A stretch of 64,000 bases of DNA from Bacteroidota bacterium (GTDB lineage: Bacteria > Bacteroidota > Bacteroidia > Bacteroidales > Lentimicrobiaceae). This document shows positions 1 to 64,000 of this stretch, in pieces. The stretch is taken from NCBI GenBank assembly GCA_009773515.1, contig WSXX01000016.1:1-64000 (forward strand). Direction: 5' to 3'. The position numbers and the translations under genes are program-made. Each line of letters opens with the position of its first letter. Position 1 is the stretch's first letter. The notes beneath the pieces were generated by a model. That model had not been told where the DNA came from. It saw only the letters and a list, made by a program, of their open reading frames with translations, and did not search any database.

Positions 1-31
1 AAAAAACTCCCCATCCATTGGAAGGGGAGCT
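1..31 (-). terminator. Intrinsic terminator of porV
   Basis: On the minus strand, just after the porV stop, a hairpin has arms at 7-16 and 20-29 (CTCCCC then TCC pairing with GGA then GGGGAG, with one A-A mismatch) and runs into six T residues (A1-A6 on the plus strand). This is the classical stem plus T-tract form. Confidence 0.8.
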
Positions 32-61
32 GAAATGTTTTTATGCTTTTTAAGTCTGCGA

Positions 62-1288
62 CTAATTCTCCGATTGTCTCTGGAATGCTTCAAAATCGAA
101 GTGCAGGGTAAAACGGAGTGTATTTTCCAGTGGATTTTTGGCTTGTCCTCCGGTTGGGATAAGGTAAGCAAAATCGAGTCCGAATACATTGTAGCGAAGT
201 CCTGCACCCAGGGTAAAGAACTTCCTGTTTCCTTTTAAACGATCTTCATAAAAATATCCACCGCGGATGGCAAATTGTTTATCGTACCAATATTCAACAC
301 CAAGCGCAAATGAAAATTCTCTCATCTCTTCTTTAAATCCGCCCGGAGCATCATAAAACGACTGCAACATACCAACAGGCACACCAACATCGGGATCCTT
401 TCCGAAAGCGATCAATTGCGAGCCATCTTCACCCAGAATAGGGAGGCCTGCAGAATCAGTAGCATAAATCGGCGGAGTTGGAATAAGGAGTTTATTCACA
501 TCTATCATAAACGACAAGCGGTTGTAATCGTCGATATCAAGGGTAAGTGACGGACCAAAACGAAGATTTGTAGGAATAAAATCGCGTTCGGTATTATCGT
601 CAGAATACGATATTTTCGCACCAATATTGCTGATATTCAAACCCCATGCAAAGTATCCGTCCATGGTTTGAAATTGAACATCGTGTTGTGAATAGAGTGC
701 AATATCAGCAGCTACAGAACGGCCCGGCTTGGTAGATGCACCGCCTACGCTTTGTCCCTGTGTGAGATTTGAATTGATGAATCTGGCAGATACAGCTCCA
801 GAAAGATTTTTGGTAAGCTTGCGTGAATAAGCAGCACTCAAAGCAAATTCATTGGGGCGGTAATTTCCGATTGTACCTCCCTGAATATCGGTAAATGTGA
901 TATCACCAAGTGAAAAATAAAGCAACGAACCTGAAATTACCTGATCATCACCAAGCTTTGCGTATCCGGTGAGATAAGCCAGGTTAATATCGCTAACAAG
1001 TGCACGCAGCCAAGGACTGTATGACATGGAAAAACCCATGGAGTTCTCAATGTAAGTATATTTTGCCGGGTTCCAATGCAATGAATTGGCATCAGGAGCA
1101 CTTGAAACTCCTGCTTCTCCCATTCCACCAGCACGTGCATCAGGAGCAATCTGTAAAAAAGGAACAGCAGTGGTAATGGTGTTCAGATCCTGACCTATGT
1201 AAGTAGTGGATTGAGCATGCACAAAGAAAGATAATGCGGTAAAAATTCCTGTCAGAAGGAAAAACCGCAAAGCTGAGGAAATTCGCAT
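62..1288 (-). CDS. porV: PorV (LptO), type IX secretion outer-membrane beta-barrel
   Basis: PorV is an outer-membrane barrel of the FadL-like PorV/PorQ group. In known systems it forms part of the T9SS attachment complex and shuttles cargo from the translocon to the PorU sortase. The 408-residue product has a signal peptide (hydrophobic run ending near VHAQ), then the segment TAVPFLQIAPDARAGGMGEA, which is characteristic of PorV, and ends in alternating aromatic strands as expected of a barrel. A reading frame open to 1315 begins with TTG; ATG at 1288 puts the signal peptide directly at the N terminus and is preferred. It is downstream on the same strand of, but about 10 kb away from, the porU copies in this window. 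A strong terminator follows it, so it is probably transcribed alone. Confidence 0.9.
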   Translation of the reverse strand: MRISSALRFFLLTGIFTALSFFVHAQSTTYIGQDLNTITTAVPFLQIAPDARAGGMGEAGVSSAPDANSLHWNPAKYTYIENSMGFSMSYSPWLRALVSDINLAYLTGYAKLGDDQVISGSLLYFSLGDITFTDIQGGTIGNYRPNEFALSAAYSRKLTKNLSGAVSARFINSNLTQGQSVGGASTKPGRSVAADIALYSQHDVQFQTMDGYFAWGLNISNIGAKISYSDDNTERDFIPTNLRFGPSLTLDIDDYNRLSFMIDVNKLLIPTPPIYATDSAGLPILGEDGSQLIAFGKDPDVGVPVGMLQSFYDAPGGFKEEMREFSFALGVEYWYDKQFAIRGGYFYEDRLKGNRKFFTLGAGLRYNVFGLDFAYLIPTGGQAKNPLENTLRFTLHFDFEAFQRQSEN

Positions 1289-1686
1289 AAAACTCGTTTT
1301 AATTAAAGTGCGCAAAGTTATTGATAAATTTTGTGATTTTAATGTTTAACAAACGAAGACAACATACAATTATTGCCCGGATTGCACCAAATGTAATAAT
1401 CAGATCAGGAAAACAGTAATCCCGGAGTATTATTGTGCAAAAAAGAAAAAATATTATCTCCGGTATAATTAACATACATACTGACCAATGGTTTATTCAT
1501 AACTTGCTGAAAACCGGATTTATTGTAATTCCGTCAAACCAGCATCAATTAATACAATTTAACGGGTCTGATTTATACCTGAAAAAATAATAATTGAAAG
1601 ATTTTCCGGTTAGAGTGTTAAGCTCAATTCTTAACCCGAAGAATAGTTTTAAGTATCTTCGCATATAAATTGTATAATTTCAGCTT
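1289..1686. other. Intergenic region between divergent porV and M23 peptidase genes
   Basis: About 400 bp of AT-rich DNA without a convincing gene. It should hold both divergent promoters. On the minus strand a TAnnTTTG match (TACATTTG, 1395-1388) lies about 100 nt before porV, without a good -33 box. On the plus strand a 7/8 match (TATCTTCG, 1654-1661) lies 26 nt before the peptidase start. Nothing else stands out. Confidence 0.4.
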
Positions 1687-3417
1687 ATGATCAGAATTTC
1701 CTATATCGCAATTTTGCTGTTGACTACCAGTTTTTTGTCTGGTAAGATGGAAGTTCTTGCCCAGACCGCTTATCCTGCGAATGCATTTATTTCTCCTGTT
1801 GACATTCCTATATTTCTTTCGGGCTCTTTTGCTGAACTGCGTTCAAACCATTTTCATTCAGGCATCGACATAAAAACACAGGGCAAAGAAGGTAAAAACA
1901 TACTGGCATGTGCAGATGGATATGTATCCCGGATAAGGATTTCTCCGTATGGTTTTGGCAAAGCAATTTATGTTGTGCACCCGAATGGATTCTCAACGGT
2001 TTATGCTCATTTGCGCAATTTTGCGCCGGATATTGAAAAATGGGCAAAAACAGAGCAGTACAGACTTCAAAAATTTGATGTTGATTTGTACCCTGCGGCC
2101 GGTCTGCTGAAGGTAAAACAAGGCCAATTAATTGCCTACTCAGGAAATTCAGGCTCATCGCAAGGCCCTCATCTGCATTTTGAGGTAAGAGATTCACGCA
2201 ATGAAGAGCCCATTGACCCCCTGCTCTTCGGCTTTGCAGTCAAGGACTTTACAAGACCTGTAATCAATGGGTTACGTATTTATCCTGCCGATGCAGAAAG
2301 CAGTGTAAACGGCAGTACAAAACCCTTCGATCCGGAATTGGCAGGCTGGGGACCTTCATATCGCCTGAAGGCAACCGACACCATTGAAGCAGCCGGAAAT
2401 ATATATCTGGGGCTTAATGTTCATGATCTTATGAACAATTCAAGCAATAAGAATGGTGTCAACCTGTTTCAGGTTTTCATAGACTCAGTGCTTCAGTTTC
2501 ACTGGCAAGCCAACAGGTTCAATTTCAATGAAACCCGTTACATAAATAGTTTTATTGATTACTCAACCTATTATAAAACCGGCGAAAGATATATGCTCAC
2601 CCGCCGGTTGCCGCAAAATAAACTCAGTTTTTACCAATTGCTGGTCAACGATGGGATTATTTCAACCGAACCAGGCAAAACGCAGCAAATTCTGATTAAG
2701 GTTGCTGATGGAAAAAACAATGAGTCACTGCTTGGTTTTTACCTGAAAGGTCTTAAAAAAGACAATACCAAAAAACCTGAAAGTGTCGGAGCCCAGATTT
2801 TCAGCTATCAGAATGTAAATCAGTTTCGCACCGCACACATTAACATTGCCATGCCAGGAAAGTGTTTGTATGAGGACATTCCTTTTGAATATTCGGCCGA
2901 AGCATCAAAGCCATGGAGTTGCTCAATGATTCATAAAATCCACGACCCGCAAGTTCCTTTGCATGACTTCTTTGATGTTTCTATCCGGATTGACAGTTCA
3001 TGCAGAATTCCGGTTTCACAATTAGTAATGGTTAGGCTAAATAAAAACAACAAACCTGTTTATACAGGCAGCGAACCTGATGGCAGGTATTTAAAAGCAC
3101 GGATCCGGGAATTTGGCCGTTACACCCTTATGGCTGATTCATTATCTCCGGCAATAAAAGCACTTAACATCACTGATGGTAAAAACATCCGCAATCAGGA
3201 AACAATCCGAATGTCGATAAGTGATAATCTTTCAGGAATTAAAACCTACAATGCTTACCTTAACGGCAAATGGATACTGATGGATTATGATGCAAAAAAC
3301 AACTTGCTCGAATACCAGTTTGATGATTTGCTGTCGGCAGGAAAAAATGAATTTAAACTGGAAATATCAGACAATGCCGGAAATAAAAGCAGTTACAAAG
3401 CAATGCTGAGCTATTGA
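1687..3417 (+). CDS. Secreted M23 (LytM-type) metallopeptidase
   Basis: Predicted periplasmic or surface zinc endopeptidase of the peptidoglycan-acting M23 family. The 576-residue protein has a signal peptide ending near residue 26 (VLAQ), an M23 domain in about residues 40-180, and a long C-terminal region of beta-sandwich-like repeats. The zinc-site signatures are present: HxxxD at H57/D61 and HLH at H162/H164, with a further histidine at H108 (YAHL), so it should be catalytically competent. The C-terminal part (about 190-576) contains Ig-like segments such as ISDNLSGIKTY and may be a binding or scaffold module. The gene is monocistronic and divergent from porV. Roles in cell-wall remodelling or division are possible; the exact cross-link cleaved cannot be read from sequence. 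Confidence 0.85.
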   Translation: MIRISYIAILLLTTSFLSGKMEVLAQTAYPANAFISPVDIPIFLSGSFAELRSNHFHSGIDIKTQGKEGKNILACADGYVSRIRISPYGFGKAIYVVHPNGFSTVYAHLRNFAPDIEKWAKTEQYRLQKFDVDLYPAAGLLKVKQGQLIAYSGNSGSSQGPHLHFEVRDSRNEEPIDPLLFGFAVKDFTRPVINGLRIYPADAESSVNGSTKPFDPELAGWGPSYRLKATDTIEAAGNIYLGLNVHDLMNNSSNKNGVNLFQVFIDSVLQFHWQANRFNFNETRYINSFIDYSTYYKTGERYMLTRRLPQNKLSFYQLLVNDGIISTEPGKTQQILIKVADGKNNESLLGFYLKGLKKDNTKKPESVGAQIFSYQNVNQFRTAHINIAMPGKCLYEDIPFEYSAEASKPWSCSMIHKIHDPQVPLHDFFDVSIRIDSSCRIPVSQLVMVRLNKNNKPVYTGSEPDGRYLKARIREFGRYTLMADSLSPAIKALNITDGKNIRNQETIRMSISDNLSGIKTYNAYLNGKWILMDYDAKNNLLEYQFDDLLSAGKNEFKLEISDNAGNKSSYKAMLSY

Positions 3418-3458
3418 CAGGCAAATACCAGATCCTGGAAACTGAAACAGCAGTTCTT

Positions 3459-3998
3459 TTAATAATCCCGCATCAGCAGTTCGAGCGGAAGAGTTACAAG
3501 TAAGCATTCATTCATTTCACCCAGACGGATAAGAACTTTATGCTTTCCGCGATATTGTACCAATTCACCCTGAAGCCCAAGAAACGGACCTGCCTGCACT
3601 ACCACTTTATCGCCCGGCTCAAATCTTTTACTCACCACCTCAAGTTCAGCGCCCTGATTAAGCAGCAACCTGATGGTTTCAATCTGATTATCAGGTATTG
3701 GAACAGCTTTATTTTCAAAAGTAATAAATCTGACCACACTATCTGCAGATAAGACTCTGGTAAAATTATCCTGTGAAACCCGCACAAAAATATAAGATCT
3801 GATCAATGGAATATCTACCCACTTCAATCTATCGCTCCATTTGCGACGGGTTCTGATCAAAGGCAGATAGCACTCAATTCCGGCTTGTAGCAGTTGAGTT
3901 TCCGTAATTTTTTCGCTCCTTGATCTTGTGTAACAGGCATACCACTGCGGTTGAACTGAATCAACCAACTTTGCAGGTCTGATATTTTCTTTAGTCAA
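3459..3998 (-). CDS. NusG-like transcription antiterminator paralogue (UpxY/RfaH type)
   Basis: Specialised NusG paralogue expected to bind RNA polymerase and increase processivity on a particular operon. The 179-residue product has an N-terminal NGN domain starting at QWYACYTRSRSEKI and a C-terminal KOW domain (FEPGDKVVVQAGPFLGLQG). Bacteroidota often carry such factors (UpxY) as the first gene of capsule operons. Here it is not followed by glycan genes; it ends facing the M23 gene with a 41-nt gap. The only sensible start is TTG at 3998, since there is no upstream ATG before a stop and no internal ATG before the NGN domain. A TAnnTTTG match (TAACTTTG at 4030-4023) ends 24 nt upstream, with a TTTG at 4049-4046. 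The target operon is unknown and may lie elsewhere, for example the glycan genes beyond 52 kb. Confidence 0.85.
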   Translation of the reverse strand: MTKENIRPAKLVDSVQPQWYACYTRSRSEKITETQLLQAGIECYLPLIRTRRKWSDRLKWVDIPLIRSYIFVRVSQDNFTRVLSADSVVRFITFENKAVPIPDNQIETIRLLLNQGAELEVVSKRFEPGDKVVVQAGPFLGLQGELVQYRGKHKVLIRLGEMNECLLVTLPLELLMRDY

Positions 3999-4022
3999 TA
4001 TTGCAGTATTTCAAATGATGTA

Positions 4023-4049
4023 CAAAGTTATTAAAAATGAATGTTCAAA
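4023..4049 (-). promoter_or_regulatory. Putative promoter of the NusG-like gene
   Basis: Read on the minus strand: TTTG (4049-4046), 15 nt, TAACTTTG (4030-4023), an 8/8 match to the Bacteroidota -7 element TAnnTTTG. The spacing is shorter than the usual 19 nt. It would give a very short leader before the TTG start at 3998. Confidence 0.4.
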
Positions 4050-4234
4050 AGAGCATATGAGTTCTAACAATTATAAACAAAAAATCTGAAATCATACTGA
4101 CTGGCGCAGAACTGCAATTTTGCTTCACTTCAAAAAGGATTGAAGTTGCAATTTATTTAGTTTCTATTTTAAAAGGAAAGAAAAAATCCTGAGGGAAAAT
4201 AAGAATAGAATCTCGAGCAGCAGAAAATTCAGTG

Positions 4235-4552
4235 TCAAACATTTATTGTTACTAAAGGCTTGGCAGCCAGCACTCCCGAAACAATATCAAAAGATTTGCT
4301 ATGAAGTTTCTCAATTGCAACCACTTCAATGTTGTCAATAACGGATCCAGCAGGGCCTTTATGGCACCATGATATAAACATTCCGAGGTCAGAATCATTT
4401 CCTTCCGCTTCAATTACAAGTGATTGATCAACATACATGGCTTTGCCTGTAATACCCAGAGCAACAGCAGCCTGAAATGCCCTGTGCCGGAAACCAACCC
4501 TCTGCGCATTTCCTGTAATTACAATTCTAACGCGACTTACTGAATTCATCAT
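4235..4552 (-). CDS. Acylphosphatase-fold protein lacking the usual catalytic Asn
   Basis: A 105-residue acylphosphatase-family protein. Classical members hydrolyse acyl phosphates using an Arg in VGFR and an Asn in GxxxN. Here the phosphate-binding loop is intact (GNAQRVGFR, Arg22), but the segment normally reading like GWVRNxxDG reads GKAMYVDQS: Tyr40 stands at the Asn position and the turn is one residue shorter. The remaining fold signatures (LVIEAEG, KGPAGSVID) are preserved, so the fold is probably kept while classical catalysis is doubtful. It has a near-consensus promoter with a leader of roughly 190 nt. A binding or regulatory role is possible; no partner is visible next to it. Confidence 0.8.
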   Translation of the reverse strand: MMNSVSRVRIVITGNAQRVGFRHRAFQAAVALGITGKAMYVDQSLVIEAEGNDSDLGMFISWCHKGPAGSVIDNIEVVAIEKLHSKSFDIVSGVLAAKPLVTINV

Positions 4553-4937
4553 TAATGCTTTAATAAACTTTAAATGGTTTTGTCACAATCCGTAACCTTA
4601 ATAATCAATGCATAAATGAGCATTTCACTTAAAACAGGTATTATTAAAGGTGAATCACAAATAAGAGTTAAAGTCGGGAAGTAAAACCAAGAGGATTAAA
4701 ATTAAACAATCAAAAAATATATTTCATTTGGTTAAATGGAAGCTTGCAAATATACGCCAAAAATCAGGCAAATCAAAGCATCCCGCTACTATTGCAAGCA
4801 GAACTGCAGCATCTGAGGCAATCTGATTATTAAGTGTATCGGAATATTTATCAGATGTAATACAGTCTTATAAAAAAAGTAAACTTCCTGATTAAAATTA
4901 AAATGTCAGGCGGTAATGAATATATAAAACATAGCAT
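4553..4937. other. Intergenic region with long leader of the acylphosphatase-like gene
   Basis: About 385 bp without a supported gene. It contains the strong minus-strand promoter at 4777-4747, so roughly 4740-4553 should be transcribed as an untranslated leader. I see only tiny frames in it (5 and 17 codons) and no riboswitch I recognise. The part from 4778 to 4937 lies after the end of the deacetylase-like gene and shows no clear terminator. Confidence 0.4.
4747..4777 (-). promoter_or_regulatory. Consensus Bacteroidota promoter upstream of the acylphosphatase-like gene
   Basis: Minus strand: TTTG (4777-4774), exactly 19 nt, TATATTTG (4754-4747). Both boxes match the Bacteroidota primary-sigma consensus. 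Initiation is expected near 4740, about 190 nt before the start codon. Confidence 0.65.
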
Positions 4938-6266
4938 CTATCTGGCAGCAGCATAATATATCAATTCCTTATATACATTCACCCATCCTTTCCATCTGCC
5001 TTCATCAGAAAGCGACTCATTATGCCATAGACTGATGAAAGTCCCATTGGCTATTTTCACTTCATCAATCAGTGATCTGACATGATTCATAGCCTCAGAG
5101 GCATCTACTTTCATGTAGTCGCGAAGCGTACCATCCATAATGGCAAAGGGATGAATATTCAGATTAGTTACAACTTCTGATTCCAGATCATACCATTTAA
5201 AAGTGGAGCAGACTCCTGCTCTGAAACCCGGGCGGGCTGCAAAGCCCATTGTATAATCATCGGTAATATCGTTTTCGATGAGGTTTCTATATGTTGCAGG
5301 CATCGAAATCTTAAGAAAATGTTGTCGGCTTGCTGTTATGTCCATATGCAAAACCGCTGATAGTTTTCTGATTTCCTCTTCAAGCAGTGCGGGGTTGGAA
5401 TTGGAAGCATAAGACGGATGAATTCCGATTCTGGCATAATCGGCCAGTGATTTTACCAATACCTGAAATGCCACATTGTTTGTCGGGATATTCTTATCGT
5501 TTAATCCATAACCGGCAAATAAAATAAAATAATAAGGACGGATTGAAGAATCCTGATGTAAATCTTTTAAAATTCCGAATGTATCAAACGGATCGTCAGC
5601 CAATCCTGAAAGAACCTGAATTCGTCTGCGAAAATCGGAAAAATCGCGGGATCCCAGACTTTTGAAACATCCGCCGATTGTGCGGATCAGTCCTTTGTTT
5701 TTATATGCCCATGCTGCATCAATATCTACAGTTGGCAGAAACGTATATTCCCTCTTTTTGAACTCAATCTGTGGAAACTTCGTTTTCAGCAAACGGCCCA
5801 GATCGTCAGCCCAGCGATTAACCACCGGAATATGCAGAAAATCATGTTGAACTGCAATTGAAGAAAATGCTGAAAACCGGCCATAATCATCCTGAATATA
5901 TGGAAGATACTCCTCGTATCTGCTCACCATAAAAAAAGCCGCTGAAAACATATCAAAAGGGTAATCGGCATTTTTTGAATAAACCGGAAATGGCACTTTG
6001 TGATCGGTAAAATGAGCGAACCTGATTTGATGGCTGTTTATCCCTTTTTCTTCGAGTAATCCTGCAGGAATAATATGAATGGTACCATCAACCGGAGCAA
6101 CGCAATAGTTTATTCTTGCTCCCTGAAAAGAATGGAATAGAGCAATATCATTAACTATATAATAATTAACCCCAAGTAAATCCTTGAGAATCAACTGAAA
6201 AATATAATTTATTCTGGCATTTACTACCGGAGAATAAACCAGCAGATCTGACGATTTAAGTTCCAT
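4938..6266 (-). CDS. Polysaccharide deacetylase-like protein
   Basis: A 442-residue protein with an N-terminal domain of unknown function (about 1-170) followed by a polysaccharide-deacetylase-like (NodB/CE4-type) barrel. Visible motif equivalents are TVDIDAAWAY (D181, D183), IGIHPSYAS (H283) and SLWHNE near the C terminus. This arrangement is known in Bacteroidota proteins annotated as polysaccharide deacetylases, usually without a proven substrate. There is no signal peptide, so it is likely cytoplasmic. It starts 2 nt after the permease gene stop, so the two are translationally close and almost certainly cotranscribed. Whether it removes acetyl groups or does other hydrolytic chemistry is not decidable here. 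Confidence 0.75.
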   Translation of the reverse strand: MELKSSDLLVYSPVVNARINYIFQLILKDLLGVNYYIVNDIALFHSFQGARINYCVAPVDGTIHIIPAGLLEEKGINSHQIRFAHFTDHKVPFPVYSKNADYPFDMFSAAFFMVSRYEEYLPYIQDDYGRFSAFSSIAVQHDFLHIPVVNRWADDLGRLLKTKFPQIEFKKREYTFLPTVDIDAAWAYKNKGLIRTIGGCFKSLGSRDFSDFRRRIQVLSGLADDPFDTFGILKDLHQDSSIRPYYFILFAGYGLNDKNIPTNNVAFQVLVKSLADYARIGIHPSYASNSNPALLEEEIRKLSAVLHMDITASRQHFLKISMPATYRNLIENDITDDYTMGFAARPGFRAGVCSTFKWYDLESEVVTNLNIHPFAIMDGTLRDYMKVDASEAMNHVRSLIDEVKIANGTFISLWHNESLSDEGRWKGWVNVYKELIYYAAAR

Positions 6267-6268
6267 AT

Positions 6269-7510
6269 TTATTCGTAACGCAGCGATTCAACAGGGTCAA
6301 GTTTGGATGCTTTTGAAGCTGGAATAATGCCTGATAATACAGCAACTCCGAAACAAAGTACTACACCAAGCGCAATCCAAACCCACGGAATTATAAAACT
6401 GGATCCGATTACGAGCGACAGGATATTTCCGATTCCTATCCCCAGAACGATACCTACAAATCCGCCAATCTGTCCAATAACAATAGCTTCGACAAGAAAC
6501 TGATTTCTTATGGTTTTTCGGTTGGCACCCAAAGCCATACGGATTCCTATTTCGCGTGTTCGCTCAGTTACTGAAACAAGCATAATATTCATAAGCCCTA
6601 TGGCGGCACCTATCAGGGTAATTATGCCTATAACTGTTGCTGCCAGTCTGAGGTATTTCAGATTATCAAAGAGCATTTCGGCAAGGTTATCGCTTTTGGC
6701 GACATCAAAACTATCTTCATCTTCGGGCCTTACATTGCGGATTATTCTGAAAAGACCTGCAGCCTCACCTATTCCGGCATCAAGCAGCATAGGATCTTCA
6801 ACCATGACATTGATTGAGAAAGACATATTCTGCCTTGAAAATACCTGACGAACATTTGTGACCGGCAGCAGGCAAATATTATCGGGATTAAAACCCATAC
6901 TAGATCCCTTGGTTTTCATCACTCCTATCACTCTGTATTTGGAGGGGCCTATGCTGATAATTTTATCCAGTGGGTCTTCGTTGTTTTTGAAAATTTTACT
7001 TACAATACCTGATCCAAGCACAACAACATGCGCGCCGTATAGAACTTCGTTGGAGGACATATTGCGTCCTTTTTCAATTTCGTTGCCGGATGTTACCACA
7101 TAATTCTCATCTGAACCAATAACCGAAATATTGGGATTGGTTTTTTCTGATCCAAATTTAACGGTTGCAGTGCTGGCTGCGAAAGTATAAACAGAGGTAA
7201 AAGCCTTAAACTGATATTCTGATTTAAAATCCATTGCTTCTTTCCAGGTTATTGACCTGAAATTTTTAGGAAGTGTTGACTTGTTTCCCATCTGAATCCG
7301 CATTGAGCGGTTGCGGATCGTAAATGTGTTGGATCCCATCATCATAAAATTCTCGTTGAGATAATATTTGATAGAATCGATTGAGGTAAGAATCCCTACC
7401 AATGCCATTATTCCGAAGGAAATGATCAAAACAGTAAGCGTGCTCCGAAGCAGGTGACTGCGTATGGAATCCAGAGATATCCGCACATTCTCCTTCAGAA
7501 GATTTGTCAT
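6269..7510 (-). CDS. MacB/FtsX-family ABC transporter permease
   Basis: A 413-residue permease of the MacB type: one N-terminal membrane segment (near residues 20-45), a large extracytoplasmic MacB core domain, and three C-terminal membrane segments with the FtsX signature region (SVTERTREIGIRMALGANRKTIRNQF type). Such proteins work in mechanotransmission or efflux with an ATPase of the LolD/MacB class. No ATPase gene is adjacent, so the partner must be encoded elsewhere. A good promoter lies immediately upstream and the deacetylase-like gene follows with a 2-nt gap. Confidence 0.85.
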   Translation of the reverse strand: MTNLLKENVRISLDSIRSHLLRSTLTVLIISFGIMALVGILTSIDSIKYYLNENFMMMGSNTFTIRNRSMRIQMGNKSTLPKNFRSITWKEAMDFKSEYQFKAFTSVYTFAASTATVKFGSEKTNPNISVIGSDENYVVTSGNEIEKGRNMSSNEVLYGAHVVVLGSGIVSKIFKNNEDPLDKIISIGPSKYRVIGVMKTKGSSMGFNPDNICLLPVTNVRQVFSRQNMSFSINVMVEDPMLLDAGIGEAAGLFRIIRNVRPEDEDSFDVAKSDNLAEMLFDNLKYLRLAATVIGIITLIGAAIGLMNIMLVSVTERTREIGIRMALGANRKTIRNQFLVEAIVIGQIGGFVGIVLGIGIGNILSLVIGSSFIIPWVWIALGVVLCFGVAVLSGIIPASKASKLDPVESLRYE

Positions 7511-7527
7511 AGTGAATTATTTTATTA

Positions 7528-7557
7528 CAAACTTACAACATAATTTCATCCGACAAA
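7528..7557 (-). promoter_or_regulatory. Promoter of the permease-deacetylase operon
   Basis: Minus strand: TTTG (7557-7554), 18 nt, TAAGTTTG (7535-7528), matching both Bacteroidota promoter boxes. Initiation would fall only about 10 nt before the ATG at 7510. Confidence 0.6.
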
Positions 7558-7717
7558 CCTTAATCTTGAATGATTTATTCGATGTGTAGAACCAAAACAA
7601 ATTGAAGCAGCATATAAATCGGGTTGCATGAAAAACAGCCTGCCGGTGGGTTAACCACAACTTCAGAAAGAAAACAAATAAAATGGGATAATCAGATAAA
7701 CACAGTCCTGGAACCGG

Positions 7718-8368
7718 TTAAATTTTACTGCCGAAAGCAAGGTCACCTGCATCGCCAAGACCAGGAACAATATATGCCTGAGCAGTAAGTTCCTCATCAA
7801 TGGCACCAACCCAAAGAGTTATATCATCGGTTGGAAGGTACCTTTTTATATACTCAACGCCTTCGGTGCTGGCAATCAGCGTAACAATGTGAGTGTGTGA
7901 AGGTTTGCCTTTGGCAAGCAGTGCTTTATAACTCAGTACAAGGGAAGCTCCTGTTGCGAGCATCGGATCAGAAAGAATAAGAACCCTATCATTCAGATCG
8001 GGAGATGAAACATATTCAACCTGAATATTAAAGCTTCCATCCTTGGTATGTTTTCGGTATGCTGAAACAAATGCGTTATCGGCTTTATCAAAAGCACTTA
8101 GCATTCCATGGTGCAAAGGAAGCCCCGCCCTGAGGATTGTTCCTAAAACAGGGGATTGTTTAAGAACAGGAACTTCAGCAATACCAAGTGATGTAACTAT
8201 CTCTTGGGTTTCATATTCCATGGTGCGGCTTATCTCATAAGCAAAAATAGCTCCCAGCCTCTCCATATTAAACCGGAATCTTAGCGTATCCTGCTGAATA
8301 ACCGCATCCCGTATTTCAGAGATGTACTGATTGAAAATCGAATTCTGGGCACCAAGGTTTCTGACCAT
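7718..8368 (-). CDS. upp: Uracil phosphoribosyltransferase
   Basis: Pyrimidine salvage enzyme converting uracil and PRPP to UMP in the cytoplasm. The 216-residue protein shows the PRPP-binding loop ILSDPMLATGAS and the uracil-binding C-terminal segment IVPGLGDAGDLAFG. The frame is open up to a TTG at 8383, but ATG at 8368 (MVRNLGAQNS) is the better start. It appears monocistronic, with a TAnnTTTG element about 40 nt upstream. Confidence 0.92.
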   Translation of the reverse strand: MVRNLGAQNSIFNQYISEIRDAVIQQDTLRFRFNMERLGAIFAYEISRTMEYETQEIVTSLGIAEVPVLKQSPVLGTILRAGLPLHHGMLSAFDKADNAFVSAYRKHTKDGSFNIQVEYVSSPDLNDRVLILSDPMLATGASLVLSYKALLAKGKPSHTHIVTLIASTEGVEYIKRYLPTDDITLWVGAIDEELTAQAYIVPGLGDAGDLAFGSKI

Positions 8369-8408
8369 TTTAACTGCTTTCAAGTGTTAAAACACATGTA
8401 ATGAACTG

Positions 8409-8439
8409 CAAATATAGAGATTAGTTAACTCTGAACATA
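8409..8439 (-). promoter_or_regulatory. Putative promoter of upp
   Basis: Minus strand TATATTTG (8416-8409) is an 8/8 match to TAnnTTTG. Nineteen nt further upstream is TATG (8439-8436), a 3/4 match to the -33 box. Confidence 0.45.
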
Positions 8440-8517
8440 ATTATTGCAAGGAAATTAATTCCCAGATCAAAGACTTTGGTAACAGATTCCCTGAAATATG
8501 ATTATTCAGGTTATGTT

Positions 8518-9627
8518 TCAGAACTTAAGATTTACCTTAAGTGGCTTTTCAGGGGCAACCAGCATATTATCGACCGAAAACTCAAACTGTTGTGAAGGCT
8601 TCAGTGTTTCTTCCGCTTTTGCAGCCTGTGCAGTTAACCTGATGGTTGAATGAGCAGGCAGTTCCTGAGGATAGATCATGCCATGCTTTTCTGCTTCTTT
8701 GCCCGGTGTAAGGTATAAATCAATGCTGCTGTAATTGGTAATGAAGATACTTCTCGATTTTCCGGAAGCGGCTGCCACATCGGGTTCAACCCCGATACAT
8801 GCTTTATATAACTTGCTTACCCATTCTTCGCGACCATAAATGGTTCCATTATATAAAACTGCTGTTCTGCCTTCAAACAAAGCATCTTTCACACCTTTAA
8901 TACTTCTCTCACGTGTAAAAACAAGGGTAAGTGGCCGGTATTTGCCAGCAGAGATATCATATTCCTGAAAAATTGAGCCATGTATGTCAGAGTTACCCAT
9001 GATGGTAAGTTTTTTATCCAATGCCCATTGAAAAGCGCCCGGATAATACTCTTTGTAATTTACAATCTCAATTCCATGCATTTTGCCTTCAGATTGAAGC
9101 AATGTATGTTCAGGAAACCACATCATACTATCGGGTTGCTGTGCTTTCCATCCCGGATGATTCCAGAAAATGAATGCACCCTGTTTTTTAGCTTCAGTAA
9201 AAGCATCTTCCCATTTTGGTGTATCAAGCAGATTATTGTCGGTTGTAAACAATGCATTGGAATGACCCGGAGGCATTTTTCGGGTTATTTCCGACCCTCT
9301 GATCAATAAAATGCCAAGTTCATCGGCTTTTGCAACGGCAAGATCATAAGCGCGGTTATGATCACCTTTCACATTTTCCTTAAACGGCTGATATTCTATG
9401 TGTTCAGTTATGGAAATTACATCCAGACCTTCTTTCCACGCTTCAAGCACCCTTAAATCAGGCCATACCAGTCCATCAGAAAAAACCGTATGAATATGAA
9501 AATCCCCTTTCAAAGTATGGAATCCTTCAATATCGGGAATTGTAAAATGTTTGCGGTGCCCATCCTGCGCAGAGACCGGGAAATTTAACAAGAGTAAAAG
9601 TGAAAAAGCGAGGAAGCTGAATTTCAT
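8518..9627 (-). CDS. Secreted PHP-domain metal-dependent hydrolase
   Basis: A 369-residue protein with a signal peptide (residues 1-20, ending PVSAQ) and a PHP (polymerase and histidinol phosphatase) domain. Metal-site motifs are visible: HIH at H44/H46, D51, and TEH at E75/H76, with later histidines in FWNHPG and NSDIHG. Secreted PHP proteins of this type are common in Bacteroidota and mostly uncharacterised; phosphoesterase activity is the family expectation. It is the last gene of the porU unit, 12 nt after the acyltransferase gene, so it may act on a product in the periplasm or at the surface. Confidence 0.8.
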   Translation of the reverse strand: MKFSFLAFSLLLLLNFPVSAQDGHRKHFTIPDIEGFHTLKGDFHIHTVFSDGLVWPDLRVLEAWKEGLDVISITEHIEYQPFKENVKGDHNRAYDLAVAKADELGILLIRGSEITRKMPPGHSNALFTTDNNLLDTPKWEDAFTEAKKQGAFIFWNHPGWKAQQPDSMMWFPEHTLLQSEGKMHGIEIVNYKEYYPGAFQWALDKKLTIMGNSDIHGSIFQEYDISAGKYRPLTLVFTRERSIKGVKDALFEGRTAVLYNGTIYGREEWVSKLYKACIGVEPDVAAASGKSRSIFITNYSSIDLYLTPGKEAEKHGMIYPQELPAHSTIRLTAQAAKAEETLKPSQQFEFSVDNMLVAPEKPLKVNLKF

Positions 9628-9639
9628 AAAAATCAGAGA

Positions 9640-10212
9640 TTATTTTAATTGAAGTGAGTTACCGGAAAGGTTAAACATTTCAGGATAGCGCGCAGTTTTA
9701 TCCTGATAAAATTGCTCAATCAGCACTAAATCTGCTTCATAATTTCCTGAAGGGTAAATTACAGGGCCAAAACCTCCTGTTTTATTTTTGTAGTTCAGGT
9801 AACCCAAAACTATGGGTACACCAGAATTCTGAGCTATAAAATAGTAGCCACGTTTCCAGTTCCTGTTAAGTTTTCGGGTTCCTTCGGGAGTAATGGTCAG
9901 AATAAATTCATCTCTGATCCGAAACTCTTCGGTAAGCTGAATGACGAGGTTGCTGCTGTGTTTTCGGTCAATAGGAATACCGCCCATAGCACGCAGCGGA
10001 CGACCGGAGAAACGGCCAAAAGCTTCCTTTTTGATTAGAAAATGTGAGAATATTCCTTTTGAAGTGTAGCCAAGCCAACCAAAAAAGAAATCGAGATTTG
10101 AAGTATGCGGAGCCATTAGAACAACGCACTTCTTGGTTCCGACAGGCATATCGCCAATAATTTTCCATCCCAGCAGGCGGAGAAGAAAAGATGCTAAGAT
10201 TTTTTTTACCAT
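9640..10212 (-). CDS. PlsC-like 1-acyl-glycerol-3-phosphate-type acyltransferase
   Basis: A 190-residue cytoplasmic-membrane-associated acyltransferase. The catalytic HX4D motif is H36/D41 (APHTSNLD), with the second family motif TPEGTR about 70 residues later. It is short compared with standard PlsC (about 240), as in the small PlsC-like subgroup common in Bacteroidota. The acyl acceptor is unknown. It is 6 nt from the sugar-kinase gene upstream and 12 nt from the PHP gene downstream. Confidence 0.85.
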   Translation of the reverse strand: MVKKILASFLLRLLGWKIIGDMPVGTKKCVVLMAPHTSNLDFFFGWLGYTSKGIFSHFLIKKEAFGRFSGRPLRAMGGIPIDRKHSSNLVIQLTEEFRIRDEFILTITPEGTRKLNRNWKRGYYFIAQNSGVPIVLGYLNYKNKTGGFGPVIYPSGNYEADLVLIEQFYQDKTARYPEMFNLSGNSLQLK

Positions 10213-10218
10213 AACTGC

Positions 10219-11103
10219 TCATTCAGGATCAGGCCAGCCAACAAAATTATTGTTGGAGGCACAAACTTCAGATGCAAAGATAATCGCCTGATGAATAGCT
10301 ACGTCCCAAAAGTTTTCAAATTCAGGAATATGTTTGATTTTGTGAAGCTCTGAAATAAGACCGGCATTAAAATTATCGCCCGCTCCTATTGTGCTAACAA
10401 CCTGCACCACAGGTACTTCATATTTTTTTGAAAACCATGGAGTAAACAATTCAACCCCTTCACTATTTCGTGTATAGATGAGAATTTTTGCTCCTGCAGC
10501 CTGAATGTAGCGGTAAGCCTCAGCACCATCAGATGCCCGAAAGAGGTTATAAAAATCCTGATCAGATCCCCTTACAATATCAGCCAATCCTATATTTGCT
10601 GAAACCAGATCAATAATTTCAGAGCTGTTATCGGCCGTTGCACGGAAATTCGGATCGTAGATTAATATTCCGTCATTCTTTTTTATAAGCCCGGCCATTT
10701 TCGTGACGTTACTTTGATTTCGCGGCTGCCTCGCGTAAGTTGAGCCATAAAGCATGATATCGCCCTTGACAATCGGAGGAATTACAAATTCCGGAGGCAA
10801 TTCGGGTCGATAGGTATAGAATTCATATTCTGCATCTCCTTTTGCATCGAGAAAAGCAAGAGCCAATGAGGTTTTTCCGCTATAAATGCTGATAGAATCG
10901 GTAATAATTCTGTTCGTTTTCAGGAAATCTGTCAGGAGGTTTCCGGTTTTATCGTTACCAATTTCGGTGTAAAACCTCACAGGAACCGATCTGCGCGCAA
11001 GCGAAACAGCAGAGTTAAGCATACTGCCTCCTGGGCAGGCCCAAACGCTGTGTGAATTTTGAAAAGTGAGGTCGTAAAGACTTTCACCGATTGCATGCAC
11101 CAT
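10219..11103 (-). CDS. PfkB-family carbohydrate kinase (fructokinase-like)
   Basis: A 294-residue ribokinase-fold sugar kinase. The N-terminal substrate region GGSMLNSAVSLARRS and the C-terminal ATP/anion-hole motif IGAGDNFNAG with the catalytic Asp are present. The usual DTxGAGD reads STIGAGD here, but the catalytic Asp is kept. Fructose is the usual substrate of the closest-looking members, but specificity cannot be read off. It starts 5 nt after the third porU-like gene stops, so it is coupled to that gene, which is an unusual companion for a T9SS component. Confidence 0.85.
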   Translation of the reverse strand: MVHAIGESLYDLTFQNSHSVWACPGGSMLNSAVSLARRSVPVRFYTEIGNDKTGNLLTDFLKTNRIITDSISIYSGKTSLALAFLDAKGDAEYEFYTYRPELPPEFVIPPIVKGDIMLYGSTYARQPRNQSNVTKMAGLIKKNDGILIYDPNFRATADNSSEIIDLVSANIGLADIVRGSDQDFYNLFRASDGAEAYRYIQAAGAKILIYTRNSEGVELFTPWFSKKYEVPVVQVVSTIGAGDNFNAGLISELHKIKHIPEFENFWDVAIHQAIIFASEVCASNNNFVGWPDPE

Positions 11104-11108
11104 ATACC

Positions 11109-14100
11109 CTATAATTGCCTGGTAATAATTAATTTAACAGTGTTATAAGTTGTGTTGCCGTTTCTGTCGCGCACTTTTAACCTTGCAAGATACATTCCGG
11201 CTCTGGCATGTGCACCGTTTGCCAAACGTCCGTCCCAGGAAATACTTCCTGATTCATATCCTTCTGAGAAAACCTTCAAAGGTCCGAGCGACCGCACCAG
11301 CACACCTGTGGTTGAGTATATCTCTACCTCAACATCAAAACGGCCATCAAACTGATTGTGACCAAACCGGAATGAAACCGGCCCAGTGGTCGGGTTAGGG
11401 AAAGCCAGCACTTCATCAACCGCAAGTATAATATTGCGTTTCACTTCAAATCTGATACTTTCCTCAGACGAATTATTAAAAATATCCCAGGCTTTAAGTG
11501 ACAGCACGTGTTCACCTTCCGGAAGATTGAAATATTTATAAACCACCGAACCACTTTGGTAACTGTCGATATCAGTAATGTAATATTCATTCATAACTAC
11601 TGATGAATAATTGTCGCCATCAATTGTTGCAACCAGATCATGTCCGATTCCGGTTCCAACGGTGTTAATACCGCTTTCATCGTAAAGAAACGCAAGAAAT
11701 TTCGGATTTTCACTGACAAGACCTCCATCAATGAAATTTGTATCGTTCATAAAAAGCCGGATCTGAGGACCGCTAAAGTCTTGTTGTTCCATGCTTTGCG
11801 CACCTCCAATGATGAAATCATCAGAAAATCCATGCCCATCTTCAAGACCATTTGTTGCATAATAGCTTAGTTTCCCTTTGCCGTATGAATAATCAATATC
11901 TCTGGGAACTAGAAAGGTGAAATTGAATTGGCCATTGCTGACAGTAGCTTTACCCTGATAGAGTATATTTTTCTGAACAATAAATTCAACAGCAAAACTT
12001 TCGGGATCCTGCCCAAGGGTTCGGATTTCTGAAGGTTTATCAAAGACTTTAACCTGCACCTCTCCATTAAAACCGTCTAAAACCTGATTGTTGATATTTC
12101 TCACCTCTCCTGCAACTGTGATGAGGCTTGTTGCAAACAATGTATCGGTTGGCATTCCGGTATTTGCATTGGTTATAGATGTTGTAACAACCTTGTGCTG
12201 AGGGATCTGTATTTTTAAAGAAGGATCTCCAAAGAGGGTTAAATGCCGGGTATTTGCATCGGTGCCATTCTGATTTTTTGTGTATTTCAGAATATCACCC
12301 AAACGCGGAATTATACCTGATCCGGTGCTGAAAACAGTGTCGGCAAAACTAAGATTCAATGCAGCATTTGACGAAGAAAAAGCCAGACGGGTAGTTGTAA
12401 TCATCGACATGGCTCCTCCATCAGGATTCAGGAAAACAAGTTCACCAGCTGAAGTATGAACAGGATTATCAAACCTTGAGAATTCGCAGGTAGCTGTGAA
12501 GAACAAGCCCATTCTGCCAAAATTTGTCCATGCATTTATATCTGCAATTTCAAGGACACGTTCATCGGCCCAGCCCACTTCACCTCCATGCCCGATATAA
12601 TTTACCAGAAGCGCTCCCTTTTCAACTTTTGTGACAATTTCGCGGTTAACATCGGGATAGCGGCTACCCCCTGGTGTTGAAATCTGCTTGTAAGCGTCAA
12701 AATATATTTTTTCAATATTATAAACAGGGTGATTTTTTGAAATACTGTCAGTAAGTCTTTCTGACTGATTCAAGTGAGTATTTTTGTCCTGATCGTCTGC
12801 AATTACCATCATTACATTGCGCCAATCGCCGTGCGTTGTTTTATCATTTTTCATGTAAGCAATGGTTTTCTGCACAGCTACATTAGCCTGCTCCAGATTT
12901 CTTACAGGCATTCGACCGACTGCCATATCCAGTAATCCCCATGCAGAATTACCACCTTCCTCATCATCCAATAAAACGAAATAATCGTCAGATAGGAAAG
13001 AATATACATTTGAAGTTGAATTTTCACTCTGAAAAGTCGGCACGAAGTTCGCGTTTCCGGAAATTCTGTTTTTGAAATCGTAAGAGGCATTTCCAAACAA
13101 AAGAAGATATTTCGGATAGCCGGCATCACGTCCTCGGTCGTAAAGCATTTTCATGAAGTTTCTGATGGCTGTAATATCCTGAATACCAGATGAAAACTCA
13201 TTATATATTTCGGGAAGTGGAACCACAATGGCTGAAATTTCACCTATTTCGTTATGCGCTGCAGCAAGCGTTTGTGCTGGTTTAATGAAATCAGGATGGG
13301 TTACAATAACAAGATCGTAGTTACCGATGGAGTGGAGATTCTGATTGGCAACTTTGGTACCATAACTCACTCTTTTATATGAAGTTCCATCGAGAGCAAC
13401 AAATTCGCGAAGCACACTGGTGTTGCTTTTTAAAACCAGATTGTTTCCATTCCGCGTAAAATTAACCCCGGAAACATTCAAAGGATCTGAAACATCCCAT
13501 ATTTCAGTAACTGCATTTGCATCAGACAAAGTAAACTCAGTCAACCGGCCGGGAGCAATTGTTTTCGGATCTCTGAAGGACATCTGCCCTCCTGTAAATT
13601 TCAGATAACAACGCACATTCAGGGAAACAAAATCAAGCCAACCCAGATCAGTACTTGAGGCCGGATTAAATCTGACCTGCAAATCCATTTGTCCGGAAGC
13701 AGGCATAAACGAAGCGGATGTTGTCAGATCGCGGGCATAATCAGAAATTGATGATGTTCCTACTTTTGACAGGGAACTGCTGCCAACAACCAGATTGTTA
13801 ACAAGAAAGTTGAAAGAAATTGTACCGACTATTGAGCGGCCAGCTATTCCATACCTCATTATTGCACTTTGATCGGGCACAGGATTGGCGAAGGTGACCC
13901 TGGGAATACTTACTGTTCGGTTGTAAAAGTCCAGTTTTTGGCTAAACCATTTTCTGCCACTTTTGATAAGGTTCAGCAACTCCTTCTCGTAAACATAGAG
14001 TGCAGTGTATTCGTTGGTGAAATAATCCGGATTTCCGGCAGGGATTTGATCAACAGACAATCTTCTTCCGTTTCCAGAACCAACATTTACAAAATAGCAT

Positions 14101-14942
14101 GCTTCATCGGCATAAAGATGAGTTGTGTGTTCCATTCGACCTGTAAGTGCATTCATAGACCAGGTTTGAGTTCCCTGACCGTAAAAGAGCAAATAGTCGC
14201 CCTGAGCAAAAACGCCTGGGTTTGCGGTAACAACTTTCAAAGCATTTTCAGCTAAATCGTCGGCAGGTATATTTCCTGCCAGGGTATTCAACATTGCGCC
14301 TCCGTTTCCGAAAATGCGGATTTTATCGGGATTGAGGCCTGACATATTAATTCCGAGATTCTTTAAGTCATCATAGGTAACTATATGCACGCCGGATTCA
14401 GCAATGTACATTTTATACCAATCCCCCATTGCCAAAACTGAATTGTCAGCATAAACCTGAGCAGTTTTATAGGATGCAAGAGATTGAGCAGTAATTAATT
14501 CAATTGTAAAAGATTGGATTTTCTCAATTTTTCCGTTCTCCGGATTGGTACCAAAGGGCAAAACATTCACGATTGCTATGGGGTTTCCTTTGTCACGCAA
14601 CACTTTAAAATCAACAAGCGGCGAAGCAGGAATTGCGGTTGAGCCCATGATTAATATATCCTCTTCGGTAAATGAGGTGTATGTAATATCAGTAATCTGA
14701 ACATCTTCAACCTCCTTACCGGCTGGCACAGCAATACTTGTGACTGAGAAAGGGAGAATCTGATCGGGCAATCCAACATACCGCGAATTTTTAAACGCAA
14801 CAGAAGTCAGGGTTGAATCAGCTCCAAGAAACAGTGTAGCGGGTTCGCTCCAGTCAAGAACAACTTTTTCCCGGGTCTGAGCTTTCAGAATTGGCGATAT
14901 TGCCAGAAGAATTACGAGTATTTTAAGCCACTGTTTTCTCAT
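11109..14942 (-). CDS. porU: PorU-like T9SS C25 peptidase, copy 3
   Basis: PorU is the gingipain-family (C25) cysteine protease that, in known T9SS, removes the C-terminal signal of cargo and attaches the cargo to surface lipopolysaccharide. This 1277-residue copy has a signal peptide, an N-terminal prodomain-like beta region, a C25 domain (about 540-900) with the His/Cys dyad at H785 (GHGGE) and C819 (TATCEFSR), then beta-sandwich domains and a C-terminal FlgD-like sorting domain (FPNPTTGPVSFRFGHN ... GMYLARLKVRD). It closely resembles copy 2 over its full length, with long identical stretches at the dyad and the C terminus. It lies 83 nt after copy 2 and 5 nt before the sugar-kinase gene. 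Which of the three copies is the housekeeping sortase is not certain. Confidence 0.85.
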   Translation of the reverse strand: MRKQWLKILVILLAISPILKAQTREKVVLDWSEPATLFLGADSTLTSVAFKNSRYVGLPDQILPFSVTSIAVPAGKEVEDVQITDITYTSFTEEDILIMGSTAIPASPLVDFKVLRDKGNPIAIVNVLPFGTNPENGKIEKIQSFTIELITAQSLASYKTAQVYADNSVLAMGDWYKMYIAESGVHIVTYDDLKNLGINMSGLNPDKIRIFGNGGAMLNTLAGNIPADDLAENALKVVTANPGVFAQGDYLLFYGQGTQTWSMNALTGRMEHTTHLYADEACYFVNVGSGNGRRLSVDQIPAGNPDYFTNEYTALYVYEKELLNLIKSGRKWFSQKLDFYNRTVSIPRVTFANPVPDQSAIMRYGIAGRSIVGTISFNFLVNNLVVGSSSLSKVGTSSISDYARDLTTSASFMPASGQMDLQVRFNPASSTDLGWLDFVSLNVRCYLKFTGGQMSFRDPKTIAPGRLTEFTLSDANAVTEIWDVSDPLNVSGVNFTRNGNNLVLKSNTSVLREFVALDGTSYKRVSYGTKVANQNLHSIGNYDLVIVTHPDFIKPAQTLAAAHNEIGEISAIVVPLPEIYNEFSSGIQDITAIRNFMKMLYDRGRDAGYPKYLLLFGNASYDFKNRISGNANFVPTFQSENSTSNVYSFLSDDYFVLLDDEEGGNSAWGLLDMAVGRMPVRNLEQANVAVQKTIAYMKNDKTTHGDWRNVMMVIADDQDKNTHLNQSERLTDSISKNHPVYNIEKIYFDAYKQISTPGGSRYPDVNREIVTKVEKGALLVNYIGHGGEVGWADERVLEIADINAWTNFGRMGLFFTATCEFSRFDNPVHTSAGELVFLNPDGGAMSMITTTRLAFSSSNAALNLSFADTVFSTGSGIIPRLGDILKYTKNQNGTDANTRHLTLFGDPSLKIQIPQHKVVTTSITNANTGMPTDTLFATSLITVAGEVRNINNQVLDGFNGEVQVKVFDKPSEIRTLGQDPESFAVEFIVQKNILYQGKATVSNGQFNFTFLVPRDIDYSYGKGKLSYYATNGLEDGHGFSDDFIIGGAQSMEQQDFSGPQIRLFMNDTNFIDGGLVSENPKFLAFLYDESGINTVGTGIGHDLVATIDGDNYSSVVMNEYYITDIDSYQSGSVVYKYFNLPEGEHVLSLKAWDIFNNSSEESIRFEVKRNIILAVDEVLAFPNPTTGPVSFRFGHNQFDGRFDVEVEIYSTTGVLVRSLGPLKVFSEGYESGSISWDGRLANGAHARAGMYLARLKVRDRNGNTTYNTVKLIITRQL

Positions 14943-15025
14943 TGATCATTTTTTTCAAAGTATTTTAATGAAATGCGCAACCACTCAGGTACAGAATGAC
15001 AGCTGACAACCCACTTTTAACAGAT

Positions 15026-18000
15026 TTACAATTCATTGGCAATCAAAACCTTCACAGTATATGAAGTAGTATTGGCGTTTCGGTCGCGAACTTTAATTCT
15101 GGCAAGATACAATCCAGCCCTTAAAAGGCTTCCGTTGTCTGAATGTCCGTCCCAGTTAATACTCCCTGATACATAACCTTCAGACATTACCCTTATCGGA
15201 CCCAAAGATCTAACCAAAGCACCTGTTGTTGAATAAATATCAACTTCAACATCAAAGCGCCCATCAAACTGATTGTGTCCGAAACGGAATGAAACAGGGC
15301 CGGTTGTGGGATTAGGAAAAGCCAATACTTCATCAAGTGCCAGAATAATATTGCGTTTTACTTCAAATTTTAAGGTTGCATTTGCAGAGTTGTTAAATAC
15401 ATCCCAGGCTTTCAGCGTAAGCGAATGTTCTCCGTCAGGAAGGTTAAAATACTGATAAACAAGAGATCCGCTTTGGTAACTGTCAACATCTGAAATATAA
15501 TAATCGTTCAATACCACCGAATTGTAATTATTTCCATTGATGGTGGCGACGATATCATGGCCAATGCCGTTACCAACGGTATTTATCCCGCTTTCGTCAA
15601 ACAGAAAAGCAATCAGTTTTGGATTTTCATTCACAACACCACCATCAATAAAACTGGTGTCATTTAAAAACATACGAACCTGAGGATCGCTGAAATCTTT
15701 CTGAAGTTGATCAGATCCTCCACCAATGATAAAATCATCAGAATAACCATGCCCGTCTTCAAGCCCGTTGGTGGCATAATAACTGATTTTGCCTTTTCCG
15801 AAACTATAATCTATATCTTTCGGAATCATAAATGTAAAACTGAAAAGACCGTTCTGTACGCTTGCTTTTCCTTGATAAAGTATGCTTTTCTGAACCTTGA
15901 ACTCAACCGAAAAACTATCGCTGTCCTGACCAAGTGTTTTGACTTTTGATGGTTTATCAAAAACTTTAACCTGAACTTCACCATTAAAGCCATTCATTAA
16001 CTGATCGCCGGCATTTCTGACTTCACCTGTAACAGTTACAAGGCTTGTGGCAAATAAGGTATCGGCAGGCAATCCTGTATTTGCATCAATAACTGATGTT
16101 GTCACCACTTTATGCAGTGGCATCGGCATTCTGACCGAAGGATCACCAAAAAGTGTTAAATGTCTGGTATTCGGCGCAAAACCATTCAGGTTTTTTGTGT
16201 GCTTAAGCACATCACCCAAGCGGGGAATGTTGCTGTATCCGGTATTAAATACTGTATCGGCAAAACTCAGGTTTAGTGCTGCATTTGACGAAGAAAATGC
16301 AAGGCGTGTAGTGGTTATCATAGCCATTGCTCCGCCATCAGGATTTAAAAACACAAGCTCGCCTGCTGAAGTATGAACAGGATTATCAAATCGCGAGAAT
16401 TCGCAGGTTGCTGTAAAGAACAAGCCCATTTTGCTGAAGTTCGTCCATGAATTAATGTCAGCAATTTCCAGAACCCTTTCATCGGCCCAGCCCACGTCTC
16501 CGCCATGACCTATGTAATTTACCAGAAGAGCTCCTTTTTCTACTCTGCTGACAATTTCACGGTTAACATCCGGATACCTGCTACCCCCCGGTGTGGATAT
16601 CTGTTTGTAAGCATCAAAATAAATCTTTTCAACATTATAAACCGGATGATCGCCTGAAATACGGGCTGTTAATCCCTCTGCCTGATTAAGGTGGGTGTTT
16701 TTATTCTGATCATCGGCAATCACAAGAAGTACATTTCTCCAATCGCCGTGTACATTTTCTAAATTTTTCATATAGGCAATGGTCTTCTGCACAGCAACAT
16801 TTGCCTGCTCTATATTTCTTACGGGCATCCGGCCAACAGCCAGATCAAGCAATCCACCGGCATTATTTCCACCTTCGCCATTATCGAGTAAGGCAAAATA
16901 ATCGTCAGAGAGGAAAGATTCAACCGGCCTGACAGAATTTTCACTCTGGAAAGTAGGCACAAAACATGAGTTCCCGGGAACCCTGTCTTTCATATCGTAA
17001 GATGCATTACCGAACAAAAGAAGGTATTTGGGATAACCGGTTTCACCTCCATGATCGTATAACATTTTCATAAAGTTACGGATGGCTGTGATATCCTGGA
17101 CTCCCGATGAAAATTCATTGTAAATTTCAGGGAGAGGAACTACCAATGCTGATATTTCACCTATTTCGTTATGCGCTGCTGCCAGTGTTTGGGCAGGCCC
17201 CATAAAATCAGGATGCGAAACTATAATAAGATCGTAATTACCTGTTGAATGAAGGTTCTGATTTGAAACTTTCTCACCTAACTTAACTGATTTGAATGTT
17301 GTACCATCTGAGGCAATATATTCACGAAGCACATCAGTATGGCTTTTAAACACAATATTCTCGGCATTCCTCACAAAATTAACGAGTGATACATTCAATG
17401 GGTCAGAAACATCCCAGATTTCATTTACTGTAAGGGCATCGGATAAGGTAAACTCGCTAATGCGCCCCATTGCAACTGTTTTGGGATCTCTGAATGACAT
17501 CTGCCCTCCGGTGTATTTCAAATAACAACGCACATTAAGTGAAACAAAATCTAACCAGCCAATATCTGTATTGGATGAAGGGTTGAACTTAACCTGAATA
17601 TCCACTTGTTCAGAAACAGGTATAAACGAGGAAGAAGTTATCAGATCTCTGGCATAATCGTAAGGAGAAGTAATCTTCGAAAGAGAACTGCTTGCGACTA
17701 TTTCATTGTTTACAAGAAAATTAAATGAAATCTGACCTATTGTTGAACGGCCAGCAATACCATATTTTAAGCCTGCATTCTGGTCTGGCACAAGATTGGC
17801 AAATTTTACGCCCGGAAGGTTAAGTGTTTGACTGAAAGAATCCATTTTCTCTCCAAACCATTTTTTGCCGCTTTTCAGAATATTGTTTAATTCCTTTTCA
17901 TAAACTGAATAAGCTGTGTATTCATTGGTAAAATAATCAGGAGTTCCTGAGGGGACATCGCCAACGGCAATTCTCCTTCCGTTTTCATCACTAATGGTAA

Positions 18001-18853
18001 GAAAGTAGCAGGCATCATCGGCATAAAGATGGGTTGTATGTTCCATTCTTCCTGCAAAAGGATTCATTTTCCAGGTTTGTGTTCCCTGTCCATAAAACAA
18101 TACATAATCGCCCTGAGCAAATACACCGGGATTGGCTGTAATCACTTTCAAAGCACTTTCGTTAAGATCATCGGCCGGAATAATTCCTGCTGTGGTGCTG
18201 AGCATTTCACCTCCATTGCCGTATATCCGGATGTTATCAGGATTCAGCCCTGTCATATTAACACCGAGATTTTTAAGATCATCGTATGTAACCTTACAAA
18301 TTCCGGATTCGGAAATATAAATTTTATACCAGGTACCCGTAGCCAAAACAGAGTTGTCGGTATAAACCTGTGTATTTTTTAAAGAAGCTGAAGTTTGAAT
18401 TGTTGCAATACCAATGGTAAAAGAAGCTAGTTTTTCTACACTGCCATTTTCAGGATTTATTCCAAAAGGCAAAACTGAAACAATTGCTTTTGGATTTCCT
18501 CTTTCGAGCATCACATCATAATTGAGCACCGGAGACTGCGGTAATTTCAGCGATCCAAGAATATTTCTGTCATCTTCAGTTAAAGGAGTGAAGGTAATGT
18601 CGCTGATCAGGATATCTGAAACTTTTTCGCCTCGAGGCAATGAAATGCTTTGAACCAAGATTGGTAATATTTGCTCAGGCAAACCATTATACTGAGCTCC
18701 TTCAAAGGCAATAGATGGAAGCGTTGAATCTGCGCCAAGAAACAGAGTAACCGGATCATTCCAGCGAAGAACAATCTTTTTCTGTATCTGAGCTGCCATA
18801 GAGAAAGGAAGCAACAGAATAACAATAAATATTAAAATCCATCGGTTTTTCAT
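15026..18853 (-). CDS. porU: PorU-like T9SS C25 peptidase, copy 2
   Basis: A 1275-residue paralogue with the same architecture as copy 3: signal peptide, N-terminal beta region, C25 protease domain with H783 (GHGGD) and C817 (TATCEFSR), further beta domains, and a C-terminal T9SS-type domain. The dyad spacing of 34 residues is the same in all three copies. The acidic residue after GHGG is Asp here and Glu in the other two. It begins 15 nt after copy 1 stops, so cotranscription is near certain. Copies 2 and 3 look like a fairly recent duplication; copy 1 is much more divergent. Confidence 0.85.
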   Translation of the reverse strand: MKNRWILIFIVILLLPFSMAAQIQKKIVLRWNDPVTLFLGADSTLPSIAFEGAQYNGLPEQILPILVQSISLPRGEKVSDILISDITFTPLTEDDRNILGSLKLPQSPVLNYDVMLERGNPKAIVSVLPFGINPENGSVEKLASFTIGIATIQTSASLKNTQVYTDNSVLATGTWYKIYISESGICKVTYDDLKNLGVNMTGLNPDNIRIYGNGGEMLSTTAGIIPADDLNESALKVITANPGVFAQGDYVLFYGQGTQTWKMNPFAGRMEHTTHLYADDACYFLTISDENGRRIAVGDVPSGTPDYFTNEYTAYSVYEKELNNILKSGKKWFGEKMDSFSQTLNLPGVKFANLVPDQNAGLKYGIAGRSTIGQISFNFLVNNEIVASSSLSKITSPYDYARDLITSSSFIPVSEQVDIQVKFNPSSNTDIGWLDFVSLNVRCYLKYTGGQMSFRDPKTVAMGRISEFTLSDALTVNEIWDVSDPLNVSLVNFVRNAENIVFKSHTDVLREYIASDGTTFKSVKLGEKVSNQNLHSTGNYDLIIVSHPDFMGPAQTLAAAHNEIGEISALVVPLPEIYNEFSSGVQDITAIRNFMKMLYDHGGETGYPKYLLLFGNASYDMKDRVPGNSCFVPTFQSENSVRPVESFLSDDYFALLDNGEGGNNAGGLLDLAVGRMPVRNIEQANVAVQKTIAYMKNLENVHGDWRNVLLVIADDQNKNTHLNQAEGLTARISGDHPVYNVEKIYFDAYKQISTPGGSRYPDVNREIVSRVEKGALLVNYIGHGGDVGWADERVLEIADINSWTNFSKMGLFFTATCEFSRFDNPVHTSAGELVFLNPDGGAMAMITTTRLAFSSSNAALNLSFADTVFNTGYSNIPRLGDVLKHTKNLNGFAPNTRHLTLFGDPSVRMPMPLHKVVTTSVIDANTGLPADTLFATSLVTVTGEVRNAGDQLMNGFNGEVQVKVFDKPSKVKTLGQDSDSFSVEFKVQKSILYQGKASVQNGLFSFTFMIPKDIDYSFGKGKISYYATNGLEDGHGYSDDFIIGGGSDQLQKDFSDPQVRMFLNDTSFIDGGVVNENPKLIAFLFDESGINTVGNGIGHDIVATINGNNYNSVVLNDYYISDVDSYQSGSLVYQYFNLPDGEHSLTLKAWDVFNNSANATLKFEVKRNIILALDEVLAFPNPTTGPVSFRFGHNQFDGRFDVEVDIYSTTGALVRSLGPIRVMSEGYVSGSINWDGHSDNGSLLRAGLYLARIKVRDRNANTTSYTVKVLIANEL

Positions 18854-18868
18854 TATTCTGTTTTTCTG

Positions 18869-21800
18869 TTATCTTACAATTGATATTTTCACCGAACTAA
18901 AAGACTCATTTCCAAGCGCATCTCTCACCCTGAGCCTGCCAATATACAAGCCAGCTGAAATCTGACTTCCATTGGCACCTCTGCCATCCCATTCAAATGC
19001 CACAGAACGGTATCCATCAGCAAAGATAGTGCGATTCAAACTGGCAACCTGAATCCCCGCAAGTGAAAATATGCTTAGATTGAGGTCGAGGTTTTCACCG
19101 GCTTTGTTGTGCTCAAAAATTAATGTTGCCATTTCGCTGAATGGATTGGGATATATATCAAAAGAGCCCAGAGTCAGTTCGCTTGATGAAGCAACAAAGA
19201 AATCGATAGAAGCTTCAGATGAGTTGTTATTTACATCCCATACTTTAACCCTGACAGTATGTTTACCCGGCTCCAAACGTTTGAATGGATAGGTAATACG
19301 GCCGCTTTTATAGGTATTCAGATCGGCTTCGTAATAATCGTTCAGAATAAAAGGTGCATCTGTTTTCAGGTTAAGAACAGCTACAATATCGTGACCTATA
19401 CTACTTCCTATTGTGTTAACACCGCTTTCATCATTCACATAGGCGATTAATACCGGATTTTCATCAGTAAAACCACCTGAACGGAAAAGTGTATCGTTGA
19501 TAAACAGCCTTATTTCAGGTCCTGATTGATCTGTAATTGCGGTATTGCTTATTCCTCCGATAACAAACCGGTCATGATATCCGGCAGCATCTCTTACTCC
19601 ATCAGTAGCATAATAACTGATTTTTCCCTTTCCAAACTGATAGGCAATATCGCGGGGAACTATAAAGGAAATACTGAAGTAGCCGTTTTCGACCAGCGCT
19701 TTTCCTTTGTAGATAATGTTTTTTCTGACACTGAAGGTCATACGCGAAGCGCCGTCAGAACCGAGGGTTTCAATAAGGGTTTCTTTATCAAAGACAGTTG
19801 GAGTTATCACACCTGAAAAATCGGTAAGAGGAATTCCATCCTCATCGCCGACATAACCGGTGATTGTAACTTCTTCCATTGCTCTGAGGGTATCTGACAA
19901 GAAGCTTACAGCATTGCCATTAATGGATGTTGTATAAATTTTATATTCAGGATATGCCATTTTTAAAGCGGGATCGCCCAATAGAACAAACTTCTTACCA
20001 TTATTATCAGGCCCCGACAAACGTTTTGATATCCTGATCAGATCACCCAGATAAGGCATTCCGTTGTCGGTAGGTTTAAAAGCTATGTTGTAAAAATTAC
20101 GGGCCAGAGTAAAATTCGGTGTTCCAAAAGTTGGTCTGGCAGTAGTAAATAAAGCCACACCTCCGCCTCTTGGATTCAGAAATACCATTTCGCCTGCCGA
20201 CACACGCAAAGGATCATCATATCGGCTAAACTCACAGGTGGCAGTCATAAAGACAGGCATTCTGTCGAAGTTGGTCCAGCTGAGTACATCATTGACTTCA
20301 AGCACTCTTTCATGCGCCCAACCCGTTTCTCCGCCATGTCCGGTATAGTTTACAATTAAAGCACCTTTTTCCATTCGTTGATTTATAGCAAGATTGGCAT
20401 CAGGGGCTCTTTGTCCGCCGGGAGTTGAAATTTGCGGATATGCATCCAGAAAAATCTTTTCAGTGTTATAGTTTCTGTATGTTGTATCAATCATGGTTGC
20501 CAACTGATCTGCCTGGCGCATGTGTTCATTTCCATCTTCATCATCAGCTACAAATGCAATTATATTTCGCCATTCTCCATGCACCTTATCTGCAGCTGTT
20601 GCATAATGAATTATTTTATCTACAGCATTTTTCGCCTGTTCAGCTGTCTGAACAACCAAACGCCCGACACCAATATCAACAACATCTGATGATAGTCCAC
20701 CTTCTGCATCATCAATAGACGCAAAGAAATCATCAGTTGCATAAGAGTTTACAGGATGTAATGATTCTACCGATTGAAATGTGGGGACAAAGTTTGAATT
20801 TCCGGTCAGATAATCTTTGTAATCGTAAGATGCATCCCCAAAGAGCAGAAGATAGCGGGGTTGATTTCCTGATGAGGCTTTTTTCCAGAGCATACGCATA
20901 AAGTCCCTGATTGCAGAAATATCCTGTGCACCTGACGAAAACTCATTGTAAATTGTTTGAGGCTGCACAACCAATACACTAAAATCATTATGTGAAGTGT
21001 GAAATTCAGCCAGACGCACAGCCTGATCGGCAAAGTCGGGATGAGCGACAATAACCATTGTATGGGGGCCCAATCCATGAAGATTCTGGTTGGCAAGCTT
21101 TTCAACAAATTGAGGTTTCAGAAATGAAGCATTGTCTGAAAGAACATATTCACGCCTGCTGTCAGAAAGTGCTTTGAACTGAAATCCGCTTCCGGTTGAA
21201 ACGACGTTAATATATCCGGGTTGCAGAGGATTGCTTACATCCCACAATTGCGAAACCTGCCCCGAACCAGTAAACCTATACTCAACAACTCCTTCAACAC
21301 CGGCTTTTCTGAAGTTCATCATTCCTCCTGAGAAATTTAAAGCGGCCGGAGTATTTATTTCAATAAAGTTAAGCCAACCCAATGCACTACCGGAGGGTTT
21401 ATTATATTTAAGGTTAACAGATGACAGCGCAGAAGTTGTGAGTGCTTTAAAAGTCTCTGTGTTCATCCTTGCATAAGCGGTATTTGCCTCTGTAGTAATT
21501 GGCGAAACAAACGAGGTAAAGGTTTTTCCAGCGGCTGCAAGCGTAAAGCTGGTTGAGCTGGTTGATCTTGCAGCAACGCTTAACCTTATTGATACTTCTT
21601 TTTCAGCTGCTGTTGAATAAGCAGGTATTGCATAATCGCGGCTTGAAACAATATCAAATAAATCTCCAAACCACTCTTTACCTGATTTTACAAGACTGAA
21701 CTCATCGGGATGATAGGCATAAAACCAATCATAATCGACAATAACAGTTCCGGCAGGGGACGCAGGCTGAGGAAATTCCATCATCCGGCTTCCTGTGCCT

Positions 21801-22657
21801 GAATTCACACTTAAAAAATAGTAAGAGTAATCCGAATATAAATGTTTGCGGTGATTAAACAGTTCAGTTTGTAAATTATAATCCCATTTTTCTGTGCCCT
21901 GCGCATAAAATAAAATGTAATCTCCCTGATCAAAAGTGCCATCTCCTCCATCAATCACCATAACCGAAACTTCCGGTAAATCGTCATTTCGCGGACTGTC
22001 AGCCCTTTCGGGAAGCATACCACCACCATAACCATGAACTCTGATCAGTGAGGAACTCAGACCATTGACATTTATTCCCATTGCAGCCAGATCATTGTAG
22101 GTCAGCTGATGAATTCCGTTTTGTTTTACGGATAGCCTATACCAGTCGCCGGTTGCAAGCACTGAGGTATTGGAATAAGCCAGACTGTTTTTATTTACAG
22201 CTGATGGCTGTTCAGCTTCTTCAAACTCAAAACTGAAGGAAACCAGCTTCTCAATTGTACCGTTTTCAGGGTTTTTTCTAAGCGGAGTAAATAATATCTG
22301 ATGTGAATACAATTCATCCTTCCCAAAAGCAGAAAAGATAGGTGATATATTTTCTGACAGGCTATGATAATCTGCAAATAACAAAGCAGCCATTTCAATA
22401 CTATCGAGAGGTTTATATACCTCATCAGCGAGGATTACAGAAGCAACAGGCTGTTTATGATTGATATTTATCACCAAAACCGGTAAGCCAGTCTCTTCAG
22501 ATGAAAAGCAATTCTCACAGGAAAGCCAGGCTACAGAACTACCTGTTCCAACATACGGAGGCTGCCAGATTACAGCTTGCTGGGCCGGTAACCTGAAAGA
22601 AATCAAGAATACTTTGATAAAGAACAAAGCAATAATTACTGGTGTAAAACGCTGCAT
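18869..22657 (-). CDS. porU: PorU-like T9SS C25 peptidase, copy 1 (first gene of the array)
   Basis: A 1262-residue member, divergent from copies 2 and 3 over most of its length but with the same order of domains and an intact dyad: H774 (TGHGGE) and C808 (TATCEFSR). The C-terminal domain is of the same FlgD-like type (YPNPFSEMATLIFEHN). It is first in the unit, read from a promoter back-to-back with that of porP/sprF and near gldJ. In Flavobacterium johnsoniae porV, porU and gldJ are neighbours, so this copy is the best positional candidate for the ancestral porU. It could instead be the diverged one, with copies 2 and 3 duplicated from the ancestral gene. Confidence 0.85.
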   Translation of the reverse strand: MQRFTPVIIALFFIKVFLISFRLPAQQAVIWQPPYVGTGSSVAWLSCENCFSSEETGLPVLVININHKQPVASVILADEVYKPLDSIEMAALLFADYHSLSENISPIFSAFGKDELYSHQILFTPLRKNPENGTIEKLVSFSFEFEEAEQPSAVNKNSLAYSNTSVLATGDWYRLSVKQNGIHQLTYNDLAAMGINVNGLSSSLIRVHGYGGGMLPERADSPRNDDLPEVSVMVIDGGDGTFDQGDYILFYAQGTEKWDYNLQTELFNHRKHLYSDYSYYFLSVNSGTGSRMMEFPQPASPAGTVIVDYDWFYAYHPDEFSLVKSGKEWFGDLFDIVSSRDYAIPAYSTAAEKEVSIRLSVAARSTSSTSFTLAAAGKTFTSFVSPITTEANTAYARMNTETFKALTTSALSSVNLKYNKPSGSALGWLNFIEINTPAALNFSGGMMNFRKAGVEGVVEYRFTGSGQVSQLWDVSNPLQPGYINVVSTGSGFQFKALSDSRREYVLSDNASFLKPQFVEKLANQNLHGLGPHTMVIVAHPDFADQAVRLAEFHTSHNDFSVLVVQPQTIYNEFSSGAQDISAIRDFMRMLWKKASSGNQPRYLLLFGDASYDYKDYLTGNSNFVPTFQSVESLHPVNSYATDDFFASIDDAEGGLSSDVVDIGVGRLVVQTAEQAKNAVDKIIHYATAADKVHGEWRNIIAFVADDEDGNEHMRQADQLATMIDTTYRNYNTEKIFLDAYPQISTPGGQRAPDANLAINQRMEKGALIVNYTGHGGETGWAHERVLEVNDVLSWTNFDRMPVFMTATCEFSRYDDPLRVSAGEMVFLNPRGGGVALFTTARPTFGTPNFTLARNFYNIAFKPTDNGMPYLGDLIRISKRLSGPDNNGKKFVLLGDPALKMAYPEYKIYTTSINGNAVSFLSDTLRAMEEVTITGYVGDEDGIPLTDFSGVITPTVFDKETLIETLGSDGASRMTFSVRKNIIYKGKALVENGYFSISFIVPRDIAYQFGKGKISYYATDGVRDAAGYHDRFVIGGISNTAITDQSGPEIRLFINDTLFRSGGFTDENPVLIAYVNDESGVNTIGSSIGHDIVAVLNLKTDAPFILNDYYEADLNTYKSGRITYPFKRLEPGKHTVRVKVWDVNNNSSEASIDFFVASSSELTLGSFDIYPNPFSEMATLIFEHNKAGENLDLNLSIFSLAGIQVASLNRTIFADGYRSVAFEWDGRGANGSQISAGLYIGRLRVRDALGNESFSSVKISIVR

Positions 22658-22710
22658 ATCAGGTGTATTTTCAGATGGTTGTAGTTACTTGGCAGATCTA
22701 TTCCGACAAA

Positions 22711-22740
22711 CAAATATGCTCATAAAAATAACACAGCCAA
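22711..22740 (-). promoter_or_regulatory. Promoter of the porU unit
   Basis: Minus strand: TTG (22740-22738), 19 nt, CATATTTG (22718-22711), 7/8 with TAnnTTTG. Its -33 box abuts that of the divergent porP/sprF promoter, the two forming CAATTG at 22738-22743. Confidence 0.55.
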
Positions 22741-22770
22741 TTGATAATTGTTTCATTTCATGTATCTTTG
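22741..22770 (+). promoter_or_regulatory. Distal promoter of porP/sprF-gldJ
   Basis: TTG (22741-22743), exactly 19 nt, TATCTTTG (22763-22770), a full match to the Bacteroidota consensus. It would give a leader of about 140 nt before the ATG at 22920. Confidence 0.6.
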
Positions 22771-22803
22771 TAAACAATAAGCCGCTGTCAAAAGTTAAAG
22801 CAT

Positions 22804-22829
22804 AATAACGACACTAAAAGATCGTTATT
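22804..22829 (+). promoter_or_regulatory. Hairpin between two porP/sprF promoters
   Basis: Inverted repeat AATAACGA (22804-22811) and TCGTTATT (22822-22829) with a 10-nt loop, in the leader of the distal promoter and overlapping the region just before the proximal promoter. There is no T-tract, so it is not a typical terminator. Possible operator or RNA structure. Confidence 0.35.
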
Positions 22830-22833
22830 GTAA

Positions 22834-22866
22834 TTGATCCGGTAGTTTTTACTTTTTTTACCTTTG
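22834..22866 (+). promoter_or_regulatory. Proximal promoter of porP/sprF-gldJ
   Basis: TTG (22834-22836), 22 nt, TACCTTTG (22859-22866). The -7 box is an 8/8 match; the spacing is slightly longer than usual. Initiation is expected about 45 nt before the ATG at 22920. Confidence 0.5.
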
Positions 22867-22919
22867 TGGCCTCCATTTTAAAAATTCTTCGTAATATTGG
22901 CTGCTGAAAAACAAACGAT

Positions 22920-23912
22920 ATGAGAATAAAACTGAGTTTGTTCCTGCTTATGATACTGACAGCAAATGCAGTATTTGCTCAGGACGCCTCTTTTTCCCAA
23001 TATTACGGAAATCCAATGTATCTCAATCCTGCACTGGCAGGATCAAAGATATGTCCAAGGCTAACCCTGAATTACAGGAACCAATGGCCTGCAATTCCTT
23101 CAACTTATGTCACTTATTCTGCCTCATACGATCAGTTTATTGATGTGATTTCGGGAGGAGTTGCCCTGATGGTTGTTTCCGACAATCAGGGTGATGGCAT
23201 GATAACCAATACATCAGCCAGCGCAATGTACTCTTTCAGGTTAAACCTTTCGAAAAACCTGACGATGAATACCGGCATACAAGCCAGCTACATTCAGAAT
23301 AAACTCAATTGGAATAAATTTATTTTTGAAGATCAGCTCCTCTGGGGTGACATCAATAACCCTCCTCCTACCCAGGAAAGTCCTCCCGACAGAATGAATA
23401 TTGGCATGGTTGACTTTTCAGCCGGAATGCTTTTCGGATATAGAGAAAGTATGTATTTTGGAGTTGCTGCACATCACATGAATCAGCCCGACAACTCTTA
23501 TTACAGCACCAGCAACAGTAAGCTCGACATGAAACTGACTGCACATGCCGGTGCACTCATCAGCATCAGAGATGGATTAGGCGGAGGTGATATTGAAGAT
23601 ATGAGCCTGTCACCTAATATTATGTACCAGCAACAAGGAAAGTTCCATCAGCTAAATCTGGGGATGTACCTTAATATATATCCAATGGTAATTGGAGCAT
23701 GGTTCCGTCATAATTTTGAAAATTCAGATGCAGTAATCGGACTAATTGGTTTCCAACATGCAAAATTTAAGGTTGGATACAGTTACGATTTCACAACTTC
23801 GCAATTAACCAATAGTGCAACTCATGGTGCTCATGAGATTTCATTTGCATGGCAATTTGATTGCGGACAAAAAACTTTCAAGCACAAGGCAATAAAATGC
23901 CCAAGATTTTAG
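22920..23912 (+). CDS. PorP/SprF family T9SS outer-membrane protein
   Basis: A 330-residue outer-membrane barrel of the PorP/SprF family. Members act in T9SS or help secretion of particular cargos, and PorP-type proteins link to the PorK/N ring or to cell-surface anchoring. The signal peptide ends at residue 20 (VFAQ) and is followed by the diagnostic start of the mature protein, QDASFSQYYGNPMYLNPALAG. Two C-terminal cysteines (FDCGQ and IKCPRF) are typical of this branch. The gene is 31 nt upstream of gldJ and probably cotranscribed with it. Confidence 0.9.
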   Translation: MRIKLSLFLLMILTANAVFAQDASFSQYYGNPMYLNPALAGSKICPRLTLNYRNQWPAIPSTYVTYSASYDQFIDVISGGVALMVVSDNQGDGMITNTSASAMYSFRLNLSKNLTMNTGIQASYIQNKLNWNKFIFEDQLLWGDINNPPPTQESPPDRMNIGMVDFSAGMLFGYRESMYFGVAAHHMNQPDNSYYSTSNSKLDMKLTAHAGALISIRDGLGGGDIEDMSLSPNIMYQQQGKFHQLNLGMYLNIYPMVIGAWFRHNFENSDAVIGLIGFQHAKFKVGYSYDFTTSQLTNSATHGAHEISFAWQFDCGQKTFKHKAIKCPRF

Positions 23913-23943
23913 TTAACAATAATCAAAACAACAAATACCAGAA

Positions 23944-25428
23944 ATGATCAGTTACAGAAACATCTATCTGAAGATCACCTTCTTTGCTGCAGTAGCCTTA
24001 CTAGCAACGTCATGCTCAAAAGAGTCATCGCGAACCACGGGTTGGGAGTATAACAACTCTAAAAACGGTGGATTCGAGGTTAATACCAAGTATCAGGGAC
24101 AACCTTTGGGACCCGGTCTGGTTATGATTGAAGGGGGTACTTTTACAATGGGACGCGTTACAGATAACCCTATGTATGATTGGGATAACATTCCACGAAG
24201 GGTTACCGTACCATCATATTACATTGACGAAACAGAAGTTGCCAATGTTGACTATGTGGAATACCTGTATTGGTTAAGTCGTGTTTTTGGCACTGACTAT
24301 CCTGAGGTTTACCGCAAGGCATTGCCCGATACTCTTGTTTGGCGCGAAAAACTCGCTTACAACGAGCCTTTGGTTGAAACCTACTTCCGTCATCCGGCTT
24401 ACCGCAATTATCCGGTAGTTGGTGTAAGCTGGGTTCAGGCAAATGAATACTGCCTCTGGAGAACTGACAGGGTAAATGAAATGATGCTTATCCGCGAAGG
24501 CATCCTTGATTTCGATCCCGATCAACGCAATGAAAATAATTACAACACCGAAGCTTATCTTGCCGGACAATACGAAGGCCTGGTCAACAAACCTTTAAAG
24601 GATCTGAACCCAAGCGGAACCGGTGAGCGCAGAGCTCGTCTTGAAGATGGAATCATGGTGCCGAAATACAGACTCCCGACCGAAGCTGAATGGGAATTTG
24701 CTGCCATGGGACTTGTTGGCAACACACTTTATGAGCGCGTTGTTGAAAGAAGAGTTTACCCATGGAACGGAACAATTGTCCGCTCTGATGAAAAGAAATA
24801 CTATGGTCAGTTTCTTGCCAACTTCAAACGTGGACGTGGTGACTATATGGGCGTTGCCGGAAGCCTGAATGATGGTGCTGACCTGCCCGCAGAAGTTGCT
24901 TCTTACTGGCCAAATGATTATGGTCTTTATAATATGGCCGGAAACGTTTCAGAATGGGTTCTTGATGTGTATCGTCCCCTCTCTTTTGAAGATGTTGCTG
25001 ATTATGCCCCTTTCCGCGGAAATACATTCACTACCAAAGTAACTGATGAAGAAGGATTCCTTGCACCCAAAGATTCTCTTGGAAGAATCCGTTATCGCGA
25101 GGTTACCACAGAAGAAAGTAAAGACCGTTTCAACTATCGCAGCGCCAACCAGATTAATTATCTGGACGGTGATTATCAGTCAACCATTAATCCTGACTGG
25201 ACCGCTGCTCCTTCTGATACAGTCAATACCACCAATATGATGTATGAGTATGGTAAAACTTCACTCATTTCAGATAAATCAAGAGTTTACAAAGGTGGAT
25301 CATGGAAAGATCCTGCATTCTACCTAAGCCCTTCAACCAGAAGGTATATGGATGAGAACCTGTCTACCAATTATATTGGTTTCCGTTGTGCAATGGGCCG
25401 TGTTGGCGGTGCATACGGTAAAAAATAA
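23944..25428 (+). CDS. gldJ: GldJ, T9SS/gliding-motility lipoprotein
   Basis: A 494-residue outer-membrane lipoprotein with a formylglycine-generating-enzyme (SUMF1/FGE-sulfatase) fold. The lipobox is LLATSC with the lipidated Cys24. The FGE domain begins at GLVMIEGGTFTMGRV and ends with GGSWKDPAFYLSPSTRRY and FRCAMGRVGG. GldJ and its paralogue GldK are required for T9SS function and gliding in Flavobacterium. I call GldJ rather than GldK/PorK because the N-terminal WEYNNSKNGGFE segment is GldJ-like and the next gene is murF, not gldL. A terminator follows. Confidence 0.85.
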   Translation: MISYRNIYLKITFFAAVALLATSCSKESSRTTGWEYNNSKNGGFEVNTKYQGQPLGPGLVMIEGGTFTMGRVTDNPMYDWDNIPRRVTVPSYYIDETEVANVDYVEYLYWLSRVFGTDYPEVYRKALPDTLVWREKLAYNEPLVETYFRHPAYRNYPVVGVSWVQANEYCLWRTDRVNEMMLIREGILDFDPDQRNENNYNTEAYLAGQYEGLVNKPLKDLNPSGTGERRARLEDGIMVPKYRLPTEAEWEFAAMGLVGNTLYERVVERRVYPWNGTIVRSDEKKYYGQFLANFKRGRGDYMGVAGSLNDGADLPAEVASYWPNDYGLYNMAGNVSEWVLDVYRPLSFEDVADYAPFRGNTFTTKVTDEEGFLAPKDSLGRIRYREVTTEESKDRFNYRSANQINYLDGDYQSTINPDWTAAPSDTVNTTNMMYEYGKTSLISDKSRVYKGGSWKDPAFYLSPSTRRYMDENLSTNYIGFRCAMGRVGGAYGKK

Positions 25429-25448
25429 CGATTGTAATTTATTTTCTG

Positions 25449-25486
25449 AAAAGTCCGTTTACATAATAGTAAATGGACTTTTTTTT
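25449..25486 (+). terminator. Terminator of porP/sprF-gldJ
   Basis: Stem of 14 pairs (25449-25462 with 25469-25482, one G-T pair), 6-nt loop, followed by an uninterrupted T run. Confidence 0.85.
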
Positions 25487-25544
25487 GGTCAGTCTGACCA
25501 GCAACCACTTTTATTTATAATTTCGGTTTATAAATCAGGCAATC

Positions 25545-26843
25545 ATGAATTACACCAATAAGGAAGAACTTTTCAGCCTTTTTAAACAACATCCTTACAT
25601 AAGTACTGACTCCAGAATTGCACAACCGGGTAGTTTATTCTTTGCACTTAAAGGTGAAAATTTCGATGGTAACATCTACGCCGCGGGAGCAATAGAAAGA
25701 GGTGCGGCTTATGCTGTTATAGATAATCCGGAGTATTATACAGGAACACGAACATTGCTGGTAAAAAATGTACTTGAAAGTTTGCAGAATCTTGCATCGC
25801 TTTATCGTGCTTCTTTGGGCATACCTATTATTGCCATTACAGGTTCCAACGGAAAAACTACTTCCAAAGAGTTAATTGCTGCAGCCCTTTCAGTTAAATT
25901 CAATACGCATGCGACTCCCGGCAATCTCAACAATCACATTGGCGTTCCTTTGACTATTTTATCAATTACTGCTGAAACAGAAATTGCCATTATTGAAATG
26001 GGAGCTAACCATATTGGTGAAATTGCAACTCTTTGTAATATTGCCAGACCTACCCATGGACTTATAACCAATATCGGAAAAGCGCATCTTGAAGGATTCG
26101 GCGGCCCCGAAGGTGTGATTATTGCTAAGAATGAACTTTATCAGCATCTCTCTGGCAATGGTGGTACAGTATTCGTAAATGCCGAGAATCCACTGCTCAT
26201 GAGGCTTTCAAATAACATAAACCGGATTCTTTTCGGGCAGCCGGGAGTTGCAGATTATACAGGAAACCCGGTTGTGAAAGGTGCAACACTCAATGTTGAG
26301 TTACAGAAGCCTGTTTCATTGATGGTTACCACCAATTTAACAGGTGGCTACAATTTTGAAAATGTGATGGCTGCAATAGCAATATCAGGACACTTCAGAG
26401 CTGATATAAAAAAGGTGTCAGAGGCACTTGCAGCCTATCAGCCAAAAATGAACCGATCCCAGATTCTTGAAACAAAAAACAATACGCTGATTCTGGATGC
26501 TTATAATGCAAATCCATCAAGTATGGAAAGTGCAATCAGGAACTTTAGAGAACTTGATAAAAGCCCAAAGGTATTGATCATCGGCGATATGTTTGAGCTG
26601 GGGGATTCCACTGAAATGGAGCACACTCAAGTTCTGGAGATTGCAACCTCAGCCGGATTTGATAAAATACTGACAGCTGGCCCTCATTTTATGAAAGCAG
26701 CAACCGGATACAAGGGTATTAAATCGTTCGAAGATGCAACAGACCTGAAAGAGTACTTGAAAACGACCTTACTGACCAATAACTTGATTCTGATCAAAGG
26801 ATCAAGAGGAATGAAACTTGAAATTCTTACTGATGCGCTCTGA
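25545..26843 (+). CDS. murF: UDP-N-acetylmuramoyl-tripeptide--D-alanyl-D-alanine ligase
   Basis: Cytoplasmic ligase adding D-Ala-D-Ala to the UDP-MurNAc tripeptide in peptidoglycan synthesis. The 432-residue product has a Mur N-terminal domain (STDSRIAQPGSLFFALKG), the ATP-binding P-loop near residues 98-107 (TGSNGKTTSKE), the central EMGANHIGEI motif and the C-terminal DAYNANPSSM segment. Its length is near normal for MurF. It lies downstream of gldJ after a terminator and overlaps anmK by 11 nt. Confidence 0.93.
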   Translation: MNYTNKEELFSLFKQHPYISTDSRIAQPGSLFFALKGENFDGNIYAAGAIERGAAYAVIDNPEYYTGTRTLLVKNVLESLQNLASLYRASLGIPIIAITGSNGKTTSKELIAAALSVKFNTHATPGNLNNHIGVPLTILSITAETEIAIIEMGANHIGEIATLCNIARPTHGLITNIGKAHLEGFGGPEGVIIAKNELYQHLSGNGGTVFVNAENPLLMRLSNNINRILFGQPGVADYTGNPVVKGATLNVELQKPVSLMVTTNLTGGYNFENVMAAIAISGHFRADIKKVSEALAAYQPKMNRSQILETKNNTLILDAYNANPSSMESAIRNFRELDKSPKVLIIGDMFELGDSTEMEHTQVLEIATSAGFDKILTAGPHFMKAATGYKGIKSFEDATDLKEYLKTTLLTNNLILIKGSRGMKLEILTDAL

Positions 26844-27906
26844 AACCATTAACCGGATACAGGCCATCGGATTGATGTCAGGAACCTCTCTTGACGGACT
26901 CGACATTGCTTTATGTACTTTTGACTTCAGCCACAACCGCATTTCCTATTCAATTGATAACGCTGAAACCATACCCTACCCCGCAGAAATTGCTGAAATA
27001 CTTACGCACGCAATCTCTGCAGACGCAATGAAATTCTTCAGTATCCATGCCATTTACGGAGAATGGATAGGTGTTGAATGTCAAAAGTTTATAAGCAGGA
27101 ATGATGCAAAACCATTGCTGATTGCAAGTCACGGTCACACTATTTTTCACAGACCTGCAGATGGATTCACAACACAAATTGGAAGTGGAGCTCATATTGC
27201 GGCAAAAACAAAGATCAGAACAGTTTGTGATTTCCGCTCACTTGATGTTGCCCTTGGCGGTCAGGGTGCACCATTGGTGCCAATCGGCGACCAATTGCTT
27301 TTCGGTGAGTTTGATGCCTGTGTGAATATCGGTGGATTTTCGAACATCTCACTCGAAATGGATCAGAAAAGAAAGGCTTGGGATATTTGTGCAGCAAACT
27401 TTGTGTTAAATCACTATGCGCAAAAACTCGGAATGGATTTTGACAAATCCGGTCAGATTGCCGCTTCAGGAAAAATCATTGCTCCTTTACTGGAAAGCCT
27501 TAACAATCTTGAGTTCTACAGCAAGTTGCCTCCAAAATCTCTTGGAAGGGAATGGGTTGAAGAATTTATCTTACCTCGTTGTAACAAATACCAGGATGAC
27601 ATCAGCGGAGTGCTCAGCACCCTCACCATTCATATTGCGGATGCCATAAGCAAAGCAATTCCATTATCCTCATCAGCAAAAGTTCTCTTCACTGGAGGAG
27701 GAGTACACAATGATTTTTTGATGAAAAATATCAGGGATTTATCCAACTGCAGCATTATTGTGCCTGACACTCAGATTATTGATTACAAAGAGGCTCTTAT
27801 TTTCGCTTTCCTCGGCGTATTAAGATTTAAAGGATTACCCAATTGCCTTTCAGAAGTTACCGGCGCAAAAACAGATAATTGCGGTGGAATCATTTATGAG
27901 ATTTGA
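26833..27906 (+). CDS. anmK: Anhydro-N-acetylmuramic acid kinase
   Basis: Cell-wall recycling kinase that opens and phosphorylates 1,6-anhydro-MurNAc. The 357-residue product begins MRSETINRIQ and shows GLMSGTSLDGLD, the family signature, and the later glycine-rich FTGGGVHNDF segment. A longer frame begins at TTG 26818; ATG 26833 is preferred and gives an 11-nt overlap with murF, so the two cell-wall genes are translationally coupled. Confidence 0.92.
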   Translation: MRSETINRIQAIGLMSGTSLDGLDIALCTFDFSHNRISYSIDNAETIPYPAEIAEILTHAISADAMKFFSIHAIYGEWIGVECQKFISRNDAKPLLIASHGHTIFHRPADGFTTQIGSGAHIAAKTKIRTVCDFRSLDVALGGQGAPLVPIGDQLLFGEFDACVNIGGFSNISLEMDQKRKAWDICAANFVLNHYAQKLGMDFDKSGQIAASGKIIAPLLESLNNLEFYSKLPPKSLGREWVEEFILPRCNKYQDDISGVLSTLTIHIADAISKAIPLSSSAKVLFTGGGVHNDFLMKNIRDLSNCSIIVPDTQIIDYKEALIFAFLGVLRFKGLPNCLSEVTGAKTDNCGGIIYEI

Positions 27907-28034
27907 GTTTTAAGCGGGAACCTTAATCTGTTTCCTGAAATTCGCTTTTGTTATTTTTATTCTTTATGGTATGGCATAACTCTTGTGCAGAATATAAAAG
28001 TATATCATGTTCAAGAGTGTTAAATATCCTGATT

Positions 28035-30179
28035 ATGAGCAAAAAATACATGTTGAAGGAGTTGTTACTGCCTTTGGGACTTATTGTTATTTCCCTGATT
28101 TCCAATGCCCAAACCAATGATTCAGTCTTTCGGCTACCTGTTTTTGAAGTAATTGAGAGCCCGCTTCAGAAAAACTTACCACTTTCCAGAATAAATGCAT
28201 CACAAATTGAGTTGATTCCTATCAACGATCTTGGCGAAATACTAAGAAGAGAAAGTAATGTAAGCGGAATCCGCAAAGGTGGGTATGCAATCGACCCCAT
28301 CGTAAGAGGTTACAGATATTCACAAATCAATGTTTTTCTGGACGACGGAATCCACATAGAAGGCGGATGCCCAAACCGCATGGACCCTGTCATGTCGCAT
28401 GTTGAGCCGGAGCTGATTCAACAGATTGAGATCGTTAAAGGGCCCTATCTGCTGCAGTATGGCCCCTCCCCATCTGCCAGTATAAGACTTAAAACCCGTC
28501 CGGGAGAAATGGCCTTCAAAAAAGGATTTGGCGTAAAATCAATTACCGGATATGATGCCAACAGGAATGGCCTCAAACAGCATCTTACTCTATCAGGCTC
28601 AAACGAAAGATCGTTTATCAGAGTTGGCGGCGGGATAAAAAACTATGGAAATTATACCGATGGCAAAGGCAGAGAATGGAAATCATCTTATCATAAAAAA
28701 GATATTTCGGCAGATGTTGGTTACAAAGCCGGGAAATCTATTCTGACAGGCTTTTCGTATAAAGGATCATTCGGTCGCGATGTTTTGTTTCCTGCATTGC
28801 CAATGGATGAAATTGAGGATAATACACACATTTTTTCAGGATATTTTAACCATTCCAATCCACTTAAACCGGATCAGTCTTTTTCAGTTTCAGCCTATCA
28901 TACCCGTGTTTTTCATTTAATGGATAACAGTTTTAGGCCTCAATATTCCATGATTGTTCCTCCAAATACAGGAATAATGCAGGCCGTTGCTTCGGTTAAT
29001 ACCAGCACTACGGGAGGACGGGTTGCTTTCAGCCATGCTGTGCAAAAATTAAAATTTTCTCACGGTGCGGATTACAGAATTACGAAAAAAGACGGAACCC
29101 GCAACATGCTGATGATCATGGAAATGGATGGTCAAACATTTACTTCAGGCAAGTCTTTTAACCTTTGGAAGGAGTCTGTGATAAACAATTCAGGAGCGTT
29201 TTCAGGTGTTGAATGGGGATATAAAAGATTTGAAGTATCTTCAATTCTGCGATTCGATCTGAATCAGGCAAGTTCAGGTGATACATTGCTTATTGAGAAG
29301 AATGAAAGAACATGGTTCGAAAGTAAACCTGTGGATCAGTTCCTGATAAGTTTTGCAGTAAATTCATCTTATAAAATAAGTGAAAAGACCTCCATTAGTC
29401 TGGGCATTGCCCGCGGGCAAAGATCGGGAGACATGCAGGAAAGATACATCAAATTTCTGGCTACCGGCTACGACCGATACGACTATCTTGGCAACCCCGA
29501 CCTTAAACCAGAAACTAATTTTCAAACAGATCTGATGCTCAGAAGTAATCCCGGAAAAGTAAATTTTTCCTTGAATCTGTTCAGGTCACAGATCAGCGAT
29601 TATATTACAGGATCGCTCGTACCTCCATCCGTTGCCAGACCTGTGAGTCAGGGAGCACCTGGAGTAAAACAATTCAACAATATAGATAAAGCTGTACTAA
29701 TGGGTTTTGAAGCCAGCGCAGATTATGCTATTTCTACAAATACAAGCTTATCATTCTCAGCAGGTTATACTTATGCATATTTCCCTGAAATTGAGCGAAT
29801 AACATTTGAAAACAATCAGATTTCAGGAACTGAGATGATCAAGAATGATCCCATCCCTGAAATTCCTGCTTTTGAGGCTATGTTCTCATTATCGCATCAT
29901 TTTGTAAAAGTTAAAATCAAACCGGTGATTTCATTCAGGGCAGTTGCTTGTCAGAATCATGTTTCGCTGGACGCGTACGAAGAGTCAACACCTTCTTATC
30001 TGATCTCAGACTTTTTTGTAACTTACACTCCTTTCAGGAAAATAAGCATTGCAGCCGGAGCAAATAATCTTTTCAACACTGCCTATTACGACCATTTAAA
30101 CAGGAGGCTATTGGGAAGCACCGAAAAACTCTTTGAGCCCGGTAGAACACTCTTTATTAACCTGAAAATTGATTTTTGA
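28035..30179 (+). CDS. TonB-dependent receptor of copper-importer (OprC/NosA-like) type
   Basis: A 714-residue outer-membrane TonB-dependent receptor with signal peptide (ending SNAQ), plug domain and 22-strand-type barrel. The plug contains GGCPNRMDP, giving a CxxxM motif at C112/M116. An HxM motif occurs at H294/M296, 182 residues later. In Pseudomonas OprC the copper ligands form a CxxxM-HxM site (C143, M147, H323, M325), with almost the same spacing, so copper import is a strong prediction. A methionine-rich stretch (NMLMIMEMDG) follows in the barrel. The frame is open from a TTG at 27948, but ATG 28035 (or 28050) starts the signal peptide. Its stop overlaps the MbnP-like ATG by one base, so the two genes are coupled. 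Confidence 0.88.
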   Translation: MSKKYMLKELLLPLGLIVISLISNAQTNDSVFRLPVFEVIESPLQKNLPLSRINASQIELIPINDLGEILRRESNVSGIRKGGYAIDPIVRGYRYSQINVFLDDGIHIEGGCPNRMDPVMSHVEPELIQQIEIVKGPYLLQYGPSPSASIRLKTRPGEMAFKKGFGVKSITGYDANRNGLKQHLTLSGSNERSFIRVGGGIKNYGNYTDGKGREWKSSYHKKDISADVGYKAGKSILTGFSYKGSFGRDVLFPALPMDEIEDNTHIFSGYFNHSNPLKPDQSFSVSAYHTRVFHLMDNSFRPQYSMIVPPNTGIMQAVASVNTSTTGGRVAFSHAVQKLKFSHGADYRITKKDGTRNMLMIMEMDGQTFTSGKSFNLWKESVINNSGAFSGVEWGYKRFEVSSILRFDLNQASSGDTLLIEKNERTWFESKPVDQFLISFAVNSSYKISEKTSISLGIARGQRSGDMQERYIKFLATGYDRYDYLGNPDLKPETNFQTDLMLRSNPGKVNFSLNLFRSQISDYITGSLVPPSVARPVSQGAPGVKQFNNIDKAVLMGFEASADYAISTNTSLSFSAGYTYAYFPEIERITFENNQISGTEMIKNDPIPEIPAFEAMFSLSHHFVKVKIKPVISFRAVACQNHVSLDAYEESTPSYLISDFFVTYTPFRKISIAAGANNLFNTAYYDHLNRRLLGSTEKLFEPGRTLFINLKIDF

Positions 30180-30994
30180 TGAAACAACAAATAAATAATG
30201 CAATTTACACGAGAAAACTGTTTTTGGGGTTAGCCTTAATCCTGACAATTGTAACATCATGTACTGAAAAAAAGCCGGCAGAAACTTCAAATAAACTAAA
30301 TCTAAAGTTCAGTCATAAGGTTGATAACAACAACCTGATTTTCAATGAAATGATATACACCAATGCTGCCGGAAACAATTATGAAGTCACGGAGGTAATG
30401 TATTTTATATCTGACCTGAAACTTCACCACAGCGATGGAAGAACGATACAACCGGCGCAATGGGATGACATTCATTACATCGACACCAATATCCCATCTA
30501 CCTTCGACTGGATTGTTGGAAAAGATATACCCACAGGACTTTATGACAGCCTTACATTTACATTCGGCTTTTCACAAGCCCGCAATCAGTCATTCATGTT
30601 CGTCAATCCACCGGAAGTTAATATGGCATGGCCGGAAGTTCTCGGCGGAGGATTTCATTACCTGATGCTTAACGGATGGTGGAAAGATCTTCAGGATGTG
30701 CGCAGGCCTTTCAATTTTCATCTTGGAATTGGCCAGATTTACGCCAACAACAGCGGTCAGATTTCAGATATTACGGGATTCGTTCATAATAATTTTACGG
30801 TCAGACCCGCGGGTGAGAAATTAAGAATTGAAGAGAATAAAGAAAATGTAATTAATCTGGTAATGCATATCGAAAGCTGGTTTGATACGCCATTGATTTA
30901 TGATCATAATATCTGGGGTGGAGCTATTATGCAAAACCAGGAAGCCATGCATATGGCTGCAATTAATGGCAGAGATATATTCAGCATTGAATAA
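30179..30994 (+). CDS. MbnP-like lipoprotein, copper-associated
   Basis: A 271-residue lipoprotein (lipobox TIVTSC, Cys28) with the features of the MbnP family, which is linked to copper handling in methanotrophs and to copper receptors in many bacteria: KFSHKVDNNNLIFNEMIYTNAAG, YFISDLKLH and a Trp/His-rich second half (DIHYIDTN, FHYLMLNGWW, FNFHLGIGQ). The usual MbnH di-haem partner is not found next to it. The start ATG overlaps the receptor stop codon by one base; a TTG one codon upstream is less likely. It probably receives or presents copper at the outer membrane for the adjacent receptor. The family call is confident, the exact role less so. Confidence 0.8.
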   Translation: MKQQINNAIYTRKLFLGLALILTIVTSCTEKKPAETSNKLNLKFSHKVDNNNLIFNEMIYTNAAGNNYEVTEVMYFISDLKLHHSDGRTIQPAQWDDIHYIDTNIPSTFDWIVGKDIPTGLYDSLTFTFGFSQARNQSFMFVNPPEVNMAWPEVLGGGFHYLMLNGWWKDLQDVRRPFNFHLGIGQIYANNSGQISDITGFVHNNFTVRPAGEKLRIEENKENVINLVMHIESWFDTPLIYDHNIWGGAIMQNQEAMHMAAINGRDIFSIE

Positions 30995-31023
30995 CAAAAG
31001 CGCCTTATGGGCGCTTTTGCTTT
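30995..31023 (+). terminator. Terminator of the copper receptor operon
   Basis: Perfect 10-bp stem (30995-31004 with 31010-31019, CAAAAGCGCC/GGCGCTTTTG), 5-nt loop, T-rich tail. Confidence 0.8.
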
Positions 31024-31061
31024 AAGATTCGATTAAATTTCGTTTAGTTAAGAAAATTTGT

Positions 31062-31106
31062 CTTCGACTCCGCTCAGACTGACAGTCATCCTGAGCGGAG
31101 TCGAAG
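31062..31106. repeat. Perfect 16-bp inverted repeat, REP-like
   Basis: CTTCGACTCCGCTCAG at 31062-31077 is perfectly complementary to 31091-31106 with a 13-nt loop. A small nested GACT/AGTC pair is in the loop. GC-rich compared with its surroundings and lying in the gap between convergent operons, it looks like a dispersed palindromic element rather than a terminator. Only this one copy is seen in the window. Confidence 0.6.
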
Positions 31107-31187
31107 GACATTTGAACAATTAATTTTCAATTTCTAAATCTTTACTAAATGAGGATAGATTGTAGATTCAACAATTTATCAGCAGAA

Positions 31188-31724
31188 TTAGTATCTCTGG
31201 CAATCTCCTCTTCCTGGTCCACGACCATAATCCCCTTTTCCTGAACGGCCAGCTTTGTAACCTTTTCCATCGCGATTGCCTCTACCCTGACGGGCATCAA
31301 AAACTGCTTTTTGCTCATCATTCAGCAAAACCCGAACATCTCTTTTGTGTGCTTCTCTGGCTTTCATAAGATCGCCTTTCAGCTTAGAAATATCATCAAT
31401 TGTGCGATCTATTTCTTCTGCATCCTGATTTTCAGCAAGTCTAAGTGTATTTAGTCGGGCATGTTTTTCGCCAAGTTCTGCACGCATAAGGTTGGCTTTG
31501 CGCAAATGCTCAGTTCTGAGTTTTTCAATGCCTGCTTTCTGATCATCAGTTAATGAAGGGATTCTGCAATCCATGTCACGTTCGGCGTAAGCTGCGTCGT
31601 TTCCGGCTCTGTTGCCTCTGCCTTCTCCCCTGCCATATGGCTGTGCCGAAAGGAAAGATGGAATTATCATCAGGATTATAAATCCGGAAGCGATTGCCAT
31701 TGTTTTTAAATTCATGTTTTTCAT
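31188..31724 (-). CDS. Spy/CpxP-like periplasmic protein
   Basis: A 178-residue exported protein: signal peptide (ending FLSAQ), a helical Spy/CpxP-like core with LTDDQKAGIEKLRTEH and LLNDEQKAVFDARQG (LTxxQ-type repeats), flanked by Gly/Arg-rich low-complexity tails (GRGEGRGNRAG and GRSGKGDYGRGPGRG). Family members are periplasmic chaperones or metal/stress sensors. It is the last gene of the ECF-sigma cassette, 37 nt after a related gene. Confidence 0.75.
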   Translation of the reverse strand: MKNMNLKTMAIASGFIILMIIPSFLSAQPYGRGEGRGNRAGNDAAYAERDMDCRIPSLTDDQKAGIEKLRTEHLRKANLMRAELGEKHARLNTLRLAENQDAEEIDRTIDDISKLKGDLMKAREAHKRDVRVLLNDEQKAVFDARQGRGNRDGKGYKAGRSGKGDYGRGPGRGDCQRY

Positions 31725-31761
31725 AGTTGTTTGGTTTTAAGAGTGAATATTTACTAATTTT

Positions 31762-32298
31762 TTAATTTTGTCCACGCCGGTGTCTGTGCCTTGGGCCATC
31801 TCCTTTCATGCCATCACCGCGCATAATCATTTCCCTGAAAAAGCCTTCGAGTTTAGCGTACTGATCAGGAGTGGCAATAGTTCGCATATCAATTAAATGC
31901 ATGGCCGAATGGAATCTCATTTGTGCATGATTTTCTCCGATTTTTTCACAAAATGCTTTGATGACAGTGGTATCTGGTTCAGCTTTAAGTACTTCGTCAA
32001 TCAAAAGCTGATTTATTCTCCTGATCTCACTCATGTGAGGTTGAGTATTCTGCCTGAGAATATCTTTTGAGAATTTGAGTTCTTCGGCTTGTTCTTCAGA
32101 GAAACCCAGTTCATTCATCATCATTCGTGGGCCGATATACTTCGAATCACCTGGTGTCTCATTACCTTCTGTATCAATCTCTTTGTTCTCACTCTGATTA
32201 TTCAGCCTCGTGACCACCGAAACGGCAGCACCAACATTTATCAGCGTAAGCAGGACGAAGATTATAATGAGGATCTTATTTCTTTTTGTAATTGCCAT
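31762..32298 (-). CDS. Membrane-anchored periplasmic heavy-metal-sensor-like protein
   Basis: A 178-residue protein with one N-terminal membrane segment (about residues 8-30) and a periplasmic helical domain of the CnrX/Spy kind: LGFSEEQAEELKFSKDILRQNTQPHMSEIRR and TPDQYAKLEGFFREMI. His/Met residues are frequent (HAQMRFHSAMHLIDMR) and the tail is basic (RHRHRRGQN). CnrX-type sensors sit in the same operon as an ECF sigma factor, as here. Metal sensing is inferred from family and context. Confidence 0.7.
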   Translation of the reverse strand: MAITKRNKILIIIFVLLTLINVGAAVSVVTRLNNQSENKEIDTEGNETPGDSKYIGPRMMMNELGFSEEQAEELKFSKDILRQNTQPHMSEIRRINQLLIDEVLKAEPDTTVIKAFCEKIGENHAQMRFHSAMHLIDMRTIATPDQYAKLEGFFREMIMRGDGMKGDGPRHRHRRGQN

Positions 32299-32309
32299 TG
32301 TTGTAAGTG

Positions 32310-32771
32310 TTAGTTGCCTGAAAGATAACTCTCAATGAATTCTGATGATTCATCATTCAAGTGAATATCCAATGCGTAAAGCTCCGGCGTAGTGCTGACT
32401 GATGCAGTTCCCTGAGCAGGTTGAGCAGTAAATGCAAGTATTTGTCCTCCAAGCCATATTCCCAAAAGTACCGAGGCAGCAGCCATTGCAAAAGGAGCCC
32501 CGATTCTGAAAATTTTTACAACTGGTTTTTTTGTTGATGAATCTTCTCTTTCTATCTTCAACATTCTGCGTTGAATTTTACCAAAGAGTTCAGGATCATT
32601 CATTGATCTGCGCCCGGAAATAATACTTTCAGAACCGGATTGAACGACCTGTTGAAATGCGCTGCATGAACTACACTGCGCAAGATGTTCTTCAAGCGTT
32701 TTTGCGCCGGAAGGATTCTTATTGATGTCAATGCCATCAAGAATCTGTTCTTCAAAGGTTTTGCAGTTCAT
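32310..32771 (-). CDS. Zinc-finger anti-sigma factor
   Basis: A 153-residue anti-sigma factor. The N-terminal zf-HC2-like motif HLAQCSSC (HX3CX2C) is followed by a basic linker and a single membrane segment (about residues 95-115), with a short periplasmic tail. It should hold the ECF sigma factor encoded immediately upstream at the membrane. It lies 57 nt after the sigma gene and 11 nt before the sensor gene. Confidence 0.82.
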   Translation of the reverse strand: MNCKTFEEQILDGIDINKNPSGAKTLEEHLAQCSSCSAFQQVVQSGSESIISGRRSMNDPELFGKIQRRMLKIEREDSSTKKPVVKIFRIGAPFAMAAASVLLGIWLGGQILAFTAQPAQGTASVSTTPELYALDIHLNDESSEFIESYLSGN

Positions 32772-32828
32772 CTTGTTTGCTTTTTAGTTTGACACATTCA
32801 ATATCAAAAACTTGTGTTTTTTTTAAAT

Positions 32829-33395
32829 TCATTTCAAAAGCGGAGTGAGCCTTTTCCTGAGGTTTACTTTCGCCCTGTGCATCAGCGACTCGACTGCAGG
32901 CAGGGTAACATTCATAATTTCAGCAATTTCAGCATAAGGCAAATCTTCAATTTTGTGAAGCGTAAAGGCGATCCGTTGATTATCAGGAAGATTTGAAATG
33001 GCAGCATATAAGAAGCGACTTCTTTCCTGCTGTTCCATATTTTCATTAAGTACAGAAGGTTCTTCTGAAACAGGATTATCATCACTTTCATCATCACTGA
33101 AAAAAGAAGAAAGCTCTTTCCAGAAGCGCCACTTCTTATTGTTTCTGATAAAGTTGAGCGAGCGATTGGTTGAAATCCGATATAACCAGGTGCTTAATTT
33201 CGAATCACCCCTGAATTTATGGGCACTGTTAAAAACCTCGATAAAAATATCCTGGGTAAGATCCTGTGCATCATGTGAATTCTGCAAAAAACCAAAACAA
33301 ACGTTATATACCAGAATCTGATACTGATCAACCAATGCCTTCCAGGCTTCGGAATCTTTCGCAATCAATCCTTTTATCAGATCAGGTTCAGTCAT
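32829..33395 (-). CDS. ECF-family RNA polymerase sigma factor
   Basis: A 188-residue sigma-70 family protein of the extracytoplasmic-function type: region 2 (DAQDLTQDIFIEVFNSAHKF and STWLYRISTNRSLNFIR) and region 4 (LPDNQRIAFTLHKIEDLPYAEIAEIMN ... VESLMHRAKVNLRKRL) are both present and linked by an acidic spacer. It heads a four-gene unit with its anti-sigma factor and two Spy/CnrX-like periplasmic proteins. The unit faces the copper receptor operon, so copper or envelope stress is a plausible signal. Confidence 0.9.
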   Translation of the reverse strand: MTEPDLIKGLIAKDSEAWKALVDQYQILVYNVCFGFLQNSHDAQDLTQDIFIEVFNSAHKFRGDSKLSTWLYRISTNRSLNFIRNNKKWRFWKELSSFFSDDESDDNPVSEEPSVLNENMEQQERSRFLYAAISNLPDNQRIAFTLHKIEDLPYAEIAEIMNVTLPAVESLMHRAKVNLRKRLTPLLK

Positions 33396-33629
33396 ATAAT
33401 TGGCAGGCGGCTTTGTTTGGCTTCAAAGTATCTAATATATGGACAATATTTAAACCAAAAACTTGCGCTACATCAGAATTATCTTTTAAAAAACAGGATC
33501 CGGTATATGGAATCTAGAGATTGATGCAATGTTATGCAGCATTCGAAAGAAATTACACAAGGAAGTTGATGGTATAATAAATTCTCAATAATTGTGAATG
33601 GACAAATACATTACGATTAAAATTAGAAG

Positions 33630-33637
33630 TAATTTTG
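33630..33637 (+). promoter_or_regulatory. -7 element upstream of the small secreted protein gene
   Basis: TAATTTTG matches TAnnTTTG at 8/8 positions, 21 nt before the ATG at 33659. No clear -33 box was found. Confidence 0.35.
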
Positions 33638-33658
33638 CAGAAAGAAAAGATTCATACC

Positions 33659-34018
33659 ATGTTCTGGAAGTCGAATCGGAGCAGACTTAAAGTGTTCCTT
33701 CATTTCTTACTTCTTTTCGCCACACTAGCGCTGTCAGCAAAGGCAAACCAACCTGTGCTGCCGGGTAATTTTATTTCGGAATCGCATACCAGTTTTGAAT
33801 TCAGAGATTTTGCTTTACTTCCTTTCTCAACCGAATCGCGCGATTTCAGTCCAACAAAATTAATTATCAGCATTGATAAGAATAAGGTGTTTCCTTTTCT
33901 TACTTTCGAAGATCTTGCCAACCCTTTAACCAGACACAGGTATTTTCAGATACCTGATTTTTATTATTCATCTTGTCTGATCCCCGTTCTTGATCGCAAT
34001 TGCATTTTACGGATTTAG
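33659..34018 (+). CDS. Small secreted protein of unknown function
   Basis: I do not recognise this 119-residue protein. It has a basic N terminus and a clear signal-peptide-like hydrophobic segment (VFLHFLLLFATLALSAKA), then a Phe-rich mature part of about 90 residues with two cysteines near the C terminus (SSCLIP and RNCILRI). The frame is open from TTG 33635, but ATG 33659 is a better start. Its neighbours give no functional hint; it is divergent from the ECF-sigma cassette. Confidence 0.5.
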   Translation: MFWKSNRSRLKVFLHFLLLFATLALSAKANQPVLPGNFISESHTSFEFRDFALLPFSTESRDFSPTKLIISIDKNKVFPFLTFEDLANPLTRHRYFQIPDFYYSSCLIPVLDRNCILRI

Positions 34019-34103
34019 AATTTTCATTTTTCAGAGAAGTGCGCTAAAATCAGTGCATTCTCTATTGAGTTCAAGATTTTTCAAACCGTAAAAATTTCAA
34101 AAA

Positions 34104-34226
34104 ATGTCAACTGATAATCAATCAGAAAAGGCCGGCATGTCTGGTTTTAAACCTTTTATAATCATATTTGCCATATTGGTAGTGGTTTCATTTCTGCTGA
34201 AAGTAGTAATGGAGATGGTCATGTAA
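34104..34226 (+). CDS. 40-residue single-span membrane protein
   Basis: A short frame encodes a polar N terminus of about 15 residues (MSTDNQSEKAGMSG), then one hydrophobic helix (PFIIIFAILVVVSFLL) and a short Met-rich tail (KVVMEMVM). It is followed after about 20 nt by a strong terminator, which supports it as a discrete transcribed gene. I cannot assign a function. Its position ahead of exbB-exbD-tonB may be chance. No Shine-Dalgarno sequence is visible, as expected for this phylum. Confidence 0.5.
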   Translation: MSTDNQSEKAGMSGFKPFIIIFAILVVVSFLLKVVMEMVM

Positions 34227-34247
34227 AAACATGAGAATATGATAATT

Positions 34248-34288
34248 AAAGCAGGGAGGTGCAAAATACATAAGCACTTCCCTGCTTT
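34248..34288 (+). terminator. Terminator after the 40-residue membrane protein gene
   Basis: Arms 34251-34262 and 34274-34285 (GCAGGGAGGTGC pairing with GCACTTCCCTGC, one G-T pair), extended by A-T pairs into a T-rich tail. Confidence 0.75.
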
Positions 34289-34369
34289 GTTTTTGCTTGC
34301 CGGATAATAAAAAGTTCATTTTTCAGTTAAATATTAACAATAAGGTGTTGATAGTTTATGCCTGAGGGA

Positions 34370-34400
34370 TTTAAAGGGCTGAATTAAACCACTACTTTTA
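34370..34400 (+). promoter_or_regulatory. Putative promoter of exbB-exbD-tonB
   Basis: TTTA (34370-34373), 19 nt, TACTTTTA (34393-34400): 3/4 and 7/8 matches to the Bacteroidota boxes, about 20 nt before the exbB ATG. Confidence 0.4.
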
Positions 34401-34421
34401 CATTGAAAAAAAACTACTCCA

Positions 34422-35141
34422 ATGAATTTCGGATTTCTTTTACAAATTACCCAGCCTCTTGGCTCTTATGCCGATACGCTTAACAGAGCTGCCATAGAAG
34501 CAACTCAGGCCAGCGAAATAAAACTTTCCATTTGGGATCTTGCGCTGAAAGGCGGATGGATAATGATTCCCCTTGCAATTATGTCGGTATTTGCCGTTTA
34601 CATCTTTGTTGAACGATATATAGTCATCAACAGAGCCGCCAAAGATGAGCCAAACTTCATGAATAACATAAAGGACTTTATCCATAACGGAAGAATTGAC
34701 TCTGCACTATCGCTCTGCAAAAACAACCATTCGCCGCTTGCAAGAATGATTGAAAAAGGGGTTAATCGCATTGGCAAGCCACTAAGCGATATTAATGCCG
34801 CCATTGAAAATGTTGGCAAACTGGAAGTTTCAAAACTTGAAAAAAATATTGCCGGACTGGCAACAATAGCAGGAGCGGCTCCAATGATCGGGTTTCTTGG
34901 AACAGTAATCGGAATGGTAAGGGCCTTTTACGATATGTCGATGGCTGGCAATAATATTGACATTGCACTTTTATCAGGCGGTATTTATCAGGCAATGATT
35001 ACCACTGTTGCTGGTCTTATTGTGGGGATTATAGCATACATCTGCTACAACATTCTGGTAGCCAGAGTTGAGAAGGTTATTTTCCTTCTGGAAGCCAGAA
35101 CAACGGAGTTTATTGATCTGTTGCATGAGCCCGCATCCTGA
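34422..35141 (+). CDS. exbB: ExbB/TolQ-family proton channel subunit
   Basis: Inner-membrane channel subunit that, with ExbD, uses proton-motive force to drive TonB. The 239-residue product has three membrane segments: near 45-68 (WIMIPLAIMSVFAVYIFVERY), about 150-175 and about 190-215. Conserved segments include GLATIAGAAPMIGFLGTVIGMVRAF, typical of ExbB/MotA/TolQ. It is the first gene of exbB-exbD-tonB and would energise receptors such as the copper-type one at 28 kb. Confidence 0.92.
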   Translation: MNFGFLLQITQPLGSYADTLNRAAIEATQASEIKLSIWDLALKGGWIMIPLAIMSVFAVYIFVERYIVINRAAKDEPNFMNNIKDFIHNGRIDSALSLCKNNHSPLARMIEKGVNRIGKPLSDINAAIENVGKLEVSKLEKNIAGLATIAGAAPMIGFLGTVIGMVRAFYDMSMAGNNIDIALLSGGIYQAMITTVAGLIVGIIAYICYNILVARVEKVIFLLEARTTEFIDLLHEPAS

Positions 35142-35176
35142 TCATCTTTATGAATTTTCATTAAAATTTTTCAGGT

Positions 35177-35590
35177 ATGGCCTTAAAATCCAGAAATAAA
35201 ATAAACTCACAGTTCAGCACTGCTTCCATGTCGGATCTGGTGTTTCTGTTGCTGATTTTCTTTATGTTGACATCAACCCTTGTAAGTCCGAATGCCATTA
35301 AACTTTTATTGCCCTCAAGTTCGAGCAAGACAATGGCTAAACAATCGCTTACGGTGTATATTGATGCCAACTTCAATTACTTTGTCGAAGAAAATCAGGT
35401 AAACCCGGAATTTCTGGTTGAAACTCTAGGTGCAAATCTGCAGGGTCAATCAGATGCATCAGTTGTTCTTCGGGCTGATCAGACAGTCCCAGTACAATAT
35501 GTGGTTACCTTAATTGATGCAATCAATCAGGTGAATGAAATGACCAACACGAAACACAAAGTGATTCTAGCCACAAAACCAGCCAAATAG
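35177..35590 (+). CDS. exbD: ExbD/TolR-family protein
   Basis: A 137-residue partner of ExbB with one N-terminal membrane helix carrying the functionally essential Asp (SDLVFLLLIFFML, D20) and a periplasmic domain with the usual VVLRADQTVPVQYVVTLIDAI segment. It is in the same transcription unit, 35 nt after exbB. Many Bacteroidota have two exbD genes in tandem; only one is present here. Confidence 0.92.
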   Translation: MALKSRNKINSQFSTASMSDLVFLLLIFFMLTSTLVSPNAIKLLLPSSSSKTMAKQSLTVYIDANFNYFVEENQVNPEFLVETLGANLQGQSDASVVLRADQTVPVQYVVTLIDAINQVNEMTNTKHKVILATKPAK

Positions 35591-35645
35591 CCTAAGCAAA
35601 AGGCTGTTGGCAGGATTTTTGATTCTTCAAATCAAATTACAAACC

Positions 35646-36431
35646 ATGCAACTCGATAAAGATAAAATAAGAGGTATCGCCGGAACAATTCTATTCCATG
35701 CAATTTTGTTAGCAGGATTGTTATTTCTGGCATTACGCACACCTCTCCCTTTGCCCGAAGAAGCAGGTGTTGAGGTTAATCTCGGGTATTCTGACGAAGG
35801 CATGGGCGTAATACAACCGCGCGAACCTGCTCCGCTAGCTGCAGCTTCACCCCCAGTGACTCCAAAAGAAAGTGCCGAAGAGTTTGTAACTGAAGATACT
35901 GAAGAAGCACCTGCAATTAAACCTGTTGTAAAGGAAAAGCCGAAACCTGTTGAAAAACCGGAGGTAAAACCTACTCCAAAACCACAACCAAAGCCAGAGC
36001 CACAGCCGGTCGTCAACGAAAAAGCCATGTTTAAAGGAAAACAAGGCTCATCCGCTCAAGGTGGAAATGAAGGTATTACAGGCAAACCCGGAGATCAGGG
36101 AAAACCAACCGGAGACCCGAATGCAAGTGGTTACGATGGCACCGGCGGAAAGGGAGGTGGTGTCTCTTTTGACTTGTCAGGAAGAAGCTCGCGACTGATC
36201 CCTTCTCCACCTAAGACATTCCGCGAAAGAGGAACCGTTGTTGTGACCATTTTTGTAAACCGGGCAGGCGAAGTAACAAGGGTAATTTCAGGGGCCAAAG
36301 GCACAACCACCACCAGCAGTGAACTCCGGCAATTGGCCGAAAGAGCTGCTATGAAAGCCAGATTCAGCCCTAAAGCCGATGCAATGGAGGAACAAAAAGG
36401 AACTATTACTTATATTTTTGAGCTGAATTAG
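35646..36431 (+). CDS. tonB: TonB family energy transducer
   Basis: A 261-residue TonB: N-terminal membrane anchor (about residues 10-30), a Pro/Lys/Glu-rich periplasm-spanning stretch (PKPVEKPEVKPTPKPQPKPE), a Gly-rich linker, and a C-terminal TonB domain (GTVVVTIFVNRAGEVTRV ... KARFSPKADAMEEQKGTITYIFEL). A TTG at 35607 opens the frame, but ATG 35646 (MQLDKDKIRG) is the likely start. It is cotranscribed with exbB-exbD. Confidence 0.9.
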   Translation: MQLDKDKIRGIAGTILFHAILLAGLLFLALRTPLPLPEEAGVEVNLGYSDEGMGVIQPREPAPLAAASPPVTPKESAEEFVTEDTEEAPAIKPVVKEKPKPVEKPEVKPTPKPQPKPEPQPVVNEKAMFKGKQGSSAQGGNEGITGKPGDQGKPTGDPNASGYDGTGGKGGGVSFDLSGRSSRLIPSPPKTFRERGTVVVTIFVNRAGEVTRVISGAKGTTTTSSELRQLAERAAMKARFSPKADAMEEQKGTITYIFELN

Positions 36432-36536
36432 TCAGCGCGTTTTCAATTTCGAATGCTACTCTTCTGAGTATAATTATCAATACAAAATTCATTTTTGAAA
36501 CGGTAAAACATTCGTCGATCAAAACATTTCAGATTT

Positions 36537-37823
36537 ATGAACTATCAGCAGACCTTAGACTATCTGTTCAGCCAGTTGCCTATGTTTCAGCGCATTGGAG
36601 CTGCAGCTTACAAAGCCAATCTTGACAATACCATAGCGCTGGGACATCTCACCGGCAAACCGCATCTGCATCTGAAAACAATACATATTGCCGGAACCAA
36701 TGGCAAGGGCTCCGTTTCGCATATGCTTGCATCTATCATGCAAGAGAATAATCTGAAAACCGGTCTGTTCACTTCTCCTCATCTGAGCGATTTTCGCGAA
36801 AGAATCAAAATAAACGGAAAAATGATAGATAAGCAATTTATCGTTGATTTTGTTGAAGAGTATAAAGCCGGTTTTGAATTGATCAAACCATCATTCTTTG
36901 AAATGACATTTGCCCTTGCCATGAAATGGTTCTACTTCAATAAAGTAGATATTGCCATAATTGAAACCGGAATGGGCGGCAGGCTCGATTCAACAAATGT
37001 TATTACTCCGATTCTTTCCATCATTACAAACATAAGTTACGACCACACACAGTTTCTCGGAAATACAATTGAATCCATTGCATTCGAGAAAGCCGGGATT
37101 ATCAAACCAGAAGTGCCGGTTGTAATCGGTGAAACCCAGCCTGCCTCAGCGCCGGTTTTTATTGAAAAATCAAAACAGAATGATTCGCCGGTTATGTTTG
37201 CTGATCAGGAAGTAAAAGTACTGATCGATGGCAATCAGAGCGACCCATCAAAAATGGAGGTTACTGCGTTTGTCAGGAGTTCTGTTTTAAAATTGACAAG
37301 CCCGTTAACTGGTAATTATCAGGTTAAAAATATAGCTACAGTAATTGCTGCTATGCACAGCCTGAAAACTATTTACTCCGGCTTTTCAGGTTTTTCGATC
37401 AAAGAAGGGATCATGCATACTTTGGAAAATACCGGATTCAAAGGAAGATGGCAGGTAATAAACAACAATCCTCTTACAATTTGTGATATCGGACATAATG
37501 TTGATGGCATTTCGCAGATAGTTACCCAACTCAATAAAATGAGTTACAACAAACTTCATTTTGTGATTGGAGTTGTAAATGACAAAGATATCACCGGAAT
37601 ATTAAATCTGCTTCCCAGAGATGCCATATATTATTTCTGTAAAGCTGATATTCCCAGAGGTCTTGACCCTGAAAAGCTGAAAGATGCGGCGCTTGAGTCC
37701 GGACTCTACGGAAACGTATTTCCAACAGTATTGTCAGCAAAAAAAGCAGCTGAAGATGCTGCATTGGCAAATGACCTGATATTTATAGGAGGAAGTGCTT
37801 TTGTGGTTGCAGAGGTGGTTTAA
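36537..37823 (+). CDS. folC: Folylpolyglutamate / dihydrofolate synthase
   Basis: Cytoplasmic Mur-ligase-fold enzyme that adds glutamate to (dihydro)folate. The 428-residue protein has the P-loop GTNGKGSVSHML near residue 50, the YTSPHL-like FTSPHLSDFRERIKING segment, and ETGMGGRLDSTNV. In many bacteria the same protein also makes dihydrofolate from dihydropteroate. It follows tonB by about 100 nt, and its stop lies only 3 nt from the stop of the convergent ThiS-like gene. Confidence 0.92.
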   Translation: MNYQQTLDYLFSQLPMFQRIGAAAYKANLDNTIALGHLTGKPHLHLKTIHIAGTNGKGSVSHMLASIMQENNLKTGLFTSPHLSDFRERIKINGKMIDKQFIVDFVEEYKAGFELIKPSFFEMTFALAMKWFYFNKVDIAIIETGMGGRLDSTNVITPILSIITNISYDHTQFLGNTIESIAFEKAGIIKPEVPVVIGETQPASAPVFIEKSKQNDSPVMFADQEVKVLIDGNQSDPSKMEVTAFVRSSVLKLTSPLTGNYQVKNIATVIAAMHSLKTIYSGFSGFSIKEGIMHTLENTGFKGRWQVINNNPLTICDIGHNVDGISQIVTQLNKMSYNKLHFVIGVVNDKDITGILNLLPRDAIYYFCKADIPRGLDPEKLKDAALESGLYGNVFPTVLSAKKAAEDAALANDLIFIGGSAFVVAEVV

Positions 37824-37826
37824 TGA

Positions 37827-38030
37827 TTAACCGCCTGTAATCAGGTGAAGAACCATAACATCATCTCCATCTTTTACTGTAGCACTATCAAAATCGCGAC
37901 GGCGAACCAATTCCCCGTTAACTTTAACGACAAGCATTTTAAAGGTAAAATTCTTGACAGCAAGTAACTCATTGATGGTGAGTTGATCAGCTTCAAGAGA
38001 TTCATTTCTGTTATTTAAAATTATTTCCAT
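37827..38030 (-). CDS. ThiS/MoaD-like sulfur-carrier protein
   Basis: A 67-residue beta-grasp sulfur carrier ending in the diagnostic Gly-Gly (HLITGG), whose C terminus is adenylated and thiocarboxylated by an E1-like partner. It could serve thiazole synthesis (ThiS) or pyranopterin dithiolene synthesis (MoaD). Sequence alone looks ThiS-like (short, MEIILNNRN start). No thiG, thiH or thiC is in the window, and the nearest functional gene on the other side is a tungsten-type aldehyde oxidoreductase. It follows the E1-like gene by 11 nt in the same unit. Confidence 0.85.
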   Translation of the reverse strand: MEIILNNRNESLEADQLTINELLAVKNFTFKMLVVKVNGELVRRRDFDSATVKDGDDVMVLHLITGG

Positions 38031-38041
38031 CGTATCTGAGA

Positions 38042-38641
38042 TTAATTTGATGGCCTGAAGTCTTTGAGCAGGATTTCGAGAACTTCGTTGGCTTGCATAT
38101 TGGCAACCATTCCAACCCGGGGAGCTAGCACCGGTAATTCATCTGAAACCTCCGAAACTTCATCACCACAGATAAAAAGATTGCCGGAATTCCTGGCTCC
38201 GATTATGGTAGATTTTCCCCAGCCGGCCATTCCAACTCCAACAACCAAAGGTTTAGGCTGCATCTTTGTAAGAACCGTTTCAATAATCATCTGCTTCATT
38301 TCAGCCTTGTCGAAAGCCTCAACAATAACGTTGCATCCTGAAAACAATTCTATTACATCGGATACGCATAGCTTCATATCAAATGCCTTCACGACAACAT
38401 CAGGATTTATACGCTGAATATTGTCGCGCAAAGCATGTACCTTCAGCCGTCCGATCTGATCATGAAAATAATACTGACGATTGAGATTCTGCTCTGTTAC
38501 TATGTCAAAATCAGCAATAATCAGCCTTCCAATTCCAACCCTGGCCAGCGCTACAGCACAATTGGAGCCAAGACCACCACAGCCGGCAATACCGACAGTA
38601 AACTGTTTTAAATAATTACTTATCTGTTCAGGAAGGGTCAT
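38042..38641 (-). CDS. ThiF/MoeB-like E1 adenylyltransferase (short form)
   Basis: A 199-residue E1-like enzyme that should adenylate the C-terminal Gly of the adjacent ThiS/MoaD-like carrier. The nucleotide-binding GIAGCGGLGSN, the catalytic RQYYF region (EQNLNRQYYFHDQIG) and the DNI helix are visible. It is shorter than MoeB/ThiF of E. coli (about 250) and lacks the C-terminal zinc-binding cysteines, resembling the short ThiF subgroup. ATG 38641 is preferred over a TTG two codons upstream. Divergent from the AOR gene with a 246-nt gap; a minus-strand TATATTTG at 38692-38685 may be its -7 box. Confidence 0.85.
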   Translation of the reverse strand: MTLPEQISNYLKQFTVGIAGCGGLGSNCAVALARVGIGRLIIADFDIVTEQNLNRQYYFHDQIGRLKVHALRDNIQRINPDVVVKAFDMKLCVSDVIELFSGCNVIVEAFDKAEMKQMIIETVLTKMQPKPLVVGVGMAGWGKSTIIGARNSGNLFICGDEVSEVSDELPVLAPRVGMVANMQANEVLEILLKDFRPSN

Positions 38642-38819
38642 AAACAAAATCAGATCATTAACATTTTTAATCGAAGACCTTGTGCAAATATAGAAAAATT
38701 GAACAAAGCTTAATCCTCAGCCATTATTAATATGCAGAAAACCTGAAAATATAATTCTTATCAGCAGTGTCAAACGTTATGAAACCCTCTGCATATCGCT
38801 ATTTTTCAATCATTAACGG

Positions 38820-38848
38820 TTTGAGATTGCTAAATCTTTGTACATTTG
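38820..38848 (+). promoter_or_regulatory. Promoter of the aldehyde ferredoxin oxidoreductase gene
   Basis: TTTG (38820-38823), 17 nt, TACATTTG (38841-38848), an 8/8 -7 match, about 40 nt before the ATG at 38888. Confidence 0.55.
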
Positions 38849-38887
38849 TGAACTGATTAACAACAACACTCAAATCAAATAATTAAT

Positions 38888-41041
38888 ATGAATCCTACAG
38901 TTTTGAAAAACTCACTTCGCTTACTCAAGGAATTTAAGTATTCCTGGTCAGCCATTGAAAAGGGCTACAACAACAGGACAGTTTATGTGAATGTTGGCGA
39001 CCTGACCATTCTTGAAAAACCCGTACCTCCGCAGATGAAAGAAAAATTCATTGGTGGCAAAGGTTTCGGATTGAGACTGCTATGGGATGCAACAACCCCA
39101 ACCACAAAATGGAACGATCCTGAAAATGAAATCGTTATTGGTATGGGCCCGATTTGTGGAATCACACAATACTCAGGTACCGGTAAATCGCTGGTTGTTA
39201 CCATTTCACCTCAAACCGATATTGTTATCGACAGTAATGTAGGAGGATATTTTGGTCCTTTCCTCAAGTTCTGTGGATTTGATGCTCTCGAACTTCAGGG
39301 AAAAAGCGAGAAAGATGTTGTTGTGGTTTTTGATGAAGCCCGTGAAGTAGTTGAAATCTACGAAACCATTGACCTACCTTCTGATAGTCACCTGCTGGCA
39401 GAAACCCTCACAGAGATGTTTGCAGATGAAGACAGTGGACGCAAAAATGTTTCTGTTGTTTCGGCTGGTACTGCAGCAGATAACTCATTGATCGGTATGC
39501 TGAACTTCAGTTTCTTCGACTCAAAACGTAAAGTTACCCGATTGAAACAAGCTGGCCGTGGGGGAATCGGAACTGTTTTCCGCGACAAAGGCATCAGGGC
39601 TCTGGTTGCAAAATCAAAAGGTGTTAAAGGCAATCTGAACAATGTAGTTGAGCTTGAAGTGATTATGGAGCGTGGACGTAAGTTTAACCGCGAAATGCGC
39701 GAACTTGACGATAGCCAGGCTGAAATGCGCACAAAAGGTACAGCTCACCTTACCAACGTAATGAACGATTACGACCTGCTGCCAACCAATAACTTCAAAT
39801 TTGGCAATCATCCCGACGCAGCGAAAATCCATTCGAATATCTATAAAGAGAGATTCACCCAGGGAGTTCCCGATGGATGCTGGATAGGATGTAATATGTC
39901 ATGCGCCAAAGGCGTTGACAATTATGAACTTCGTACCGGACCCTACAAAGGATCAAAAGTTATTGTTGACGGGCCAGAATATGAAACAGCAGCTTCTTTG
40001 GGCTCCTGCGCCGGAATTTTCAATCCCGATTTTACAATTGAAGCCAACTTCTATTGCGATACATATGGCGTTTGCACCATTTCATGGGGAACCATTCTCG
40101 GGTTTGTAATGGAATGCTACGAAGCAGGCATACTGAACGATGAACGCACTGGCGGAATGAAACTCAATTTCGGAAACGCTGATGAAGCCATGGAACTTCT
40201 GCACCAGCTTTCGAGAGGTGAAGGATTCGGTAAAATCGCCGGAATGGGTGTTCGCAAAATGAAAGAAATGTTTATTGAAAAGGGCTGGGGCGATCCTCAA
40301 TTCCTGCAGGATATAGGCATGGAAAACAAAGGCCTTGAGTATTCTCAATACATTTCAAAGGAATCGCTTGCTCAGCAGGGTGGTTATGCGATGACCAACA
40401 AAGGTCCTCAGCACGATGAAGCATGGCTTATTTTCATGGACATGGTGAATAACCAGATTCCAACATTTGAGAAAAAGGCAGAAGCACTTCACTATTTCCC
40501 GATGTTCCGCACATGGTTTGGACTTCAGGGACTATGTAAACTTCCGTGGAACGATGTGGAGCCTGAAAGCAATGCATTAAGCGATGAGCCTGCCAAAGTT
40601 CCGGAGCATGTTGACAATTATGTAGCCATTTACAATGCGGTTACAGGAAGCAACATTGACAAACACGATATAATCCGTCAATCGGAAAGGGTATATAACT
40701 TCCAGCGTATTTTTAACATTCGCCGTGGTTATGGACTACGTTTGCATGATGCACAGCCTTATCGCGCTGCCGGCCCTGTAACTGCTGAAGAATACCTTTC
40801 ACGTCAGGAACGTTATGACAAGCAATTGGTTGAACTTCAAGGTCTGGATCCTGAAAAAATGACACTTGAGGAAAAAATGGCTGCAACCCGCAGATACCGC
40901 GAAGACCGCTATGAGCAACTGCTTGATGCTGTTTACTTCAGAAGAGGATGGACTAAAAATGGCGTTCCAACCATTGAACATCTTCAAAAACTGGGTATGG
41001 ATTTGCCTGAATTGCTTGAAGTTGTAACTCCGCTTCAGTAA
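38888..41041 (+). CDS. Tungsten-type aldehyde ferredoxin oxidoreductase (AOR family)
   Basis: AOR-family enzymes oxidise aldehydes to acids (or the reverse) with a tungsten- or molybdenum-bis-pyranopterin and one [4Fe-4S] cluster, passing electrons to ferredoxin. This 717-residue protein shows the N-terminal domain (GGKGFGLRLLWDATTP, GPICGITQYSGTGKS, SNVGGYFGPFLKFCGFDALELQG) and GRGGIGTVFRDKGIRALV. Cluster-type cysteines are C331, C335 and C339 in GCWIGCNMSCAKG, with a likely fourth at C550 (GLCKLPW). The first spacing is CX3C, not the CX2C of Pyrococcus AOR. It is about 100 residues longer than the archaeal enzymes. No electron-transfer subunit is adjacent. Monocistronic, with its own promoter and terminator; ThiS/ThiF-like genes are divergent. 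The substrate is unknown. Confidence 0.9.
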   Translation: MNPTVLKNSLRLLKEFKYSWSAIEKGYNNRTVYVNVGDLTILEKPVPPQMKEKFIGGKGFGLRLLWDATTPTTKWNDPENEIVIGMGPICGITQYSGTGKSLVVTISPQTDIVIDSNVGGYFGPFLKFCGFDALELQGKSEKDVVVVFDEAREVVEIYETIDLPSDSHLLAETLTEMFADEDSGRKNVSVVSAGTAADNSLIGMLNFSFFDSKRKVTRLKQAGRGGIGTVFRDKGIRALVAKSKGVKGNLNNVVELEVIMERGRKFNREMRELDDSQAEMRTKGTAHLTNVMNDYDLLPTNNFKFGNHPDAAKIHSNIYKERFTQGVPDGCWIGCNMSCAKGVDNYELRTGPYKGSKVIVDGPEYETAASLGSCAGIFNPDFTIEANFYCDTYGVCTISWGTILGFVMECYEAGILNDERTGGMKLNFGNADEAMELLHQLSRGEGFGKIAGMGVRKMKEMFIEKGWGDPQFLQDIGMENKGLEYSQYISKESLAQQGGYAMTNKGPQHDEAWLIFMDMVNNQIPTFEKKAEALHYFPMFRTWFGLQGLCKLPWNDVEPESNALSDEPAKVPEHVDNYVAIYNAVTGSNIDKHDIIRQSERVYNFQRIFNIRRGYGLRLHDAQPYRAAGPVTAEEYLSRQERYDKQLVELQGLDPEKMTLEEKMAATRRYREDRYEQLLDAVYFRRGWTKNGVPTIEHLQKLGMDLPELLEVVTPLQ

Positions 41042-41057
41042 CATTGAATCGCAATAA

Positions 41058-41093
41058 ACAAAAAGCTCCGTTAATGACGGAGCTTTTTGTTTT
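41058..41093 (+). terminator. Terminator of the AOR gene, possibly bidirectional
   Basis: Perfect 13-bp stem (41058-41070 with 41078-41090, core AAAAAGCTCCG/CGGAGCTTTTT) and 7-nt loop. The stem carries an A-run on one side and a T-run on the other, so it can also serve the convergent ATP-grasp gene ending at 41102. Confidence 0.85.
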
Positions 41094-41101
41094 ATGAAAC
41101 T

Positions 41102-42184
41102 TTATTTTTGATCTTCAACTTCCTTCTTCATCTCCTGAAAAACAGGACTTTTTCCAATTCCTTTCTGACCAATATCGGGCGACATCATTCCGGGAAACTC
41201 ATTTCCTTCAATTAATACAGGCCCTTGCGGAGTAATGGCGACATCCCAGCCAATAACTTTAACCTGAGGGATTAACTGACTGGCAGCAATTACCAGTTCA
41301 GTAGTTTCCTTAAAAAAAGGAAGTTCATAACCTTCAAACCTGATTTTTGATCCCGGATGTTCAAGATAAGTGCGGGCGCGACCATTGGTGAAATCAGAAA
41401 CAGCTTCACGCCGCAGCTTACCTGTACAGAAATTTATTCCGACATATGCTCCACCTTTTGAGACATTATCGAGATATGCATCAGAAAAACCAAGCCTTAG
41501 CATTCCTGACATTATGCGGCTTACATTCTCTTTATTGGTGAAAGTTTCAATCCTCATGGTATTTACACAATGAGGATTTAAACGGCTAAGGGCTTCATGC
41601 TGAATAACTTCTTCCTGAAATATAAATGAAGAATCCAGTACAATTTTAAAGATTTTATTTAATTCTTCACGGTTATTCTGAAGAGAAGAATATGATACTT
41701 TGTATATGTGCTTTCCACCTCCTGTACCAGCTTCTTTTTTGATAAAAATATTTTCGGAGTGTTTTGAACCGGCTGAAATTTCCTTCACAAAATCAAGAAA
41801 TTCGTCAGGTGTATTGATCTGTATGAAATCTCCTCCTGCAAAAAACAAGGAATTTACATTGTGAGCATAGGTATTGGTAACCGGAAGATTATGTTTTCTA
41901 AAAAACAACTCGAACAAGTATTTATCATCGAGAATTGTGTTATAACGGGGATCGTTGAGGGTCCAGCATTTATCGCGCAATTTATGAGTCATCACGTAAT
42001 CATTAAAATTTGAGACCCCTTTGCGGTAAAGAAACTTTGAAAAGTACTGCTCAGCAATATCAGGCCTGGTCAGAATAAATCTGCCATATTCTGATATGAT
42101 CCTGGGAATACTTTTACGATAAGGGTCATGAAGTATAATTGTAAAAAAATCCATAACCTTGGCGGGAAGTTTTCGTTTACTCAT
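41102..42184 (-). CDS. Sugar-transfer-associated ATP-grasp protein, copy A
   Basis: A 360-residue protein of the ATP-grasp superfamily, of the type named sugar-transfer-associated. ATP-grasp enzymes join a carboxylate to an amine, hydroxyl or thiol through an acyl phosphate. Visible segments are FIKKEAGTGGGKHIYK (phosphate-binding loop), LNPHCVNTMRIETF and KVIGWDVAITPQGPVLIEGN, with the Asp/Glu/Asn metal ligands. It is one of three tandem paralogues, closest by eye to copy C. The substrate is unknown. It begins 139 nt after copy B. Confidence 0.8.
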   Translation of the reverse strand: MSKRKLPAKVMDFFTIILHDPYRKSIPRIISEYGRFILTRPDIAEQYFSKFLYRKGVSNFNDYVMTHKLRDKCWTLNDPRYNTILDDKYLFELFFRKHNLPVTNTYAHNVNSLFFAGGDFIQINTPDEFLDFVKEISAGSKHSENIFIKKEAGTGGGKHIYKVSYSSLQNNREELNKIFKIVLDSSFIFQEEVIQHEALSRLNPHCVNTMRIETFTNKENVSRIMSGMLRLGFSDAYLDNVSKGGAYVGINFCTGKLRREAVSDFTNGRARTYLEHPGSKIRFEGYELPFFKETTELVIAASQLIPQVKVIGWDVAITPQGPVLIEGNEFPGMMSPDIGQKGIGKSPVFQEMKKEVEDQK

Positions 42185-42323
42185 GGCTCTATATGGTTTA
42201 TAAACAGCGTTAAAATTAAAATAAATAGGAAATTAAACCAAATATTCAGAATTATTTAACAAAAAGAAAATGTTATAATCAAGGTGACAGATTCATTATT
42301 TGCAAGCTCTAATGAATGTAAAT

Positions 42324-43409
42324 TTAGCTTTCCGTGATCATCGCTTCACTATACATTTCAGAAAATACCGGATTATTTCTGAACCCCTTTTGACCGATTT
42401 CAGAAAAATGTAATCCAGGATGTCCGTTACCCTCAATGATTACTGGTCCATCCGGCAAGAAAGCAACATCCCAACCAATAATTTTAACTTGTGGTATTTT
42501 TTGAGCAGCATCAATTACCAAACGTTCAGCCTCTTCATAAAAAGGAAGCTTAAACCCCTCAAACAGTTGGTTAGTTAAAGGATGGTTTTTGTATGTGCGA
42601 CCTTTCCCATGTGTAAAGTCGGAATAACCTTCACAATTAAGTATTCCCTCTCCTGGTTTGATTGCCACATAAACTCCGCCACTTGAAACATTATCTACAA
42701 TGCCATTTCCAAGACCCAATCTGAGAAATCCTGATAGAATTTTGGTTTCTGACTTGTTATTGGTAAAAGTATCCAGACGTAATGTGTTAATACAAGTAGG
42801 ATTTAGTTTATTCAGATCGTTGTGTTGAATAAGTATTTCCTGAAAAATGTATTCTGAAGAAATCAGATTTTTATAAACCGATTCAAAATTACTATTGGTG
42901 TTGAGTATCTGTTCGGCACTGATCATGAAAGTATTTTTCCCGCCGCACGAGTCACAATTCTTTTTGATAAAGATGCCATTCCCATTTACAGATTCTTTCA
43001 TAATTTTTTGTAGAAAATCTCTGAACTCACCAGCTGAATTTAACTGCAGAAAATCGGTCCCGGAAATAAAAATGGTACCGAAGTTTTGAGCCAGGCTTTT
43101 CACAACCCGAATATTATTTTTAACAAAGAAAAGTTCTGACAATTTCTTGTTTTTAAGTATTAAAGAATAGTCTTTATTATTGAGGTCCCAGCATTTAGCT
43201 GTGATTTTTCTGGTAACTATATAATCGTTAGGATTAAGTGCACTCTTACGATAAAGATACTTGGAAAAATATTGTTCAGCCAAAGCCTGGTCAGTAAGGC
43301 AATATTTAGAAAACTCAAAGAGTATTTTTGGCAAACTCTTTCTCTGCTTATCTTTAAGAATAATTTTAAAAAAATCTTTTGCTCTTGGCAATAATTTTCG
43401 CCGCATCAT
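42324..43409 (-). CDS. Sugar-transfer-associated ATP-grasp protein, copy B
   Basis: A 361-residue paralogue, the most diverged of the three. It keeps FIKKNCDSCGGKNTF (loop with an extra Cys pair), LNPTCINTLRLDTF and KIIGWDVAFLPDGPVIIEGN. Its glycine-rich loop reads CDSCGGKN where copies A and C have AGTGGGKH and AGSGGGKN, so it may differ in nucleotide handling. The frame extends to TTG 43448, but ATG 43409 (MMRRKLLPRAKDFF) aligns exactly with the starts of copies A and C. A minus-strand TAACTTTG at 43501-43494 may be its -7 element. Confidence 0.78.
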   Translation of the reverse strand: MMRRKLLPRAKDFFKIILKDKQRKSLPKILFEFSKYCLTDQALAEQYFSKYLYRKSALNPNDYIVTRKITAKCWDLNNKDYSLILKNKKLSELFFVKNNIRVVKSLAQNFGTIFISGTDFLQLNSAGEFRDFLQKIMKESVNGNGIFIKKNCDSCGGKNTFMISAEQILNTNSNFESVYKNLISSEYIFQEILIQHNDLNKLNPTCINTLRLDTFTNNKSETKILSGFLRLGLGNGIVDNVSSGGVYVAIKPGEGILNCEGYSDFTHGKGRTYKNHPLTNQLFEGFKLPFYEEAERLVIDAAQKIPQVKIIGWDVAFLPDGPVIIEGNGHPGLHFSEIGQKGFRNNPVFSEMYSEAMITES

Positions 43410-43493
43410 AGGTACTGATATTTTGCTACACCATAGTAATAAGTGCAACCGGGTGAATATTTGTTAGTTGTTTAAATATCAATAGTTGAGTAT

Positions 43494-43501
43494 CAAAGTT
43501 A
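43494..43501 (-). promoter_or_regulatory. -7 element upstream of ATP-grasp copy B
   Basis: TAACTTTG on the minus strand, 8/8 with TAnnTTTG, about 85 nt before the ATG at 43409. No good -33 box at the usual distance. Confidence 0.35.
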
Positions 43502-43639
43502 AATCTTTTTTTGATCTTTTATTCGGTTTATTTTCAAGTTTTTTATTTTATTGATTACTTTTTTCTATTCACAAAAATTGTAAAAATTATTTTCAGCTAA
43601 AAATTTATTGGATTTCAAAATAAAACAACATGCTGTCAA

Positions 43640-44722
43640 TCATTGGCATGATAAAGCTTCTTTATACATTTCCATAAAAACAGGATTTTTGCGCAATCCG
43701 TTTTGTGTGATATCTTCAAAAACCAGGCTTGGGAGTTCATTTCCTTCCACCATGACTGGCCCATTCGGTGTTAATGCAACATCCCATCCTACAATTTTTA
43801 CCTGAGGAAATAACGCTGCTGCGCCAATAACCAGATCAACAGTTTCTGCAAAGAAAGGAATCTTAAACCCATCAAATTCCATATTATTTACCGGGTGGCG
43901 AAAATAGGTTTTTGCCCTTCCGTTGGTAAAGTCAGAAAACGCTTCTTTTTTTAAAACCCCATTTTCAAAATCAATTCCCACATAAACTCCACCACTGGAA
44001 GTATTGTCAACATAACTATCATTAAGACCAATTCTGAAAACGCCCCCCATAATTCTGCTTCCGTTGGCTTGATTGGTATAGGATACAATACGCATTGTAT
44101 TCACACAGTGAGGGTTCAGCCTGTTGATCTCTTCATGCTGAACAATTGCTTCCTGAAATATATACCCATCAGCAATTACATGATGATATAGCTTCTCCAC
44201 CAGAAGTTTGTCTGTCTGTAAATCCTTCAGGCTTATCCTGAAAATGTTTTTTCCGCCACCGGAGCCTGCAGTTTTCTTTACAAAAATCGTCTTATCATTA
44301 CTCGCATAAGCAAAAACCCGCATTAGAAACTTACGGAATTCACCTTCGTTATTGATCTGTTCAAAACTACCCTCAATAAAAAAAAGTGAGTTGATATTAT
44401 ATGCAAAACTATTGACGACACTAAGATTATGATTTCTTAAAAAGATTTCGAACAGGTACTTATTATCAAAAATAGAATTATAATGAGGGTCGTTCATTTT
44501 CCAGAAAATATTCTGAAGTTTATGGGTTACCATATAATCATCATAATTATCAATACCTTTTCGGTAAAGGAACTTTGCAAAATACTGTTCAGCAACAGCT
44601 GGTTTTGTCAGGCTATGTTTTAAAAAATCCCAAAGAATAACAGGTATGCTTTTTCTCTGGGGATCTTTGAGTACAATTGCAAAAAAATCTTTAGCCTTTG
44701 CAGTTATTCTTCTTTTACTCAT
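43640..44722 (-). CDS. Sugar-transfer-associated ATP-grasp protein, copy C
   Basis: A 360-residue paralogue with the same N terminus as copy A (MSKRRITAKAKDFF versus MSKRKLPAKVMDFF). Motifs: FVKKTAGSGGGKNIFR, LNPHCVNTMRIVSY, GGVYVGIDFENG and KIVGWDVALTPNGPVMVEGN. It starts 20 nt after the end of the pruA copy upstream, so it probably shares that transcript. This is a physical link between a glutamate-producing dehydrogenase and the ligase array, not proof of a functional one. Confidence 0.8.
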   Translation of the reverse strand: MSKRRITAKAKDFFAIVLKDPQRKSIPVILWDFLKHSLTKPAVAEQYFAKFLYRKGIDNYDDYMVTHKLQNIFWKMNDPHYNSIFDNKYLFEIFLRNHNLSVVNSFAYNINSLFFIEGSFEQINNEGEFRKFLMRVFAYASNDKTIFVKKTAGSGGGKNIFRISLKDLQTDKLLVEKLYHHVIADGYIFQEAIVQHEEINRLNPHCVNTMRIVSYTNQANGSRIMGGVFRIGLNDSYVDNTSSGGVYVGIDFENGVLKKEAFSDFTNGRAKTYFRHPVNNMEFDGFKIPFFAETVDLVIGAAALFPQVKIVGWDVALTPNGPVMVEGNELPSLVFEDITQNGLRKNPVFMEMYKEALSCQ

Positions 44723-44742
44723 AAAAATTATATTCTTCTAAA

Positions 44743-46383
44743 TCAATGACACCTGTCACCTTTCATAAACGGATATTTAAAATCGGTTGGAGGTAGCAAA
44801 GTTTCTTTTATTGTTCTGGGGCTGGTCCATCTTATAAGATTGAGATGACTACCAGCTTTATCATTGGTACCTGACTGTCTTGAGCCACCAAAAGGCTGCT
44901 GACCAACAACTGCACCGGTAGGCTTATCATTAAAATACAGGTTTCCTGCTGCGTATTTCAAGGTTTTACTTGCTTTATCCAGCACCATACGATCATGTGC
45001 AAAAATGGCGCCGGTAAGTGCATATGGCGATGTTTCGTCAACCAGTTTAAGCGTTTCTTCCCAGTTCTTATCATCATAAACAAAAACGGTCAGAACAGGT
45101 CCGAATATCTCCTCTTCCATGGTTACAAAATGAGGATCTTCGGTAAGAATTATGGTTGGTTCAATAAAATAACCTTTGGTTTTGTCGCCTTTACCTCCGA
45201 AAATGATTTTTGTATCTGGTGAATGCCTGGCTTTTTCAATATAGCCCATAATGTTGTCAAACGAGGCTTCGTCAATCACTGCATTCATAAAATTACTGAA
45301 CTCACGCACATCTCCCACAGTAATCTGTGAAAGCATATCACCAACCTTTTCACGCACCGAAGGCCATAAAGACTTAGGTATATAAGCCCTGGAAGCAGCC
45401 GAGCACTTCTGACCCTGATATTCAAATGATCCACGTACTATTGCTGTTGCAACTTCATCGGCATGAGCCGAGTTGTGCACAACAATAAAATCTTTACCAC
45501 CGGTTTCCCCGACTATTTTGGGATATGATTTATAGTTAGGCAGATTCTGAGCCACACTCTGCCACAAACGGTTAAAAGTTACGTTGGAACCAGTAAAGTG
45601 AAGTCCTGCAAAATTATGGTCTGAGAAAATTGCATTACCCACCACAGAGCCTGTTCCGGGTATAAAATTTATTACACCATCAGGCATACCGGCTTCTTTA
45701 AAAATCTGCATCAATACGTAATTCGACATAATTGAGTTGGTTGCAGGTTTCCAAAGGGCTGTATTCCCCATTAAAACCGGCGACATATTCAAATTTGATG
45801 CAATGGCTGTAAAGTTGAATGGCGTCAATGAGAAGATAAAACCTTCCAGAGGACGGTATTCTATACGATTGATAAACCCGGGATCAGAATGAGGTTGCTC
45901 ATTGTAAATATCAGAAATGTAATGCGCATTAAATCTGAGAAAATCAACGGTTTCGCAAGCGGCATCAATCTCAGCCTGATAAGCATTCTTGCTCTGGCCA
46001 AGCATGGTAGCAGCATTTAAAGTTGCACGATGCTTTTTCGCAATCAGTTCAGCAATTCTGAGTGATACTGAAACCCTTTCCACGTAAGAGAAAGATTCCC
46101 ATTCGCGGTGAGCTTTCATAGCAGCATCTATGGCTAACTTAACTTCCTGCGGACCGGCTTTGTGGTAATTGCCAATGATGTGCCCGTGGTCGTGAGGCAT
46201 TCGAACCGCCTCTGTATTACCGGTTCTTACTTCTTTGCCGCCAATAATTAATGGAATATCAATTACCTCTGACGACAATCTGTCCAGTTCACTCTGCAAA
46301 GATTTTCTTTCAGGTGTTCCGGGAGAGTATGTTTTTACCGGCTCATTCTCGGGATATTCAAAAACGAAGATCGCATTATTCAT
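44743..46383 (-). CDS. pruA: L-glutamate gamma-semialdehyde dehydrogenase, copy 1
   Basis: Delta-1-pyrroline-5-carboxylate dehydrogenase, the second step of proline breakdown, giving glutamate and NADH. The 546-residue ALDH-family protein has the catalytic Cys327 (YQGQKCSAASR) and the general-base Glu293 (GETGGKD). It is very similar to copy 2 at 49079 along its whole length (same length, same residue numbering at both catalytic positions). No proline dehydrogenase is in the window. It is divergent from the short-chain reductase gene and upstream of ATP-grasp copy C. Confidence 0.9.
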   Translation of the reverse strand: MNNAIFVFEYPENEPVKTYSPGTPERKSLQSELDRLSSEVIDIPLIIGGKEVRTGNTEAVRMPHDHGHIIGNYHKAGPQEVKLAIDAAMKAHREWESFSYVERVSVSLRIAELIAKKHRATLNAATMLGQSKNAYQAEIDAACETVDFLRFNAHYISDIYNEQPHSDPGFINRIEYRPLEGFIFSLTPFNFTAIASNLNMSPVLMGNTALWKPATNSIMSNYVLMQIFKEAGMPDGVINFIPGTGSVVGNAIFSDHNFAGLHFTGSNVTFNRLWQSVAQNLPNYKSYPKIVGETGGKDFIVVHNSAHADEVATAIVRGSFEYQGQKCSAASRAYIPKSLWPSVREKVGDMLSQITVGDVREFSNFMNAVIDEASFDNIMGYIEKARHSPDTKIIFGGKGDKTKGYFIEPTIILTEDPHFVTMEEEIFGPVLTVFVYDDKNWEETLKLVDETSPYALTGAIFAHDRMVLDKASKTLKYAAGNLYFNDKPTGAVVGQQPFGGSRQSGTNDKAGSHLNLIRWTSPRTIKETLLPPTDFKYPFMKGDRCH

Positions 46384-46497
46384 AAAAAATCAGAATTGCA
46401 TTACAACGAAATATATGTAAATTTACCAGTTGTATTAACACAGCCTTACTGCAAATGTTCAAGCAGAAACCGACTGATTGCAAGTAAAAAACTAACT

Positions 46498-47250
46498 ATG
46501 AATTACTATATTGTTACAGGAACCTCTTCAGGAATTGGCGAGGCAATTGCAAAAAAACTGATCCACCGGAAAGAAAAGGTGTTTTGCATTTCACGGCAGA
46601 TCAATGAATCGCTCAAAGCACTTGCAACAAAAAATCACAGCGGTTTATGGTATTATCAGACCGACCTCACCCAAACCGCTAAATTACCTGTCATTGTTAA
46701 AGAGATATTTTCTTTTATCGATGAAAATGAAGTCGCCAACGTGGTATTAATAAACAATGCCGGCACGCTTGAACCACTGGGAAAGTCGGGAAGCCTGAAC
46801 ACTGGCTTGATTGAAAATCATTTTAAAACAAATGTTATTGCACCGGCTATCTTGATAAATGAATTTATCAGACTGTCGGAAAGACTGAATGCAAAAAAAA
46901 CAATTGTCAATATCAGCTCAGGAGCAGCAAGTACACCCTATGCCGGATGGAGCAATTATTGCGCTGCAAAATCAGCTCTTGATATGCTTACACGAACCAT
47001 TGGTGAAGAACAGAAAAGCAAAGAAAATCCGGTAAGGATTTTTTCTGTAGCGCCAGGAATTGTTGATACAAAGATGCAGGAAACCATCAGAAATACAAAT
47101 GAAGAGCTGTTTCCCATGAAGCAAAAGTTTGAAAAACTATACGCTGAGAATAAGCTGAGTAAAGCCGATGATGTAGCTGACAAAATTATTTCGTTGCTTT
47201 TTTCTGACTTCCCGTTTACCGGGGATGTTACAGACCTGAGAAATCTTTAG
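46498..47250 (+). CDS. Short-chain dehydrogenase/reductase (benzil/sepiapterin reductase-like)
   Basis: A 250-residue Rossmann-fold NAD(P)-dependent reductase. The cofactor loop TGTSSGIGEAIA begins at residue 6, NNAG is present, and the catalytic triad is Ser (NISSGAAS) with YCAAK. The C-terminal ISLLFSDFPFTGDVTDLRNL segment and overall length match the sepiapterin-reductase-like subgroup. ATG 46498 gives the Rossmann start directly; the upstream in-frame TTG at 46396 would add an unrelated 34-residue tail. The substrate is unknown. Confidence 0.82.
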   Translation: MNYYIVTGTSSGIGEAIAKKLIHRKEKVFCISRQINESLKALATKNHSGLWYYQTDLTQTAKLPVIVKEIFSFIDENEVANVVLINNAGTLEPLGKSGSLNTGLIENHFKTNVIAPAILINEFIRLSERLNAKKTIVNISSGAASTPYAGWSNYCAAKSALDMLTRTIGEEQKSKENPVRIFSVAPGIVDTKMQETIRNTNEELFPMKQKFEKLYAENKLSKADDVADKIISLLFSDFPFTGDVTDLRNL

Positions 47251-47266
47251 AAGATTGTCGAAATAG

Positions 47267-47297
47267 TTTCCCGGAGATTTAAAATTCTTTAGTTTTG
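47267..47297 (+). promoter_or_regulatory. Promoter of ppnP
   Basis: TTTC (47267-47270), 19 nt, TAGTTTTG (47290-47297): an 8/8 -7 box and 3/4 -33 box, 27 nt before the ATG at 47325. Confidence 0.5.
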
Positions 47298-47324
47298 CCG
47301 TACAAATCTACTAATGATAAAATT

Positions 47325-47606
47325 ATGTTTAAGACCAACGAGTACTTTGACGGAAAAGTAAAATCAATCGCATTTGAAACAAGCGAAGGCCCTGCAACAG
47401 TAGGAGTTATGGCAGCCGGAGAATATGAATTCGGAACATCATGTGTTGAATACATGACGGTGATCTCAGGTGAAATGGAAGTCAGACTTCCTGAGGAAAC
47501 TGAGTGGAAAACCTTTCAGCCATTTGAAACTTTTATAGTACCCGCCAATGTAAAGTTTGGCGTAAGAATGAATGGCGATACTTCATACCGCTGTTTGTAC
47601 CGATAG
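47325..47606 (+). CDS. ppnP: Pyrimidine/purine nucleoside phosphorylase
   Basis: A 93-residue cupin-fold protein of the PpnP (YaiE) family, which phosphorolyses various nucleosides to base and pentose-1-phosphate. Signatures include [26 protein letters not shown] and [11 protein letters not shown]; length fits the E. coli protein (about 94). ATG 47325 is chosen over TTG 47295 because it matches the family start and sits correctly behind the promoter. A terminator follows directly. Confidence 0.88.
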
Positions 47607-47608
47607 TC

Positions 47609-47633
47609 AAAAGCCCCCTGAACCGGGGCTTTT
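47609..47633 (+). terminator. Terminator of ppnP
   Basis: 9-bp stem AAAAGCCCC/GGGGCTTTT (47609-47617 with 47625-47633), 7-nt loop, starting 2 nt after the stop codon. Confidence 0.75.
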
Positions 47634-47677
47634 CAGTGTAATCCGATATGAACAATCAAACATAACCAATCAATCCG

Positions 47678-48052
47678 ATGAAAACCAAAAAGTACGATGA
47701 ACTGAAGCTTCATTATAAAATCTGGTTTACCGACCAGAACGAAAAGGGAATTCTGGGTGATGGCAAATGGAAGATACTTAAAGCAATAGATGAAACAGGC
47801 TCGCTGACCTCTGCATGTGAGAAACTTGAGATCACTTACCGCAGAACCTGGAATGATCTTAAAGCCATTGAGGAACAACTTGGCTTTGCTTTGCTTGAAA
47901 AATCAAGAGGAGGAGCTGAAGGTGGAAGTACCTCGCTGACTCCGGAAGGAAAAAAGCTTATCAGGGCTTTTGATGATTTTCATGAAAAAATGGATGTAAT
48001 TATGCAGCAGCATTTTACCGAACTTAAAAAGACATTGATTTCAAATGATTAA
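47678..48052 (+). CDS. ModE-like winged-helix regulator without molybdate-binding domain
   Basis: A 124-residue protein matching the N-terminal DNA-binding half of ModE: KILKAIDETGSLTSACEKLEITYRRTWNDLKAIEEQLGFALLEKSRGG, then SLTPEGKKLIRAF. The C-terminal TOBE (molybdate-binding) domains of E. coli ModE are absent, so any oxyanion response would have to come from elsewhere or be lost. It overlaps the WtpA-like gene by 8 nt, so the two are coupled and the regulator probably controls metal-oxyanion genes. Confidence 0.85.
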   Translation: MKTKKYDELKLHYKIWFTDQNEKGILGDGKWKILKAIDETGSLTSACEKLEITYRRTWNDLKAIEEQLGFALLEKSRGGAEGGSTSLTPEGKKLIRAFDDFHEKMDVIMQQHFTELKKTLISND

Positions 48053-49001
48053 TTCGGGGTTAAAAATAATATTTGTATTTATTGCTTTTATAGCAATGGC
48101 TTCCTGTGGAAGGGTGAATAACACTGGTTCAGAAAGCGAATTAAAGGGAGACCTTATTATTTTCCATGCCGGCAGTTTGTCTGTTCCTTTCAGGGCTTTG
48201 GCCGATTCATTCCGGAAAATTCATCCGGAAGTCAAAATCCTGCCTGAATCGGCAGGAAGTCTGGCTTCAATACGCAAGATAACCGATCTTAACAGACCAT
48301 GCGACATTATGGCATCAGCCGATTATATTCTGATCGACAAACTTATGATTCCTGAATTTGCAAGCTGGAATCTCTTATTTGCCGGTAATGAAATGGCTAT
48401 TGTTTATCACCCGGGCTCAAGAATGTCTGATTCCATCAATGAAAATAATTGGTTTAAAATATTACAAAACCCGGAGATTAGATTCGGACGATCCGACCCA
48501 AATTCTGATCCTTGCGGCTACAGAGCTATTCTTACCATGCAGTTGACTGAAAAGGTTTACAATATACCCGGGTTAACCGATGAACTGATGAAGAAGGATC
48601 AGAAATATATCCGGCCTAAGGAAGTTGATCTGCTGGCTCTGCTGGAAACCGGAACCCTTGATTATATCTTCCTTTACAAATCTGTAGCTATACAGCACAA
48701 ACTCCCCTATTTGTCACTTCCTGACAGTATAAATCTCTCATCTCCAGGATTACAGGATTTTTACAAAACAGTATCAGTTGATGTTGCAGGCAATAAACCC
48801 GGCGACAAGATAACTCAGTACGGAGAAGCAATGGTTTATGGAATGACTATCCCAAACAACTCAGAAAATACTGAGAATGCCAAAGCTTTCGTAAAGTTCA
48901 TAATTGAAAAAGGTCTTCCGATAATTGAAGCAATGGGGCAAAAGCACATTGAACCGGAATTTTCTCCAAAATCAACTTCTACTCCTGAATTCATGAACTA
49001 A
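48045..49001 (+). CDS. WtpA-like tungstate/molybdate-binding lipoprotein
   Basis: A 318-residue substrate-binding lipoprotein (lipobox AMASC, Cys21) of the WtpA/ModA kind. The family segments FHAGSLSVPF, SAGSLASIRKI, DIMASADY, GRSDPNSDPCGYRA and DYIFLYKSVA are present. In Pyrococcus the homologue binds tungstate or molybdate with high affinity. No permease or ATPase gene follows, so transport partners must be elsewhere. It starts inside the end of the ModE-like gene. With an AOR enzyme 7 kb away, tungsten is the more attractive ligand, but sequence does not prove it. Confidence 0.85.
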   Translation: MINSGLKIIFVFIAFIAMASCGRVNNTGSESELKGDLIIFHAGSLSVPFRALADSFRKIHPEVKILPESAGSLASIRKITDLNRPCDIMASADYILIDKLMIPEFASWNLLFAGNEMAIVYHPGSRMSDSINENNWFKILQNPEIRFGRSDPNSDPCGYRAILTMQLTEKVYNIPGLTDELMKKDQKYIRPKEVDLLALLETGTLDYIFLYKSVAIQHKLPYLSLPDSINLSSPGLQDFYKTVSVDVAGNKPGDKITQYGEAMVYGMTIPNNSENTENAKAFVKFIIEKGLPIIEAMGQKHIEPEFSPKSTSTPEFMN

Positions 49002-49039
49002 GCATTTCTAATAATCGAATCTCTTAAAAATTCACTTAC

Positions 49040-49063
49040 CGATATGAATTTATATTCATATCG
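49040..49063. promoter_or_regulatory. Perfect 10-bp inverted repeat before pruA copy 2
   Basis: CGATATGAAT (49040-49049) is perfectly complementary to 49054-49063 with a TTAT loop, 16 nt before the pruA ATG. The tail is A-rich on the plus strand, so it is a poor plus-strand terminator. The 9-mer CGATATGAA also occurs at 47644-47652, just before the ModE-like gene. It may be an operator. Confidence 0.45.
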
Positions 49064-49078
49064 AAAAAACAAACCAAC

Positions 49079-50722
49079 ATGAACAACGCAATTTACAACT
49101 TTGAAACGCCAAAGAATGAAGACATTCATAAGTACAATCCGGGCAGTATTTCCAGGAAAGAATTAATGAATGAGATTGACCGGCAATCATCAGAAATTAT
49201 AGAAATTCCATTAATTATTGGTGGAAAAGAAGTTTTCACAAAAAGCAGGAATTCCGTAATCATGCCGCATGATCATGGACAAGTGATGGCATCATACTGC
49301 ATAGCCGGGCCAGAAGAAATTGAAATGGCAGCTCAGGCAGCAGTTTCTGCCAGAGAAGACTGGATGTCACTTTCATGGCTCGACAGGGCATCTGTATTTC
49401 TAAAAGCAGCAGAACTTATTTCGGGAAAGTACAGGTATGTGCTTAATGCTGCCACCATGCTTGGCCAGAGTAAAAGTGCCTATCAGGCAGAAATTGACAG
49501 CGCTTGTGAAGTAATTGATTTTTTGAGGTTCAATGCTTATTATGCCAGTGAAATTTACAGCAAACAGCCATCTTCAGAATTCGGGAATCTGAACAGGATT
49601 GAATACAGAGCTCTTGAAGGCTTTGTACTTGCGATAACACCCTTTAATTTTACTGCCATTGCATCAAATCTCAATGCAGCTCCGGCACTTATGGGAAATA
49701 CTTTGGTGTGGAAACCCGCTTCAACATCAGTTCTTTCAAATTATTACCTGATGAAGATATTCATGGAAGCCGGGTTACCCGAAGGTGTTATAAATTTTAT
49801 TCCATCATCAGGTAAAGACATATCATCAGTTGTACTGAAAAACAAACATCTGGCAGGAATTCATTTCACTGGTTCCACAGGAACATTCAATCATATCTGG
49901 AGATCTACCGGAGAGAATCTTTCAAACTACATTTCATACCCGAAACTGATTGGTGAAACAGGTGGGAAAGATTTCATCTTTGTGCATGCATCAGCAAATA
50001 TTGAAGAGGTTGCAACCGCAATGATCAGAGGTGCATATGAGTATCAGGGTCAGAAGTGCTCAGCAGCTTCACGCACCTACATCCCTGAATCTATGTGGCC
50101 AAAACTCAAACGCATGCTGGTTGAGCAGATTAATGAAATAAAAATGGGAGATGTGAGAGATTTCTCAAATTTTGCCAATGCTGTTATTGACGAAGCTTCG
50201 TTTGATGGTATCATGGACTATATCGGCTATGCTAAAAAATCGACAGAAGCAAAAATCATTGCAGGTGGTACAGGTGACAAAACCCATGGATTTTTCATCA
50301 GGCCAACCCTGATAGAAACGACTGACCCGCATTTCAAAACAATGGAAGAAGAAATATTTGGCCCGGTACTAACAGTGTTTGTATATAAAGACAATGAATT
50401 TGAGCAAACACTTGAGATTTGCGACAAGACCTCACCCTATGCGCTCACCGGAAGTATTTTTTCAACCGATCGGTATGCACTCAACATTGCATGCCGCAAA
50501 CTGAGATATGCAGCCGGCAATCTATACTTTAATGATAAACCTTCAGGAGCAGTAGTCGGGCAACAACCCTTTGGAGGTGCGAGGGCATCAGGGACCAATG
50601 ATAAATCAGGTAGTTACCTGAATCTAATCCGCTGGACCAGTCCCCGAACAATTAAGGAAACGTTCATTCCAGCTAATGATTACCGGTATCCATTTATGGA
50701 TGGAGATGGAAGATTAATCTAA
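49079..50722 (+). CDS. pruA: L-glutamate gamma-semialdehyde dehydrogenase, copy 2
   Basis: A 547-residue paralogue of the gene at 44743, with the same catalytic positions (Glu293 in GETGGKD, Cys327 in YQGQKCSAASR) and the same C-terminal LNLIRWTSPRTIKE segment. Expected reaction: glutamate gamma-semialdehyde to glutamate with NAD. It follows the WtpA-like gene by 77 nt, with an inverted repeat between them, and precedes another aldehyde dehydrogenase by about 70 nt. Its sequence is shifted from copy 1 in many surface residues, so the duplication is not recent. Confidence 0.9.
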   Translation: MNNAIYNFETPKNEDIHKYNPGSISRKELMNEIDRQSSEIIEIPLIIGGKEVFTKSRNSVIMPHDHGQVMASYCIAGPEEIEMAAQAAVSAREDWMSLSWLDRASVFLKAAELISGKYRYVLNAATMLGQSKSAYQAEIDSACEVIDFLRFNAYYASEIYSKQPSSEFGNLNRIEYRALEGFVLAITPFNFTAIASNLNAAPALMGNTLVWKPASTSVLSNYYLMKIFMEAGLPEGVINFIPSSGKDISSVVLKNKHLAGIHFTGSTGTFNHIWRSTGENLSNYISYPKLIGETGGKDFIFVHASANIEEVATAMIRGAYEYQGQKCSAASRTYIPESMWPKLKRMLVEQINEIKMGDVRDFSNFANAVIDEASFDGIMDYIGYAKKSTEAKIIAGGTGDKTHGFFIRPTLIETTDPHFKTMEEEIFGPVLTVFVYKDNEFEQTLEICDKTSPYALTGSIFSTDRYALNIACRKLRYAAGNLYFNDKPSGAVVGQQPFGGARASGTNDKSGSYLNLIRWTSPRTIKETFIPANDYRYPFMDGDGRLI

Positions 50723-50795
50723 ATAAAGAAACAGATAATAATGACCAATCGGAAACAATCAACTAATAGGTTTGTTACTTGAAAAAATAAAAAGC

Positions 50796-52358
50796 ATGTC
50801 AAAAAAAACAACAAAGCAGATTCAGGAAATATTAAGCCAGCTTGGTATCGAAGATTTTAATTCCGGTGCAACAACCGGAACTGTATGGTATCCCACCAAA
50901 GGCCAACCCATTCACTCCTATTCACCTGCCGATGGACAATTGATTGCCTCAGTAAATCAGGCTACATGGGACGATTATGAATTGGTGATGGAGAAAGCAA
51001 CAGCAGCTTTCAGTTCGTGGCGTATGGTTCCTGCGCCTAAAAGAGGTGAAATCGTGAGGCAAATCGGAAATCGGCTGAGAGAATACAAAGAACCACTTGG
51101 ATCATTGGTTTCCTATGAAATGGGCAAGGTTTATCAGGAAGGACTGGGCGAGGTTCAGGAAATGATTGACATTGCTGACTTTGCAGTTGGACTGTCGAGG
51201 CAGCTTTACGGATCAACCATGCATTCGGAGCGTGAGCGCCATCGGATGTACGACCAATATCATCCATTGGGCGTAGTTGGCGTTATCTCTGCCTTTAATT
51301 TCCCGGTTGCTGTATGGGCATGGAATGCAATGCTGGCAATGGTCTGCGGCGATGTGGTGGTATGGAAACCTTCATCAAAGGTAATGTTAAGTGCAGTTGC
51401 TGTTCACAAAGTAATTGAACAGGTGCTGCGCGACAATAATGTTGCTGAAGGAGTATTATCGCTGGTTGCAGGAAGTTCAAAGTATATTGGCGATGACTTC
51501 CTTGCAGACAAACGAATCCCGCTGATTTCAGTGACCGGCTCAACCAGAGTTGGACGGCACGTAGGCAAGATTGTTGGTGAACGGCTTGGCAGAAGCATAC
51601 TTGAACTTGGTGGCAACAATGCCATTATTGTTTCGCAATACGGAAATCTGAATATGGCACTGCGCGGCAGTTTGTTCGGTGCTGTAGCAACTTCAGGACA
51701 GCGATGCACATCAACAAGACGATTGCTGATTCATGACTGTATCTTCGACAAATTTCGCGATAAGCTGATTGAAGCATACAAACAATTAAAAATCGGTCAT
51801 CCGCTTAATGAGGATACTGTGGTGGGACCGTTGGTCGATAAAGATGCTGTAAATGCTTTTCTGAATGCTCAGGAGCAGATCAGGAAAGAAGGCGGGAAAA
51901 TTGTTTACGGCGGGCAGGTGCTCGAAGGCGAAGGCTATGAATCAGGTTGTTATGTAGTTCCTTGTATCGCCGAAGTTGAAAATCACTATGAAATAGTTCA
52001 GGAGGAAACCTTTGCTCCTATTCTTTATCTAATAAAGTATAAGAGTATGGATGAAGCCATTGAACTGCATAATGCTGTTCCTCAAGGTCTTTCATCGGCT
52101 ATCTTCTCAAGAAATATTCTGGAAACCGAGCGTTTTCTTTCACACGAGGGCTCTGATTGTGGCATAGCCAATGTAAACATTGCTACCAACGGTGCTGAAA
52201 TCGGAGGAGCATTCGGAGGTGAGAAAGATACCGGAGGTGGTCGTGAATCAGGATCGGATGCATGGAAAGCATACATGCGCCGCCAGACCAATACCATCAA
52301 CTTCTCAACCGAATTGCCCCTGGCTCAGGGAATTAAATTCGATGCTTTTGAGGATTGA
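50796..52358 (+). CDS. ALDH7-type aldehyde dehydrogenase (alpha-aminoadipic semialdehyde dehydrogenase-like)
   Basis: A 520-residue NAD-dependent aldehyde dehydrogenase with Cys304 (GQRCTSTRR) and Glu270 (ELGGNNAI). The N terminus (LGIEDFNSGATTGT) and the motif GGEKDTGGGRESGSDAWKAYMRR place it in the ALDH7 (antiquitin/AmaB) group, which oxidises alpha-aminoadipic semialdehyde in lysine breakdown. The ATG at 50796 is preferred over the TTG at 50772. It sits in a run with pruA copy 2, suggesting amino-acid semialdehyde oxidation. Confidence 0.88.
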   Translation: MSKKTTKQIQEILSQLGIEDFNSGATTGTVWYPTKGQPIHSYSPADGQLIASVNQATWDDYELVMEKATAAFSSWRMVPAPKRGEIVRQIGNRLREYKEPLGSLVSYEMGKVYQEGLGEVQEMIDIADFAVGLSRQLYGSTMHSERERHRMYDQYHPLGVVGVISAFNFPVAVWAWNAMLAMVCGDVVVWKPSSKVMLSAVAVHKVIEQVLRDNNVAEGVLSLVAGSSKYIGDDFLADKRIPLISVTGSTRVGRHVGKIVGERLGRSILELGGNNAIIVSQYGNLNMALRGSLFGAVATSGQRCTSTRRLLIHDCIFDKFRDKLIEAYKQLKIGHPLNEDTVVGPLVDKDAVNAFLNAQEQIRKEGGKIVYGGQVLEGEGYESGCYVVPCIAEVENHYEIVQEETFAPILYLIKYKSMDEAIELHNAVPQGLSSAIFSRNILETERFLSHEGSDCGIANVNIATNGAEIGGAFGGEKDTGGGRESGSDAWKAYMRRQTNTINFSTELPLAQGIKFDAFED

Positions 52359-52550
52359 AACCAATGAATTCTGATTCGATTTGCATCTCATTTCAATTGA
52401 GAGTAATAATATCGGATCATTTTACGACGATTACTTTTTAGAGTGCAGCCCAAAGGTTGCACTTTAAATTTTTATCGTCGGATTATTTGTGAACATTGTG
52501 AATTAAAAAATGTTAAACTTGCGGCAAAATCAAAAAGCCAAATTTTCGTT

Positions 52551-53915
52551 ATGCAGAGCCCTTTAAACTACATTAAAGATTACATCAGCAAGGGGCACGA
52601 ACGAAGCCGAAACATCAAAATAAACATTCTGCTTTCCTTTCTCATCAAGAGCGGCAGTATTGTTATAACATTTTTAATTGTTCCCCTCACACTTGGTTAT
52701 CTTGGCGCGAGAGATTACGGCATATGGCTGACGCTCAGTTCAGTCATCTCGTGGTTTGGTTTTTTCGACATAGGACTTGGAAATGGTTTAAGAAACCGGT
52801 TTGCTGAAGCGCTGGCAAAGGGGGATAAAGAACTGGCGAGAATTTACGTAAGCACCACCTATTTCGGATTAACCGGTATTTTTGGCATACTTTGGATATT
52901 GTTCTTCGGTGCAAGCTTTTTCCTGAACTGGAACACAATTTTCAATATCCCGGTGGGAGAAACAGGCAATCTCCAGACCCTTGTGGTTTATGTATTTTCA
53001 CTGTTTGTGCTCCGATTTGTATTGAAGCTGATATCGATCATCATCACAGCTGATCAAAAGCCCGCCATCAGTAACACTTTCGATCCATTGTCAAATGTCA
53101 TTTCGCTGATAATTATCTACATTCTGACATTAACAACCAGCGGCTCACTGATGTACCTTGCAATGGCAGTTACGTTTTCACCGGTTCTTGTTCTTCTGAT
53201 CGCAACCATTTACTTTTTCAAAAATAACTACAAAGAATACAGGCCTTCGCTGAAATACTTCAGAATGAATCAATTGAAGGATCTAACTGGGCTGGGATTT
53301 CAGTTCTTTATCATTCAGATAGCTGTGTTGGTTATCTTTTCGACCGACAACATGATTATAACACAGGTTCTGGGTCCTGAACATGTTACACCTTACAATA
53401 TCGCATTCAAGTATTTCCATTCGGTTTCAATGGCTTTTGCCATCATCATGAATCCGCTTTGGTCGGCATACACACAAGCATACACAATTAACGATATCTC
53501 TTGGATCAGGCATATAACTACCAGATTGACAAGGCTTTGGTTTCTGATTGTCGTTCTTGTGGGGTTTATGGTGCTGGTTTCAGGGCCATTTTATAAGTTC
53601 TGGATTGGCGACAAGGTAGAAATTCCACTGCTGATTACGATATTGATGGGAGTTTTCATTCTTATAAGTACATGGAATAACATTTATGTTTATTTCATAA
53701 ATGGCGCAGGAAAGATCCGGTTTCAACTATACACATCAATTATTGCTGCGTTGGCAAATATTCCGTTATCGGTTTATTTTGCCAGAAACCTCGAAATGGG
53801 AGCTTCAGGTGTAATACTTGCCACTTGTATCTGCTTGTTGCCAGGCACATTACTTGCACCCTATCAATACAAAAAGATTCTCAACAAAACTGCAACCGGC
53901 ATTTGGGATAAATAA
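52551..53915 (+). CDS. Polysaccharide/O-antigen flippase (Wzx-like), copy 1
   Basis: A 454-residue integral membrane protein of the MOP superfamily (RfbX/Wzx-like), with about 12-14 membrane segments. It should flip lipid-linked saccharide units across the inner membrane. Typical N-terminal features are present: IPLVLTLGYLGARDYGIWLTLSSVISWFGFFDIGLGNGLRNRFAEA-like architecture. It is a clear paralogue of the next gene along the whole length. The frame runs back to 52443 without a good start; ATG 52551 makes the length equal to the neighbour (454 and 453). A weak -7 match lies at 52514-52521. Confidence 0.87.
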   Translation: MQSPLNYIKDYISKGHERSRNIKINILLSFLIKSGSIVITFLIVPLTLGYLGARDYGIWLTLSSVISWFGFFDIGLGNGLRNRFAEALAKGDKELARIYVSTTYFGLTGIFGILWILFFGASFFLNWNTIFNIPVGETGNLQTLVVYVFSLFVLRFVLKLISIIITADQKPAISNTFDPLSNVISLIIIYILTLTTSGSLMYLAMAVTFSPVLVLLIATIYFFKNNYKEYRPSLKYFRMNQLKDLTGLGFQFFIIQIAVLVIFSTDNMIITQVLGPEHVTPYNIAFKYFHSVSMAFAIIMNPLWSAYTQAYTINDISWIRHITTRLTRLWFLIVVLVGFMVLVSGPFYKFWIGDKVEIPLLITILMGVFILISTWNNIYVYFINGAGKIRFQLYTSIIAALANIPLSVYFARNLEMGASGVILATCICLLPGTLLAPYQYKKILNKTATGIWDK

Positions 53916-53963
53916 TGGTTTTTATCACCTTTGCAATAATTAAACATTTACTGCACCACTGAC

Positions 53964-55325
53964 ATGAATTTAAAAGACCGGCTTCTGAAACTGCTTAACA
54001 CCGGAAACGTCAGAAGCGTCAAAGCCAAAAAAAATATACTTGCATCCTTTGGTATAAAGGGTGTAAGTATATTAATTGGGTTTATTTTCGTGCCACTGCT
54101 TATTAATTACCTCGGAACCTTTGAATACGGAATATGGATAACACTCGGATCAATTGTAGGATGGATTAATTATTTTGACATTGGATTGGGAAATGGATTA
54201 AGAAATAAATTTGCAGAAGCCCTTGCCAAAGGTGATAATAAGCTAGCCAGAATCTATGTGAGCACCACATATGCCGCGCTAAGTATGATATTCGGTGCAT
54301 TTTTTGTGATTTTTCTGGTTGCCAATCCATTTCTCAACTGGGCTGTAATTCTGAATGGGCCGGAAGCAATGCGTTCAGAATTGAGCATTCTTGTAATGAT
54401 AACCGTTGGATTCTTTTTGCTTAGATTTATATTCAGAATGGTTGCAATCATTATCATTGCTGATCAAAGGCCGGCATTAAGCAATACATTCGATCCGATT
54501 TCAAATGTTGTTGCGCTTTCGGCGATTTTGATTCTCATGAAAACCACTGATCCATCACTTATCAACCTTGGTATTGTGCTGGGGGGAGCGCCGGTTTTGG
54601 TTTTGTTTATTGCTTCATTTTACTTTTTCAGCAAAGATTATAAAGAATTCAAGCCTATTTTAAGCCTGGTTAATTTCAAATATTTCAAAGATCTTGCCGG
54701 ACTCGGTATTCAGTTCTTTATAATTCAAATTACTGTAGTGGTCATTATGTCAACCAACAATCTGATCATTACTCAGGTGGTTGGCCCCGAGGCAGTGACC
54801 TCGTACAATGTTGCCTATAAATACTTTGGCCTGATTACAATGCTTTTTGTAATAATCACCAATACTTATTGGTCAGCATTTACCGAAGCCTATGTGAAAA
54901 AAGATTTTCTGTGGATAAAGAATGTAATGCGCGGTATGATAAAAATATGGATAGGCATTATTCTGATCATTTCTGTTATGCTGGCAGTTTCTGCGCCGTT
55001 CTACTCAATCTGGATTGGGGATAAAGTGCAGGTTCCATTTATGCTTTCAGCATTTACTGCGCTGTTTGTAGTTGTGTATTTATGGTACAGCATCTTTATT
55101 TATTTCATCAACGGCACCGGCAAAATCAAGCTTCAGCTTTATACTGCGGTAACGGTGGCTATTTTCAATATTCCGCTTTCCATTTTTCTGGCTAAAAACA
55201 TGGGCATGGGAGCAGCCGGGGTAATACTTGGCTCTTGTATTACCTATTTGCCCGGTGCAATACTGGGGCCAATTCAATATTATAAGCTGGTTAATGGCAA
55301 AGCGACAGGTATTTGGGGAAAATGA
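53964..55325 (+). CDS. Polysaccharide/O-antigen flippase (Wzx-like), copy 2
   Basis: A 453-residue paralogue of the upstream flippase, 48 nt away. The shared signatures DIGLGNGLRN, FAEALAKGDN, ARIYVSTTY and NTFDPISNV lie at the same positions, and the C termini share GIW followed by a short tail. Having two Wzx-like proteins in tandem suggests either two lipid-linked glycans or a heteromeric or redundant pair. It is followed by a DegT-type aminotransferase. Confidence 0.87.
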   Translation: MNLKDRLLKLLNTGNVRSVKAKKNILASFGIKGVSILIGFIFVPLLINYLGTFEYGIWITLGSIVGWINYFDIGLGNGLRNKFAEALAKGDNKLARIYVSTTYAALSMIFGAFFVIFLVANPFLNWAVILNGPEAMRSELSILVMITVGFFLLRFIFRMVAIIIIADQRPALSNTFDPISNVVALSAILILMKTTDPSLINLGIVLGGAPVLVLFIASFYFFSKDYKEFKPILSLVNFKYFKDLAGLGIQFFIIQITVVVIMSTNNLIITQVVGPEAVTSYNVAYKYFGLITMLFVIITNTYWSAFTEAYVKKDFLWIKNVMRGMIKIWIGIILIISVMLAVSAPFYSIWIGDKVQVPFMLSAFTALFVVVYLWYSIFIYFINGTGKIKLQLYTAVTVAIFNIPLSIFLAKNMGMGAAGVILGSCITYLPGAILGPIQYYKLVNGKATGIWGK

Positions 55326-55404
55326 TAACCAATCTGACAAAATCTCAAAATCAATCGAACCACTTCATTAATTGTATGTTTAAGTTTTACCAAAAAATGT
55401 AAAA

Positions 55405-56505
55405 ATGTATAAATATCCTGTTTATCAGCCATCCCTGAAGGGAAACGAAAGAAAATATGTAAACGATTGTATCGACACCAACTGGTTAACCTGGCAGGGA
55501 AAGTATGTTAAAGAATTTGAAACAGAGTTCGCCCGATATATAAACGTCGGATATGCTTCAACCACCTGTAATGCAACTGTGGCCCTGCATCTGGCAATGG
55601 TTGCATTGGGCATTGGCCCCGATGATGAAGTAATTGTGCCAACCCTGACCTATGTTGCTTCGGTAAATTCAATTGTTTATTGCGGCGCTAAACCTGTATT
55701 TGTTGATTCATTGCCCGAAACATGGCAAATGGATCCAAAAGATGTTGAACGGAAAATTACTCCGAAAACCAAAGCCATAATGGCTGTGCACGTTTACGGG
55801 CATCCCTGTGAAATGGATGAACTGCAATCCATCGCGAAAAACCACAACCTGTTTCTGATTGAGGATGCTGCCGAAGCTTTTGGATCAAAATACAAAGGCA
55901 AATTTACCGGCACTTTCGGCGATATCAGCATTTTCAGCTTTTTTGGCAATAAAACCATTACCACAGGCGAAGGTGGGATGATAGTGACCAACAATACCAC
56001 CATTATGGACAGGGTGAAACTATACAAGGGACAAGGTCTTGCTCAATACAGAGAGTATTGGCATGAAGTGGTTGGGTACAATTATCGTATGACGAATGTT
56101 GCTGCCGCCATTGGGCTTGCTCAGCTTGAACGTGCAGATGAACTGATTGCAAAAAAGATACTTCTTGCAAAATGGTACGACGAACTTCTTGAAGATCTTC
56201 CGGTTACATCGCATAATCCTTTTGGCGATGTTGTTCATACTTACTGGATGTATTCCATACTTGCCCAAAATGCCGATGAAAGGATTTTGCTGAGAGAAAA
56301 ACTCAAAGAGAATGGTATTGAGACACGCCCTATTTTTCATCCGGTTCATACCATGCCCATGTACACAGGCAACTTTCATCCGTTTAAAGTTGCAGAAGAC
56401 CTTGGCTGGAGAGGCATAAATCTCCCAAGTTATCCCGATTTGTCGCGTGAAAATGTAGAAGAGATCTGTTCGGTTATCCGATCATTTTATAAACCAATCT
56501 CCTGA
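55405..56505 (+). CDS. DegT/DnrJ/EryC1/StrS-family sugar aminotransferase
   Basis: A 366-residue PLP-dependent aminotransferase acting on nucleotide-linked keto-sugars, resembling perosamine-synthetase-type enzymes. The PLP lysine is K183 (FFGNKTITTGEGG) and the cofactor-binding Asp is D154 (LIEDAAEAFG). Family signatures YVASVNSIVYCGAKPVFVD and GYNYRMTNVAAAIGLAQL are present. It would provide an amino sugar for the surface glycan handled by the flippases upstream. It ends 2 nt before the next gene. Confidence 0.9.
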   Translation: MYKYPVYQPSLKGNERKYVNDCIDTNWLTWQGKYVKEFETEFARYINVGYASTTCNATVALHLAMVALGIGPDDEVIVPTLTYVASVNSIVYCGAKPVFVDSLPETWQMDPKDVERKITPKTKAIMAVHVYGHPCEMDELQSIAKNHNLFLIEDAAEAFGSKYKGKFTGTFGDISIFSFFGNKTITTGEGGMIVTNNTTIMDRVKLYKGQGLAQYREYWHEVVGYNYRMTNVAAAIGLAQLERADELIAKKILLAKWYDELLEDLPVTSHNPFGDVVHTYWMYSILAQNADERILLREKLKENGIETRPIFHPVHTMPMYTGNFHPFKVAEDLGWRGINLPSYPDLSRENVEEICSVIRSFYKPIS

Positions 56506-56507
56506 CC

Positions 56508-57554
56508 ATGAAGTTTGATGTTTATGAAGCCTGGCAACCCGAATGGAAATCTGCAATTGATAGGATTGATTCAAAACTCGCCGATGTTTATTTCCTGCCT
56601 GAATGGTACATAACCTGGGAAAATTACGAACATTCTGTAGCAAAATGCATTGTTGCAGAAGAGGATGACTATCTTTTTGTTTACCCTTTTCTGATGAGGT
56701 CAATCGAAGGTTTTGACATTGCAACCGAATGCTTTGATATACAAAGTGCGTATGGTTACGGTGGTGTTCTTACCAATAGCCTGAGTGTGCCGCAACATTT
56801 AACTGAGAAGTTCAACCACAAAGTAACCGATTGGCTCACAGAGAATAACGTAATTGCTGAGTTCGTGAGGGAACATCCGCTGCTGGATCATTGCCGGCGG
56901 GATGCGCAGTATGTGCTGGCCAGAAAGAATATTTACATCGAAGCATCACGCAACTACAGAATTCCTGAACTGAAAAATCATCAGAATGTATCTAAGTTCC
57001 GTCGCGATGCAAAATTAAAGGTGGTGATTGATGACCGTCTGGATGGGATGGATGAGTTTGTGAGACTTTATCATTTGAATGCCAACCGAATCGGGATGTC
57101 AAAATATTACTTCTTTTCAGAAGAATATTTTAACCTGATCAAAAACCTCTTGAAAGATCATGCCAGGCTCATCAACATTTATTATGAAAATAAACTGACC
57201 CACAGCTTAATCTATTTATTTTACGGTAACAAAGCATCGCTTCACCTTGCAGGTGCTGACCACTCACTATTCAAATTCAACCTGAGTGCGGTTTCATTCT
57301 TCGAATCTGTATTGTACTCGGCTGAACTTGGAATGGAAACAGTAAATATCGGAGGTGGTTTGACTGCTGATGAGCAAGATAGTCTCTATCGCTTTAAAAA
57401 GAATTTCAGCAGCAATATAAAGGATGTTTTTATTGGGAAGAAGGTCATTAATCAACTGGTTTATGACTCTCTGGTCAGGCAATGGGAAGAGAAGTATCCT
57501 CACCTGAAAGACAGGTACAGAAATTTCTTCCTGAAATACCGGCAGACGGAATAG
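56508..57554 (+). CDS. GNAT/FemAB-like acyltransferase
   Basis: A 348-residue protein of the FemAB-like GNAT group (acetyltransferase 6 type). FemAB proteins attach amino acids to cell-wall precursors; in glycan clusters the same fold acylates amino sugars. Here the preceding gene is an amino-sugar aminotransferase only 2 nt away, so N-acylation of that amino sugar is a reasonable guess. Typical segments: the DVYFLPEWYITWE start, YRIPELKNHQNVSKFRRDAKL mid-part and LGMETVNIGGG near the C terminus. The actual acyl donor is unknown. Confidence 0.75.
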   Translation: MKFDVYEAWQPEWKSAIDRIDSKLADVYFLPEWYITWENYEHSVAKCIVAEEDDYLFVYPFLMRSIEGFDIATECFDIQSAYGYGGVLTNSLSVPQHLTEKFNHKVTDWLTENNVIAEFVREHPLLDHCRRDAQYVLARKNIYIEASRNYRIPELKNHQNVSKFRRDAKLKVVIDDRLDGMDEFVRLYHLNANRIGMSKYYFFSEEYFNLIKNLLKDHARLINIYYENKLTHSLIYLFYGNKASLHLAGADHSLFKFNLSAVSFFESVLYSAELGMETVNIGGGLTADEQDSLYRFKKNFSSNIKDVFIGKKVINQLVYDSLVRQWEEKYPHLKDRYRNFFLKYRQTE

Positions 57555-57605
57555 TCGGAAAATATTGTTCAGGAAAGAGAATGCTTCAGGAATAATCAGG
57601 ACAAT

Positions 57606-58574
57606 CTAGTTTTTAGCCAAACCTTCAAGCACTTTGTCATTTTTCATATCCATAACGAGCTTTTTTGAGAAAAGTTCCGCCCCTCTTATGTTCATGTGTG
57701 TAGAGTTGTAGAAGTAGTACTTGTTGAATGACATCGAATCGTTCGAATAGTCGTAATACGGAATATTGTACTTTTGACCAAAGGATGCAAAAACGCCCAT
57801 TATTTCGGGTCTGTTTTCAACAAACAACTGACCATCAATATATTCAGGCGGGGCAACAAAAATTATCTTAATATTTTTCTTTTGACATTCGGCCAGAAAT
57901 TCATCGAACATAACAACAGATAGTGAATCCAGTTCCATTGTAAAACGGCCACCCATCTCCTCAACTGCATTGTCAAAATCAGAATTCCATTCGAGGTTTT
58001 TGCCCTGATATCCTTTTATGCGATCGGATTTCTGCCGATCGGGAGCCATTGCTATTTTTACAGCAGAAATTGAAGTTTTCCATTTTCCAAGATACCTGAT
58101 CAAAGGAACTTTTGCATCGTATTTTCCATAACCTTCATATGATGAAATTGCTTTTGCAACCAAAGTGTCGCTGGTCATATAAGGCAAAAACTGGTCGGAA
58201 TTATACAAGTCAGGCCTTTTGCCCAGCGTCATCAGGTCAACAGCATAAATGATTACTTCGGGGGCTTCATTGTATCTGAGCAAAATTTCATGACGAAGTT
58301 TCTGAAGCCAGAAATTATGACCGTTTAACCCGATATTATAGACTGAAAGGTTAAGACTATCCAAAAGAATTTTTGGATCGAAATGAACCCAGGCCCTTGA
58401 ACCACCGTAAATCAGCAGGTCCTCATTTATTTTTCCATTGTAAATGTCATTCCATACTCCAAACTCATCAGCTTTTGATTTCTTTAAAGCATTGGTAAGG
58501 AAAATATCAGCCAGATAACCTAAAATGAGCAGAGGCAAAATAAAAATCAAGACTGTTATTAAAAATTTTTTCAT
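57606..58574 (-). CDS. SGNH/DltD-like membrane-anchored protein
   Basis: A 322-residue protein with one N-terminal membrane anchor (about residues 5-28) and an extracytoplasmic SGNH-hydrolase-like domain. The catalytic-type motifs are GGSRA (Ser59) and NSTHMNIRGAELF near the C terminus, with the His of the usual DxxH replaced in context by NSTH. Such proteins partner MBOAT acyltransferases in DltB-DltD and AlgI-AlgX type systems, completing acyl transfer to a glycan. It follows the MBOAT gene by 17 nt and closes the operon. Confidence 0.78.
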   Translation of the reverse strand: MKKFLITVLIFILPLLILGYLADIFLTNALKKSKADEFGVWNDIYNGKINEDLLIYGGSRAWVHFDPKILLDSLNLSVYNIGLNGHNFWLQKLRHEILLRYNEAPEVIIYAVDLMTLGKRPDLYNSDQFLPYMTSDTLVAKAISSYEGYGKYDAKVPLIRYLGKWKTSISAVKIAMAPDRQKSDRIKGYQGKNLEWNSDFDNAVEEMGGRFTMELDSLSVVMFDEFLAECQKKNIKIIFVAPPEYIDGQLFVENRPEIMGVFASFGQKYNIPYYDYSNDSMSFNKYYFYNSTHMNIRGAELFSKKLVMDMKNDKVLEGLAKN

Positions 58575-58591
58575 TGCAAATGGTTTTTACA

Positions 58592-60043
58592 TCAGAACTG
58601 AAAGTAGATAAACTCTTTACCCGTCGCTGAAAAGAAGAAAACAATGATAATCATAAGATAATAAAAGCTCCACCTCACGGTTTTCGAAAGCGATGTGCCA
58701 ATTCCTGCAATTGCATATTCATGGCTTTTCCCAAACCATTCAATCACCATCATAACCACAATGAATATCATTGTAATCAGCACTCCCATCCTTCCTTCAA
58801 ACTGCGGCATTGAAAAGAGAGATAGAGAGAAAATATTTTTGTAGAATTCAAATGCATTTGAAATGTTATCAGATCTGAAAATCACAAAACCGATCATTGC
58901 AAGCAGAAAAACACCAACCATATTCCTGAACTCAACAAATGAAGGAATCAATTTCCCCTTGAGAGATTTCTTTTTCTTGAAAATTTTACCTTGAAGTATC
59001 AGCGGAATATAATAGCTGCCATGCAGTAACCCAAACAATACAAAAGTCCAGTTGGCACCGTGCCATATGCCAATGATAAAGAAATTTATCATAATGGCAA
59101 TTATCAGCCCTCTGTTTCCATAGTCTCTGAAATGAATTGACAAAGGTGTAAAAACGTATTCTGTCATCCACGAAGTGAGTGAAATATGCCACCGTTGCCA
59201 GAACTCTGCAATATTTTGCGAAAAGAAAGGAAAGTCGAAATTCTTTGTAATGTTAAACCCGATGAGTCTGGCAAATCCGATTGCCATATCAGAGTACCCT
59301 GAGAAGTCGGCATAGATCTGAATGGTATAAAGAAACAAACCCAGCACCAATGAGCTGGCAGGCATTGTGTCGAAATTATCGAATACCTGATTGGTGTAAA
59401 TTGCACAATTGTCAGCAACCACAATCTTTTTAAACAAGCCCCACAATATCTGCCTGAATCCATCAACTGCCTGATCATATTTGAATTCCCGCCGTTTTTC
59501 GAGTTGAGGAATCAACAAAGTTCCCCGGTCAATAGGACCTGAAATCAAACTCGGGAAAAATGAAACATAAGAGAAAAACACAATCCAGTCGGTAGTCGGT
59601 TCAATTTTCCCTTTGTTTACATCAAGCAGGTAACTCATAGTCCGGAAGGTGTAGAAACTGATTCCGAGCGGGAGTATAATTTTTAATGTGTGATAATCAA
59701 GGTTAATGTTGATGGTCTGAAATGCATCAACGAATGATGTTATAAAGAAATTGAAATATTTAAAGAACACCAGCCCCCCGATCCCCTGAATCAGTCCGAT
59801 GTAGAGGAGTAATCGTCTTTTGGCATCGCTGCCTGCTTTTGGAATGTATATGCCCAGTAAATAATTAAGGACTGAAACGCCTATCAATAAAGATAAAAAG
59901 CGCCAGTCCCACCAGGCATAAAAGAAATAACTTCCGGTTAAAATAAGGAGATTCTGAGCTTTAAGATTTCGCTGAAATACCAGCCAGTACAAAACAAAAA
60001 AGACCAGAAAAAAAACAGTGAATGGCAGTGAATTAAAAACCAT
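58592..60043 (-). CDS. MBOAT-family membrane acyltransferase (AlgI/DltB-like)
   Basis: A 483-residue integral membrane O-acyltransferase with about 10-11 membrane segments. The two conserved histidines are H286 (WQRWHISL) and H328 (IGIWHGAN), the classical MBOAT pair. It should take an acyl group from a cytoplasmic donor to an extracytoplasmic acceptor. In this operon a dedicated acyl carrier protein and an FkbH-type loading enzyme are encoded just upstream, so the donor may be a small acyl-ACP rather than acetyl-CoA. It lies 53 nt after the VOC gene and 17 nt before the SGNH gene. Confidence 0.9.
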   Translation of the reverse strand: MVFNSLPFTVFFLVFFVLYWLVFQRNLKAQNLLILTGSYFFYAWWDWRFLSLLIGVSVLNYLLGIYIPKAGSDAKRRLLLYIGLIQGIGGLVFFKYFNFFITSFVDAFQTININLDYHTLKIILPLGISFYTFRTMSYLLDVNKGKIEPTTDWIVFFSYVSFFPSLISGPIDRGTLLIPQLEKRREFKYDQAVDGFRQILWGLFKKIVVADNCAIYTNQVFDNFDTMPASSLVLGLFLYTIQIYADFSGYSDMAIGFARLIGFNITKNFDFPFFSQNIAEFWQRWHISLTSWMTEYVFTPLSIHFRDYGNRGLIIAIMINFFIIGIWHGANWTFVLFGLLHGSYYIPLILQGKIFKKKKSLKGKLIPSFVEFRNMVGVFLLAMIGFVIFRSDNISNAFEFYKNIFSLSLFSMPQFEGRMGVLITMIFIVVMMVIEWFGKSHEYAIAGIGTSLSKTVRWSFYYLMIIIVFFFSATGKEFIYFQF

Positions 60044-60096
60044 GCGCTCAATTTATTAAAGGAATATTTATACCGAAAGAATTACAGATTTTTCCA

Positions 60097-60498
60097 TCAG
60101 GCTTCAATCAACTCAAAAAGGTGAGCATCGGGTGAAAAGAGGAAGATGCATCTTTTTCCTTCAAAAGCTTCTGAGAAAAAATACTCCATTGCTTTGAAGT
60201 CCTGCATTTCCAATTCTGCAACTGCTTCAGTGATGTTATCAACTTTATACCCGATGTGATAATAAGTAACTCTTTTTTTGAGCAGATTAAAAACCTTTGA
60301 TTCTTCAGAATATGGCTGAACCAGCTCAATAAAACTTTCATCGGCAATCTGAATAAAACAGACATCTACCTTTTGGGTTTCTATTCTGAATATCTGAGAG
60401 GCGCAGTTTTGCCCAAAAATGTTTTTGTAATTCGAAACAGCACTTTGCATATCGTCAACCAGCGTTCCGACATGATGAAAATTAAGTTTGGTCTTCAT
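60097..60498 (-). CDS. VOC (glyoxalase/methylmalonyl-CoA epimerase-like) protein
   Basis: A 133-residue single-chain VOC-fold protein. The paired beta-alpha-beta-beta-beta modules are visible, with N-terminal FHHVGTLVDDM (H8/H9) and C-terminal SPDAHLFELIEA. The second-module histidine (YHIGYKV) and terminal Glu fit metal-binding positions. It resembles methylmalonyl-CoA epimerases, so it may act on a thioester, for example racemising an acyl group on the carrier protein encoded 53 nt upstream. That function is inferred from context. Confidence 0.78.
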   Translation of the reverse strand: MKTKLNFHHVGTLVDDMQSAVSNYKNIFGQNCASQIFRIETQKVDVCFIQIADESFIELVQPYSEESKVFNLLKKRVTYYHIGYKVDNITEAVAELEMQDFKAMEYFFSEAFEGKRCIFLFSPDAHLFELIEA

Positions 60499-60551
60499 TA
60501 TTGAACTTTCATTGGCAATGAAATAAACCCTGGATTTTTTGTTGACAAAGA

Positions 60552-60791
60552 TTATTTTTTGCTGATAATACCTTCAACCAGCTCTCCGATATTTTTCCAG
60601 CTCTGAATTTCTTTTGCTGTAAAACGGAGTTTAAAATGCTTTTCTATTGAAACAACAAGGTGAATATGAGTGAGAGAATCCCATCCTTCCACATCGTTGG
60701 CAGTTGTTTCATAGGCCAGTGTTACCTCCTGATCGTCAAGGGTATCTCTGAAAATTTCCTGAAGTTGACTCAAAATCTCTGCTTTGTCCAT
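60552..60791 (-). CDS. Acyl carrier protein
   Basis: A 79-residue acyl carrier protein of the non-fatty-acid type. The phosphopantetheine-accepting Ser39 lies in the DSLTH motif (EGWDSLTHIHLVVSIEKHF). The frame is open further, but ATG 60791 (MDKAEILSQL) places it just after the methyltransferase stop (1-nt gap). It would carry the acyl group made by the FkbH-like protein and pass it to the MBOAT enzyme. Confidence 0.9.
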   Translation of the reverse strand: MDKAEILSQLQEIFRDTLDDQEVTLAYETTANDVEGWDSLTHIHLVVSIEKHFKLRFTAKEIQSWKNIGELVEGIISKK

Positions 60792-60792
60792 T

Positions 60793-61701
60793 TTATTGTT
60801 GTTTTTGTTTGATAAAAGCTGCAAACATTACCGGAACTTTAAATTTATCAGCGTATTGCTGACTGACATGTTCCGAAATAACCACCTTCTCTTCGATGAT
60901 CTCGAGACCGGCCTGATTGATCAGATCCCGTATTTCCTGAACCTCATTAAACAGGTAAATATGATCAATCATAGGTGCATTTACCGGGGCTGAAATATAG
61001 GAAATTCCATCGTCACTTAAGAGATCTTTTAATTTTTTTAATAAAACCAAAGGATCTTCAAGATGTTCGAGCACTTCGCCAATGGTAATGAAACCAAAAG
61101 TTGAGTTGCTGGCATACTCTAACACGTTTTTTGTAATAAAGTTTACCTTCGGGTCATTAATAATTCCCTTGCAGATGCCAATGGAATAATCACTGATATC
61201 AACAACTTCAAACTTTACATTTTCAGGCAGCAGTTTAATTGCTGTATAACAATACAATCCGTGACCGCAACCTATTTCCAGATAACTTTCAGCAGATTTT
61301 GCATAGCCTGCAAGACTGTCAGCAAAAAATGAATAACGTTCATATTGATCGAACCAGAGAAACTGGGCAAGGGCAAGTCCGTGCATGTGGTAACACATCA
61401 TGTCGGGATTATTGTAAATGCATTTCTCGACTTCCATTAATGACACCGACGAATACTTCCCTTGTCTCAGGAAATTCATTCTTTCGATTGCCATATCGTC
61501 AAGCATTCTGAGATAGCAATCAATGCTAAAATCAAGGTCAGTATTTTCCCTGAGAAGATGCTTTTCATATTGGCTGTAGAAATCATTTGCCCTGCTGACA
61601 TACAGCTCGTTCAGGTAGTTTGTGTTTAGTCGTAATTTTTTTGCATGTGCAGGCCTCTTTGATTCAAGTTTGAGTAAAATCTCTTCAAGATAATTGTTCA
61701 T
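60793..61701 (-). CDS. SAM-dependent class I methyltransferase
   Basis: A 302-residue methyltransferase with an N-terminal helical extension (1-135) before the Rossmann core. Motif I is YLEIGCGHGLY (about 140-150), followed by KFEVVDISDYSIG (acidic loop) and FITIGEVLEHLEDP. The start ATG overlaps the FkbH-like stop (TAATG), and the ACP start lies 1 nt after its stop, so the three are translationally coupled. A plausible substrate is the ACP-bound acyl group; O-methylation by analogy with methoxymalonyl-ACP pathways is an inference. Confidence 0.85.
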   Translation of the reverse strand: MNNYLEEILLKLESKRPAHAKKLRLNTNYLNELYVSRANDFYSQYEKHLLRENTDLDFSIDCYLRMLDDMAIERMNFLRQGKYSSVSLMEVEKCIYNNPDMMCYHMHGLALAQFLWFDQYERYSFFADSLAGYAKSAESYLEIGCGHGLYCYTAIKLLPENVKFEVVDISDYSIGICKGIINDPKVNFITKNVLEYASNSTFGFITIGEVLEHLEDPLVLLKKLKDLLSDDGISYISAPVNAPMIDHIYLFNEVQEIRDLINQAGLEIIEEKVVISEHVSQQYADKFKVPVMFAAFIKQKQQ

Positions 61702-63437
61702 TACTGAAGGTTAACAGGTTTCGCAGTGATAAATGCGGTTCTTTCCTCATAACTCTTGAGATCGAGGAACCAGAATCCGTTGTCAAAAGTAAAACCGAGA
61801 TTTTTGTAGTGATCTTCAACCATGCCGTTCTTCGCAGTTGGAATAAATTCACCTTTCAATCTTTTAAAACCATGCCTGGTTCCTGACTGAACAATCGTAT
61901 TTGTGACAAAGTTTTCCATGCCACGTTTCAAAACCCGGCAACTCATAAACCAGGTATCAATAAATAGTGTTTCTGAATCTTCTTTTTCAAGGATGATGAC
62001 ACAAATAAGTCCGTTATCTCCAAATTTATCCTCAAGGGTGAATGAAAATGAAAGATGTTTTTCAGATGTTGAAATTGTTTCAATATCACTTTCGGTATAA
62101 CGCATAGTTCTGAGGTTAAACTGGTTTGATCGCTGAGAAAGCTGAGCAACCCTTGGTGTATTGAATTTATTGAAAGGTTCGATTACCGAAACCATATCAA
62201 GGCTTTTCAGGAAGTCATCTTCGTTGACAAATGACTTCTGCATGATGCTGCGTTTGGCCTCAACCTGATATTGTTTGGTTCGTTCAGCATCTTCGTTTGA
62301 GTAAGAAACTGTCTCAAATAAATTAAGTGAATAAAGGTATTCGAGATACTCAGCAGGATCTTCGGGTAATTCAGGCACAATAATTCCGGGAATATTTTCG
62401 CGGACAATATTTCTTTCAAAGGGATTGTCATCGAGAAACACCATAGAATCGAAACCAATATTCAGAATACTCTGAATCAGCCTGATATTGTCGGCTTTAT
62501 TGTTCCAGTTTGCAACAAATACAGCAATATCGTCTAGCCTTAATACCATGTCAGGATGCTTTTCAAAAGGTTCTTTTGCAACTGATTCGGTATTCTTGCT
62601 GCATACTGCGAGGATAATTCCACGGTTTTTCAGCTTTTTTGCCCAATACTGGAACTCAGTAAAAGCTTTGCCTATTCCCAGACTACCAATCTGAATATTT
62701 TCAAGACCATCATCGCCAATAACCCCACCCCAGGTAGTGTTGTCGAGATCAAGTATCAAACATTTATTTACGCGGCCATTCATGGCAGATATCAGGTCGA
62801 GTGTGCGTGATGCAACATCAGGCATTATTTCAATGCTCACAACCATCTCAGAATTTATGTAAATAGATGGTTGAAAAAATGTTTTGCGCCCGTGTAAATT
62901 CTGAATTGATGAAAGGTCACAAATATAAAACCCGGCGTGACCAGATGCATACTGCATCAATTGATAGTTAAGTTTTCTGAGTTGAAATATAAAAGAAGAT
63001 TCAAATTTGCCAGAATAATTCCCGAAAACGGTATCATCAATCTCGGTATAATTGAAGCAAATAATTTTGGCAGAACAATTTAAACCGATTGAACTGTTGA
63101 TGCCATCTATCAGTTCCATTTGCGAATCGGCAAGGGTGGAATAAGCTTCAGGTTTTAGCTTGTTGTACCGGCCAAGAAGTTTATGTGATGAGTGAAATAT
63201 GACAACTATTTCAGGGTTAAACTCATACAATTCTGAAGTCGGATCAAAGACCTGACGTTCAATCTGATTAAAATCAGCTTCCCATATGTTAAGGTCAAGA
63301 CCATAGTCATATCCTGTTCCCCTCAGCGCCTGCGATAAGAATTGTGTTGCACTATCGCCCAAAACGGCAACTCTGATGCTCTTCAGCTTCGAAAAATCGT
63401 TTTTTAGATTTTTGACCAACTGTGTAAATGTTTTCAT
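61701..63437 (-). CDS. FkbH-like HAD-IIIC protein
   Basis: A 578-residue FkbH-domain protein. FkbH enzymes dephosphorylate 1,3-bisphosphoglycerate and load the glyceryl group onto a carrier protein. Domains: an N-terminal SGNH-like part with GDS at 27-29, the HAD domain with nucleophile D230 and D232 (DLDNTTWGG), and a C-terminal GNAT-like part (about 430-570, YKNLGF near the end). Residues for HAD motifs 2-4 (VCSKN; FLDDNPFE) are present. It is the first gene of an operon with methyltransferase, ACP, VOC, MBOAT and SGNH genes. Loading glycerate is the best-supported activity. Confidence 0.88.
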   Translation of the reverse strand: MKTFTQLVKNLKNDFSKLKSIRVAVLGDSATQFLSQALRGTGYDYGLDLNIWEADFNQIERQVFDPTSELYEFNPEIVVIFHSSHKLLGRYNKLKPEAYSTLADSQMELIDGINSSIGLNCSAKIICFNYTEIDDTVFGNYSGKFESSFIFQLRKLNYQLMQYASGHAGFYICDLSSIQNLHGRKTFFQPSIYINSEMVVSIEIMPDVASRTLDLISAMNGRVNKCLILDLDNTTWGGVIGDDGLENIQIGSLGIGKAFTEFQYWAKKLKNRGIILAVCSKNTESVAKEPFEKHPDMVLRLDDIAVFVANWNNKADNIRLIQSILNIGFDSMVFLDDNPFERNIVRENIPGIIVPELPEDPAEYLEYLYSLNLFETVSYSNEDAERTKQYQVEAKRSIMQKSFVNEDDFLKSLDMVSVIEPFNKFNTPRVAQLSQRSNQFNLRTMRYTESDIETISTSEKHLSFSFTLEDKFGDNGLICVIILEKEDSETLFIDTWFMSCRVLKRGMENFVTNTIVQSGTRHGFKRLKGEFIPTAKNGMVEDHYKNLGFTFDNGFWFLDLKSYEERTAFITAKPVNLQ

Positions 63438-63493
63438 ACGGGATGATTAAAAGTAGTTTTTAGTGCAAGGGGTTTCGAAACTTTCTCCGCCAT

Positions 63494-63524
63494 CAAAAAT
63501 ACAATTTTCAGAGATAAATTCATA
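63494..63524 (-). promoter_or_regulatory. Putative promoter of the FkbH operon
   Basis: Minus strand: TATG (63524-63521), 19 nt, TATTTTTG (63501-63494). The -7 is an 8/8 match, the -33 only 3/4. About 57 nt before the ATG at 63437. Confidence 0.4.
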
Positions 63525-63790
63525 GCAGGCAGATTAAGAAATTCTTAATAAAATGAGTTTTTGAACAGTTAGAACAGTTCAGAGAAAGAACAGACGATTT
63601 AAAAAGAAAAACGATGAACATCCGGCTTTGAAGCCGAAAATTTCAATAGCAATGGAACTATCTTCTTAGAAAATTGTTCATTTCATGCCGCAATAACAAT
63701 CAAAAGCTTATTTAAGCGATCAACTGTATAAATTGCAGGCTCAAGTTCAGGCTTACGGATTTAAAACCGGCACTTTGGTAAACAATTAAT

Positions 63791-63798
63791 TATATTTG
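63791..63798 (+). promoter_or_regulatory. -7 element upstream of the glycosyltransferase gene
   Basis: TATATTTG, 8/8 with TAnnTTTG, about 100 nt before the ATG at 63900. TTTG at 63774-63777 is too close (13 nt) to be a normal -33 box. Confidence 0.3.
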
Positions 63799-63899
63799 TT
63801 GCTCTTTTACTAACAGTTGCAACTTTCAACCAAAACTAACTTCAGCATAGAAACCTGATTTTTAAACTATAAGGTCTTCTTTCTTTTAATTCATTTGAT

Positions 63900-64000
63900 A
63901 TGACAGTCGGATATTACATCTCAAAAATAAATGCCAGTGATGGCGGGATATATCAGTATTCAGTTTACATACTTAAAATGTTACTCTCAAGCGATGAGAT
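63900..64000 (+). CDS. Probable glycosyltransferase, N-terminal fragment
   Basis: The frame runs off the window after 33 codons. The visible start TVGYYISKINASDGGIYQYS looks like the N terminus of a GT-B fold (GT4-type) glycosyltransferase, in which a GG(I/V)xxY segment follows the first strand. With the nearby flippases and decoration genes, a role in glycan assembly is likely, but too little is visible to name it. Confidence 0.45.
   Translation, partial: MTVGYYISKINASDGGIYQYSVYILKMLLSSDE

Follow-up and report, generated by a model that had tools for sequence, protein, structure and literature searches.

We found that six co-directional genes of a Lentimicrobiaceae genome are likely to form a Dlt-like, carrier-protein-fed MBOAT-SGNH acylation system, in which an FkbH-family protein would replace DltA, the DltX motif would be fused to the MBOAT and the product would be a glyceroyl ester. 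The carried glyceroyl is here probably O-methylated and/or epimerised. As read from the sequence, the evidence consists of the predicted parts, their residues, their recurrent linkage, a fused shuttle motif and a divergent docking stretch.

Results

Six genes form one row that faces a surface-glycan cluster

The window, i.e. the whole stretch of DNA that was analysed, comprises 64,000 nt of a Bacteroidota bacterium (Lentimicrobiaceae; GCA_009773515.1, contig WSXX01000016.1, positions 1-64,000). In its ORF list, six genes, all on the minus strand, span 57606-63437, and the first three are coupled, both as claimed in an earlier note on this DNA: FkbH and a methyltransferase (MT) overlap by 1 base (TAATG), and a 1-base gap separates the MT from an acyl carrier protein (ACP). 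The downstream gaps (ACP-VOC, VOC-MBOAT and MBOAT-SGNH) are 53, 53 and 17 nt, respectively. An alternative listed ACP start, TTG at 60824, overlaps the MT gene.

The same note had flippases, an aminotransferase and a GNAT protein converging on the operon, and this is what we found on the plus strand: two Wzx-type flippases by family match (52443..53915 and 53964..55325), a LegC-like DegT aminotransferase with a score under the equivalog cut-off (55405..56505) and a FemAB/GNAT-like protein (56508..57554), whose weak Acetyltransf_6 match lies slightly below the cut-off and which is a possible alternative acyl transferase. Glycosyltransferases also flank the operon along with the flippases. These ten genes (operon plus four convergent neighbors) have the identical arrangement in L062, from a second genome of the genus. 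No near DNA copy of the operon was matched on plasmids. A defense system was set aside, as PADLOC matched only one of the six proteins, the MT, which hit mad2.

FkbH is accompanied by a dedicated carrier

The first gene (61701..63437, minus strand) encodes a 578-aa predicted FkbH-family HAD-IIIC glyceryl transferase/phosphatase. It matches FkbH_N (4.7e-74), scores 296.6 bits for TIGR01686 against a curated cut-off of 146.65, and keeps the HAD DxD (D230 and D232) and an invariant cysteine (C500), each in 91/91 aligned rows, as is characteristic of the FkbH family. Its only PDB match is 3slr (BF1531). The role we give C500 below follows general knowledge of FkbH proteins.

The ACP (60552..60791, minus strand; 79 aa counted from its own ATG) has a PP-binding match and a predicted phosphopantetheine serine, Ser39 (GWDSL), found in 62/62 aligned rows. 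The genome holds only one other ACP match, 23% identical, on contig C65. A dedicated carrier stands in the gene row, as in Dlt.

Predicted tailoring enzymes

The MT (60793..61701, minus strand; 302 aa) is a class I SAM methyltransferase with a Methyltransf_23 match and an N-terminal part of ~125 residues; H19, Y63, Y83, H213, N241, D246 and H247 are invariant in 12 rows. Its PDB matches cover no more than profile positions 123-285, within the SAM part, from which the substrate cannot be read. The VOC protein (60097..60498, minus strand; 133 aa) has a Glyoxalase_4 match and its nearest structures are glyoxalase-I-like proteins and methylmalonyl-CoA epimerase; it scores 60.4 bits for TIGR03081, below the methylmalonyl-CoA epimerase equivalog cut-off of 114.95. 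We found H9, E58 and H81 in 25/25 rows and E129 in 24/24 rows with a letter there; from the alignment, we take these to be the four putative metal ligands of the VOC center. The proposed FkbH-OMT loading module of suomilide is a precedent for methylglycerate (PMC13122637).

The MBOAT carries its own predicted shuttle motif and has a putative SGNH partner

The MBOAT (58592..60043, minus strand; 483 aa) matches Pfam MBOAT at 3.3e-16, and H286 and H328 are kept in 73/73 aligned rows. Judged by its 167.4 bits for TIGR04091 (equivalog cut-off 375) and its match to the DltB structure 6bug (9e-27), it is a homolog of DltB but not a DltB equivalog. Its six last codons ahead of the stop (58595..58612, minus strand) encode FIYFQF, which contains Tyr480 and fits the FXYXXF of PatA/AlgI-type MBOAT-SGNH acylation; in PatA and DltX, this acyl-shuttle motif forms an acyl-tyrosine (PMC12148441). 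FxYxx[FY] is C-terminal in 28/29 same-strand FkbH-linked MBOATs (the exception, L025, is truncated by the contig end), and likewise ends 27/27 unlinked MBOATs. Hence, being common to both, the motif supports an MBOAT-SGNH mechanism rather than carrier feeding. A separate DltX microprotein with FXYXXF is absent among window ORFs of at least 60 aa, a size below which one is possible.

The SGNH-type envelope protein (57606..58574, minus strand; 322 aa; G57, S59, N80 and H293) has an N-terminal hydrophobic stretch, read by eye, and no Pfam or NCBIfam match. With a 13-row profile against the PDB set, we found GDSL acylhydrolases at 6e-7 and DltD (6o93) at 4e-4, mainly through the C-terminal part. 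It would thus belong to the fold class of DltD, by a partial-length profile match that is weaker than that to GDSL acylhydrolases. S59 and H293 are kept in 18/18 aligned rows; together with D230/D232, Ser39 and H286/H328, all of the active-site residues named beforehand are therefore conserved. A strict motif search found an SGNH gene directly after the MBOAT in 15/42 cases with a pattern that seems too narrow for divergent proteins, and SGNH linkage in relatives is based on profile matches.

FkbH-linked MBOATs tend to differ where DltB docks its carrier

In DltB, Met302, Val305 and Ile306 on helix HC bind DltC (PMC11035591). The aligned stretch in the window MBOAT is residues 298-316 (59096..59152, minus strand), which has P-x5-R (P300/R306), not PLGG. 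Comparing 29 linked with 27 unlinked MBOATs over 483 columns, we found that this stretch holds 7/10 and 10/20 of the top discriminating columns. Hence, the columns that split FkbH-linked from other MBOATs cluster, by alignment, where DltB docks DltC. Linked MBOATs were limited to those on the same strand and at least 440 aa; outside the 29 are opposite-strand MBOATs (8 in the first tree), L026, L037 and the frameshifted L062 copy. L067-L069 were left out, and the second MBOAT copies of L023 and L065, kept apart as checks, are non-dedicated and have the ordinary PLGG. PLGG is also retained in 3/29 same-strand linked MBOATs (L024, L099 and L100), of which L099 has the full gene set.

Across 39 FkbH-linked MBOATs scored, 24 have P-x5-R, 10 neither pattern and five the ordinary one (two of them second copies). 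The pattern was written partly post hoc, with segments already seen; R306 was already the top column earlier. The pattern occurs in 4/92 MBOATs with no FkbH nearby: in three cases an ACP gene is found within 3 kb and the stretch also encodes an AMP-binding ligase, and the fourth lies at a contig start. Near the other 88, we found an ACP in 0/88 with a profile built from FkbH-linked ACPs, which other carriers may escape; flanks were only 1.5 kb for 28 rows of the comparison (27 MBOATs and a fragment), so an ACP farther off would be missed. Plasmid MBOATs that could be placed have neither PLGG nor P-x5-R.

In the first MBOAT tree, linked and unlinked proteins split nearly cleanly (4 changes versus 23.3 when shuffled). 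With the docking stretch masked in a wider tree, from which eight more loci with long branches or cut by contig ends were omitted and for which unlinked rows were thinned, the split breaks up into 11 changes, so the tidiness of the first tree partly reflects sampling. The wider tree has five independent pairs on starred branches, in which the stretch goes the same way 3.9 times on average and the opposite way 0 times (median sign test p 0.125). We therefore dropped the clean split and prefer parallel change.

Linkage and shuffling in relatives

FkbH and ACP are the core in relatives, with exchangeable tailoring (none, MT+VOC, VOC, MT, or MaoC+SDR) and an MBOAT attached mostly in one FkbH clade: 36/38 MBOAT-linked rows fall in one 53-row clade of the 83-row FkbH tree. 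An ACP lies within 3 kb of FkbH in 49/52 loci and in 17/26 FkbH loci of an evenly drawn class sample. An MBOAT lies within 5 kb of FkbH in 28/52 loci (23 on the same strand; contig ends lie within 5 kb in 15 of the 24 MBOAT-less loci) and in 6/26 of the class sample (of whose 20 remaining loci nine run into a contig end inside 5 kb). Three weak FkbH matches are not included among the loci, and L017, from the genome of L100, is counted in the 52 and left out of the trees and MBOAT comparisons. Since 200/247 class genomes have MBOATs, co-presence with FkbH alone is weak evidence.

Parts are also found on alphaproteobacterial plasmids. Rhodobacteraceae SC52 has ACP-FkbH-MBOAT-(weakly SGNH-like)-VOC and Sinorhizobium meliloti pSymA has VOC-MBOAT-(weakly SGNH-like)-ACP-FkbH; in Tistrella, FkbH, MT, ACP and MBOAT adjoin each other on mixed strands. 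Hence, as the parts co-recur in other Bacteroidota and, partly, on alphaproteobacterial plasmids, the gene association is beyond chance.

Discussion

Proposed route and its rivals

The earlier route from FkbH through ACP and MT/VOC to MBOAT and SGNH is partly supported; it is the best-supported reading, refined by a probable Tyr480 shuttle and the Dlt logic. We infer its donor, product, stereochemistry and acceptor, as well as what MT and VOC do. By analogy, FkbH would take a glyceryl unit from 1,3-bisphosphoglycerate via Cys500 and load it onto Ser39 of the ACP, where the MT and VOC protein would tailor it, most likely by O-methylation and C2 epimerization. The loaded ACP would dock on the cytoplasmic helix of the MBOAT, which would pass the acyl group through its tunnel onto Tyr480 in the C-terminal FIYFQF; Ser59 of the SGNH protein would then take the group and esterify the surface glycan made by the surrounding cluster. 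Our confidence, here and in the wider class below, is slightly lowered by the plasmid MBOATs without P-x5-R and by their weakly SGNH-like partners.

FkbH is best known from tetronate- and methoxymalonyl-type small-molecule pathways, and a KAS III gene adjoins FkbH-ACP in 7/52 loci, so the pair might make a starter or extender unit in a metabolite cluster. We consider this very improbable, and set a polyketide or methoxymalonyl cluster aside, because a ketosynthase, a PKS, an NRPS and both dehydrogenases of the methoxymalonyl route are all absent from the ten window genes scanned, and the flanks are flippases and glycosyltransferases. It is also unlikely that the locus holds two unrelated decorations, with the FemAB/GNAT-like protein transferring acyl-ACP to the amine made by DegT and the MBOAT-SGNH pair acting as an acetyl-CoA O-acetyltransferase: the window MBOAT stands in one gene row with the ACP, its docking stretch departs from unlinked MBOATs at carrier-binding positions, and within 5 kb of FkbH an MBOAT is found in 38/83 loci versus a same-strand FemAB-like gene in 3/83 (leaving aside the copies that converge on the operon here and in L062). 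What speaks for two decorations is that the FemAB-like gene adjoins DegT, with synteny conserved in L062, and lies within 5 kb of FkbH on its strand in L008, L024 and L066, directly after the ACP in L066, where no MBOAT is seen before the contig ends ~0.8 kb beyond. Moreover, the VOC-FkbH-ACP loci L043, L045, L046 and L052 have DegT and no MBOAT within 5 kb, and N-glyceroyl on nonulosonic acids is known in Tannerella forsythia (PMC6120980).

A further reading keeps the system and changes the unit: if the MT acts on the glycan, or the VOC protein is no epimerase, the ester would be plain glyceroyl or another group. This is quite possible, short of probable. The two tailoring genes are separable (VOC without MT in L012; MT without VOC in L022 and L063), the MT matches leave its substrate unread and the VOC score is far under the epimerase cut-off; on the other side, the window, L062, L020, L039 and L099 all have the MT gene between those of FkbH and ACP, with a one-base overlap onto FkbH in the window and L020, and the VOC protein keeps its four putative ligands. 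We favor the tailored glyceroyl ester.

Wider meaning

Published work recognizes Dlt as the one carrier-fed pathway of MBOAT-SGNH acylation, the others being fed by acyl-CoA (PMC12148441). We tentatively propose, as a joint reading that may well fail as a whole, that Gram-negatives hold a class of carrier-fed MBOAT-SGNH envelope acylation with exchangeable loaders (FkbH or AMP ligase) and exchangeable tailoring cassettes; that the product is glyceroyl where a cassette is lacking, an O-methylated and/or epimerised glyceroyl with MT+VOC, and lactoyl, via dehydration to pyruvoyl-ACP and reduction, with MaoC+SDR; that the MBOAT docking helix predicts carrier-fed envelope acyltransferases from sequence; and that the MBOAT-less VOC-FkbH-ACP branch supplies the N-glyceroyl of nonulosonic acids. 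Should carrier-fed, fused-shuttle systems with a C3 donor from glycolysis prove widespread, hydroxyacyl groups that are scarce as CoA esters could occur on envelope polymers, and the tailoring genes would allow the group to be predicted.

The T. forsythia glyceroyl genes have been reported as missing ('remains elusive', PMC6120980; 'a major challenge', PMC6388019), and FkbH-ACP loci may offer candidates for them. Among ten proteins each searched with NCBIfam, the MBOAT-less L052 and L045 have polysaccharide genes and LegC- or DesI-like aminotransferases; a complete nonulosonic acid set is absent from these proteins, and the tie to T. forsythia stays a lead.

Comparison with known systems

The earlier note was aware of no pathway described for this exact gene set, and we likewise found none in the open-access literature; the set itself is not unique, recurring in L062, L039, L099 and L020, and many loci have its parts in other combinations. 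In that literature, what joined FkbH and MBOAT was aeruginosin-type peptide work, and we found nothing on FkbH with the glyceric acid of a polysaccharide or with O-antigen, or on glyceric acid, flagellin and methyltransferase together in Campylobacter.

Besides suomilide, FkbH proteins load glycerate for tetronates and methoxymalonyl-ACP; in the latter pathway (FkbG-K), two dehydrogenases oxidize glyceryl-ACP. Like the window, the suomilide system has FkbH, a carrier and a proposed O-methylation (PMC13122637), whereas the window is without an assembly line and would offload through MBOAT-SGNH. In Campylobacter jejuni 11168, pseudaminic acid occurs on flagellin as dimethylglyceric acid derivatives (PMC4975691). 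The flagellar glycan locus of C. jejuni includes cj1302, a gene with an fkbH domain, and cj1301, whose annotation is that of an epimerase (PMC7099621); compared by description, the accessible parts of these sources mention no MBOAT-SGNH link and do not tie cj1302 to the dimethylglyceric group.

MBOAT-SGNH O-acetylation (PatA/PatB; AlgI type) shares the C-terminal FXYXXF, the catalytic His and the SGNH partner, but uses an acyl-CoA donor and no carrier, whereas the window has a loader and a dedicated ACP in its gene row and a different docking stretch. The closest likeness is to the D-alanylation of teichoic acid in Gram-positive cell walls by DltA-DltB-DltC-DltD-DltX, which also has a loader, a dedicated carrier, a DltB-related MBOAT, a tyrosine shuttle motif and an SGNH protein that hands the group on to a polymer of the envelope. 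In contrast to Dlt, where the loader is the AMP-forming ligase DltA and the shuttle lies on DltX, the window has FkbH (no AMP-binding ligase was matched among the ten window genes scanned), a shuttle fused to its MBOAT, added MT and VOC tailoring genes and a surface-glycan cluster. Hence, the proposed logic resembles that known from Dlt, and the FkbH loader, fused shuttle and tailoring genes suggest a new combination of parts.

Cassette, conserved residues and surroundings

The cassette consists of six minus-strand genes at 57606-63437, which in the ORF listing encode, in transcription order, FkbH, a methyltransferase (MT), a carrier protein (ACP), a VOC protein, an MBOAT and an SGNH-type protein. 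The earlier note had described the first three genes as coupled by a 1-nt overlap and a 1-nt gap, and both are present in the sequence: FkbH and MT overlap at TAATG, and one base separates the MT stop from the ACP ATG. Family scans recovered five of its six family assignments; the sixth, SGNH, was matched by no family in these scans, and a 13-homologue profile of it instead hits solved structures of GDSL acylhydrolases and DltD, mainly in the C-terminal part. The residues it had singled out are all conserved throughout the aligned homologues, namely FkbH D230 and D232 (with C500, 91/91), ACP S39 (62/62), MBOAT H286 and H328 (73/73) and SGNH S59 (with G57 and H293, 18/18). We also found MBOAT F478 and Y480 kept in all 71 aligned rows having a letter there, VOC H9, E58 and H81 in 25 of 25 rows and E129 in 24 of 24, and, in 12 of 12 MT rows, GxGHG plus a set of His, Asn, Asp and Tyr residues in the N-terminal and catalytic parts.

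A search for FkbH gave a single match in the 5.03 Mb genome, and the 14 control genomes searched gave none. The converging plus-strand genes reported before are present, with family scans identifying two Wzx-type flippases, a DegT aminotransferase resembling LegC, and a FemAB/GNAT-like protein whose match is weak; glycosyltransferases, a polysaccharide-deacetylase-like protein and PGA_cap and Alg14-like genes follow past the window end. Hence, the cassette is part of a surface-glycan cluster. The same ten genes occur in unchanged order in another genome of the genus (locus L062). There, the MBOAT is split over two overlapping frames (L062 7017-8463), by assembly error or as a broken gene.

Elsewhere in the window, three tandem minus-strand genes (11109-22657) encode proteins of 1262-1277 aa that all contain a Peptidase_C25 domain, a domain type known from type IX secretion sortases; identity between the two that were compared is 73%. 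Two further proteins (41102-42184 and 43640-44722) each have a sugar-transfer-associated ATP-grasp domain.

Tailoring genes on the FkbH core

A scan of 84,980 species genomes, run with exact FkbH peptides from the window and so biased towards close relatives, gave 52 loci, and we added 5 from relatives and 26 from the class sample (evenly drawn genomes of the bacterial class). As to the co-occurrence of FkbH, ACP and MBOAT raised in the earlier note, ACP was found within 3 kb of FkbH in 49/52 scan loci and 17/26 class-sample loci, and MBOAT within 5 kb in 28/52 and 6/26. In the 247 class genomes, FkbH has matches in 29, a number that includes the window's genome, and MBOAT in 200.

The full set recurs in L062 and L039, and in L099 and L020 with MBOAT-SGNH placed in front. 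Tailoring genes are absent from L015, L021 and L028, are a VOC in L012 and L013 (the latter with an SDR upstream), MT alone in L022, and a MaoC dehydratase-SDR pair in L009-L011, L017, L018, L065, L097, L098 and L103; L008 has KAS III and no MBOAT. By its chemistry, the MaoC-SDR pair would fit conversion of glyceryl-ACP through pyruvoyl-ACP to lactoyl-ACP, for which the bryostatin loading module is a precedent. In an FkbH tree of 83 rows, one 53-row clade holds 36 of the 38 MBOAT-linked rows, plus 9 without MBOAT and 8 at contig ends. Within it, MT/VOC (16 rows) and MaoC-SDR (12 rows) need 9 changes between states, counted with no shuffle control. Tailoring cassettes thus seem to have been swapped while the core stayed stable.

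In L042-L050 and L052 (Bacteroidales, Spirochaetia/Treponema, Tannerella sp.), VOC and FkbH form a recurring unit. ACP is mostly part of it and MBOAT is absent from the 5 kb around it, several of these contigs stopping close by. These units often adjoin DegT aminotransferases and are a candidate source of N-glyceroyl groups. A phage record from human faecal samples (Bacteriophage sp., MT835480.1, 71476-73146) carries an FkbH relative that is 35% identical to the query across 96% of its length.

Cassette parts are also clustered on alphaproteobacterial plasmids, in stretches with no annotated glycosyltransferase. Rhodobacteraceae SC52 has ACP, FkbH, MBOAT, a 358-aa protein weakly matching the SGNH profile (14 bits) and VOC; Sinorhizobium meliloti pSymA has VOC, MBOAT, a 409-aa protein (SGNH profile, 19 bits; a TonB-dependent receptor according to its record), ACP and FkbH, and 40 Sinorhizobium records have an FkbH match. 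Tistrella has FkbH, MT, ACP and MBOAT on mixed strands, followed by a protein with no SGNH-profile match. The MBOATs end in FIYFNF, FLYQGF and FIYAGF, respectively. On a Paroceanicella plasmid (L190), ACP, FkbH, MT and VOC occur with no MBOAT in the stretch seen; they are followed by a 439-aa protein (11475-12794) and mprF. The 439-aa protein has an HAGH stretch reminiscent of LpxL-type acyl-ACP acyltransferases and is possibly another way to offload acyl-ACP.

MBOAT docking stretch and carrier linkage

In the excerpts of PMC11035591 used here, DltB binds DltC through Met302, Val305, Ile306, Met309, Lys312 and Arg317, on or beside horizontal helix HC. By alignment, DltB 302, 305, 306 and 317 correspond to window MBOAT 299, 302, 303 and 308, and positions 309 and 312 lie within an insertion. 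When 29 same-strand MBOATs linked to FkbH were compared with 27 unlinked ones, residues 298-316 contained 7 of the 10 columns, out of 483, that discriminate best. Unlinked MBOATs have PLGGS or close to it, and most linked ones P-x5-R (P300/R306 in the window MBOAT). The exceptions L024, L099 and L100 are linked, yet have PLGG, which is also found in the second MBOATs of L023 and L065 (not the row's own). The plasmid stretches, placed in two of the three MBOATs, are neither PLGG nor P-x5-R.

We fetched 60 further regions, 58 around class-sample MBOATs without FkbH nearby and 2 in the window's own genome, bringing the scored MBOATs without FkbH nearby to 92. P-x5-R, a pattern fixed exactly only after these segments had been seen, occurs in 4 of the 92, three of them with an ACP within 3 kb; a profile built from FkbH-linked ACPs found none near the other 88. 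The fourth (L170) starts 398 bases from the beginning of its contig; in the tree, L103, which is FkbH-linked, is sister to it. L174 has an AMP ligase, an ACP (no Pfam match; found by the ACP profile alone), MBOAT and an SGNH-profile match, and L186 an AMP ligase, GNAT, ACP, MBOAT and an SGNH-profile match. L167 (G000:C61:48500-62000, the window's genome) has an asparagine-synthase-like gene (2066-4039), ACP (4054-4302), MBOAT (5257-6693) and AMP ligase (7685-9145), and is a probable second carrier-fed MBOAT locus there. Hence, where the docking stretch points to a carrier and FkbH is absent, the neighbouring AMP ligase suggests another loader. In a wider MBOAT tree, built with the stretch masked, carrier linkage changes several times; across 5 independent pairs, too few for significance, the change in the stretch agrees in direction in 3.9 on average and is opposite in none.

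Predicted product

Excerpts of PMC13122637 propose FkbH-loaded glycerate followed by O-methylation for suomilide. In Campylobacter jejuni 11168, flagellin carries dimethylglyceric acid derivatives of pseudaminic acid (PMC4975691, in part), and the flagellar glycan locus has a gene with an fkbH domain and another annotated as epimerase (PMC7099621, in part). By analogy, a methylglyceroyl ester would be the likeliest product, with the VOC protein acting as a C2 epimerase from its likeness to methylmalonyl-CoA epimerase, although two glyoxalase-labelled structures match it better. This is the weakest part of our reading.

Comparison with known acylation systems

According to excerpts of PMC12148441, the Tyr acylated by PatA lies in a C-terminal FXYXXF motif, an acyl-tyrosine peptide of this kind can serve the SGNH protein PatB as donor, and in Dlt it is DltX that has the motif. 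FIYFQF is the C-terminus of the window MBOAT, and such C-termini occur in 28/29 linked and likewise 27/27 unlinked MBOATs; hence, the motif marks mechanism and not acyl donor. The acyl group would leave through this Tyr and then the SGNH protein. The same excerpts describe a carrier like that of Dlt as absent from the other MBOAT/SGNH pathways. The window MBOAT shares its C-terminal motif with those of PatA/PatB type, but the cassette adds a carrier and a loader. Like Dlt, it has both in the gene row, so two designs are joined; unlike Dlt, it lacks the ligase, and the motif is fused to the MBOAT. Hence, by analogy, the system is predicted to work like Dlt yet is not a Dlt member, and it is a new form of MBOAT-SGNH envelope acylation.
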